Virus record (IMG/VR): IMGVR_UViG_3300025892_000048 | Span: 1 to 40,886 of that record | DNA from: a virus | DNA length: 40,886 bases | Strand: one strand, 5' to 3' | Shown here: positions 1-40,886 of the stretch, in pieces | How the letters are laid out: each line of letters starts with the position of its first letter | Position numbering within the stretch: position 1 is the first letter of the stretch | The notes under the pieces: generated by a model | Seen by the model: only the letters and a program-made list of their open reading frames with translations | The model's database searches: none | What the model was told of the DNA's origin: nothing | Made by a program: the position numbers and the translations under genes

Positions 1-121
1 TACCTCCCATGTCATCGATATGTTTTTCAATAGTATCAGCTTGCTTACCATGTGCTTTAACAGCGCCTCGTAATTCCTCAACAACCGCTTTGAGGTTTTT
101 GTATTTCATTTTAAATGCCAT
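1..121 (-). CDS. Partial tagged small protein (N-terminus only)
   Basis: An open frame begins with ATG at 121 and runs off the left edge, so only the first 40 residues are visible. It opens with MAFKMKYKNLK and continues as a charged, probably helical segment rich in Lys, Glu and Ala. The first six residues are the same tag that opens the genes at 39558 and 40349, with identical bases. It starts 10 nt after the stop of the basic protein upstream and belongs to the same leftward operon. The function is not recognised. The shared tag suggests that it belongs with the other small virion-associated candidates, which is inference. Confidence 0.7.
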   Translation of the reverse strand, partial: MAFKMKYKNLKAVVEELRGAVKAHGKQADTIEKHIDDMGG

Positions 122-131
122 GATTATTTTT

Positions 132-494
132 TTAACAGTTCCACCTACGTCTAGCTGCTTTACCTCTTTCACCAGTCCAGCTTTTTGATCTAGCGCAAAA
201 TGATTTTCTACGACCAGCTGCTTTACTACCTTTCTTAAGTTTAGAAGGAGGTGTGGTTACAGCTGTTTTTAATTTACTACCTGGGTTGTTTCTTTTATAC
301 TCGTTAACACCCTTCTGAGTCATGCCACCACCAGCTGCACCACCTGTTCCAGTTGGATTAGCTTTGTTGAAGTTTTTACCTGGGCCTATAGTTTTGCGTG
401 GATCCGCTTTTTTAAACCCACTACCCACGCCTCCAGCTCTACGTCTACCGCAAGATGTAACAGGAAAAGGATTATTTTTTTGAGTGTAAGCCAT
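132..494 (-). CDS. Small basic Cys-containing protein, C-terminal FCARS...RRRWNC motif
   Basis: This is a 120-residue, strongly basic, Gly/Lys/Arg-rich protein with low-complexity spacers. It starts MAYTQKNNPF, has a Cys-Gly-Arg-Arg-Arg cluster near residue 15, and ends in a compact motif (RRKSFCARS, then ARRRWNC at the very end). From memory this C-terminal pattern recurs in marine phage proteins of unknown function (a DUF6321-like motif), but I could not run a profile. The composition suggests binding to nucleic acid or packaging inside the virion; this is inference. It starts 3 nt after the stop of the barrel-like gene, so it is co-transcribed with it. Confidence 0.75.
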   Translation of the reverse strand: MAYTQKNNPFPVTSCGRRRAGGVGSGFKKADPRKTIGPGKNFNKANPTGTGGAAGGGMTQKGVNEYKRNNPGSKLKTAVTTPPSKLKKGSKAAGRRKSFCARSKSWTGERGKAARRRWNC

Positions 495-497
495 ATC

Positions 498-1541
498 TTA
501 GAAGATCACATAATTTACTCCACACTTAAAGTTGTACCACTCCCTATTCCAGTACTTATTGTACTTACCTTCAACGAACAAACCTAAGTGTTTATTTAAC
601 CTATACCCAAAGATCATACCACCCGAGTAATCAAGCCATTGACCCCCTACAGAGTTGTGATACATAAACTCGTTACCGCTGTCTACATGATAGGGCATAA
701 CGTTTCCCCATGCGTGTAACCAGAAGTCATCCGTGTAGTGGTAGAAATCAAATCCAGCGACAACAGAGTGTTGCAGTAATCTATTTAGCTCACCGCGTTT
801 TCTTTCAGCGTAGTTTGATATAACCTCAGGTATAACAACCGCCTCCCAAACCTCAGTGCTTGTAGCCACAAGCTCTCCTTCTGGTGAGAAGTACTCCGCG
901 TTTGGTACGTCCACTGTGTATCCCTCTTGCAGTGCTAAGTATGTATAATGTATATCATTATTATCAAGCAACCACTCAGCTAGAGGATCGTAGCCATACG
1001 GCTCAGAGGCTCGTTGTGCTATACCTAAGTTAAACGAGAACTTGTCTCCAAGCTTTAGTCTACCTCTTTGTGATGCTTCAAAGTAAGATATATCTGCAAA
1101 GCCATCTTGTAAGTACTCTCCTTTAACAATGTAACTATCTCCCACATATCTTAGGAAGTGATTTTGATCAAGAAATTCTTGACCCATTTGTCTTTTGTAT
1201 TTAACCTCAGCTAAAAACTCTAACCCATTACGCTTACCTACATTAGCTCCGTCAGCCCAAGATGTTTCGCTACCATCGTAAAAGGTTTGCGCTCTATTCT
1301 CGTATCCAAACCTAGCTATCTTACGGACACCCATTGTAAGACTGTAATCGTAAGGAGTCTCTATGTTAGTAGAGTTCAAACCATTACCTACAGACCACAC
1401 TGTTTGATCAGCAACAGAGTTACCTCCGTTAACAGCGGTGTAAAACGTAGAGAACTTAAACGCTTTTTTAAAACCTTGCCCTGAGCATATTAAACAGGAC
1501 AGCATCATTGCTGTTATTAATGTTAATCGTGATAGTAGCAT
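498..1541 (-). CDS. Secreted outer-membrane beta-barrel-like protein
   Basis: This 347-residue protein has an N-terminal export signal: MLLSR, then a hydrophobic stretch (LTLITAMMLSCLIC), then SGQGFKKAF, which resembles Bacteroidota signal peptides ending near a Gln. The mature part alternates aromatic and polar residues in strand-like segments, and the protein ends in an aromatic residue (GVNYVIF), as transmembrane outer-membrane barrels do. It probably inserts in the host outer membrane or is a surface protein. Possible roles are superinfection exclusion, surface alteration or release; none is shown. Its start lies 19 nt inside the end of the giant gene upstream, so translation may be coupled. 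I do not know a named family. Confidence 0.75.
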   Translation of the reverse strand: MLLSRLTLITAMMLSCLICSGQGFKKAFKFSTFYTAVNGGNSVADQTVWSVGNGLNSTNIETPYDYSLTMGVRKIARFGYENRAQTFYDGSETSWADGANVGKRNGLEFLAEVKYKRQMGQEFLDQNHFLRYVGDSYIVKGEYLQDGFADISYFEASQRGRLKLGDKFSFNLGIAQRASEPYGYDPLAEWLLDNNDIHYTYLALQEGYTVDVPNAEYFSPEGELVATSTEVWEAVVIPEVISNYAERKRGELNRLLQHSVVAGFDFYHYTDDFWLHAWGNVMPYHVDSGNEFMYHNSVGGQWLDYSGGMIFGYRLNKHLGLFVEGKYNKYWNREWYNFKCGVNYVIF

Positions 1542-4500
1542 TTACCTGATTTATTTGTTGTTTTCATTTTACACCTTTTACCGTTCGCTTTAACATGGGA
1601 GCATTGCTTCTTTTCTCCGTCAGCACGTTGTTCAACCTTTTCATGTATAGTACAATGGCTTCCACCACCTATAACTTTCTTACCGCAACGACCACCTGAT
1701 CTTGTTGACGCAGCGCAAGTGATATCCTTCTTGCCCTTACTTATCTCTTTCTTCTGATCGTCAATAAAAGTATTTCTATTACCCTCTTTTTTCTCAGCCG
1801 CCTTAATTGTCTTAGCCTCACCCTTTGCATCTACTACGTCTTGGTTTTTAATACCAAAACTCCACTTACTCCAACCAAGAAGCATCGCCACTCTTTTCCA
1901 CGTATCGTGGTCTGAGTTAAGTGCTTCTGATATATTTTGAAACTTGTTATACATCCTACTCAGCGGCACATTTGTTACAGCTTCAGTTACACTAGCAGCT
2001 GCGTCGTATACTGGATTATCAATATCCGTCTTGCCCATATGATCTATAACGTCTTTGTTATACTCCCACGTTTTAAGACCACTGTATATTTTTCTAGCTT
2101 TAATACCTACAGGCGGAGATACGTTAAGACCCTCTATCACCACATTGCCCCAGTCAGGGTCTGTGTAGTAAATTCCATCATTCATCTTTTCACTTTCTTT
2201 CATGAACTTAATAATGACGTTTTTCACTGTGGACACAACCGCTCCACCAATACCAGAGCCACGTAGCAACGTGTCAACCATACCGTTTACAACTCTCTCT
2301 GTTTTCTTGTTTGTTATATCGTCTTCTTCGTCGTCACTAAATAAGGTAGCAAACAAAGCTGTTTGTAATCCATAGAAGATTAAGTTTTGAATACCACCAT
2401 AGTAAACAATTCTAGATAAATTAGCTTTCACATCACCTCTACCATTAACTAAGTCTTGCGCAGCTTTTTTAATCAACCTGTTGTACTGCATAGGTGTATT
2501 TTGGAAAGCTAGTATAAACTTACCAATAGGAGAAGCTTGCTGTTGAGATATCTTATCTGCTCTAGTAGATTGCTGAGTTTCCTCTGCTATCTCCATCATA
2601 TCATCAAACGCTTTTGTCTCTGCTTCAGTTTGAGTCATACCTTCTTTTAAGTATGTCTTAATCCTGTTTCTATAAAACGTAGCACCACCCGTTGCAATAG
2701 CGAAGCTATCCGCAACTTGCGTAGGTGTAAAACCGAGTTGAAGTAAGTAAGCTGTCGCTGCTTTAGCTTTGTTTTTAGAATCTTTAATTTGAGCTAGTAA
2801 CTCAGCTGCGTTAACGTCTGTCTGTATACCAGATCTTCTTTGCTTTAAGAAAGGAGAGTTGAATATCATGGATACATCTTTCCAATACTGCTTTTGATTA
2901 GCAAACGCACCCGATGCTTTGATCATATTGTTATCACTCCAGTTAACAAAGTTAACGTTAGAGATCATCTGCAACATTGCTGACCTAGCGTTCAAGAACA
3001 TGGTGGTACCTATAGAACCGTGTATCCAAGCTGTAAAGTTGTTTAACAACCTATCCTTACCCACGTTCTGTGTGCTACCGGTTTCCATACGGTATAGACT
3101 GTCTTCTAACGCTTCTCTAAAGTTAGAACCATACACAGCCTCTATCTTGTTCATGTTGGCTTCAGAGAATATAATATTTTTATTCTCCACCCATTGCCTA
3201 AGGTTATTACCTCTAGCGTTATCTAACGCTTCTTTTAAATCTAAAGCTATATTACCTCCTGTCCAGTGAGGCCCAGGTTCTACCATGCCACCCGGAGTTT
3301 CACTTATAGAATTAACACCTTGTGCAAACGCTTGAAGCTTAGGATCAGACTCAATCGCGTTTATCAAAGCTGTAGCATCAGCTTGAGATAGCCCAGGTAT
3401 ATCAAGACCCGCTTGACTCCAGTTATATATTCTTATAGCATCCTCGTGTGTATACTCTGTACCCGGTACTTTTTTACCAAGCTTCTTCCTTACGTCAGGC
3501 ATAGCCTTCCTAAGGTTTTTCATATCATTAGCCACCTGCTGCTGAACCATCTTGTGGCGTCTCATACCTTTTGAGAACGGGTCAAATAAGTTTTTCTTAA
3601 ACCACGCGTGATGCTTATTACCTTGCTTACCTCTACCCATAAACGAATACATCAGCCCAGCAAAGTCATCTGCCGAAGGTGGAACAAAGAACTTAAACTT
3701 ACCTTTATTCTTACCACGCTGTCTAGCTTTTGCAGCTGAGAATCTTTTGTCTTTACCTACACCTTTAGTTTCCTCTAGTATCTTATTAAGGTCTAATTGA
3801 CTTTCGTCTATTATATCAGACATCTTTTTAGGACCAGACTTGCTGAACTTTAATCTCGCTTGTTGAACCTTACCTTTTACGTCAAACTGATCAAGCATGT
3901 CCTTAACCGCCTTAACGTTCTGCATAGCATCGTCAGCAAAGTAAAAGTCATTGTAACCCTCACCCACTTTCTCCGCTATCCAGTTAGCTTTAGCCGAAGC
4001 TTCTGACTTACCTAGACCTGTAATATTCTTAAGTGGTATCTTTAAACCTTGCGCATCTAAAAACTGTTTAATAGCTTTTGCTGATTGAGGCGCTCTAGCT
4101 GTAAGTATAAACATATTCTCTGTTCCAAACTTACCAGAAAGCTTCATAGCTTTGTTAAATAATGGCGCCGTCTTGCCGTCAACAACCTTGTTGAATTCAG
4201 AAAAATCAAACTTATACCCTTGCGCTAGCAACTCGCTACCGTGCTTAGCAAACTCTTCAGCACTCAGTTTAAAAGGTTTAGCGGCATAAAAAGTCCCACC
4301 TACTGATAGGTCCTTGCCTATTATATCCTTTAGTTCTCTTGAACCAGGTGCTGGGGCAGGATCTACAGGAGCTGGGTCTAAATAAGAATCACTCTTATAA
4401 AACTTATCCTTGCCCGGAGTCACCGCGTACTCATCGGAGATTTTGCTTTTCTTTGTGCGGCGTTTACCAGGGATAGTCGCGGGGTCTGGAGGTGTGACTA

Positions 4501-7500
4501 TAACATTAGACTTAGTTGTAGCTAACGTGTCATCAAAGTCTAGCACTGTAATACCTTTGGGTTTAGAGCTAGAGCGAGACATCTTGATAGCATTGTCCAT
4601 AACCTTAGTACTAGGCCTTGTGTGTATGTCATTTAAAACTTTCACTTGATTAGCAGTAAACCGTTCCAGTTCTAAGTTATACATAGATTTACCACTTGAT
4701 AGATCGTAAACGTTTTTACCTATAGAAGGATCTAGTATGAAACGTAGATTACCAAGAGGACTGTTAGCGCCTCCAAGATCGTCAAGTCTGTCAGCTAGCT
4801 TTTTAGGTACAAGCGACTGTTCAAAGCCTTTAAGTATAGATGGTGAATCCTGAACAACGGTATTATTGTATATGCTAATAACCGTTTGCGCCGATGCTGT
4901 AGCCGAGTCTTTAACGTGTTCTCCTTTTTGTGACTTAACGTCCTGAACTCCATCAACAAAATATGCTGAAGTGAAAGCAGCCATTGCTCTTTCACCCTTG
5001 TTAAAGTTAGTATTCTTTTGCTTGTCTCGTATTACATATTCAATAGCCTCATCACGAGTCATTTTACCTGTATCAACCTGATGATTAACCCAATCTTGTA
5101 CGCTAGCGTTGTATGCAGTGAATAACTTTTGAGCTGCGGCTAAAGCTTTAGGGTTTAGTTCCCCCTGTGCAAGTTTAACTTTTTTTGCAGCAGGTATATT
5201 CATGCGCTGAATACTTTTAATCTCTCTAAGTAAAGTGTCTGGCCCATCAAAAGTAGACTCAGCAAGTTCTAAATCAGCCTCTACTTTGTAAAACTCATCC
5301 CAAAGTTTCTGAGTCTCAGGTGTTACGTTGGAACCCATATCACTTGCTACCTTGGTTCTAAACTTATCTCTTCTTTCTGTCCTTATGTCTAAAGTGTGCC
5401 CGCTGTTACCTCTGTCGCTGCTACCTTTTAAAATACCGTTTTCAAGAAACCTATAATTACCTTTTACAGTTTGCTCTCTATCCCCTATTTTTTGAGGTAT
5501 AAAGTCAAGAGCGCCCATACTGTATTTATTATAATGGTTTGTTAAACCTTCAACGTCATAAACATACTCACCATCAACGGTCTTTTTTGTTTGGTGACCT
5601 TTGTTTTTTATAAAACCAGCTAGGGATGGTATGCCTCTAGAAACTTGCCCTAAAAACTGAATGTTTACGAACGGCTTAGGTTTATACTTGTTTTCAAACT
5701 CTAAAATAGTTGCATCATGAAGACTTGGATGGTCAACCTCTATCTTGTGGGGGTTAACGTTTTTCAGGATATCACTAGTTTGTTCGTGAGACAGATCAGC
5801 GCTGTCAATTCCTTTTTTCAGGGTTTTAGAAAACTTGATACTAGGGTCTCTGTCTATTTGCTTCGCAAGAACTGAGTTGTGGTTTTCTATTCTTTTATAT
5901 CCTTGCAGATCTTCTATATCTTGAAGTCTATCAGCTACCTCAGGCTGTTGCACTGTCTCCATAGTGGCATCGAACCCAAGTTCGACACCCATCTCCATAG
6001 CTAGCTTATCTTTCCTAGTACCAAGGGTAGATGCGCCTACTTTATACCCAAGAGCGTTCTCCATGTTCTGACCTCTAAAATAAGCCATAACTTTCCTAGA
6101 ACCAGGGTAAGGTAGTTTGGTGATTAGAGTTGGGCCAGAAAGTCTATTGGTTTCTTTAGGTAGCAAGCCATCGCTGATTAACTTGTCAACCTCTGTAGGT
6201 TTAGTTATTCTCTCTGACTTAGTAAATATTCTATTCTCAGGAGCTACGTTACGCTCCATCTGAAGTAATGTTTCTTTTGGAAGAAACTTAAATACAGTAG
6301 GGAAACTTTCCGCTAAGAAGGCATCATATACCTCACCCTTACCTATCATATCTTGGATAGGTTTCTTTAGCTCAGTTCTATAAGCTTTCTGTAATGCGGC
6401 TTTAAACTTCTTAGAGTTTACATCAGGTAGCTTCGTACCAAATGTTTTCATAACAGCGTTACGAACTTTGTCCATCATAGGTTTTTCTAAACCTAGTTCA
6501 GTCCTAAGACCAGAGTACTTGTCTGATTCAGACTTACCTTGTTCAGCTAGCTTTGCTCTTTTAGCTTGAGCAGCCATAGACATGTCCTGTTCTTCAAACG
6601 ACTTTACGCCAGTGTCAGTCTCCGCTGCCACTTGAATAACCGGAGCTCCTTCGGAAGTCTTAGCGTCGATGTCTTTCGATCCGCGCATAGCTTCATCAAC
6701 CTTATACTCCTTGTTATATACGTTACCAGCTTTGTTTCCTATCTGACTATTTATGTAAGCGAACAGGTTGTCGTTTTGCTCTGGCTTAAACCTCTTAATG
6801 TGTGGCGTTATCTCAGAGTAAACCTTTTCAACAAAGTCTCGCGGCACAGGTTTAACCTTATACTTAGAAGCTATAAGAGCATCGAAATAACCATTGTCTT
6901 TTATATCTTTTATAGCAGTGTCAGCACCACCTCTTCTCCAAGATTTATTTGTTTGGTTTTCACCTAGTGCTTTTACGTTTTTAGCAGCAGCTTTCTTCTG
7001 GTCGGAAGTTAGAGATGTTTTTAGATCATCTGTTTCATCGAGACTTACTTTGCCTTTAGTTGCTTTTGCTATACCACTGCTTAAAGCGCCTTTATGTATA
7101 CTCTTATTATACTCTTTTAGAAAACTGTATACATCTTTACCTGTGTCAAACTTTATCTGCTTGAATCCAGCCGCTCTGAGTATAGGCGTAAACACATTAC
7201 CAAGTCTTTCAAATATACTTTCGCTATATGTTATATCCCCATTTTGTATAGCATCCGATGCTAGAGTTATCCACTCATCCGGATTAGCTTCCATATACTC
7301 TGGGGTGTAGTTTTCGCTAGCTCTTTGCTCGACCGCTGACCACTGACTTCCTATTTCTGTTTTAAGTTCACTGATAACTTTCTCAGATATATCTTTATCT
7401 TTTACAGCTTTTCTAAGCACACCATGTAGCAGCTCGTGGTTACCAACGTTCACAGCTCCAGTAGCTCTTGCAACGGTTTTATTTATGATTATTTTATCCC

Positions 7501-9280
7501 CCTTAATGAACCCATCTGAAGCAGCAGCTTCCTCTCCATATTGTTCCTTAATTTGATCGACAGTTAAACTATCGTCAACCTCTAGACCGTATAAAGAACT
7601 ATGTTTCTTTGCAAATTCTAAATTACCCTCAAACACTTTATCGGCGACGATCTCTTTGACAGCTTTAGCTGATTTCTTTCTAGCTCTAACGTCCTTAGTT
7701 CTACCGTCAACTTTCGCGTACTTGGTAATTATATCAGAAATCTGCGTTTCAACGTTCTTTAACTTAACATCTGCGTCTGGAACAGCAAATATACCTTTCT
7801 TTTTAGTATCAGCCTCTGCTTTAGCTCGGTTCTTCTCGAGCTCCACTAAAGCTTTTCTATCGTTAACATCACTCACCTTGGCATCAATCTGCGTCTCTAG
7901 TATAGCGTCGGACTGCTTGGACTGAACGAAACTATTTAGGTTAATATCGTTCTCAACCTGTATGTTTATTTTAGCTAAGTCCTCAGGTGATGTGTTTTTA
8001 TTATTGACAATATCCTCTACAGTCTTTCTACTAACAGTCTCACCGTTTACTTTATACTTAGGTGTTTGGCCCTTTAGTGATTTGTATAATACATCTGAAA
8101 CATTAGCAACGCCTTTAAGTTCTCCAATGGCCTCTAAAGTCGCTTCACCTAAATCAATTTCTTGTCCCGCGGCCGCTTGCCCTGCAACTTCACCGACAAA
8201 ACCTCCAGTCGTCTCAACGCCTGTTGTGGCAACTGCAACTTTCGCTGCGGTTTTTTTACCGCCAGCTTTACCAAGTCTAGCAATAGAACCACCTACACCT
8301 CTAGATAGGCCCATAGTCAAACCCTCAACAGCACCAATGGTTAAACCTCTAGCTAACGAAGCGGACTTTATTCTATCTATAGCATCTTCATCTTCTAAGA
8401 TAGCTCTTATGTTTTCTTTATTAAATTCTTTACCACCTAACTCTTCTTTTAATAAATCAGTAAGAGTTAAACCAGTTTCCATAGCGCCAACTAAACCTGC
8501 GGTAGCTCCAGCCAAACCGCCTGTTACAGCTCCAGCCGTAGACGTGGCAGGGGCGAGCGGACCACCAGCAAGACCCGCTACCGCGCCAATTCCAGCGCCA
8601 CCTACAGCACCGGTAGCTGTCGACACCGCAGTTTCAGGGGCCGCTAAAGAAGTGGCCATAGTTACCGCTGATGTGGTTAAAAATTGTGGAACAAATCCAG
8701 GGTTTTGAGCTATAGCTTTAAGCGTGCCCCATATACCACCACCTTCTTCGGCTTGAGCTTTCTGAAACTCAACTTGCTCTCTACTAGGACCTAAAGCGTT
8801 TATCTCTTCCGCGGCGGTTATGTATGCATCTAAATCTTCATCCGATATACTAGCTCCCTGCCTGTAAACGTCGAAAGCTTCACCAACACTCCCACCGGTT
8901 GCATACCCCTGTTGAGCGGATAACCATAAATCCTCAAAGAAACCACCATCTTCAGGCAGCTCGATTTCTTCAGGTTTATTTTCCTCAGCCACCTCCTCTT
9001 TAGTTAAGTTACCACTTGGAGTTTGCGATTGATTAAGCTGGTTAATAACCTGATCACTTGGATCATCAACAACGGGTTGCTCTAAGGGCTCGCCTAAAAC
9101 ATTAGTCTCCCAAGTGCTATAATCATTTGACGTGTACTCGTTTTCAGTCAACCACCCGTGTATATTTTCTCGAACACCTTTGTCGTTAACAAAGTTATTA
9201 GCCCAAGTGTTTATATCAGACGAGGTTAAGCCAGCGTTATATAGCTCACCGTATATTGATCTTAGTATTTCTTCGTTCAT
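1523..9280 (-). CDS. Giant multidomain virion/ejected-type protein (HExxH peptidase, HAD domain, zinc-like C-terminus)
   Basis: This is a single 2585-residue frame. Visible parts in order: an acidic helical N-terminus; an Ala/Gly-rich hydrophobic region near residues 205-270; an HExxH zinc-peptidase motif (NVGNHELLHG) near 615; a HAD-type phosphatase domain near 1575-1810, with DFDDTLA near 1580, ILTAR near 1727, a Lys near 1757 and FADDA near 1783; a long helical region to about 2450 with a hydrophobic segment near 2300; and two C-terminal modules of identical spacing C-x9-C-x10-C-x2-H near 2525-2583. Size, mix of enzymes and position after the ejection-like genes resemble phage polyvalent or internal virion proteins delivered with DNA. 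Domain calls rest on motifs; the virion role is inference. Confidence 0.8.
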   Translation of the reverse strand: MNEEILRSIYGELYNAGLTSSDINTWANNFVNDKGVRENIHGWLTENEYTSNDYSTWETNVLGEPLEQPVVDDPSDQVINQLNQSQTPSGNLTKEEVAEENKPEEIELPEDGGFFEDLWLSAQQGYATGGSVGEAFDVYRQGASISDEDLDAYITAAEEINALGPSREQVEFQKAQAEEGGGIWGTLKAIAQNPGFVPQFLTTSAVTMATSLAAPETAVSTATGAVGGAGIGAVAGLAGGPLAPATSTAGAVTGGLAGATAGLVGAMETGLTLTDLLKEELGGKEFNKENIRAILEDEDAIDRIKSASLARGLTIGAVEGLTMGLSRGVGGSIARLGKAGGKKTAAKVAVATTGVETTGGFVGEVAGQAAAGQEIDLGEATLEAIGELKGVANVSDVLYKSLKGQTPKYKVNGETVSRKTVEDIVNNKNTSPEDLAKINIQVENDINLNSFVQSKQSDAILETQIDAKVSDVNDRKALVELEKNRAKAEADTKKKGIFAVPDADVKLKNVETQISDIITKYAKVDGRTKDVRARKKSAKAVKEIVADKVFEGNLEFAKKHSSLYGLEVDDSLTVDQIKEQYGEEAAASDGFIKGDKIIINKTVARATGAVNVGNHELLHGVLRKAVKDKDISEKVISELKTEIGSQWSAVEQRASENYTPEYMEANPDEWITLASDAIQNGDITYSESIFERLGNVFTPILRAAGFKQIKFDTGKDVYSFLKEYNKSIHKGALSSGIAKATKGKVSLDETDDLKTSLTSDQKKAAAKNVKALGENQTNKSWRRGGADTAIKDIKDNGYFDALIASKYKVKPVPRDFVEKVYSEITPHIKRFKPEQNDNLFAYINSQIGNKAGNVYNKEYKVDEAMRGSKDIDAKTSEGAPVIQVAAETDTGVKSFEEQDMSMAAQAKRAKLAEQGKSESDKYSGLRTELGLEKPMMDKVRNAVMKTFGTKLPDVNSKKFKAALQKAYRTELKKPIQDMIGKGEVYDAFLAESFPTVFKFLPKETLLQMERNVAPENRIFTKSERITKPTEVDKLISDGLLPKETNRLSGPTLITKLPYPGSRKVMAYFRGQNMENALGYKVGASTLGTRKDKLAMEMGVELGFDATMETVQQPEVADRLQDIEDLQGYKRIENHNSVLAKQIDRDPSIKFSKTLKKGIDSADLSHEQTSDILKNVNPHKIEVDHPSLHDATILEFENKYKPKPFVNIQFLGQVSRGIPSLAGFIKNKGHQTKKTVDGEYVYDVEGLTNHYNKYSMGALDFIPQKIGDREQTVKGNYRFLENGILKGSSDRGNSGHTLDIRTERRDKFRTKVASDMGSNVTPETQKLWDEFYKVEADLELAESTFDGPDTLLREIKSIQRMNIPAAKKVKLAQGELNPKALAAAQKLFTAYNASVQDWVNHQVDTGKMTRDEAIEYVIRDKQKNTNFNKGERAMAAFTSAYFVDGVQDVKSQKGEHVKDSATASAQTVISIYNNTVVQDSPSILKGFEQSLVPKKLADRLDDLGGANSPLGNLRFILDPSIGKNVYDLSSGKSMYNLELERFTANQVKVLNDIHTRPSTKVMDNAIKMSRSSSKPKGITVLDFDDTLATTKSNVIVTPPDPATIPGKRRTKKSKISDEYAVTPGKDKFYKSDSYLDPAPVDPAPAPGSRELKDIIGKDLSVGGTFYAAKPFKLSAEEFAKHGSELLAQGYKFDFSEFNKVVDGKTAPLFNKAMKLSGKFGTENMFILTARAPQSAKAIKQFLDAQGLKIPLKNITGLGKSEASAKANWIAEKVGEGYNDFYFADDAMQNVKAVKDMLDQFDVKGKVQQARLKFSKSGPKKMSDIIDESQLDLNKILEETKGVGKDKRFSAAKARQRGKNKGKFKFFVPPSADDFAGLMYSFMGRGKQGNKHHAWFKKNLFDPFSKGMRRHKMVQQQVANDMKNLRKAMPDVRKKLGKKVPGTEYTHEDAIRIYNWSQAGLDIPGLSQADATALINAIESDPKLQAFAQGVNSISETPGGMVEPGPHWTGGNIALDLKEALDNARGNNLRQWVENKNIIFSEANMNKIEAVYGSNFREALEDSLYRMETGSTQNVGKDRLLNNFTAWIHGSIGTTMFLNARSAMLQMISNVNFVNWSDNNMIKASGAFANQKQYWKDVSMIFNSPFLKQRRSGIQTDVNAAELLAQIKDSKNKAKAATAYLLQLGFTPTQVADSFAIATGGATFYRNRIKTYLKEGMTQTEAETKAFDDMMEIAEETQQSTRADKISQQQASPIGKFILAFQNTPMQYNRLIKKAAQDLVNGRGDVKANLSRIVYYGGIQNLIFYGLQTALFATLFSDDEEDDITNKKTERVVNGMVDTLLRGSGIGGAVVSTVKNVIIKFMKESEKMNDGIYYTDPDWGNVVIEGLNVSPPVGIKARKIYSGLKTWEYNKDVIDHMGKTDIDNPVYDAAASVTEAVTNVPLSRMYNKFQNISEALNSDHDTWKRVAMLLGWSKWSFGIKNQDVVDAKGEAKTIKAAEKKEGNRNTFIDDQKKEISKGKKDITCAASTRSGGRCGKKVIGGGSHCTIHEKVEQRADGEKKQCSHVKANGKRCKMKTTNKSGKCYYHD

Positions 9281-9290
9281 GCTTTACAGC

Positions 9291-10628
9291 TTACCCAAAA
9301 TTAGATGAAACAATTGGCTGTCTTCCTTCTAGCGCTTGTATTAAATCTTGTTCATTAATTAAACCCATTTCTTTAAGATACATTTTACCTACAGAACCAT
9401 CCTGAAACTTAGCTTCCTTGTTATACCACCCACCGTCATCTTTACCGTATTGCCCAGAGAAACCGAAGTTAGCTTCTTCACCAGTTTGAGGATTGTTGAT
9501 TACAATCGCCTCTTGTCGTAAAGAAGCTCGTCGAGCATTTTCCTTTTTAGCCGCTGCTAGATTTTTTTCAGCGGTTGACATAGTATATGAGTTTCCAGTA
9601 TTGCTAGATTTTTTAGATGCATCTCTTGAAGCTTTTTCATCAGCTCCTTTTTTCCAGTTAGCCTGCTGTATTTTAGTCATCCACTCAGACACATAGTCTT
9701 TAGCTACGTTTGGCTCTCTTTGCATTTGATCCACCACCATGTCCATTTCCTCAGGAGTAAGATCGTACATGTCAACAGTGCCATTACCATCTCTATCTCC
9801 GCCCTCATACCATATTGGCACTTGCTTGAAGTCTTCATGACTCTTAATGTGTTCTCTAAAAGATTCCCCACCACCAAACTGCTCGTTCATCAAACCATTT
9901 AATTGATCATCATCAATAGACAATCTGTTGCGTCTAAGTAAATTTTCATAATCAAACAACTCTCCGTTCAAACCCTTCTTCATGAAGCCTTCGTTTGCTT
10001 CAAGAAACTTTAACTCTAAATCTAAAGGCTTAGTTCCCTTAGCAATCATGTCATCCACCTCTCTTCTAGTTACAGAAACAATTTCTCCATCCTTACCTGG
10101 CATGTCAAAAACCATTTCACCGTTATCAGAAATCCTGACCCTAGCTGAACCATCGTTTCTAGACAAAGTGTTTAGTATATTCTTTTCGCTTTCGTCAAGT
10201 GACCGCTCTCCCCAACCAACACCATCGTTGATTTTTTTAGCTGTCTCCATTGTGTCTTTCCAACTCTGTAATCCTGCGGCTCTTTTACCTTGGTCACTTA
10301 GTAATCTAGACTGAGCTTGCTTATCTTTGCTTTTAACTGCAGCTAGGTATTCGTTTTTATATTGCTCTTCTATTTGCTGAAACTGATCAAATAGCTCACC
10401 CGAAGCCCATGATCCTCTATCACCTTGTATAGCAAACCCTTCGTCCCACTCAGATATAGCGTTACCCCAACGATCAAGCTCTACGTTTGCGTAATCCATT
10501 ATACCTGTACCCACGCCGCCCATGACATCTCCAATAGTTGTCTTAGGCGCGTACGTCGCTCCAGCTCTTCTAACACGATTTAACGTGTCTCCTGATAATC
10601 CGTAATCTACACTCATAGTTTTATTCAT
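9291..10628 (-). CDS. Putative internal virion protein with EF-hand-like loop
   Basis: The protein is about 445 residues, hydrophilic and mostly helical by composition, with a Gly-rich N-terminus. I place the start at MNKTMSVDYG (10628), which overlaps the upstream stop by 8 nt; ATG at 10616 (MSVDYG) is equally possible, and a further in-frame ATG exists at 10652. Near residue 284 there is a calcium-loop-like segment, GDRDGNGTVDMYDL, with acidic or Asn residues at loop positions 1, 3, 5 and 12 and Gly at 6, as in EF-hand or dockerin loops. It lies between the Ala/Gly-rich ejection-type protein and the giant protein, the usual place for podovirus internal core proteins. No named family is recognised. 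Confidence 0.7.
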   Translation of the reverse strand: MNKTMSVDYGLSGDTLNRVRRAGATYAPKTTIGDVMGGVGTGIMDYANVELDRWGNAISEWDEGFAIQGDRGSWASGELFDQFQQIEEQYKNEYLAAVKSKDKQAQSRLLSDQGKRAAGLQSWKDTMETAKKINDGVGWGERSLDESEKNILNTLSRNDGSARVRISDNGEMVFDMPGKDGEIVSVTRREVDDMIAKGTKPLDLELKFLEANEGFMKKGLNGELFDYENLLRRNRLSIDDDQLNGLMNEQFGGGESFREHIKSHEDFKQVPIWYEGGDRDGNGTVDMYDLTPEEMDMVVDQMQREPNVAKDYVSEWMTKIQQANWKKGADEKASRDASKKSSNTGNSYTMSTAEKNLAAAKKENARRASLRQEAIVINNPQTGEEANFGFSGQYGKDDGGWYNKEAKFQDGSVGKMYLKEMGLINEQDLIQALEGRQPIVSSNFG

Positions 10629-11400
10629 ATGGTAACCCAGTGTTAGGGTCAATATTATCTAGGAAGTTAAGTAAACCATCATCGCCTCCTACGTTGTTTG
10701 AAACACCTTGATCAGCTAACACGTTGCCATAGGAAGTTTGAGCGTTAGATCCACCACCTCCTCCAACACCACCTATGCCAGTTCCATAATCCATAGCTGC
10801 TTGGCCTACTTGGCTTATTCCATCATGCACTTGTTGTTGAGCTCTAGCTCTTTCCATCTTAGCATTTGAAACGTCATCAGCTGCCATACCCATAAGCGAT
10901 TCAATTTTTCCTCTTTGCATGTTACGACTCATCATCTCTCCCTCACGTTCCTTACCTTGTATCGTGCCGGCCATTCTTCTTTCAGCCATTTGGTTTCTAG
11001 ATTCTTGTTGACCTATAGAGGCAGATGCTTTCTGTGTTTGCAATGCTCCTTGGTTAGCTAGTGTTTGGGCTAATGCTGCTATACCAGATCCACCAGCTGC
11101 ACCACGCATGTTGTCCATAATGTTCGCTTGGTTCTGCGCATTCTGTTGAGCTTCAAACTCAGCCTGTTTAGTATTGACAGTTAGATCTTCCATAGTATTC
11201 TCCATGTTTAAATATGGATTACTAGTATCTAGGTTAGCGAAGCTTTGCTTTTGTTTATCTAATTCTATTTGAGCTTTTTCAGCTGCTTTTTTAGCCTTAT
11301 TAGCTTTTATCCCACCGTCTACAGCTTTAGCAACACCACCGGCTGCTGTAACACCAGCGCCGATAGCTAAGGCTGTACCTGCTATTGCTATAAAACTCAT
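10621..11400 (-). CDS. Internal virion (T7 gp14-like) ejection protein candidate
   Basis: This 259-residue protein opens with a hydrophobic Ala/Gly-rich segment (AIAGTALAIGAGVTAAGG), followed by a long Lys/Ala/Gln-rich coiled-coil-like region and a Gly-rich C-terminal part that ends NTGLPYE. That architecture matches small membrane-active internal virion proteins of podoviruses, such as T7 gp14, which form part of the DNA ejection channel. The match is by character and position, not by detectable identity. It starts 3 nt after the cupin gene stop and is followed directly by two larger candidates for internal proteins. Confidence 0.7.
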   Translation of the reverse strand: MSFIAIAGTALAIGAGVTAAGGVAKAVDGGIKANKAKKAAEKAQIELDKQKQSFANLDTSNPYLNMENTMEDLTVNTKQAEFEAQQNAQNQANIMDNMRGAAGGSGIAALAQTLANQGALQTQKASASIGQQESRNQMAERRMAGTIQGKEREGEMMSRNMQRGKIESLMGMAADDVSNAKMERARAQQQVHDGISQVGQAAMDYGTGIGGVGGGGGSNAQTSYGNVLADQGVSNNVGGDDGLLNFLDNIDPNTGLPYE

Positions 11401-11403
11401 GAT

Positions 11404-11901
11404 CTATTTATTTTTAATATATTCTTCATATTCTTCGTAAGTTAAAGCAACTATGTCTTTTTCTAATTGACTTACATCCTCTGTGTTGCTAAAGTTTTTA
11501 TGTGTATTATACCATATAGAATCTTCCTGAGCGTACAAAACGCGTTTAATACCAGGTGTAGATATAATAGTACATGGTGCAACGTGGTCTATTGTATCAT
11601 CCTCGTTCACTACAGTTATTTTGCCTGTAAGAAGAAAACACATATGAAGGTGCTTGTGTATAGCACCTATAACCACAGTACCTTTTTTCATTGTCATTTC
11701 ACGAATGTACACGCCATCCATAAAGAAATGTCTAATGGGAACTAACTCACTATCATTTACTATCGGTTTGTCTTTTGTCCCTGCTACTATAGTTTTTCCA
11801 TTAGCCATGCTTTTTAAAGCTGACTCTAATTCAGTAACAGAAGATCTAAAACCTGAAGCTAATTCGTTTTTATTTTTCAAGTCTAAGCCGCTATCTAACA
11901 T
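11404..11901 (-). CDS. Cupin-fold protein
   Basis: This 165-residue protein has a central cupin-like barrel. After a helical N-terminal half it shows REMTMKKGTVVIGAIHKHLH, then CFLLTGKITVV, and then a second strand set around STPGIKRVLYAQED with WYNTHKN. The HKHLH segment and the later His fit the first and second cupin metal-binding motifs, with the spacing of small cupins. Cupins bind metals or small ligands and also serve as structural barrels; the substrate is unknown. The gene lies in the tail and internal-protein block, so a virion or assembly role is possible. The upstream leader is A/T-rich with no Shine-Dalgarno sequence. Confidence 0.75.
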   Translation of the reverse strand: MLDSGLDLKNKNELASGFRSSVTELESALKSMANGKTIVAGTKDKPIVNDSELVPIRHFFMDGVYIREMTMKKGTVVIGAIHKHLHMCFLLTGKITVVNEDDTIDHVAPCTIISTPGIKRVLYAQEDSIWYNTHKNFSNTEDVSQLEKDIVALTYEEYEEYIKNK

Positions 11902-11945
11902 TATATTTAATTATATTATATTAGTATAGTCACAGTTATAGCCAC

Positions 11946-12344
11946 TTATTTACTACTGTGAAAAGCTTCCATGGCTACGCTAAACAACTCAGCCTCGCTT
12001 GAGGATGTGTTGACAAACTTAGCGCTCGCAAAATAACCAACCGGTGAGCTTAAATTAGCTTTAGTATCTTTAGTGAACATAATAAACTTACTACTTAGAC
12101 CACTACCCGCGCCTAAATCAGCTCCAGATAAGCTAGTCTCTACAATCATAGTGTACGCGCCATTAGCTGCAGGGTTGTTTATTTCTCTAATATCACCAAT
12201 TGTTATAACACTGTTATTAACGCCTGAATCATTAAAGCCAGTATCAAAACCGTCTTGAGTTGTGACATCTACGTAGTACGCTATATCTCCAACTTGGCAA
12301 GATACGTTTATAGGCTCTGTGAATGTTAGTGTTGCGTAAGGCAT
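11946..12344 (-). CDS. Small beta-rich structural protein candidate
   Basis: This 132-residue protein starts MPYATLTFTEPINVSCQVGD and consists of short beta-prone segments with Gly, Ser and Asn turns, ending EAFHSSK. Its start overlaps the stop of the giant tail gene in a TAATG junction at 12344-12346, which suggests coupled translation and perhaps a partner role. From memory, short proteins of this look follow the giant tail gene in other marine phages. The function is unknown; an accessory of the tail nozzle or fibre is the best guess. Confidence 0.65.
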   Translation of the reverse strand: MPYATLTFTEPINVSCQVGDIAYYVDVTTQDGFDTGFNDSGVNNSVITIGDIREINNPAANGAYTMIVETSLSGADLGAGSGLSSKFIMFTKDTKANLSSPVGYFASAKFVNTSSSEAELFSVAMEAFHSSK

Positions 12345-15300
12345 TATGCTTGAGTTAAAATTAAATCTGAGTAAACTCTTAAAGAGGTGTTGTGTTTTAT
12401 TTCGTCAATCTTTAAGTAACCTTGTATTTTAGCCTCGTTGTTAGGATCACTAACGTGAGCTTGAAGATGCAGTAATGTCATACCGCTTTCTACTCCACCT
12501 TGAGTGGCTGCTGTTGAACCTTGTCCTAATGAAAAGTCTAAAATAGTATCGTCAGGTAGAGTCTGGTTAGTTATAACAGTAATGTTGTTTGCATCAACAA
12601 CTGTAGCAACGTGAGTGTGCGTCGCGCCATCTACTCCAACTACACCTATACCATCAACCTGTTGACCAGGTAGTATACCTCTAGTAGTTCCGCTTACTGT
12701 TATGGTTTTACTGTTAGTAGTGACACCATTAGTAAACACAGATCTACCAGCTAAACCACCAATCATTTTTCTCCACTTTACACCAGTGTTAATAGCTGTT
12801 ATATTTGCTTCTCCACCAGCCTTTGTTACTTTGACCTCAAACGGGTAAACTGAAGAAACGTTTGAAACAAAAGATATGCTAGCCCCAGCCTCTAATCTTG
12901 GTGCTTGAACAGCCTTACTTATTTCTATGTTGTATCCATTAACAGATACAACTTGAGTTAAATGCTCTATTGCATTGGTAACACCTGTAGTTTGTCCAAA
13001 CGGGTTTATAACCCAATCACCAGCCGATACACCTTTAAGTCTTTGGCTTAGCACTAGTTTTGTTGCGCCAACTCCAGCAGCGGCCGAAAGTGTGCCTGAA
13101 ACGGTTTTTACTCTAGGAGATTTATAGCCACTTCTAGAGAAAAGTTTAGGGCGTATTATAGAGTCCGCAACGTAGGTATTACCTGTATGATCGTGACTAT
13201 TAGCAGCTGTAATTGAAGCCGTGCTAATGCCATACTGTATAATATCTAAATCATGGGCGCTAACTGGTACTAGCTCACTAAGAGTGGATTCCACACCATC
13301 TACAAGTCCGCTTATAATAACGTCATATGTTATATCTAAATTACTTGCGTTAGATGGGAACTCAACCTCGTTGTACATGTATGCAAGACCAAGATAAACA
13401 CCCTGACTAGGTATTTGAGAATCCAGGCTTACTTCATCTGTTTGAAAAACTCCCGAAGTAAAGTTGTAGTAACCATTTATGCTACCATCAGAAGCATATC
13501 TTCTTACAGTTATATTGTATTTAGATCCAGCGTCACCCGTGACCTCTATGCTTGAGGAAAGGCCATTTGCTGTTATGCTGGCATCTACAGGGTTAACTTT
13601 ATGTATGTAACCATTATCAACACCACTAGACCCTTCTCCTGGCGGTTTCTCCGGTGAGTATAAGCTATACACAGCTGTAGCTAAGTGCCCTAAGTTACAC
13701 ATATCCTCTGGATCACTGACAAGAGATCCGTTTTGAGGAGGTGTATAATATAACCTAGCTGTCCAAGACGTCCTCAAGTTACTAGCATTATAGACCTCAT
13801 CTGTAATAGCGTGTGAGTAGTAGTCTGAGTACTCGCCTAGGTTATGCCATTTAACCCATACTGGCCCATAGTAATTATCGCTGCTAGCTGTAAACTTATA
13901 ACTAGCTATTTCCGTCGTAGAGCCATCTGGTACAGTTCCTGTATGCTTATTGGTTGGTCCATCTTCAGCATCAACAGTGCCGCTAGCTATGTGCTCACTT
14001 TCAGTTATATCTGAATAATTAGTGGTCACAACACTTTGTCCCAAGTAATAATTGTACGTAGCAAACAAACAGGCTTTCCTAGTTGTTTCAGCTGACACAC
14101 CCGCTTTAGTGTCTATATCAATAGAGTAAGTAGCATTTACGCTGGGCCACGTTTGCCCGCTACCTTTAAATTGAACCCTCACGTTTACTGTGTTATCTAA
14201 GTCCCCGCCGTTACCGTTGTTTTTGAAAGTGATAGTGTCTATATCTTCCCAGTTAACAGCCCCAACATCTGTAACATGCGTGTCATCATCAACAGTGTAT
14301 ATATACTCCGTTGAATTACCACTACCACTGGATGTAAAGGTGGCTCCAGGTACCTCAAAATCAGCTGCTGATAACGGAAAGCCAGAGTTAACACCATCTA
14401 TTACGTTTGATATAGTCAAGTCTACTTTGTCACCACCTGTTATAGCGGAGCCAGGTACAACGCTAAGTGTCTCAGAGCTACACGTCCATCTTGAAGCTTC
14501 TGTTGCGACAACGGCCGCGACATCCCAAGTGTTCGCCTCCGTGTTGTTGGCCACGGTTATTGTTATATTAGACACAGAACTTGGGGCGCTATGTGCTATA
14601 CTAGCTAAACCTATACCTTGAACTGTAGCCTCACCTTTGTTATCAGTTATAAGACTAGAGCTACCAGAGCCCATACTTTCACCTGCCAACACACCAAACC
14701 ACTTACCCTCCTTTTCTTTAAACTCAATCTCCTTGCATTTTTCCATGTCTGTAGTGACATTATCTACATACCAACCTGCTTTAGCGCTTAAGTTAAAGTA
14801 CTCACTATCGTTTTGCGCGCCAATAGTTGTTAACCCATTTGATTTCCCGTCACCGCTAGCGCTGTAGTTGTTATTGTAATACCCGATGCTTTGGCTATCA
14901 AACTCAGTTACTTTAGCTTGAGTTCCTTCATAGTTGATAGTGCTAAAGCTTTTAACTGCTCCTGGGTTATCATTAAATAAAACTGTTATATCAGAGTTAA
15001 ACAGCGTTCCGTAGAAAGTGTTTCTAGCTGCGTTGTCATGGTGGATATATATATGACCTTTATCAAAAGTAAAGTAATCGTTATTTAGACTTAAACCATC
15101 TTGAGGGTTAAAAGATTTGAAGCTAACCCAACCCTTAGAAAGCTCATTGTAAGATATAGTAGTTTGCTCAAAAGGATGCTCGTCACTGTTGGCGTATTTT
15201 TTTGACACGGTTAAGTTGTACTCGTTTTTTCTTGAGTCGTATGTTCCTAAAACTCTCCATACGTTTTTTTCAAATAACTTTGAAAAGTAATCCTTCATAC

Positions 15301-18300
15301 CCAAACTAGACACTGATCTAAGACCCTCTTGGTTTGAAAGAGCAATTACATGTCCTCGAGTAGCGTCTGTAAAATAAGTCTGATACGGCGTTGTCACCAT
15401 AGACTCTGGGTTGGTGGATATACCGTAATCACCCTGGTAAGGTGATGCTGAACCAACAACTTTACTACTTGCAACTAAATTAGAGCTTCCATCAGCATTA
15501 AATAACAAATCTTTATTTGTGTCTGCTCGAAGTATCTTGTCTTCACACAGCATCACTAACCGCGTGTCTTTGTTTAACAACGCTTGGATACTACCATATA
15601 TCGGGTTTAAGTCTTTAGTTATAGCCTCCGCCATTATAAACTGGTTGGTGTTATTAACACCGGACGTAGAGTTATATATACCAGACCATATTAAACCATG
15701 CTTTCTTCTTTCTTCTCTAGCTTGCTCTGCTAGAACCGTAGATGCTTTAACACCGTTGTCAAGTTGAGGTGCGTTAAAATCATCTCTTATTCTATCAGAC
15801 TCTACGCCATTTCCAAACGCCCAGCAGTTGTTCCAATCTAAATAATGACTTTGAAGATGTATAGCTTTATGCGAATCAGAGCGATCCGCTCCATGCATTG
15901 TTAATTTTTGAGTGGCCCCGCTTGAACTAAACGATACGTTTTTAACTAATAGTTTTAGTTCGTAATAGTTCCTTTTCTTAAATGTAACAGGTAGATTAGT
16001 TGTCACTGAGTAGCCGCTTGGTATCGCTGGTGTAAAACCAACGCTATCACTATTCCAAGAAGTAACAGTATACGTTTGTTCTGCTATAGCCTCCACACCT
16101 TGATCCGCGGCTTGAGCAGGTAACGTAAACGTTGACCCTATCGGTATTAGCTCCTCGTTCTTACCGTCTACAAGGTCTAAAGGTATTAGACCACTAGCTT
16201 GATAGTATATATCTAGATCAACGGACTCTTTAGGTTCTGTTTCCCATACGGCTGGATTATCTGTAAAATTATCTTTACTAGAAGAACCGTAAAAAGGCTC
16301 TAGTATTTCTATTATATCATTATCTAGAGTATCGTGTTTTAAAGCTCTTCTATAGTTAGCTGTATCGGTGCTTGCTGGACCGCCAACATCTGGGGACTTA
16401 GTGCCGTGAATAGGGTTGTAGCCATAAACATTTGTTTTACCTATAGCCGGCGTAACACCTATAGTCCATCTTTGTCTTAAGTTGTCACCTCTCCACTGGT
16501 AGTTTTGATTTGATCTTTTGTAATTTCTTATACCCCAAGCGCCACTCTCGTTGTTTGTTCCAGATATATAGACATCATTATTATCGTAACCGTCATAGTT
16601 GTAATTCGTGTAATCCGTGCTAGCGGTGGGGTGCGGGGTTGATATAACCGTATACTGCGTAAGCTCTGGGTCTTTTTGAAACCTAAAGACAGTACCTTCT
16701 TTAACTAGCTTTTTTATAAATAACCAGGCTTTTTCGTACTGTTCACCAGCTATATCTTTAAGCTCCATTTTTAGGTTAGGAATATCGTCTTGCCCTAAGC
16801 CCCACGAGTCTGTAAAACCCTCACCCATGCCAGACCACGAGATATCCATATAGCTTCTATCGTTACCAAAGTTACCCCATATACCTCTACTAGGTTGTGC
16901 TGAAAACTTTTTCATACTACCTGTTGTAGGGCCGTCATTTGGGTCGTCCTCAGCGTCACCGCCACTATTCCACCACTGCTCGTTTTCACTATCACCAAGT
17001 CTACCTGGCCTGTTATCGTCCCTACCATTAAAGGAGTACGCGGTAGCAGCATCTATAAAAAACATATTTAACTTTGCAACACCCTCCCAAAACTCTTGCG
17101 CAGCAGATCCAGTATTAGAGGTCTCATCGTTTATAGCGCGAATAGGGTTTTTATTAATATCATCGGTTGTAACAAAGAAAACCTCATTATCAGTGTCGTC
17201 ATAAGTAGCACCACCAGCCCATCTATACGCTGGGGTGTGGTGGTCATACTCAGTTGGGTGCAATTCTTTACCAGTGTTATCATAAGCACTGTTACCGTCA
17301 TCTGGCAAGTAGTTGGCCAGTAAATTCGGTACGCCAAGAGTGTTAACGAGATCTAAACCATTGTTGTTTATGTAACCCAATTTAAACGAGTCACTAACAA
17401 TCATTTCTGGATCACCTAAGTAGTTAAGTACATAGTTATTAAGGTTCTCGTCTTTAAATATCTTTACAAAAAACCTACCGTCAAACTCAGGCTTGTTTTC
17501 GATTTTTCTATCAAACAACTCAATAACAAGGTCACTTATGCCTGTGTCAAAAGAGTTACCCGTGCTAGTAAAAGCTATGTCATCTTCAAACTTGTCGTTG
17601 ATAGATATTTTATATGATGTTCCATCGAGCGTTAGACGTCTAACATCGTACTCTTTAGATATACTACCTCCTCCGTAGAATCTTAAACCTAAATTATCTG
17701 GAGTTAAAACATTTAAGTCAGATCCAAAAACACTTTCAAATGCACCTTGCTGTATGGTTATAAAAGTTCCATCTAGAGTTGGGTACCCACCACCAGAACT
17801 TCCAACGCTATTGTTTACGTTTGTAAGAGTGCCTAAAGATTCGCTAGTCGTCTTTACATAATCTGGAGCTTCGTTTTCTATAGCTAGAACTTTGTATCTA
17901 GCTTTATTTAAAACAGCGTTCGATCCACCGTGTTCACTTTTAAGTTCTAAAAACGTTTCTTCGTTAACCTTATTTCTATCTGAAGACGGAAATGATAACC
18001 ATATATTACCATCCCACGCATCGTACCATCGGTCCATGGCTAAAGTGTGGTACTCTACAGATGTTTCTTTTATATAGTAAGAATAGTAATCAGCCCAATC
18101 AGGAACTACGCTACTATTGTTAATAGAACACGACAACCTATTTCTGCTACCACAAACATCCTTAGGTGTTTTAATAGAAGATTTTTCGTGAGTTAAAACC
18201 GGTGTCTCTCTCCCGTACTTATCACTAAACACAACCCCAACCTGGTATGTGCGCAAGGACTTAACGGATGGCAAAGCTGGATCATCTGAAACGTCTTGTA

Positions 18301-20197
18301 TATCTTCAGATCTTAAACTTACGTTTATAATAGGGTCTTTAAGTATAGTGTAATTCTGAACGTAGTTACCATAAATTAATCTATTAGCGCTTATTTCTTG
18401 AGCTAGCGCTTTTCTAGGCACATTGTCCCAAGGTCGTAGCAACTGATTAGACGCTACTACCGCGTGAACCATGTCAGTGGTTAGAACATACTCACCTCTT
18501 TTATCACCCATACCGTTAGACAAATTTGGCCACAAAGGATCGCCGTCAGATCGCTTTATGGTTTTAACCGTGTAAACAGTTGGGTTGTTAGTTTCCTTGT
18601 ACAACAAGTCTATTTCAACCACATCCTCAGGCATCGAGTTTTCATTAGCATGATACCTCTTAAGCTTAAGACTACGTATTTGGTTTACCATTCCAAAATT
18701 GTAACCTTTCTTAGGTAGGTACTCGTACACTGATGGAAGGAAAGCTATTTGAGACCATGGGGCAAATGTAGAGTATTCACCATCTTGGTATTTATATCTG
18801 TAAGAAAACCTAGGAAACTTAAATTCAAACAGTGGCTCAGTATCCTCTAATCTAACGTAGTAGTTCTCCAAAGCAGTTGTGGTACCTACTTTTCTAGATA
18901 GTATCTCAATTTTAAATCCAGACAAAGCCAAACTATCAGGACTAACCACATTTGACTCTATAACCTTAGCTCGAATATTATATTCTGTAAACGTTGTTGG
19001 TTGAGAAGTTTCGCCTGAATTAGCTATGATTATAATATCATTAACTCTGTAATCTACTTGGCTACTAAAACTTACATCGTGTTCATTTTCATTCGTAAAA
19101 GCGAAACTCATACTAGTATACGGAGCGTTCTCCGTACCGCTAGAGTTAACACGCTTCATGCTAGTTCTGTATGCTTCTATTTCTAACGGTTGTGTTGGAG
19201 ATTTCTTGATCACGGTTATGTGACTCTCTTCAACGTACACAGCTTTTTTTTGATCAGAAGTTGTTACAACACTGTATTGATCAATCTCGTCTGAATAGTA
19301 AGCTTTATCCTTAACAAGTCTTGTGTGAAAGTAATCTGTATCTCCTTTAAAAGTGTCTCCAGTAGTTGACGTTATTGCCGCTGCAAATCCTCCTGTACCA
19401 CCACCCACTAAATACTCTACACCACCTGTTCCAGCTATAGACCTATCTATATTTACTTTTTTAGGTTCAGTACTATTATCTGTCCAGTATATAGCGTTAT
19501 CTAAAACGTTAATACCAGTTATCATTGTATGCTTAGAAAACCACAGCACTCTATCTGCTTTGAACTCAACAACTTGGTTTAAGGCCGATAAGTCATTAAA
19601 AGCAACACCATTTTTTTCTAGGTATATTTCCCAGTGAGATGAGTTGTATTTTATATCAGAAACCTTTAAATTGTCCGCGTGCGTGTATGTTGTTGCACCT
19701 ATTGTACCGGCAACAGTCATACCAATTCTAACACCGGTTTTATTAACTGTATCCGGCGCGGCTATGTTTATGTGAGGAGAGTTACCATCTGAGTTTGCTG
19801 ATACAACCGAAGACACTTCATATATGTCTACGAAAACGTACTTATGTTTTTTAGTTAAAGCGTTGTACTCTAATATATAATCTTTTTTAATAGAGTTGTA
19901 AACACCTGTCGAAGCGGCAGATCCAGCAGCTACAAAGTAGTATATCTTATCCCTATCCGCGGCAGCTATAGATGCAACTACAGCACTGTCATCAGCAACA
20001 CCATAGTAACCACTAGCATCAGCCATGGTATTATGTTTAGTGTTACCTAAAAGCGTTTGCACTGATCCTACGTCCGAATCATCAGAAGTTGATATCTGAA
20101 TATTTAAAGCGTCTCTGTATTGACCATTAGGAACAAGGCGCTCGTCCATGTCCTTGTTCATAATAGCTTTAGAGAATACTCTCTTTAACTCCGCCAT
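12344..20197 (-). CDS. Giant tail (nozzle/fibre-type) structural protein
   Basis: At 2617 residues this is the largest gene. The N-terminus (FSKAIMNKDMDERLVPNGQY, then RDALNIQISTSDDSDVGSVQ) is a pattern I associate with tail proteins of marine podovirus-like phages. The first two thirds are dense in beta segments with recurrent aromatic-Asp-Gly turns, fitting a propeller-like body; around residue 1550 is LVMLCEDKILRADTNKDLL. The last third is low-complexity, Thr/Ser/Val-rich and Ig-like. The gene follows two connector-like genes and precedes the internal protein genes, as expected for a tail nozzle with host-contact domains. Comparison with the crAss-like muzzle protein is inference. No enzymatic motif was seen. 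Confidence 0.75.
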   Translation of the reverse strand: MAELKRVFSKAIMNKDMDERLVPNGQYRDALNIQISTSDDSDVGSVQTLLGNTKHNTMADASGYYGVADDSAVVASIAAADRDKIYYFVAAGSAASTGVYNSIKKDYILEYNALTKKHKYVFVDIYEVSSVVSANSDGNSPHINIAAPDTVNKTGVRIGMTVAGTIGATTYTHADNLKVSDIKYNSSHWEIYLEKNGVAFNDLSALNQVVEFKADRVLWFSKHTMITGINVLDNAIYWTDNSTEPKKVNIDRSIAGTGGVEYLVGGGTGGFAAAITSTTGDTFKGDTDYFHTRLVKDKAYYSDEIDQYSVVTTSDQKKAVYVEESHITVIKKSPTQPLEIEAYRTSMKRVNSSGTENAPYTSMSFAFTNENEHDVSFSSQVDYRVNDIIIIANSGETSQPTTFTEYNIRAKVIESNVVSPDSLALSGFKIEILSRKVGTTTALENYYVRLEDTEPLFEFKFPRFSYRYKYQDGEYSTFAPWSQIAFLPSVYEYLPKKGYNFGMVNQIRSLKLKRYHANENSMPEDVVEIDLLYKETNNPTVYTVKTIKRSDGDPLWPNLSNGMGDKRGEYVLTTDMVHAVVASNQLLRPWDNVPRKALAQEISANRLIYGNYVQNYTILKDPIINVSLRSEDIQDVSDDPALPSVKSLRTYQVGVVFSDKYGRETPVLTHEKSSIKTPKDVCGSRNRLSCSINNSSVVPDWADYYSYYIKETSVEYHTLAMDRWYDAWDGNIWLSFPSSDRNKVNEETFLELKSEHGGSNAVLNKARYKVLAIENEAPDYVKTTSESLGTLTNVNNSVGSSGGGYPTLDGTFITIQQGAFESVFGSDLNVLTPDNLGLRFYGGGSISKEYDVRRLTLDGTSYKISINDKFEDDIAFTSTGNSFDTGISDLVIELFDRKIENKPEFDGRFFVKIFKDENLNNYVLNYLGDPEMIVSDSFKLGYINNNGLDLVNTLGVPNLLANYLPDDGNSAYDNTGKELHPTEYDHHTPAYRWAGGATYDDTDNEVFFVTTDDINKNPIRAINDETSNTGSAAQEFWEGVAKLNMFFIDAATAYSFNGRDDNRPGRLGDSENEQWWNSGGDAEDDPNDGPTTGSMKKFSAQPSRGIWGNFGNDRSYMDISWSGMGEGFTDSWGLGQDDIPNLKMELKDIAGEQYEKAWLFIKKLVKEGTVFRFQKDPELTQYTVISTPHPTASTDYTNYNYDGYDNNDVYISGTNNESGAWGIRNYKRSNQNYQWRGDNLRQRWTIGVTPAIGKTNVYGYNPIHGTKSPDVGGPASTDTANYRRALKHDTLDNDIIEILEPFYGSSSKDNFTDNPAVWETEPKESVDLDIYYQASGLIPLDLVDGKNEELIPIGSTFTLPAQAADQGVEAIAEQTYTVTSWNSDSVGFTPAIPSGYSVTTNLPVTFKKRNYYELKLLVKNVSFSSSGATQKLTMHGADRSDSHKAIHLQSHYLDWNNCWAFGNGVESDRIRDDFNAPQLDNGVKASTVLAEQAREERRKHGLIWSGIYNSTSGVNNTNQFIMAEAITKDLNPIYGSIQALLNKDTRLVMLCEDKILRADTNKDLLFNADGSSNLVASSKVVGSASPYQGDYGISTNPESMVTTPYQTYFTDATRGHVIALSNQEGLRSVSSLGMKDYFSKLFEKNVWRVLGTYDSRKNEYNLTVSKKYANSDEHPFEQTTISYNELSKGWVSFKSFNPQDGLSLNNDYFTFDKGHIYIHHDNAARNTFYGTLFNSDITVLFNDNPGAVKSFSTINYEGTQAKVTEFDSQSIGYYNNNYSASGDGKSNGLTTIGAQNDSEYFNLSAKAGWYVDNVTTDMEKCKEIEFKEKEGKWFGVLAGESMGSGSSSLITDNKGEATVQGIGLASIAHSAPSSVSNITITVANNTEANTWDVAAVVATEASRWTCSSETLSVVPGSAITGGDKVDLTISNVIDGVNSGFPLSAADFEVPGATFTSSGSGNSTEYIYTVDDDTHVTDVGAVNWEDIDTITFKNNGNGGDLDNTVNVRVQFKGSGQTWPSVNATYSIDIDTKAGVSAETTRKACLFATYNYYLGQSVVTTNYSDITESEHIASGTVDAEDGPTNKHTGTVPDGSTTEIASYKFTASSDNYYGPVWVKWHNLGEYSDYYSHAITDEVYNASNLRTSWTARLYYTPPQNGSLVSDPEDMCNLGHLATAVYSLYSPEKPPGEGSSGVDNGYIHKVNPVDASITANGLSSSIEVTGDAGSKYNITVRRYASDGSINGYYNFTSGVFQTDEVSLDSQIPSQGVYLGLAYMYNEVEFPSNASNLDITYDVIISGLVDGVESTLSELVPVSAHDLDIIQYGISTASITAANSHDHTGNTYVADSIIRPKLFSRSGYKSPRVKTVSGTLSAAAGVGATKLVLSQRLKGVSAGDWVINPFGQTTGVTNAIEHLTQVVSVNGYNIEISKAVQAPRLEAGASISFVSNVSSVYPFEVKVTKAGGEANITAINTGVKWRKMIGGLAGRSVFTNGVTTNSKTITVSGTTRGILPGQQVDGIGVVGVDGATHTHVATVVDANNITVITNQTLPDDTILDFSLGQGSTAATQGGVESGMTLLHLQAHVSDPNNEAKIQGYLKIDEIKHNTSLRVYSDLILTQA

Positions 20198-20199
20198 GT

Positions 20200-21126
20200 T
20201 TAGTGTTTAATTTGTTTAGAGTTACCTCTAAAAATTTGAGTTATCTCTTCTGCCTTAAAATTAGATAATCTAATCTTAGCTTTTCTGGTTTCAGCAAATC
20301 TTTCTTTCTTGAGCTGACCTAATAATCCTCCAGGTGTATCTTTTCTAGCAGATAGAATACCGTAAAGCATGTGTTTGTATATAGCCTCCTCTGCTAGTTT
20401 AGGTACTAGAGACTTCTCTAGATTTATACTAAGAGTTCCGCTACTATTTTTAGTAGCTATACCGTCGCTAATATATTTTAATACTAAAGTTTTACCGCTT
20501 AAGTTTGAACTAAAGTGAAACTTACCTGCTGTTTCGTCTACAAAAAAACTACCATTAGCCTGTGCGTGTTGAGGGTCTATACCGTATCTACGCCCGTTTA
20601 ATCTACTAGTCTGATCATCTTTTGCGTCCGAACTTGTTGTTGAATCTGTTGATTCAGATTTATAACTAGCCCACGTGTCTGAATCTTCTGAGGAGTCTAA
20701 ATCTGTATTACTACCATCAGTTACCCAACCACCCCAAGTTTCAACTAAAGGATCTATGTTTGAAGATACATTGTTAGGATTTGAAGTTTTTATAGCTGGA
20801 TATATAACCCTTTCTATACCCGCGCTATCACTCCAAGATAACTTAACGTAATTAACATAATCAATAGGCATAACTAAAACAAGCGTGGAAGGTACTACAA
20901 CCTCCCAGTCTTTAGTTGACCTTAAAGTGTCATAGCTAAGTTCTTGCAACCCACGTATAGCGTGAAACGCAACATCACTATTTGATACATCCTCACACAG
21001 TTTGTTTTTACCAACATAAGTAGCATTAAAAGAATCTATGATCTCTTCTAGACTTATATATCTATATGACCCGTGATCTCCGGTACTGCCATAATAATCG
21101 TAAGGATTGTTGTTTAATAAACCCAT
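20200..21126 (-). CDS. Head-tail connector / tail stabilisation protein candidate
   Basis: This 308-residue protein has a helical N-terminal third (ISLEEIIDSFNATYVG, AFHAIRGLQELSYDTLRS), then a beta-rich middle (VVVPSTLVLVMPIDYVNYVK), a Ser/Asp/Thr-rich linker near residues 140-170, and a C-terminal helical segment with LVPKLAEEAIYKHMLYGI. This resembles tail tubular or adaptor proteins that sit under the portal. It lies 4 nt after the preceding small connector gene and 2 nt before the giant tail gene. The assignment is from position and general character. Confidence 0.7.
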   Translation of the reverse strand: MGLLNNNPYDYYGSTGDHGSYRYISLEEIIDSFNATYVGKNKLCEDVSNSDVAFHAIRGLQELSYDTLRSTKDWEVVVPSTLVLVMPIDYVNYVKLSWSDSAGIERVIYPAIKTSNPNNVSSNIDPLVETWGGWVTDGSNTDLDSSEDSDTWASYKSESTDSTTSSDAKDDQTSRLNGRRYGIDPQHAQANGSFFVDETAGKFHFSSNLSGKTLVLKYISDGIATKNSSGTLSINLEKSLVPKLAEEAIYKHMLYGILSARKDTPGGLLGQLKKERFAETRKAKIRLSNFKAEEITQIFRGNSKQIKH

Positions 21127-21130
21127 TTAC

Positions 21131-21907
21131 TTATACTTTTTGCAAGTTCAACTCGTTAGCACTCTTCTGGTGGGCTAACTCCATTAAACCAGGTTTGTTC
21201 ATTACTATTCCAGATAGCTCAAGTATCTTGTTAACAACAGTGTCCTCTTCAGATCTGTGTAGCTCAAAGTCTACAGCGGCGTTCGCGTTATATAAAGCTT
21301 TTTTGTTTGTACCTACAACAACGTATGCCCAGTTAACATCTATGGGTACTCTAAAGCATTCTACACTTACACCAGAGGTAACCGGTGTTGTTATAAGAGC
21401 GTCACTAGCGGAGTTGTACGTCGCAGAGGAAGCGTACACTAATACGTCTCTGTTTGTTACAACGTTGTCTGAGTATATAGCACCTGTACCTAATAGACCC
21501 GCGTAATGCCTTTTTGATCTTGTCATTCGCTGAGCCTCATTGATACTAACTTTTTGACAAACCATGCTGTTGTGAAAAACTCGTCCTGTATGAAACACAT
21601 CCACTTGTACTCCATTTACACCAACTGTAGACGGAAACGTTGTAGCGTCAACTGTTAAATCCTCTACAGATAAAAAAGGCCCAAGCTTTCTGCCCATGAG
21701 CTCACTTATATCTGTTTCATCTACCTCAGGTGTCCTGTCGTCCTCTTGTCTATCTCTTAAGTTTTTAGAGAAAAAGTAAGACTCAAATATACTCATCTGA
21801 GCCTGGTTGGCTAATAAGTTAAACTCTTGCGGAGTAATATAACCCCTTTGCTCTTTATTAGCAAGGGTTAATACTCTTTGATATACCGTGTCTACACTTA
21901 TTGCCAT
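21131..21907 (-). CDS. Head-tail connector (adaptor-like) protein candidate
   Basis: The chosen start is ATG 21907 (MAISVDTVYQRVLTLANKEQ), giving 258 residues. A longer frame would begin at 21931, but those codons lie in a hairpin and are not protein-like. The N-terminal region (RGYITPQEFNLLANQAQMSI, then FESYFFSKN) is a helical pattern I recall from connector-type structural proteins of marine phages. The rest is mixed alpha/beta, with FRVPIDVNWAYVVVG near residue 200. It sits between the capsid block and the giant tail gene, the position of podovirus adaptor proteins. Confidence 0.7.
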   Translation of the reverse strand: MAISVDTVYQRVLTLANKEQRGYITPQEFNLLANQAQMSIFESYFFSKNLRDRQEDDRTPEVDETDISELMGRKLGPFLSVEDLTVDATTFPSTVGVNGVQVDVFHTGRVFHNSMVCQKVSINEAQRMTRSKRHYAGLLGTGAIYSDNVVTNRDVLVYASSATYNSASDALITTPVTSGVSVECFRVPIDVNWAYVVVGTNKKALYNANAAVDFELHRSEEDTVVNKILELSGIVMNKPGLMELAHQKSANELNLQKV

Positions 21908-21927
21908 AATTCTTTTTTTGTAGTTTT

Positions 21928-21951
21928 GCAACCACCCCGAAGGGCAGTTGC
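21928..21951 (-). promoter_or_regulatory. RNA hairpin with UUCG-type loop between two virion genes
   Basis: The gap between the gene ending at 21966 and the gene starting at 21907 holds GCAAC/GTTGC (5 bp), an internal CA/CA mismatch, CCC/GGG (3 bp) and a CGAA loop, which is UUCG in the minus-strand RNA. It is followed by AAAAC and not a U-tract, so it is not a typical terminator. An RNA end-stabilising or processing element is more likely. Confidence 0.5.
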
Positions 21952-21965
21952 ATCACCATTGATTA

Positions 21966-22805
21966 TTATTGTAATCGTTTTTCTATATTGGAGTATATCT
22001 CCATTCCTTCATCAGTCTTAAACCAAGCGGCTAAGGCATTGTAAGGATGTTCATCAAAAGGAACAGTCATTAGTTTTCTATCATTAGAACCCCAATTAAA
22101 TGTTCTTTGATCAGAGGATAGTTTTATAATCCCCATCTCTGTAGCTTTAATACCAAAGTTCCTAAGCACAACGTTATCATCATTGAGCAGCTCTAGGAAG
22201 AGCCTAGGGTTTCTTTTAGCGTACAGTAACAAATCTCGTCTAAGCTCCTTAGAACTCATCTCTGATACCTTAGAACCAACCTCTACCCTCATAACAGCTT
22301 CTGCCATATCAATATCTAAGCTTTTCGCTGCCATTAATGCTTCAACTTCAAACTCTAACCAATCAAGTTGATTAGCTGCTTCTTGAACAGGTTTGTATTC
22401 CGTGAATATACTGTCTCTATGAGGGTGATACAGTGAGAGTAGTTTTTGTAAAACGGTCTTTTCTTTAGGGACGAACAAACTACCACTTCTAAATACTATA
22501 TGAGCTAATCTTTGGTCACCTTGCATCTCATCAACAAAAGGTGTTTTTTGATTTTCACAGTATTTAAGTTCTCTTTCATAACCCTTATCTTCGTCAAACC
22601 AATAAATATTAGTAGCTCTTATAGATCTTGAAAGAGGTTTTTTGCTTCCAGTTAGATTATATACTCTATCCTTAATTTCCCAAACGTCTTTCTTAGGTAA
22701 TTCTTTTGCAATTGGTTTTGGCTCCGGTTTTGGAGCTTCAACTACAACTGTCTCTTCTACGTAGGGTTCCTCGACCTCTACTTTTTTTGTTTGCTTTTTA
22801 GCCAT
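21966..22805 (-). CDS. Unknown virion-block protein after the capsid gene
   Basis: I choose ATG 22805 (MAKKQTKKVEVEEPY), giving 279 residues. The in-frame extension to 22868 would be read through a terminator hairpin and encodes an unlikely peptide. The first 60 residues are a Lys/Glu/Pro-rich disordered tail; the rest is helical and charged, with KKPLSRSIRATNIYWFDED and a C-terminal FNWGSNDRKLMTVPFDEHPY. It lies between the major capsid and connector genes with a terminator in front of it. It could be a head completion or capsid-associated protein. The family is not recognised. Confidence 0.6.
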   Translation of the reverse strand: MAKKQTKKVEVEEPYVEETVVVEAPKPEPKPIAKELPKKDVWEIKDRVYNLTGSKKPLSRSIRATNIYWFDEDKGYERELKYCENQKTPFVDEMQGDQRLAHIVFRSGSLFVPKEKTVLQKLLSLYHPHRDSIFTEYKPVQEAANQLDWLEFEVEALMAAKSLDIDMAEAVMRVEVGSKVSEMSSKELRRDLLLYAKRNPRLFLELLNDDNVVLRNFGIKATEMGIIKLSSDQRTFNWGSNDRKLMTVPFDEHPYNALAAWFKTDEGMEIYSNIEKRLQ

Positions 22806-22819
22806 AATATAATATAATA

Positions 22820-22862
22820 AAAAATTAATATAAAACCACCCCTCCCGAAGGAGAGGTGGTTT
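22820..22862 (-). terminator. Rho-independent terminator after the capsid gene
   Basis: On the minus strand AAACCACC pairs with GGTGGTTT, with one internal mismatch, then CTCC pairs with GGAG around a UUCG loop. The stem is followed by TTTTATATTAATTTTTT. It starts about 18 nt after the capsid stop and ends before the next start (22805). It probably makes capsid mRNA more abundant than the downstream message. Confidence 0.75.
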
Positions 22863-22879
22863 CACCAAATATACCTATC

Positions 22880-24400
22880 TTAGTTCAACAACATGAAGTT
22901 GTTTGCACCTTGAGTAATTAAACAACGCTCAGTAAGCATGTGAATCTGCATCGCGTCAAGCGCTGATGTAGCAGCTCCAACTGAACCTGTAACCCATGAC
23001 TTCATGCGACGGTCATCCGTAGCAGAAGCACGGTAACGAACATGTAAGAACGGGCGCTTTAGGTTTTTACCTAATGCCTGATCATATACAGTTGATGTAC
23101 CAGCTGGGATAACAACCCCACGTATAGCGTTAGCCGCGTTAGCTGCGTTAATACCACCACGTGTAGCTTTGTCGTTTAAGTAACGGAAGTCTGACTTGTA
23201 GAAATCGTAAGATCCACGACGGAACCCAGAGAATCCTAAGTTAAGCGCCATATCCGCGTCATTCTCAAACACTCCGTAAGAAGTACCACCCGCTCCGTAA
23301 GAGTTCATCGAAGCAAGCATATCATCCATAGCTAGAGACGTAGCTCTATTTAAGAATAACATATTCTCTTCAATAGCACCTTGTGAGTCAAACTCTGCAA
23401 GGATAGCATCAAACTCAGCTAAATCAGTAGCAGCGTTAACACCCGTAATACCTGAAGACATGTTACCACGCTTTTCAATAGCTGCAAATAAGCCTTCAGT
23501 TCCTACAGTACCATCACCTGCTGCACTACCTTTTATTAGGTTAACAGCGCCATCTATAACAGACGAACCGTCGTTTAACTCAGATTCTAGCATAGCCATC
23601 TCAACGTAGTCGTTAAATCGAGCGCGTGTATCAGCCTCAGCTTTTACATACCATAAGTAACCTGAAGTACCGTCTTCAGCAGCTACTTCAACCCAACCAA
23701 CGCGAGACGCATCAGATCCAGACACTTCGTAGTAGTCCTTCATGATAATAGGCTTGTTTGAGAAAGATGTGAACCTAGGCTCATTAGCACCTCTCGCATC
23801 AACAGCTGTAGCTGAACCATCACTATAGCTCATGCCTTTTCCGTACTCAGAACCGAAAACTAGTACAGTAACAGATTCAGGTGTAGCAGAAGCAGATAAA
23901 GTAGCGGCCCCTCTGTCGTAAGGTAGTACGTTAATTGTAGTCGTGCTCTCCACGCTTGTAACTAAACACTTAACGATTCCATTTGTAGCATCAGCTACAA
24001 TAACCATATCGTTAACGCGGATACCATGTCCGGTTGTGCTTAACCCGTTACCATCAATATCTTTTTCGATAGTGATTTTACAAGGAGCTTGTCCGTTTAC
24101 AGCTGTTTCACCTGTAGTACCACCGGCACCACTAAGTATTTTAGCCTTGTAGGATAAGTGTAATCGACCTTGCTCAGACCAAATTACTTGATCCGCTTGC
24201 ATAGCCTCTTCCGCTCCAACTTGAGCTAGGAAACCTGAAATTGTTCTTGGTCCAAAAACCTCAGCTTCTTGAGCCATTAGGTCTGGAACATATTGTTGAC
24301 CCCAACCAGCACTGGTTGATAAGTCTAAGTAGTTCGTTGCTAGCGTCTGCTTTTGAGAAGCAGGTGTACTGTTTAACGAACCTCCTGGAGTAATTGCCAT
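22880..24400 (-). CDS. Major capsid protein
   Basis: The protein has 506 residues and begins MAITPGGSLNSTPASQKQTL. It is well mixed alpha/beta with the Gly/Ala/Asp-rich composition of an HK97-fold capsid protein, including an N-terminal arm, a long middle with FVEMAMLE-like helical stretches (DYVEMAMLESELNDGSSV), and a C-terminal beta/helix block around SWVTGSVGAATSALDAMQIH. It lies directly after an acidic scaffold gene and portal gene, and a strong terminator follows it, as expected for the most abundant virion protein. At about 54 kDa it is near the size limit for GroEL clients, which is relevant because this genome carries its own GroEL and GroES. No capsid profile could be run. Confidence 0.8.
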   Translation of the reverse strand: MAITPGGSLNSTPASQKQTLATNYLDLSTSAGWGQQYVPDLMAQEAEVFGPRTISGFLAQVGAEEAMQADQVIWSEQGRLHLSYKAKILSGAGGTTGETAVNGQAPCKITIEKDIDGNGLSTTGHGIRVNDMVIVADATNGIVKCLVTSVESTTTINVLPYDRGAATLSASATPESVTVLVFGSEYGKGMSYSDGSATAVDARGANEPRFTSFSNKPIIMKDYYEVSGSDASRVGWVEVAAEDGTSGYLWYVKAEADTRARFNDYVEMAMLESELNDGSSVIDGAVNLIKGSAAGDGTVGTEGLFAAIEKRGNMSSGITGVNAATDLAEFDAILAEFDSQGAIEENMLFLNRATSLAMDDMLASMNSYGAGGTSYGVFENDADMALNLGFSGFRRGSYDFYKSDFRYLNDKATRGGINAANAANAIRGVVIPAGTSTVYDQALGKNLKRPFLHVRYRASATDDRRMKSWVTGSVGAATSALDAMQIHMLTERCLITQGANNFMLLN

Positions 24401-24419
24401 TTTTTCTTAATTTTAAATG

Positions 24420-25580
24420 TTATTTTTTGTTTTTAATTTTGAACTTAAAAGAGGCAGAATCATCACCTAGCACTTTAACTTTGTACCCGCTTTGAGGACT
24501 TCCATGGGAAGCTCTAGCAGTAGTATCTATATTCTTAGCTTTAGCAACACTGTCTTTCAGTGCGTCTGCTTTGCCTTGCTCATAGAAGTGATTAGCAATT
24601 GCGTCTGCATTCATAGCTGTGTACAAGCTTTTATGATAACCCTTAGCATCTGACATTGTGTTGTCTTCGTTCAAAAACTTTTTGACAAAGTTGTTTATGT
24701 CACTCTGGGTTTCCTTTACTTGGCCTGCGTCCTTAACATTGTATCTATATTTTTTATCTCCGACATTGTATTCAAAACCTTTGAACTTGTCATTGAAAAC
24801 CTGCTCGGTCTTCTTGTTAAATCTAGACTTCTGTTGCTGAGCTACTTTCTGCGTTTGCTCTGACTCTTTATTGTATCGGTTGAAGAAATCAATCGCCTTC
24901 TGCTGCTCACTTGTGAGCTTGCTTCCAGCTTTAATGTCTTCGTAGTATTTAGACTTTTGCCCGTCTAAGTAGGTCTTGGCCTCGGCAACTTGCTCTTTGA
25001 GGGCCAATTTTTTACGTTTAATATCTCTTTCATCATCTACATCCTCGTCAAATGAGAAGTTGTCTTCCATAAGGAAGTTTATCTCCTCCGAGTCTAGATG
25101 AGGTTTAGTTCTTTTGTAGTACTCAAGCAAAGCCTCTTGATTGTCGAGGTCTTTAACGTTTCTGTTTAAGTTAACGTAGTCCTGAAGATCGCCACCTGTT
25201 TCATCCATAAAGTCCATTAACTTCTGAACGTTTTCAGGTATTGCTTTACCAGTCTCTTCGTTAGCGTCAAGAGCTTCAATAACCTCCTCCTCGGTTACAA
25301 CCTCTTCTTCTGTTACTTCCTCAAGTGTGGGCGCTTCGTCATTAACGACCTCTTCTTGTGTAACCTCTTCAATTGCTTCTTCGAGATCAGTTTGGTTTTC
25401 ATTAACTACTTCTTCTTGTGGTTCTACTGGTTTACTTAAATCTACCTTGATAACACCTGGGTCATCTTTGCTTTCAAATTTTTCAAGATCAGGTTCTACA
25501 ACCTGCTCTTCTACGGCCTCTACCTGAGGCTCTTCTTGGGTAACCTCTTCAGTCACCTCTTCATTTTTAACTTCTTCCAT
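24420..25580 (-). CDS. Capsid scaffolding protein candidate
   Basis: This 386-residue protein has an extremely acidic N-terminal third (repeated EEVTEE, VVEPDLE and QEEVV blocks), a helical charged middle (LALKEQVAEAKTYLDGQKS; RYNKESEQTQKVAQQQKSRF) and a basic C-terminus ending FKFKIKNKK. A disordered acidic region plus coiled coil plus basic capsid-binding tail is the usual look of phage scaffolding proteins. It sits between portal and capsid genes, the canonical scaffold position. No protease motif was seen in it. Confidence 0.75.
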   Translation of the reverse strand: MEEVKNEEVTEEVTQEEPQVEAVEEQVVEPDLEKFESKDDPGVIKVDLSKPVEPQEEVVNENQTDLEEAIEEVTQEEVVNDEAPTLEEVTEEEVVTEEEVIEALDANEETGKAIPENVQKLMDFMDETGGDLQDYVNLNRNVKDLDNQEALLEYYKRTKPHLDSEEINFLMEDNFSFDEDVDDERDIKRKKLALKEQVAEAKTYLDGQKSKYYEDIKAGSKLTSEQQKAIDFFNRYNKESEQTQKVAQQQKSRFNKKTEQVFNDKFKGFEYNVGDKKYRYNVKDAGQVKETQSDINNFVKKFLNEDNTMSDAKGYHKSLYTAMNADAIANHFYEQGKADALKDSVAKAKNIDTTARASHGSPQSGYKVKVLGDDSASFKFKIKNKK

Positions 25581-25594
25581 AATATATTATATAA

Positions 25595-27967
25595 TTAATT
25601 ACCAATTTGTGGATTAAACTTATCTAAGCCTAATCCGCCTCCTAGTATATCATTACCTGAAGACTCAAACTTTTTAGCATCTGCTTTCACTTTTTCTCTA
25701 CGGTCTTTACCTTGCTCTTTCATGCCCTCAACTCTTTCAGAAGACTGGCGCTCTAAATCCCGCAACTGGGTGTTCAACTCAAACTCATACATCATTAACT
25801 CTTTCTTTAACCTAACCTCTTCTTGAAGGTGTGTTAATTTGGTTTGAGCTTTAACTTGCTCTAGTTGCGTGTCTGCTTGAGCTTTTGCCTGATTTTTTTG
25901 TATCTCAGCATTAGCTGCGGCTTGTTGAGCTTGCGCATTTGCGGATGCTTGCGCTTCCATGTTCTGTTGCTGCATTTTCTGATCACGCTCTAGTTTTTTC
26001 TTACGTTTAACTTTTAAAACTTGATTAGCCAACCTAACATTCCTTATATTTCTAACATCAATTGCATCATCTAGTTCAATTAATTGCTGAGCTAAAGCTG
26101 TTTGTATATTGTTTTCAAGCATTTGCTTTTCCTCTTCGTCAGGTTCTAGCTCAATGAAAATACCAAAGTCATATAGATATAACTCAGACATTTCTTTTAA
26201 AGTAGCAACGTTGTGAGCTCCTACAGCTTGAACAAACGCATCAGCTGTTGGAGAGTACTCTAGTATATCTGATATTCTCAAAGATAAAGCCTCAGCTACT
26301 TCTGACGTTAAAAACATCGAGCTAAGTAGAATGTGTCTAGTAGCAACGTTAGAGTTTGCCGCAGCTAGCTTTTGAACACCAACTAAAGACTTAGGATCTG
26401 GAACACTAGCGTCTCTAGCTTCGTTTAAACCCGTAACGTCACGTATCATCTGTAGATAATAGTTATACGTTTGGATTAAACTTTGGATCTTGTTCTGCCC
26501 CGCAGAGTTAGCTATTTGCTGAATAGGTACTTTACCTGGGTTTGGATCACCGTCACCAGTAAACGATCTACCTATAACACTACCTGTTTGAAAGAACATA
26601 TTAAGCGCCTCTTGAGGATTGTAATTTGTTCCGTTACCTAAATCTATTTCAGCAAGTCCATCAGCGTCAAGGTATACTCCGTCAGGAACCATGCGCGACA
26701 TCACTTGCTGCAGCTTAAGATGTGTTAGCTGAATAGTATCAGCAAACCCAGTAATTCTACTTACAATAGACTCTATGCGACCCTCGTACATACGTGGAGC
26801 AACCAAAGCGTAATTCATCTTGACTTTGTTAAAGTCAGACTTTTCACGCATCATATTTTTAGCCTTCTCCCACTTTAACAGTCGATCAGTACCAAGTATC
26901 ATAGCGCCTTCAAAAACACACTCAACTGATCTTTGAAGTCTTATGTAACCCCCTTCTTTACCTTCTGGCGGATTAAAAGTGTCTGGCTTCTCTATAGCTT
27001 TATACCCACCAGTGCTTGTCTCTTTGATCTTATACACATCATTAGTGTATGTCCTGTAATTAAAGTACAGGACTTGAACTTTATTTTTATCATGTATATC
27101 AGCGTGGCGTGAGCCAGTGTATCTTTTGCTGGACCTTTTGTGAATGGACTCTAGATCCATTTCAGTTAGCGTGTCAAACTCTCTAGCTAGCTCATTAATA
27201 GGTATTGTCTTAACTTCACCTATGTAGTATAAGTCCTCAAAGTACGGTGAATCAGTATGAGAGTAAACTATATTAGCTGGATCTACATACTCAACAGTTG
27301 CGCCATCGCTTGAGTTAAAGCCAGTTTTAACACATCCTATACCTAGAACCGTTAAATCATATAAAAGCCTTCTTCTAGTGAGATCATATTTATTGCCATC
27401 CAACAGGTGGTTGATAGCTTGCTCTTCAGCTATTTCTACAGCTTGCTTATAGTCTAGCTGCATATGTAAGTCTAACTCTTCCTTCGTTTCTGGAAGTTCA
27501 GCTTTTTTGTTTTCGTATAAATCAACATTAAAAAGTTTTCCAGCTTGATCATTGTATGCTTGAGCGTCCATGTCTCTAAGCATAGACTCCATATAGTCTG
27601 TTCTTTTATCTACACCATATTGATCTTGAGAGTACGCTTTAACGTTAAACATTCTCTCAGACATACCGTTTACCACAATATCTACAAACTTTGGTATAAT
27701 AGGAACGGGCTTCCAATCTAAATTAAGATAAGACAAATCACCATTAATAGATAACTCATCCTTATACTTTTGTATCGACTGCTCGCCTCTAGCGTATAAT
27801 CTTAAGTTATGGTACTTACCTTGAGTACTAGAAAACCTATTGTTATAGCTATCCTTAAACCACTCCTGCTCTATAGCTTTAGCCACCTTGAGCCCGTACT
27901 CGGAACTCATTTTCTCTAGGTCCGGCACTGCTTGAGAAGGAAAATTTACATATACTGACTCAGCCAT
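25595..27967 (-). CDS. Portal protein
   Basis: This is a 790-residue protein directly after the large terminase (1-nt gap) and before the scaffold. The N-terminal and middle region is mixed alpha/beta with a typical wing and stem character (VNGMSERMFNVKAYSQD, DLTVLGIGCVKTGFNSSDGA, TYNYYLQMIRDVTGLNEARD). The C-terminal 150 residues form a long Gln/Ala/Lys-rich coiled coil (from about residue 640) ending in a Gly-rich tail. Portals of this size with a Gln-rich C-terminal helix are seen in crAss-like and related podoviruses. The portal forms the dodecameric DNA gate at one capsid vertex. Confidence 0.85.
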   Translation of the reverse strand: MAESVYVNFPSQAVPDLEKMSSEYGLKVAKAIEQEWFKDSYNNRFSSTQGKYHNLRLYARGEQSIQKYKDELSINGDLSYLNLDWKPVPIIPKFVDIVVNGMSERMFNVKAYSQDQYGVDKRTDYMESMLRDMDAQAYNDQAGKLFNVDLYENKKAELPETKEELDLHMQLDYKQAVEIAEEQAINHLLDGNKYDLTRRRLLYDLTVLGIGCVKTGFNSSDGATVEYVDPANIVYSHTDSPYFEDLYYIGEVKTIPINELAREFDTLTEMDLESIHKRSSKRYTGSRHADIHDKNKVQVLYFNYRTYTNDVYKIKETSTGGYKAIEKPDTFNPPEGKEGGYIRLQRSVECVFEGAMILGTDRLLKWEKAKNMMREKSDFNKVKMNYALVAPRMYEGRIESIVSRITGFADTIQLTHLKLQQVMSRMVPDGVYLDADGLAEIDLGNGTNYNPQEALNMFFQTGSVIGRSFTGDGDPNPGKVPIQQIANSAGQNKIQSLIQTYNYYLQMIRDVTGLNEARDASVPDPKSLVGVQKLAAANSNVATRHILLSSMFLTSEVAEALSLRISDILEYSPTADAFVQAVGAHNVATLKEMSELYLYDFGIFIELEPDEEEKQMLENNIQTALAQQLIELDDAIDVRNIRNVRLANQVLKVKRKKKLERDQKMQQQNMEAQASANAQAQQAAANAEIQKNQAKAQADTQLEQVKAQTKLTHLQEEVRLKKELMMYEFELNTQLRDLERQSSERVEGMKEQGKDRREKVKADAKKFESSGNDILGGGLGLDKFNPQIGN

Positions 27968-27968
27968 G

Positions 27969-30182
27969 CTATTTTATTATTTGGGAATTAAACCCTTTAT
28001 TGTTATATTTTGCCATACTAAAACCTACAGGTTGTCTTTCTACTTTTGCGTTAGGTGCGTATAAGTGTCTATTACAAGCCATAATAGCTAGACCAGAACT
28101 TATAGACGCATCGTGCTTAGTTCTTTTGTTTATGTCAAATCTAGCCCAATCGTTTAGCAACTCGTTAAAGTACACTGTTCCATAGTTACCTTCGCCTAAA
28201 TGTCCTACGTGATCTTGTATGTACATCTCTATAGCTGAGGCGTGAGCTTGTTTAATATCTTCACTTGAGTTTGGTATACCACCCACTTCTTTTTCAGCAA
28301 CTGATAACTTCTTCCAAGTTTTGTCTGGTCTGTTCATGCTGTAACCTCTATAACCTCTTCGGCGTAAGTAATACAGTAATCTAGGTTTGTTATTCTCTGC
28401 TAATAAAGGCATACCGTAAAACACTAAAGCCATTAACACATCTTCAAAAAATATCTCTGCGGTTTGTGGTCTTGCTATATACTCTAAGAAAAACGTGCTT
28501 GAAGGCGCGTCTTCCATAGAAAACTTTGTTAATCCGTGGAGCGCCCCTTTCGATCCTTTACCATCAACAGTACCGCTAATATCATAACTGTCACACCCGA
28601 ACGCGCCAATATGATCATTGCCTGGGAACTTAATACCATTTTTTGTTATTTGTTTATTTTGCAAATTAGCTGGTGGTACCCAGCTCACTTTAAATCTTCC
28701 ACCTGGATCTGGATGAAATATCACTTCTGTATCCTTAATGCCATTAACCCAACCAAAACTACCTGTCGTAGTATGAGCAGCGTGTCTACTTCCTTCGTTA
28801 TAGTCTATCTGCTCATATATTTTCATTAGGTTAAATATACTGCTTTTGCTCTCATCTCTGAAAGCGTGCTCCGTAGTTCTAGGAAACTGTCGGTAAAACT
28901 CATTTAAAGCGTCTTGATCATCTTTAAGACCATCAACTTCATTCTCCCAGCTATCTACAACCCCAATATCTATTAGTTCACCGTCTGGTCCCAGTCGTTC
29001 TCCATCACGTGGATTATCAAAGACTGGAAATCCGAATTCGTCAATAAATCCTTCATAGTTCCATTCCATAGGGATAAAGAGAGAATACAGGCCAGACTTT
29101 GTTTGTCCATTACGGTTTCTCCTAGAAACATCTGAGTCATTGTATAGCTTTTTAAAATTACTACCTCCTTTATCTAACGCGTTTGAAGTAGACCCCATAA
29201 GGCATTTCCCTACGATTCTACTTCCAAGTCTTAAGCAAGTCTTTGTTACTCGCCAGTTATTTAATATATTATCAGGTCTCTCCCACTTACCACTCTCATC
29301 GTGCACCAACAAGTTTAACTTTTCACCATCGTAGCTGTTGTCACCTGTATTCTTCCAGTCTATCGTAGTGTCAAGACCAGCAAGCTCCTCTAGCTTCTCG
29401 TTACTCTGTATTTTCTTACGAGTAAACTTAGTGGAAGGTACTCGGTATGCTAACTCGGATTTCGGACGATCCATACCATCCTGTATAGGTTTAAAGAAGA
29501 AAGGGTAATTAATTGATATAGGTACCACTTTATCTGTAAACATTTTCTTCGCATCGGCACCAGACTTAGATAAGATCCCATATCTACTATCACTCGATAT
29601 AGTGGCTAAGTTAACTGTTTCTGCAGAGGACATAAAAGAAAAACCTGAACGACGGTTCTTAAGGTAGCACATTCCATAGCATCTCTTATCTGCCTTGCAG
29701 GCTTCCCAGAATATAAAGAATAACCGATTGGCCTCTCTAAAGTCTGGTGCACCCACGTCAATTTTACTCCATTGCAGGTACATATAGTGACTACCAGTTA
29801 TATACGTTGGTTTACCGTTATTCATAAACCAATGCCCTTCGTCCCTACGCCTGAACTCTTCGTCAATATACCCGTGCCACTTCTCTTTTTGTTCGTCTGG
29901 ATAACTTCTCCAGTCAAATATAGTTTTTATGCGGCTAAGTTCTTTAGGTTGATCTATCTTCTTCCACTTGTTGCTTTCGTGCTTGAAAACATTAGTAGGT
30001 TTAGGTAGAGCAATTTTAAAACCCTGTATGTCGTATATCTCACCTATAACACCGGTTCTAGATAAGACCACTATATCGTGATCTTTATCATAACCGTACT
30101 TCCACTTCTTACCTCTGTTCAGCCTAGTTAAAGTGGTTTTCTTTATAGGCTCTATTATTTTTAATAATGTTTGTTCGTACAT
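27969..30182 (-). CDS. terL: Terminase large subunit (packaging ATPase and nuclease)
   Basis: This 737-residue protein has the two terminase domains. The ATPase part shows a Walker-A-like NRRSGFSF near residue 178 and a Walker B LNLLVHDESGKW near 295. The nuclease part starts near residue 530 with FGCDSYDISGTVDGKGSKGA, where the Asp residues fit the first metal-binding strand of an RNase H-like fold. The N-terminal 170 residues are an extension with WYFM-rich segments (EGHWFMNNGKPTYITGSHYM). Its start overlaps the preceding stop as TAATG at 30182-30184, and the portal follows 1 nt after its stop, so translation is tightly coupled. It cuts and pumps DNA into proheads. Confidence 0.92.
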   Translation of the reverse strand: MYEQTLLKIIEPIKKTTLTRLNRGKKWKYGYDKDHDIVVLSRTGVIGEIYDIQGFKIALPKPTNVFKHESNKWKKIDQPKELSRIKTIFDWRSYPDEQKEKWHGYIDEEFRRRDEGHWFMNNGKPTYITGSHYMYLQWSKIDVGAPDFREANRLFFIFWEACKADKRCYGMCYLKNRRSGFSFMSSAETVNLATISSDSRYGILSKSGADAKKMFTDKVVPISINYPFFFKPIQDGMDRPKSELAYRVPSTKFTRKKIQSNEKLEELAGLDTTIDWKNTGDNSYDGEKLNLLVHDESGKWERPDNILNNWRVTKTCLRLGSRIVGKCLMGSTSNALDKGGSNFKKLYNDSDVSRRNRNGQTKSGLYSLFIPMEWNYEGFIDEFGFPVFDNPRDGERLGPDGELIDIGVVDSWENEVDGLKDDQDALNEFYRQFPRTTEHAFRDESKSSIFNLMKIYEQIDYNEGSRHAAHTTTGSFGWVNGIKDTEVIFHPDPGGRFKVSWVPPANLQNKQITKNGIKFPGNDHIGAFGCDSYDISGTVDGKGSKGALHGLTKFSMEDAPSSTFFLEYIARPQTAEIFFEDVLMALVFYGMPLLAENNKPRLLYYLRRRGYRGYSMNRPDKTWKKLSVAEKEVGGIPNSSEDIKQAHASAIEMYIQDHVGHLGEGNYGTVYFNELLNDWARFDINKRTKHDASISSGLAIMACNRHLYAPNAKVERQPVGFSMAKYNNKGFNSQIIK

Positions 30183-30457
30183 TACTTAGATCTTCCTTCA
30201 GCAAAACCCTTAAAGACGTTTGCTTTCTTTTCTTCAGGCTCACGGCCTTCAAGCAAGTTCTCCTCTTCTTGGATTCTGGTTAATATCTCAAAGGCATCGA
30301 AGATAGCAAGCTTTTTTGTAGCAGCAGCGTTCTTGAGTCTGTCCGCGGTGATATCATCACCTGAATCAACTATAGCTTCTTTAGCCACCTTGATCAACTC
30401 TTCAACGGCTATTTGCCCAGCTTGGATTATACTCTTCTTCGTCTCCTTGATATTCAT
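30182..30457 (-). CDS. Small terminase subunit candidate
   Basis: This is a 91-residue, wholly helical, charged protein (MNIKETKKSIIQAGQIAVEE; DRLKNAAATKKLAIFDAFEI). It lies immediately before the large terminase with a TAATG junction, and its start lies 56 nt inside the end of the upstream gene. The size, helical character and position fit a small terminase or other DNA-recognition partner, but I see no clear helix-turn-helix. The assignment depends mainly on position. Confidence 0.6.
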   Translation of the reverse strand: MNIKETKKSIIQAGQIAVEELIKVAKEAIVDSGDDITADRLKNAAATKKLAIFDAFEILTRIQEEENLLEGREPEEKKANVFKGFAEGRSK

Positions 30458-30995
30458 ATTTAATTGTAATAAAATTAGATAAAACTCGGTACATCCTTTG
30501 ACCGTCCACTACAAACTCAAATTCACTTTTAGGTCTAAACCCAACTAGATCACCTACGTTTACCGTGCCATCTGAGTGCTTTACAACACCTATGTGCGGT
30601 CTTTCAGAATCAGCGTTTAATTGACTATTGTCTTTGATAGGCTGTACGAAGCAATATCCCCTGGGACATATCCAATTACCATCTCTTTTGTATAGGTAGA
30701 TTTGGTCTTGCGTTACTAGATATTTACCTTCCTCAAGAAAAGATCTACTGTTTCTTTCTCTACCTTTTACATCATGCCATCTTCTAAAAACGTTGTGATG
30801 TAATGTCACTATATCACCTACTTTGGGATTCAAAGGAGCTCCAGCGCTAGGTACAGATAAGATTCTAGCTTCTCTGTTTACGTGCTGATGGTTAAAAACC
30901 TCAGTGTTTAATATTAACTCCTTGCCTCCAACTTTTTTACTGTTGTTATACCTTTCACCTAATGGTTCTACAACATAGTTGTAAACTGAGTGCAT
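30402..30995 (-). CDS. Tandem GroES-like (double Cpn10) protein
   Basis: This 197-residue protein reads as two GroES-like halves. The first half has YVVEPLGERYNN, then a loop with GGKELILNTEV, then ILSVPSAGAPLNPKVGDIVT, and closes EGKYLVTQDQIYLYKRDG, matching the GroES order (RPLxDR, GG-hydrophobic mobile loop, KVGDIV, a final ESDILAI-like strand). The second half repeats it: GYCFVQPIKD, IGVVKHSDGTVNVGDLVGF and VDGQRMYRVLSNFITIKYE, but with a short loop lacking GG-hydrophobic residues. Chloroplast Cpn20 is the known tandem form. TAATG coupling links it to the upstream gene, and it lies just before the terminase block. The fold call is by motif alignment by eye. Confidence 0.6.
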   Translation of the reverse strand: MHSVYNYVVEPLGERYNNSKKVGGKELILNTEVFNHQHVNREARILSVPSAGAPLNPKVGDIVTLHHNVFRRWHDVKGRERNSRSFLEEGKYLVTQDQIYLYKRDGNWICPRGYCFVQPIKDNSQLNADSERPHIGVVKHSDGTVNVGDLVGFRPKSEFEFVVDGQRMYRVLSNFITIKYEYQGDEEEYNPSWANSR

Positions 30996-31216
30996 TAGTA
31001 TTGTAGGTTATACTCAACAGATATAGCCATATTCTTATTAAAGTCCTTCCAAGGTATAACCGCTTTGTCTTTACGTATATAGATAGAGTACTTATCCTCT
31101 TCTTCTAGTATATCACATATAGTATGACCTCCATACACTTCTTGCCCTACGGCATAGTGCATGGAGTCATTCTTGTAGTCTTTACCTATTGTAATCTTAC
31201 GAATCAGATGGCTCAT
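30995..31216 (-). CDS. Small unknown protein
   Basis: I choose ATG 31216 (MSHLIRKITIGKDYKNDSMH), giving 73 residues; an in-frame ATG at 31243 would add nine residues but overlaps the upstream gene more. It has an amphipathic, beta-prone sequence with Tyr, Lys and Gly, ending VEYNLQY. It is followed by a TAATG junction with the tandem GroES-like gene. No family was recognised; the tight packing suggests a shared function in the small-gene block before the terminase. Confidence 0.55.
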   Translation of the reverse strand: MSHLIRKITIGKDYKNDSMHYAVGQEVYGGHTICDILEEEDKYSIYIRKDKAVIPWKDFNKNMAISVEYNLQY

Positions 31217-31478
31217 CTTCTCTGTATCTGATGCTTCCATCATTAATATTTACGTCAATTTCATCGCCATATTCTTCACGTATTTCAGTTTGAAGCTCAG
31301 CAAGTTTTTCATTGCCTTGAGATATCGTATTTATAGCATCTTGCTTTTGCAGTTCAAGTTGGCCAATATCCATCTTGAGCTTGTTTAATGCTTGAGCTAA
31401 GCCCTGCAGTCTTTTTAGCTGGTCATCAGAGATTGCCTCTGGCTTTAGGTCTACGACCTTGTTCTTTTTTTTACCCAT
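31197..31478 (-). CDS. Small coiled-coil protein
   Basis: This 93-residue protein starts with a basic MGKKKNKVVDLK segment and continues as a long Lys/Glu/Gln/Leu helix (LKRLQGLAQALNKLKMDIGQ, then LELQKQDAINTI) with heptad-like spacing, ending in an acidic EDEPSDS tail. It is preceded by an A/T-rich leader of 5-nt repeats. A dimeric coiled-coil, chaperone or assembly protein are all possible; no function is assigned. Confidence 0.6.
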   Translation of the reverse strand: MGKKKNKVVDLKPEAISDDQLKRLQGLAQALNKLKMDIGQLELQKQDAINTISQGNEKLAELQTEIREEYGDEIDVNINDGSIRYREDEPSDS

Positions 31479-31497
31479 AATTAAATTAAATTAAATT
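31479..31497 (-). promoter_or_regulatory. A/T-rich (AATTT)n leader, start of the coiled-coil gene
   Basis: Directly before ATG 31478 the minus strand has AATTTAATTTAATTTAATT, a period-5 A/T repeat. A nearly identical block precedes groEL at 38381-38399. There is no Shine-Dalgarno sequence. Such A-rich leaders are typical of Bacteroidota translation. Confidence 0.5.
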
Positions 31498-31501
31498 GTT
31501 A

Positions 31502-31735
31502 TTAAATAGTTGTTTCTGTATACCATTCTCCATCTACATTGTTTAGGATAGCTAGTATCTCGCTATGTGTGTATTGTGTTTTTCCGTCTAAAAAAGTCGG
31601 TGTATCCCCTTCAAACTTAACAAAGGTTTTTGTGTCGTCGTTATTGTAGCGCAGCGTGTCGGCACTTGTTTCTAAAACCTGCGAAAAGTCCACCGAACTA
31701 ACATCCGAAGAATCTATAATTACGTATTTTCTCAT
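31502..31735 (-). CDS. Small unknown protein (MRKYVIIDSS)
   Basis: I choose ATG 31735 (MRKYVIIDSSDVSSVDFSQV), giving 77 residues, because the TAATG junction at 31735-31737 links it to the LamG gene; a longer frame from 31759 reads back into that gene. The protein is mixed alpha/beta with a C-terminal TQYTHSEILAILNN segment. No family is recognised. Similar short genes are, from memory, common near virion genes of marine phages. Confidence 0.6.
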   Translation of the reverse strand: MRKYVIIDSSDVSSVDFSQVLETSADTLRYNNDDTKTFVKFEGDTPTFLDGKTQYTHSEILAILNNVDGEWYTETTI

Positions 31736-32517
31736 TACCAAGGTTTTACTGATGACCACGTAGGTCCGTTAGACAAAGTAAACGGAGCGTTGCTGTTTCC
31801 AGAGCTATCAGCGGTAGTAGTACCAGTGTTCTCATCCATTTTGTAGTATCTCTGTAAGTCACCTGAAGAAGTGTAATCACCAGAGTTGCTAGTTAATAAC
31901 GGGTTGTTATCATATATCTCTGTAATTTCCGCAGCGGTAAGTACCGAGTCCCAAGTGGCTATTTGATCTAGATACTGCTTGTAAAAAGCAATACTAGCTA
32001 AATTTGATGTCGTGAAAAGAGTCGCACCTGTATGAGACTCTAAATTTGTAGAAGAAGCCACTGATGCAGTGCTATTAGTAGAAACTTCACTGCCATCTAT
32101 ATAGCATTTGTTTGCCCTATTAGTGCCAGACCCGTCGCTTGTAAGTACAACGTGATGCCAGGTGTCAGCGCTCATGTTAGAATTAAAGGATGTGTTGATA
32201 ACGGTTGTAACGACTCCTGTAGCGCCAACTACGGCAATATCTCCACCGGCATCGGAATATATCCAAAAATAGTTAGATGGGTAAGCGCCTTTCCAAAATA
32301 TCGTCTGGGTTGTGGTTGTGTCAAATCTAATATAAAAAGAAAGCGTCCAACTACCTGTAGCTAGATCGTCAAATATATTGTCGCCATCAGGTTGGGTTAA
32401 CATATCATTTGTTCCATCCATAAGGATAGAGTACGAGTTAGTGTTGCTAACACCTCTCATCGCTATTGATGAGCCTAATTGACTTGAGTTAATTAAACCT
32501 ATACCTAGTCCTATCAT
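31735..32517 (-). CDS. LamG-like lectin-fold virion protein
   Basis: This 260-residue protein has a concanavalin A/LamG-type core: FDDLATGSWTLSFYIRFDTT near residue 50, DTWHHVVLTSDGSGTN near 120, CYIDGSEV near 140, and a typical end IATWDSVLTAAEITEIYDNN near 190 followed by YYKMDENTGTTTADSSGNS. This pattern is common to LamG_3 domains in secreted and phage adhesion proteins. It probably binds glycans, either as a capsid decoration or receptor-contact protein. It begins in a TAATG junction with the upstream FGQ-type gene and is coupled to the next gene. Confidence 0.8.
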   Translation of the reverse strand: MIGLGIGLINSSQLGSSIAMRGVSNTNSYSILMDGTNDMLTQPDGDNIFDDLATGSWTLSFYIRFDTTTTQTIFWKGAYPSNYFWIYSDAGGDIAVVGATGVVTTVINTSFNSNMSADTWHHVVLTSDGSGTNRANKCYIDGSEVSTNSTASVASSTNLESHTGATLFTTSNLASIAFYKQYLDQIATWDSVLTAAEITEIYDNNPLLTSNSGDYTSSGDLQRYYKMDENTGTTTADSSGNSNAPFTLSNGPTWSSVKPW

Positions 32518-33119
32518 TACTCTCCTATGTAAGCTATTAATCTACCAGTGCCATCGGGTTCTATCTCAGTGTACCTACCAAATAAAACTAAACCTGCTGG
32601 AAAAACAAATCCAGAGCTATCCATGGTTGGACTCTGTCCTCCAAATCCTTGGCTACGCTCCCAATAAAATTGAGTTTTATCGCCACTACCAGCTGCTTTA
32701 TCTGCAGCGACAGATTTATTTAATGTTATATCAGCTCCATTTACGCTGACAACTTTGTATGGATCTGTCAAGCTACTTGGGCACATATCTGTGTGCTCAA
32801 CGATCATGCCCTTTTTTATACTCGCACTAGCTGTAGCTACAGTTATAACTCTGTCATCATCGCCAACGTCGTCATTGTGAGTTCCTGTATCTTCGTGATC
32901 ACCGGTGCCGTGAGACGACCTAACGCCATCTATAAACATTGTTTTAGATACTCCTGAAGAGCTAGTGTATGTTTCGCTTTGTAGTTTATCAAAACGTAAG
33001 TCTTCTAGCATCTGTATTGCAACAAACACCTTGCCTGATGGAGGTTTTATGACATCGCCTTGTGAGTAAACAGAACCTAGTTGACCAAAGTTATACGATA
33101 CGTTTGTAGATTTTCCCAT
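32517..33119 (-). CDS. Virion decoration-type protein, FGQ-G paralogue 2
   Basis: This 200-residue protein starts MGKSTNVSYNFGQLGSVYSQ and ends RLIAYIGE; the next gene shares both ends (YGFGQMGSIFS ... SFIAYLGE) and the VKPPKGM/VIKPPSGK segment, so they are tandem paralogues. Here the middle has an insertion (residues about 60-165), including a beta module KVVSVNGADITLNKSV that recurs in the giant tail protein. It is Gly/Ser/Thr/Asp-rich and without catalytic motifs. A capsid-surface or fibre role is inferred from neighbours (LamG, holin, virion genes). Confidence 0.65.
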   Translation of the reverse strand: MGKSTNVSYNFGQLGSVYSQGDVIKPPSGKVFVAIQMLEDLRFDKLQSETYTSSSGVSKTMFIDGVRSSHGTGDHEDTGTHNDDVGDDDRVITVATASASIKKGMIVEHTDMCPSSLTDPYKVVSVNGADITLNKSVAADKAAGSGDKTQFYWERSQGFGGQSPTMDSSGFVFPAGLVLFGRYTEIEPDGTGRLIAYIGE

Positions 33120-33133
33120 TTTTCTAAATTTAA

Positions 33134-33490
33134 CTATTCGCCGAGGTAAGCTATAAAACTACCTGACGATGCAGCGGCTTGAGACCACCGTCCATATAGA
33201 GTATGTCCATCGCTTATGGTGCCAGTTAAAGAAACTCCACCTGAACCGTGGTCATCCGTAGGTGTAGGTGTGCCGTCAACAACCGAACTGTGCGCATGAT
33301 CGCTAGTGCTTATTGCCACGCACTCTATGTTACCATCACGAGAATCTGTAAGCGCAGTAAACGTTGTTGTCCCAAGTGCTTGAACCGCTATTATGACCAT
33401 TCCTTTTGGCGGCTTCACCGATCCAGCAGTTGAAAATATTGATCCCATTTGCCCAAAGCCGTAAGCAACCTCTTGTGAATTCATTCCCAT
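33134..33490 (-). CDS. Virion decoration-type protein, FGQ-G paralogue 1
   Basis: This 118-residue short form of the FGQ-G family begins MGMNSQEVAYGFGQMGSIFS, then VKPPKGMVIIAVQALG, with a His/Ser/Gly-rich middle and closing GRWSQAAASSGSFIAYLGE. It aligns with the ends of the next gene. It lies 1 nt after the holin-like gene stop. The fold is probably beta; function is unknown. Confidence 0.65.
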   Translation of the reverse strand: MGMNSQEVAYGFGQMGSIFSTAGSVKPPKGMVIIAVQALGTTTFTALTDSRDGNIECVAISTSDHAHSSVVDGTPTPTDDHGSGGVSLTGTISDGHTLYGRWSQAAASSGSFIAYLGE

Positions 33491-33491
33491 T

Positions 33492-33929
33492 TTATTTTTT
33501 TACTTTTTCTATTGTTCTACCCGCAAAATATGCTCCAAAGGCAGTCAACATTAATATTTCTAATAAAGACACGTATGAGTCTTTTACGTTGAAAGGCAGC
33601 GTATCCATACTGTCAAACACCATAGTTAGCATGAACATAGTCATAAGAGCTAACAAGGTTAAAGGTCTAATTAGTTTAGCTAGCTTTACATCGCTACCCA
33701 TATCAGATGCCCATCGTGAAGACACATTTTCTTGGAACTTTACCTCTGCATCTATAATACGCTGAGCCTCTTCAGAGTCTACAGCTGGATCCTTATCTAT
33801 AAGGTTTTTGACAATACCTAGAGCTCCGCTATCCGGGAGAAGATCTCCCACTACACCTAGTATATTCGGAGCTTTGTCAGCTAACCAAGAACCCAACTTA
33901 GTGTCTTTTATTTTCTTTTTATTATGCAT
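33492..33929 (-). CDS. Holin-like membrane protein (3TM type)
   Basis: This 145-residue protein has a weakly hydrophobic N-terminal segment (APNILGVVGDLLPDSGALG), then a charged helical middle and two strong membrane segments: LIRPLTLLALMTMFMLTMVF near residue 90 and SLLEILMLTAFGAYFAGRTI near 120, ending in a basic IEKVKK tail. The order, with RPLT before the first main segment and YFAGR-like residues after the last, fits the GTA/phage 3TM holin family. It overlaps the upstream HExxH gene by 8 nt. Holins form inner-membrane lesions for lysis; family assignment is by eye. Confidence 0.7.
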   Translation of the reverse strand: MHNKKKIKDTKLGSWLADKAPNILGVVGDLLPDSGALGIVKNLIDKDPAVDSEEAQRIIDAEVKFQENVSSRWASDMGSDVKLAKLIRPLTLLALMTMFMLTMVFDSMDTLPFNVKDSYVSLLEILMLTAFGAYFAGRTIEKVKK

Positions 33930-34281
33930 AATTCTCTGCGTTCATAGCTCTTTGCTCCCAGTGGAATATTTCGCTTCCCTCTTCGTGCCACTCGCCGTTG
34001 TATTTAATCTTACCATCTTTTCTAGGATATGTAACCCCATCCGCTCTAACCCAGTCATCTCCATAGGCTATTCTTCCTTCCTTTATCTCCTCAGCGTGTT
34101 TACCTTCATGAGCCTCTATCTTGTTCCATTGCTCGCTACCAGGTTTGACGCTTTTATCTATGTAGATACTACCATCCATATTAGCCTCTCCAAGAATACC
34201 ATCGTCTAGATCTTTCCTAAGAATAGGTGTATTACTAGAGTTCTTTATATCCCTATTTTCTTTACCTAACTTAAAACCCAT
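33922..34281 (-). CDS. Putative zinc peptidase (HExxH) next to holin
   Basis: This 119-residue protein contains EAHEGKHAEEI, an HExxH motif near residue 58, flanked by hydrophobic and acidic residues as in zinc metallopeptidases, with later Glu residues (WEQRAMNAE) as possible third ligand. It starts MGFKLGKE, a variant of the tag on other small genes here. It is translationally coupled by TAATG to the winged-helix-like gene and overlaps the holin-like gene, so a role in lysis or in virion maturation is possible. No cell-wall binding domain or export signal is visible. Catalytic activity is inferred only from the motif. Confidence 0.6.
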   Translation of the reverse strand: MGFKLGKENRDIKNSSNTPILRKDLDDGILGEANMDGSIYIDKSVKPGSEQWNKIEAHEGKHAEEIKEGRIAYGDDWVRADGVTYPRKDGKIKYNGEWHEEGSEIFHWEQRAMNAENYA

Positions 34282-34721
34282 TATCTATCTGTATCTCGTA
34301 TCATATCATCTATGGACTTATTATAGACCTTATCTGTGTATGATTTGTTATTGAAAAATATACTTCGCTCTGAGGTCGGCAGATCCTCTTCGCCTAATAG
34401 GATACGGTATATCCTAGTGACTAGCTGGGAGCATTTGAAAGAAGTCTTAAACACAGAGAACTTTATACTCGTTCTATTCCTATGTCTCCAAACTTCTATC
34501 CATCCAGCTGATCGTAGTTTCTCCCATCTTTTCTTATCCCAAGAATATGTGTAAGCACCCTCGATGAATTCGTTTCGGGTAAATCTACCCTTATGATCTA
34601 GGTATATCAATAACTCTAGATCGGCATCTGTTAACCCATAAGTCTTACAGGCCCACTTACGCGTGAGCCTGTAGTACTTAAGGATATTCATATCACGCAA
34701 ATCTTGCGCTGTTAATCGCAT
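34281..34721 (-). CDS. Winged-helix DNA-binding-like protein
   Basis: This 146-residue protein has a helical N-terminal half (RLTAQDLRDMNILKYYRLTR; GLTDADLELLIYLDHKGRFT) followed by a recognition-like helix and wing (DKKRWEKLRSAGWIEVWRHR). This is the arrangement of MarR-like winged-helix proteins. The C-terminal half is basic and helical (VTRIYRILLGEEDLPTSERS; NKSYTDKVYNKS). It might regulate late genes or bind virion DNA. It follows the paralogue array by 3 nt and is coupled by TAATG to the HExxH gene. Confidence 0.6.
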   Translation of the reverse strand: MRLTAQDLRDMNILKYYRLTRKWACKTYGLTDADLELLIYLDHKGRFTRNEFIEGAYTYSWDKKRWEKLRSAGWIEVWRHRNRTSIKFSVFKTSFKCSQLVTRIYRILLGEEDLPTSERSIFFNNKSYTDKVYNKSIDDMIRDTDR

Positions 34722-34724
34722 TTA

Positions 34725-35450
34725 TTAAGCTGCGTCAATAGCAAACGTAACTGTAGTCATACCTGCTGCGTTGTCTCCGAAGTATTTTTCGTTGAATGCG
34801 TCTGCAAATTTAACCATCTTACCTTGATTCCTTGGATCGCAAATAACATCCGCGATAGCTTCAGCAACCAAGTGGTGCTTATTAGAACCGTGTGTTATAG
34901 TAACTTTATCTTGTGCCCCAGTGTCACCAGTAGTAGGTGGGAAGGTAAGTAAAGTATTAGCAGCATCAACAGCCTCTATATTTAAGAGCGTAGATGCGGC
35001 TTTAACTAAAGCTTGATCAGCAGCGTAAGGTTTTAGCAATGTTAGTTTAAAACCATTTTCGCCAGCTGTTGAGCTTTGGGTTACACCATAAACAGCGTCT
35101 TCAGCCACGGTTTGTAAATGTAGATCACCGTCACCAGTTCCTTCTGCATAAGATATAGCGTACGGTGATATTTCGATATTAGCTTGATCATCAGCTACCG
35201 TTCCGTAGTGAGTCCCAAACAAGTGTACATCAGCACTACCGTCATTATGAGCAGCATCCATAGTTAATTTAGCCATGCCGTTATGAAGCCATCCTTCACC
35301 ACCCGCCGCTTGAGCTACGGTAATAGCGCTTACAGGCATATTTACGAAAGGAGCCCCATCAGCAACAGTGACATCTTGATCAGCCGTAGCAGTTGAAGCC
35401 TTTACAGCTGTTATGTCGTCTGAAAAATATAAGTATACGTCGTTTTCCAT
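34725..35450 (-). CDS. Virion-like protein, YF-family member C (long)
   Basis: This 241-residue protein starts MENDVYLYFSDD and ends with a segment (KVTITHGSNKHHLVAEAIAD ... FADAFNEKYFGDNAAGMTTV) that aligns with the C-terminus of the 108-residue gene (DTVAVVFSG ... MADAINSKYFSYAGG). The middle is an extra Ala/Thr/Asp-rich beta insertion. It is the third of three tandem relatives with an initial LYF motif. Probable capsid decoration or other virion protein; function unknown. Confidence 0.65.
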   Translation of the reverse strand: MENDVYLYFSDDITAVKASTATADQDVTVADGAPFVNMPVSAITVAQAAGGEGWLHNGMAKLTMDAAHNDGSADVHLFGTHYGTVADDQANIEISPYAISYAEGTGDGDLHLQTVAEDAVYGVTQSSTAGENGFKLTLLKPYAADQALVKAASTLLNIEAVDAANTLLTFPPTTGDTGAQDKVTITHGSNKHHLVAEAIADVICDPRNQGKMVKFADAFNEKYFGDNAAGMTTVTFAIDAA

Positions 35451-35461
35451 TTTCTTGTATT

Positions 35462-35767
35462 TTATAGAGTGATAGCACCTACGCTGGTGATATGCTCAAG
35501 GTTAGTAAATGTAGAACTGTTGTCATCTCCGACAACAATAAACCCGTCTTTAGGGTTTCCACACATTGCTGCGTGTACAGAGTCTAACGCTTCAGTAGTC
35601 ATACCTGGCGTAAAGTTTATTGCAACTGTAGATGTGTCTAACGCATTATCAACTTTCTTGAAATGCATTAAAAACTTCTCAGAATCAGTTGGCTCAGTAC
35701 CTAGATAGTTCTTTGCTGGAACCATTAAGGCATCATTTGAAGCCGTTTCAAAATATAGAAATTTCAT
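35462..35767 (-). CDS. Virion-like protein, YF-family member B
   Basis: This 101-residue protein starts MKFLYFETASNDALMVPAKN and has STVAINFTPGMTTEALDSVH, corresponding to the D-x-V-x-I-x-F segment followed by a helix in its two neighbours, and a C-terminal NLEHITSVGAITL strand. It is small, compact, alpha/beta and without catalytic residues. It lies 25 nt after the 108-residue gene and 11 nt before the long relative. Confidence 0.6.
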   Translation of the reverse strand: MKFLYFETASNDALMVPAKNYLGTEPTDSEKFLMHFKKVDNALDTSTVAINFTPGMTTEALDSVHAAMCGNPKDGFIVVGDDNSSTFTNLEHITSVGAITL

Positions 35768-35792
35768 AGTTATTCTTTTAGTTAGTTAATAA

Positions 35793-36119
35793 TTAGTTTT
35801 GTGTAACAGTAGGTGTTCCAGATAAAACTCCTCCTGCGTAACTAAAGTATTTACTATTAATAGCGTCCGCCATAGTTATAAAAGGTTTTCTAGAATTGAT
35901 TGCACCTGCTACACCTCTAGCTAAATCTCTAAAAGATCCAGAAAATACTACAGCCACAGTGTCTTCTTCTGCTTCCTCAAAATCTTCGTTTTGAAAATAG
36001 AAGGTGGCTCCAGTTGCTCCTGTCTGATCTAAACCCATAAATCTAGATGCTTTATAAGCACCAGATCCAGCATTTGAAAGATCAGCATCAGCAAAGTAAA
36101 GAATTGTTTCTTTGTTCAT
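35793..36119 (-). CDS. Virion-like protein, YF-family member A
   Basis: This 108-residue protein starts MNKETILYFADADLSN and includes ATFYFQNEDFEEAEEDTVAV and a helix FRDLARGVAGAINSRKPFIT followed by MADAINSKYFSYAGG. It is the simplest member of the three-gene family that includes the next two genes. A 72-nt gap with a 7-nt tandem repeat lies in front of it, the only sizeable gap in this block, and may hold a promoter. The function is unknown. Confidence 0.6.
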   Translation of the reverse strand: MNKETILYFADADLSNAGSGAYKASRFMGLDQTGATGATFYFQNEDFEEAEEDTVAVVFSGSFRDLARGVAGAINSRKPFITMADAINSKYFSYAGGVLSGTPTVTQN

Positions 36120-36150
36120 GTTGTTTTTAATTAATTGTTTTTGATTTACC

Positions 36151-36178
36151 GTTTAAGGTTTAAGGTTCAAGGTTTAGG
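36151..36178. repeat. Short tandem repeat GTTTAAG x4
   Basis: Four adjacent 7-nt units: GTTTAAG, GTTTAAG, GTTCAAG, GTTTAGG. It lies in the intergenic gap between the SET gene stop (36192) and the YF-A start (36119). Two units are exact and two have one change. A/T runs flank it on both sides. Confidence 0.8.
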
Positions 36179-36191
36179 TCTAATATATATA

Positions 36192-36563
36192 TCACACGTA
36201 ATATGCTTTTTCTAAAGAGTGTTGGCGGTAGTTTATGAGTATCTCCTCGTTACAGTTGATAAGCTTAACTGAAACCATTAGTAGATCACCATGCTTAGTA
36301 TAATAAAACCTAGCGTTGTTATTGTCACTATGGTTAGTCCATCGACCTAATACTGTTCTGTATTTTTGATCTATGCTACCTAGCCCAATAACACAACCGG
36401 GTTCTATACACTTACTAGCAAATACCCCAACACCGTGTATATTTGAGTCCGATTTGTGATATATATCACTATCAAACTCAACCACGTTGTCTATGTCAAC
36501 CATCGCTTGCATCTCTTCTTGAGACACACCAACGTCAACTAGCATTTGTTTATAACCACTCAC
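36192..36563 (-). CDS. SET-domain protein (lysine methyltransferase-like)
   Basis: This 123-residue protein shows a compact SET core: SNIHGVGVFASKCIEPG (residues 40-56; the usual S-xx-HG-x-GVFA start), TNHSDNNNARF (76-86; the NHS SAM-binding motif) and NCNEEILINYR (103-113; the catalytic Tyr region at Y112). The pre- and post-SET Cys clusters are absent, and it is much shorter than eukaryotic enzymes. SET enzymes transfer methyl from SAM to protein lysines. It starts with GTG at 36563 in a GTGA overlap with the groES stop, so it is translated with the chaperonin genes. The target protein is unknown; a chaperonin, virion or host protein are options. Confidence 0.75.
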   Translation of the reverse strand: MSGYKQMLVDVGVSQEEMQAMVDIDNVVEFDSDIYHKSDSNIHGVGVFASKCIEPGCVIGLGSIDQKYRTVLGRWTNHSDNNNARFYYTKHGDLLMVSVKLINCNEEILINYRQHSLEKAYYV

Positions 36564-36829
36564 TCTATTAGAACAACATCTCTTGCTCGGATTACATGGT
36601 ACATTGTATCTGCCCAGGTTATACCATGCCCAGCGTGTTTGTCGTAATATATAATATCTTTATCTTTTAGGCCTTCAACTAGATTACCTGTAGAGATAAT
36701 CGTAGCTTTAATATACCTATTTGTCTCATCTAATTCCTCGGTAAGAAGCAGACCCCCAACTTTCTTGGGACCTACTTTTTCTACGTCTACTACAATGTAA
36801 TCATTAATTGCTTTCATTTGCTCTAGCAT
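36560..36829 (-). CDS. groES: Co-chaperonin GroES (Cpn10)
   Basis: This 89-residue protein aligns with GroES through AINDYIVVDVEKVG, a mobile loop KKVGGLLLTEEL (E. coli has GGIVL), IKATIISTGN, a short roof loop, KDKDIIYYDKHAGHG and a final VIRARDVVLIE strand. It forms the heptameric lid of the GroEL cage. Against E. coli GroES (97 residues) the roof hairpin is shortened. ATG 36829 overlaps the end of groEL by 26 nt; ATG 36817 (MKAINDY) is an equally good start. It follows groEL and is followed by a SET gene in a GTGA overlap. The groEL-then-groES order is the reverse of the bacterial operon. Confidence 0.9.
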   Translation of the reverse strand: MLEQMKAINDYIVVDVEKVGPKKVGGLLLTEELDETNRYIKATIISTGNLVEGLKDKDIIYYDKHAGHGITWADTMYHVIRARDVVLIE

Positions 36830-38375
36830 TTGAGATTACACAATCTGCGGATATAATAGTTGACACCACTGACACAGCGTTCTTCAAAGCTGACTTAGTC
36901 ACGAGCACTGGATCTACGATACCAGCTTCTAGCATGTCAACGCATTCTCCAGATATAACATCTATACCGCAGTAGTCTTTAGTGTCACACGCTACGTCTT
37001 TGTTTATACCAGCGTTTTCTAGTATAGTGTAAAAAGGAGACTTAATAGCTTCAAGCAGTATCTCCTCCCCGACGGAGTCGGCGGAAATTTTTTGAGATGC
37101 CCACCAAAGTGCTGAACCGCCACCTGGGATAATACCTTCTTTCAAAGCTGCTTTAGTAGCATATATAGCGTCTTCAACCCGGTCTTTCTTTTCTTTGAGC
37201 TCTACCTTTGATCCAGCACCTACTTTTACTATACCCACAGATCCGGATAGCATAGCTAGCCTAGACTCAAGCTTCTTTTTAATAAAGCCGTTCTTTTCAT
37301 CTTCAACCTTCTTAGCTACCTCAGCAATTCTCTCTTCTATATCCTCTGTAACTCCGTCCAGTGTAATCACTGTGTTTGAATCACTAGTTATAGCGTACTC
37401 AGCTTCACCTAGGTGTTCTACAGAGATAAGATCTAAATCATCACCTAGCTCTTCGTTGATAACTGTAGCACCTGTTAATATAGCTAGATCTTCTGTAGCG
37501 TCCTTTTTAGTAGGGCCAAAGCCTGGTAAATCGATAATGTTAACTTTAATATTACCTTTCACCTTGTTCATCATAAGAGCGGCTTTTACTGACTGAGCTA
37601 CTGGAGCTACTATGAGTAAAGCACGGCCCTTCTTGATAACATGCTCTAGTATGCTTTGTACCTTACGAACGTTTGGTATTTCGCTAGATACTACTAAAAC
37701 ATAGGGGTTGTCAAGCTCAGCTAAGTGTTTATCAGTGTTAGTGATGAAGTGAGGCGACGTAAGCCCGCAGTCAACCTGCACTCCATCAACTAACTCCACA
37801 TGCGTTTCATCAGTGTCACCTTCCTCCATGAGTACGACACCATCCTTACCTACTTTTTGGTAAGCTTCCGCAATAATGCTTCCAAGGGCTTTATCATTAT
37901 TGCAACTAATCGCGCTAACAGCGCTAAGCATGTCTCCTTCAACTTCAATAGCCCTGCTTTCAAGATGTTTAACAACTTTCTCCAGGCCTGAACTAATACC
38001 TGCTTTGACTCCTCTAATAGATTCTTTAGCATGCTTCTTTTTATTTACTTCCTTTAGAAGTGATTCAGCGAGGACAGTAGCCGTTGTGGTACCGTCACCC
38101 GCTTCTTTCACTGTGTTACTGGCAGCCTCCTTAATTAAGGTGGCACCTATATTTTCAACCGGATCATATAAGACTACGCTTTGGGCAACGGTTACTCCGT
38201 CTTTTGTTATGACCGGCATACCGCGAGCATCTTCATATATAACGCATTTTCCCGATGCGCCAAGTGTACTTTTCACGGCTTGGGCTAGCTTAGTTACGCC
38301 AGCAATTATTTTGTTCTTAGCGTCTCGACCAAAGTTTAGTTCCTTGATCAATTCACTAGGTAAATTGTACTCCAT
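36804..38375 (-). CDS. groEL: Phage-encoded GroEL chaperonin
   Basis: This 523-residue Hsp60 is complete. ATP site signatures are TKDGV (57-61, Asp59), GDGTTTAT (93-100, Asp94), and DRVEDAIYATKA with GIIPGGG in the C-terminal equatorial part (E. coli D398 region). The apical domain has LPGFGPTKKD in place of APGFGDRRK. Features of note: a 7-residue N-terminal extension, GASGK for GPKGR near residue 39, an apical substrate-groove segment GLTSPHF in place of GYLSPYF, and no C-terminal GGM tail (it ends NARANESN). It folds proteins in a double-ring cage with GroES. It follows a 5-nt repeat leader without Shine-Dalgarno. Likely clients are virion proteins, by analogy with phage chaperonins. Confidence 0.93.
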   Translation of the reverse strand: MEYNLPSELIKELNFGRDAKNKIIAGVTKLAQAVKSTLGASGKCVIYEDARGMPVITKDGVTVAQSVVLYDPVENIGATLIKEAASNTVKEAGDGTTTATVLAESLLKEVNKKKHAKESIRGVKAGISSGLEKVVKHLESRAIEVEGDMLSAVSAISCNNDKALGSIIAEAYQKVGKDGVVLMEEGDTDETHVELVDGVQVDCGLTSPHFITNTDKHLAELDNPYVLVVSSEIPNVRKVQSILEHVIKKGRALLIVAPVAQSVKAALMMNKVKGNIKVNIIDLPGFGPTKKDATEDLAILTGATVINEELGDDLDLISVEHLGEAEYAITSDSNTVITLDGVTEDIEERIAEVAKKVEDEKNGFIKKKLESRLAMLSGSVGIVKVGAGSKVELKEKKDRVEDAIYATKAALKEGIIPGGGSALWWASQKISADSVGEEILLEAIKSPFYTILENAGINKDVACDTKDYCGIDVISGECVDMLEAGIVDPVLVTKSALKNAVSVVSTIISADCVISNARANESN

Positions 38376-38380
38376 ATTGT

Positions 38381-38399
38381 ATTAAATTAAATTAAATTT
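38381..38399 (-). promoter_or_regulatory. A/T-rich (AATTT)n leader before groEL
   Basis: The minus strand upstream of ATG 38375 has AAATTTAATTTAATTTAAT then ACAAT before the start. It nearly duplicates the leader at 31479-31497. No Shine-Dalgarno sequence is present, so this block may help ribosome loading. Confidence 0.5.
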
Positions 38400-38407
38400 G
38401 TGGTGTA

Positions 38408-38698
38408 TTAGAACGTCTTTACGACTTTAGGGCCTTTTGTAGCCTCTAGTTTCTTAGAGAAGTAGTCTATACTCCCATCAATAGCGGATTCGGCACCCTG
38501 CATAGTCTCTCTACGAGTTACAGAGTGCCAACTTTCCTCATCTTTCGGGTTAGACACTTCCGTTTGATAGTATCCGTTAGGTAATTGGGTGATTCGCCAC
38601 TTAGATTTATCGGACATGTGTGTCCATTCAGCGATTTCGTGTTTGCCTGGTTTGGCAGTGTGTGTAGTAGACGTGCTACTGTAGTATAAATAGGTCAT
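38408..38698 (-). CDS. Small unknown protein (ends KGPKVVKTF)
   Basis: This frame has 96 residues from ATG 38698; ATG 38617 (MSDKSKWRITQLPNGYYQTE) would give 69 and better resembles a folded start. The sequence suggests a beta-strand core (WRITQLPNGYYQTEV, SWHSVTRRETMQGAESAIDG) and a helical end followed by a basic tail KGPKVVKTF. No family was recognised. It sits between the tagged genes and groEL, 32 nt from the groEL start. Confidence 0.55.
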   Translation of the reverse strand: MTYLYYSSTSTTHTAKPGKHEIAEWTHMSDKSKWRITQLPNGYYQTEVSNPKDEESWHSVTRRETMQGAESAIDGSIDYFSKKLEATKGPKVVKTF

Positions 38699-38742
38699 TT
38701 TGTGTTTGGTTTTTATGACTGTTTATGGTATAGGGATTTTCC

Positions 38743-39270
38743 CTACGAATTTCTATTTTGATAAGCTCTCTGCATGACCCTGTACTCCGCGTCTGTTGGC
38801 TCTGTTATGCCTAAATTCTTAAAGTAGTCACCTTCAAAAGCCTTAATGCCACCTACAGGTGCTTCTTCTGAGGCACGCTTCCTAGCTTCAAGGGTAGAGT
38901 TTAACTCAGCACTCCTTGCTTTCGATATATTTGACTGACCTGCGGAGTTTAGCTGACCTGTTCTAGAAAGCTTAGCAATTTGATCTTCCGAGAGACCATC
39001 AAGCCCTTCAGCAAGCATTTCCTTCACTTGGCTTTCTTTGTATTTACCGTGTACCTCAGGTGTTTTTGTTTTTGCGTCTTCAGCAACCTCCATAGCCTCT
39101 GGATTTGTGGTTGTGCCTTGCTCATACTCGCTCTCAACCCTAGCCTCACGCGCTGCCTTCTCACGAAGTTCTTGCTCGGTTGGTATATGTCCCGGCTCGT
39201 GGTCACGCATCGGAGATGAACCCATCATTTTAAAGCTAGGGGTGTTGCTTGATTTTAATTTAAACGCCAT
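38743..39270 (-). CDS. Tagged helical protein (MAFKLKSS...)
   Basis: This 175-residue protein is highly charged and helical, with many Glu, Lys and Ala (QELREKAAREARVESEYEQG; SKARSAELNSTLEARKRASE), probably disordered or coiled coil. It opens MAFKLKSSNTPSFKMMGSSP, which contains the shared N-terminal tag and then a second copy-like FKMMGSSP. The neighbours upstream carry the same tag. No enzymatic motif is visible. A virion-internal or scaffold-associated role is inference. Confidence 0.6.
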   Translation of the reverse strand: MAFKLKSSNTPSFKMMGSSPMRDHEPGHIPTEQELREKAAREARVESEYEQGTTTNPEAMEVAEDAKTKTPEVHGKYKESQVKEMLAEGLDGLSEDQIAKLSRTGQLNSAGQSNISKARSAELNSTLEARKRASEEAPVGGIKAFEGDYFKNLGITEPTDAEYRVMQRAYQNRNS

Positions 39271-39282
39271 AGTTCTTTGTTT

Positions 39283-39558
39283 TTATTTAGAATCATCAAT
39301 CTTTTTTTCTCTATCGCGCCCAACTTTATAAGCTTTTACTGGATCGAAAGTTGTTTGTCTAGAGCCATCGCCAAGCAGAATAGATCTACCTGGACCTTGA
39401 TCCCACACGTTTTTCAATCCCATACCTACTTGAGAAGCTTTATCATACATAGACTGGGCAGTTGATTTCTTATTTCCTTTGTTCTCATCTCCTTCGTTGT
39501 TATTAAACGGAGCCCCGTAGTTTCGAGCCATTGGGCTCCCTTTCATTTTAAATGCCAT
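39283..39558 (-). CDS. Tagged small protein (MAFKMKGSPM)
   Basis: This 91-residue basic, Gly/Asn-rich protein starts MAFKMKGSPMARNYGAPFNN and later has STAQSMYDKASQVGMGLKNV and RDREKKIDDSK. The tag and its codons (ATGGCATTTAAAATGAAA) are identical to those of the partial gene at 121 and the gene at 40349. It is 5 nt after the stop of the latter. The function is unknown. Confidence 0.6.
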   Translation of the reverse strand: MAFKMKGSPMARNYGAPFNNNEGDENKGNKKSTAQSMYDKASQVGMGLKNVWDQGPGRSILLGDGSRQTTFDPVKAYKVGRDREKKIDDSK

Positions 39559-39563
39559 AATGT

Positions 39564-40349
39564 TTATTTTTTATATTTTTTTTTAGCGAAACTGTGGTTA
39601 TACTTACCAGTCTTCATGTTTTTCATAGCTGAAGAAGCCACGTTTTTTTCAAGAGCATCAGCCGCTTTTTGTGTGTTAGCTTTCTTATCAGCGTCCGCTA
39701 GGAGCTTCTTGTTTATTTTAGCGTCTTTAGCGTCGGCTCTCTTCGCGCGTCGAGCTTTACCGCCTCTACCAGTAACTTCTTTAGCCTTTGCTTTAGCACT
39801 TTTCTTAGACTGCTTACGCATGTCCTTTTTAGTATCTTGAAGATCACGGTAGTTTTTACGCTCCTGGCGATCCATGCCTTCCATTGCGGCTTTCCTATCT
39901 TTACGCTTTACCTTTTTAATATCTGGAGATGGTGTTTGATCAACTTTCATCTTACGATCTTTGTTGACTACGGTGCTCTTTCCGCTTGTTCTACCGCTTG
40001 ATACAACTAACGTGCGCCCTTTATTTTTCGATGTTGTTGTTTCACCAGACTGGTTAACCCCTCTCGTAGCTCCATCCACTGCTTTTGGCTTTGGCTTTGA
40101 CATTGGCTTTGGTGCCGCTACTTTAGTTGTAGAGTCTTGAGCCCATCCTCTGCGAGTATACTCATCGCGCCTAGCTTGGCTGTTTAAAGCAAAGTCCTTC
40201 ATGCTTTTGCCTGAGGATGGAGATGGAGATCGTTTTCCACCGCTGCGGTTTTCTGTTTGACCATCTACCATGATGGTTTCTTTTTTAAGCGCAGAAGCGT
40301 GGGACGCTGTTCCCGAATGCATTGAGGAACCTTTCATTTTAAATGCCAT
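39564..40349 (-). CDS. Tagged Lys/Arg-rich disordered protein
   Basis: This 261-residue protein starts MAFKMKGSSMHSGTASHASA and is dominated by Lys, Arg, Ala, Ser and Thr, with low-complexity blocks (RKDRKAAMEGMDRQERKNYR; KKSAKAKAKEVTGRGGKARR; AKRADAKDAKINKK). It is strongly basic and has no predicted fold, similar to histone-tail-like DNA-condensing proteins. It could be packaged with DNA or act as a capsid-interior filler; this is inference. It lies 12 nt after the stop of the first gene in the window's transcription unit. Confidence 0.6.
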   Translation of the reverse strand: MAFKMKGSSMHSGTASHASALKKETIMVDGQTENRSGGKRSPSPSSGKSMKDFALNSQARRDEYTRRGWAQDSTTKVAAPKPMSKPKPKAVDGATRGVNQSGETTTSKNKGRTLVVSSGRTSGKSTVVNKDRKMKVDQTPSPDIKKVKRKDRKAAMEGMDRQERKNYRDLQDTKKDMRKQSKKSAKAKAKEVTGRGGKARRAKRADAKDAKINKKLLADADKKANTQKAADALEKNVASSAMKNMKTGKYNHSFAKKKYKK

Positions 40350-40361
40350 TGTAACTATGTG

Positions 40362-40769
40362 TTATTGTGTTTGTGTGAAGTAAGCATACTCGACTTGTAT
40401 TGTTTGAGTGGAGTTTGATACGACTTGAATTTTACTTGCACTTAGAACTGGCATAAATAAGAACTCTTCAGCCTTTAATCGACCGATATCTCTAGCATCG
40501 CTACCATCGTGTACATGTACTTCCAGGGTGTTTGCTGTATCGGTTGTTCCATCAGCTTGTTTACCTGTGTGTTTTACATAAACGTATTTATTACCTCCCC
40601 CAGCAGGATCGAGATCTACCTTAGTGCCACCACTAACCGCAGTTGCTTTAAAGGAAACCGACTGCAAAGGAGCTTTCACGCCAAGTAAATCACTTACGGA
40701 TAGCGATATAGCAGACCCGAAGTCCGCGGCTGTACCTGCTAATGTTAGTTTTGGGGTTAGTGTTGCCAT
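40362..40769 (-). CDS. Small beta-rich virion-like protein
   Basis: This 135-residue protein starts MATLTPKLTLAGTAADFGSA and continues with beta-prone segments (LQSVSFKATAVSGGTKVDLD; NKYVYVKHTGKQADGTTDTA), ending IQVEYAYFTQTQ. The composition is that of small phage structural proteins. It is the first gene in the transcription direction and follows the largest noncoding stretch of the window. The function is unknown. Confidence 0.6.
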   Translation of the reverse strand: MATLTPKLTLAGTAADFGSAISLSVSDLLGVKAPLQSVSFKATAVSGGTKVDLDPAGGGNKYVYVKHTGKQADGTTDTANTLEVHVHDGSDARDIGRLKAEEFLFMPVLSASKIQVVSNSTQTIQVEYAYFTQTQ

Positions 40770-40780
40770 TGTTTAAAGTG

Positions 40781-40795
40781 TTATACTTCGTATAA
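40781..40795. promoter_or_regulatory. 15-nt palindrome just upstream of the first gene
   Basis: TTATAC-TTC-GTATAA is a perfect inverted repeat with 6-nt arms and a 3-nt centre, ending 11 nt before the start of the gene at 40769. It may be an operator or a 5-prime leader hairpin. Confidence 0.4.
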
Positions 40796-40824
40796 TCACA
40801 GGATTAACTCGCGATTTACAAAGT

Positions 40825-40870
40825 GTGACATAAGCCTACTACTAGGTACTACTTTATAGGCTATTGTCAC
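40825..40870. repeat. Imperfect inverted repeat with 14-nt arms
   Basis: Arms GTGACATAAGCCTA and TAGGCTATTGTCAC pair as 6 bp, a 2-nt internal mismatch and 6 bp, around an 18-nt loop. It lies about 55 nt upstream of the first gene. It is not followed by a U-tract on the minus strand, so it is not a terminator there. Confidence 0.55.
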
Positions 40871-40886
40871 TAAAAAAAAGTTGTTA

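Follow-up and report, generated by a model that had tools for sequence, protein, structure and literature searches.

Phage-encoded GroEL has been known in marine Bacteroidetes phages since 2017 and, of 78 environmental genomes assigned to the phi38:1 group, 36 carry it (PMC5332604). Methylation of phage proteins, including GroEL and capsid proteins, was first reported in 2026. In the Cellulophaga phage phi38:1, GroEL is methylated at K27 in virions and at K121, K133, K241, K321 and K361 in cells, and MCP is methylated at K359 (Stai et al. 2026, PMC13288928). According to the same authors, no methyltransferase is known in these Cellulophaga phages, and host protein methylation shifts in Cellulophaga infected by them (PMC13288928). 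We found no SET gene in phi38:1 or MW202828 by profile search, and tblastn with the SET protein described below matched no Cellulophaga or Flavobacterium phage. A SET gene was thus rejected as the source of the phi38:1 methylation, which comes from elsewhere. The closest known stand-alone viral SET protein is vSET of the chlorella virus PBCV-1 (PDB 1n3j/3kma; ~120 aa), which belongs to a eukaryotic virus and has a histone target. SET domains are also found in the phrog_34170 proteins of Pseudoalteromonas phage PH1, Rhodoferax phage P26218 and phage zth2-2, where they follow a cupin/tail-fibre-like domain within one fusion protein; no co-chaperonin gene was detected in the vicinity of these genes. 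Elemovirus genomes carry groEL-groES and a long GroES gene before TerL. No publication on SET proteins of phages turned up among the papers we searched.

The stretch of DNA analysed here (the window) is a 40.9-kb virus record. Its lineage markers are the terminase large subunit, TerL (27969..30182, minus strand; phrog_6681, E 1.7e-167), and the portal protein (25595..27967, minus strand; phrog_6547, E 2.8e-137). Isolate phages with a related TerL have Flavobacterium, Cellulophaga, Tenacibaculum and Maribacter as hosts, suggesting that the host of the window virus is probably a marine flavobacterium. A holin gene (33492-33929, minus strand; phrog_3427, E 1.6e-20) and a gene for a Laminin G/concanavalin-like domain protein, possibly a host-binding protein (31735-32517, minus strand; Pfam E 1.6e-12), were also identified. 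Two exceptionally long ORFs (2585 and 2617 aa) occupy 1523-9280 and 12344-20197 (minus strand), the first having its main match in phrog_32588, of unknown function. Four otherwise different proteins (33922-34281, 38743-39270, 39283-39558 and 39564-40349, minus strand) have an M[AG]FK[LM] N-terminus in common. Across 300 lineage loci, a start of the form M[AGPSNT][FY]K[LMI] was observed in 258 of 4530 ORFs and at 15 of 22982 internal Met residues; the motif looks like a shared signal, perhaps for packaging or cleavage.

As in Elemovirus, the window carries a groEL-groES pair and a long GroES gene before TerL. The original prediction described groEL, groES and a SET-domain gene in overlapping frames, and these ORFs and overlaps, all on the minus strand, were as described; all three proteins pass the curated Pfam cut-offs. 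groEL encodes a group I chaperonin of 523 aa (36804..38375, minus strand; Pfam Cpn60, E 3e-55; phrog_5725, E 3.5e-135), which keeps the ATPase Asp residues equivalent to E. coli D52, D87 and D398. Its C-terminus, SNARANESN, is not the GGM tail that is common in group I chaperonins without being strictly defining for them. All six reported phi38:1 GroEL positions are Lys in the deposited protein, and four of the six are kept in the window GroEL. groES (36560..36829, minus strand; Pfam Cpn10, E 1.8e-7; phrog_3188, E 4.5e-11) encodes 89 aa, or 85 aa if Met5 at 36817 is the start. The predicted 26-nt overlap with groEL holds for the 89-aa start but becomes 14 nt with Met5, whose equivalent is the groES start in most relatives.

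The gene order, groEL before groES, had been described as reversed. This order is confirmed but is the usual one in the clade, as groEL is followed by an overlapping or adjoining groES in 80/80 related IMG/VR loci among the matches listed, as well as in Flavobacterium elemo phages and in MW202828. The more distant phi38:1 has cpn10 before groEL. These and the other locus frequencies given here refer to near relatives among the matches listed (at most 80 per scan), with E-values of related loci relative to the candidates and with contigs that are often fragments. groES was present in every related locus listed. We therefore rejected the reversed order as a remarkable trait; the unusual part of the locus is the SET gene.

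The SET gene (36192..36563, minus strand; Pfam SET, E 5e-7) encodes a stand-alone minimal SET-domain protein of 123 aa, and its GTG start lies in a GTGA overlap with the groES stop, so that the two genes have 4 nt in common. The Pfam SET score was 30.5 bits against a cut-off of 22.4; the match covers only profile positions 52-104. A single-sequence search of the window protein against the PDB matched no SET protein; the family profile alone did, reaching vSET with an E-value of 2.3e-11 and MLL SET domains with one of 1e-12. The AlphaFold2 model (pLDDT 85.7) had vSET as its best PDB fold in Foldseek (3kma; E 1.4e-6, probability 1.00, TM about 0.6) and also matched SAM-dependent SET enzymes. The GxG motif (G44, G46), N77 and H78 of the NHS motif, and Y112 of the catalytic Tyr motif are invariant in 34 diverse relatives. 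Both the profile and the predicted structure thus bear out the original assignment to the SET family. The protein resembles vSET in being a stand-alone viral SET protein of similar size but comes from a phage, has an additional N-terminal helical extension of ~35 aa and is ~20 residues shorter between GxG and NHS. A full-length SET-I region, which is variable in the SET family and not strictly defining, is absent, with 82 profile positions aligning to 105 vSET residues. The first 35 residues share homology with the linker helix before SET in the phrog_34170 cupin-SET fusions, which belong to the same SET subfamily. The window protein is 70% identical to the SET of L040 and 50-58% identical to others. 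Pairwise dN/dS was 0.14-0.41 in all pairs with estimable dS, dS being saturated between the window and L170. The existence of such relatives and these ratios indicate that the SET ORF is not a chance ORF and that it is under purifying selection.

A second co-chaperonin gene, overlooked in the original prediction, lies upstream of TerL and adjoins it (30402..30995, minus strand; 197 aa; phrog_13932, 'co-chaperonin GroES', E 5e-15). Its product is a predicted tandem Cpn10. The window copy has no Pfam match, and a profile search of the tandem Cpn10 against the PDB matched nothing at the sequence level. The AlphaFold2 model, of modest confidence (pLDDT 70), matched chains Q and R of 7ekq over ~200 columns, its full length, with E-values of 5e-4 to 7e-4, and also matched many single Cpn10/GroES folds, GroES by halves. 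In our reading, the two 7ekq chains correspond to the tandem Cpn20/Cpn23 cap in a Chlamydomonas Clp complex.

In most related phages it is this tandem Cpn10 gene that SET adjoins. Stand-alone SET loci of the TerL lineage were collected through their SET sequence, irrespective of where the gene lies, and every distinct one with enough context lies against a GroES-type gene or one gene from it. Five arrangements were observed. The first is groEL-groES-SET (the window and L169 of the same type, L170 and L171). In the second, SET overlaps the start of the tandem Cpn10 gene (L173, L202, L205-L214, L225, L226 and L290), with L206 and L208 carrying a SET-less groEL-groES pair a few kb upstream. The third is tandem Cpn10, a single 2OG-oxygenase-like gene and then SET (L174-L199), and the fourth is tandem Cpn10 directly followed by SET (L387). 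In the fifth, SET is convergent with groES, their tails overlapping, behind a 146-aa gene (L329); this contig also holds TerL and a tandem Cpn10. The L329 genome, G044, is a MAG labelled Aliivibrio that holds at least four contigs with a TerL of the window lineage; these phage contigs are mis-binned, and the label is no guide to the L329 host. The SET reading frame overlaps the co-chaperonin gene in four of the five arrangements. Only ~7-10% of the stretch from groEL to portal lies within 30 bp of a GroES-type gene, and the chance of about four independent direct-contact placements is, as a rough estimate given an uncertain count of independent events, of the order of 1e-4. In some short loci with a stand-alone SET (L200, L203, L204 and those of the cyanophage type), the stretch seen contains no GroES-type gene; in the SET tree, L203 and L204 cluster with SETs of other lineages. 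The same tree places the window type inside the second arrangement (support 87/81 and 90/93), which suggests that SET moved from the tandem Cpn10 gene to groES. The predicted co-regulation of SET with a chaperonin thus gains from the recurrent adjacency to co-chaperonin genes. The groEL-groES-SET trio itself recurs in L170 and L171, both clearly different from the window, but is rare.

The same neighbourhoods also allow a different reading, in which SET is an accessory, moron-like gene that settles in insertion-tolerant gaps near co-chaperonins and has a substrate unrelated to folding or virions. We consider this a doubtful but serious possibility. SET is confined to few phages: of 77 distinct full-length groEL loci reaching the downstream co-chaperonin gene, all near relatives among the matches listed, 73 have no SET, two have SET behind groES and two have it beside the tandem Cpn10 gene. 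The window and L040 fall into different supported clades of the groEL tree, suggesting that SET was gained at least twice or often lost. The spacer 3' of SET (36120..36191) can be aligned to the one that immediately follows groES in the SET-less L001, L002, L003, L012 and L014, indicating that SET behind groES was cleanly inserted or, in those relatives, cleanly deleted. What follows groES is itself variable among relatives. In some SET-less relatives groES is directly followed by the 146-aa gene (phrog_17028; 34281..34721, minus strand, in the window), the gene that SET overlaps in L329, and the stretch between groES and the 146-aa gene in the window (34725-36119, minus strand) encodes small proteins with LYF-type N-termini and is hypervariable among relatives. 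The gap behind the tandem Cpn10 gene likewise receives 2OG-oxygenase genes in phages without SET. In L174-L199 and L353-L408, a 2OG-Fe(II)-oxygenase-like gene often separates tandem Cpn10 from TerL, whether SET is present or not. The oxygenase match in Pfam does not reach the cut-off, and we make no claim of a demethylase. A chance occupant of such gaps is, however, difficult to reconcile with five arrangements, including an opposite orientation and two co-chaperonin loci, that all touch a GroES-type gene or lie one gene away, and with frames that mostly overlap that gene.

A link to the virion is suggested by relatives of SET in other phages. Podoviruses from other lineages encode this SET as the C-terminal part of ~290-aa proteins whose N-terminal half is cupin-like and matches the PHROG annotations 'short tail fiber protein' and 'tail fiber adhesin'. 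Packaging and tail genes surround these fusion genes. The domain family that precedes SET in the fusions is present in the window, by alignment, as a separate gene for a cupin/tail-fibre-like protein of 165 aa (11404..11901, minus strand; phrog_12032, E 1.3e-31; phrog_24280; phrog_34170, E 4e-19). In L158, cupin and SET are separate neighbouring genes, and in cyanophage P-RSM6 SET adjoins gp25 and a baseplate wedge gene. Within the groEL-bearing lineage, the cupin gene was found in 6/6 contigs with SET, the window included, versus 8/22 without (one-sided Fisher about 0.008, or about 0.03 with near-copies merged). It was found in none of the eight contigs with SET behind tandem Cpn10, and cupin as an obligate SET partner was rejected; the link is only partial.

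From the SET fold with its conserved motifs, the purifying selection, the co-chaperonin linkage and the cupin fusions we infer that the SET protein would act as a late protein-lysine methyltransferase serving virion morphogenesis, a reading to which we give about an even chance. The methylated lysines of GroEL and MCP in the related phi38:1 also speak for it. The minimal enzyme would be produced in the late phase, alongside the phage chaperonin, and would most likely methylate lysines of phage morphogenesis proteins, that is, virion proteins passing through the chaperonin; the chaperonin and co-chaperonin themselves would be the second choice. Since phi38:1 proteins are methylated without SET, the SET enzyme of the window may stand in for, or add to, an activity of the host. 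A 261-aa protein encoded upstream of groEL on the same strand (39564-40349, minus strand) consists of 27% Lys+Arg; this basic protein may bind DNA or belong to the virion interior, and it is a possible SET substrate. Several observations count against SET as a morphogenesis enzyme. These are the methylation of phi38:1 in the absence of SET, the rarity of SET in the lineage, which makes it dispensable, and a SET-I region much shorter than that of vSET. In addition, among groEL, groES, tandem Cpn10, TerL and portal, no Lys column convincingly tracked SET presence. The original proposal of phage-directed folding plus methylation is partly supported, by the SET profile, the fold and the co-chaperonin linkage but not by the rarity of the trio or the lysine comparison. 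A narrower version, in which SET would be recruited by GroES or the tandem Cpn10 and methylate chaperonin or virion proteins during folding, is in our judgement unlikely.

SET could instead be directed at the host, methylating proteins such as EF-Tu, DnaK or surface and gliding proteins, and thereby favour infection or block other phages. The altered host methylation in infected Cellulophaga would fit such a role. The phages of that study are without a known methyltransferase, so the effect needs no SET gene, and SET genes sit in virion and chaperonin neighbourhoods; we regard a host target as quite improbable. Least probable of all is a non-catalytic SET, a SAM- or protein-binding scaffold or a structural component within a tail or co-chaperonin complex, for which the short SET-I region, the fusion to a cupin/tail-fibre-like domain and the existence of PR-domain relatives without activity could be cited, but which is at odds with the invariance of Tyr112, N77 and H78 in the 34 relatives.

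A chaperonin-coupled modification step would, to our knowledge, be known from no other virus. If methylation is indeed coupled to folding in this lineage, phages would use a dedicated methyltransferase-chaperonin module. Because a rare gene is repeatedly kept beside co-chaperonin genes, SET becomes a candidate enzyme for the reported methylation of proteins in phages. A phage-encoded enzyme family can now be named as a candidate for phage protein methylation, and the question is directly testable.
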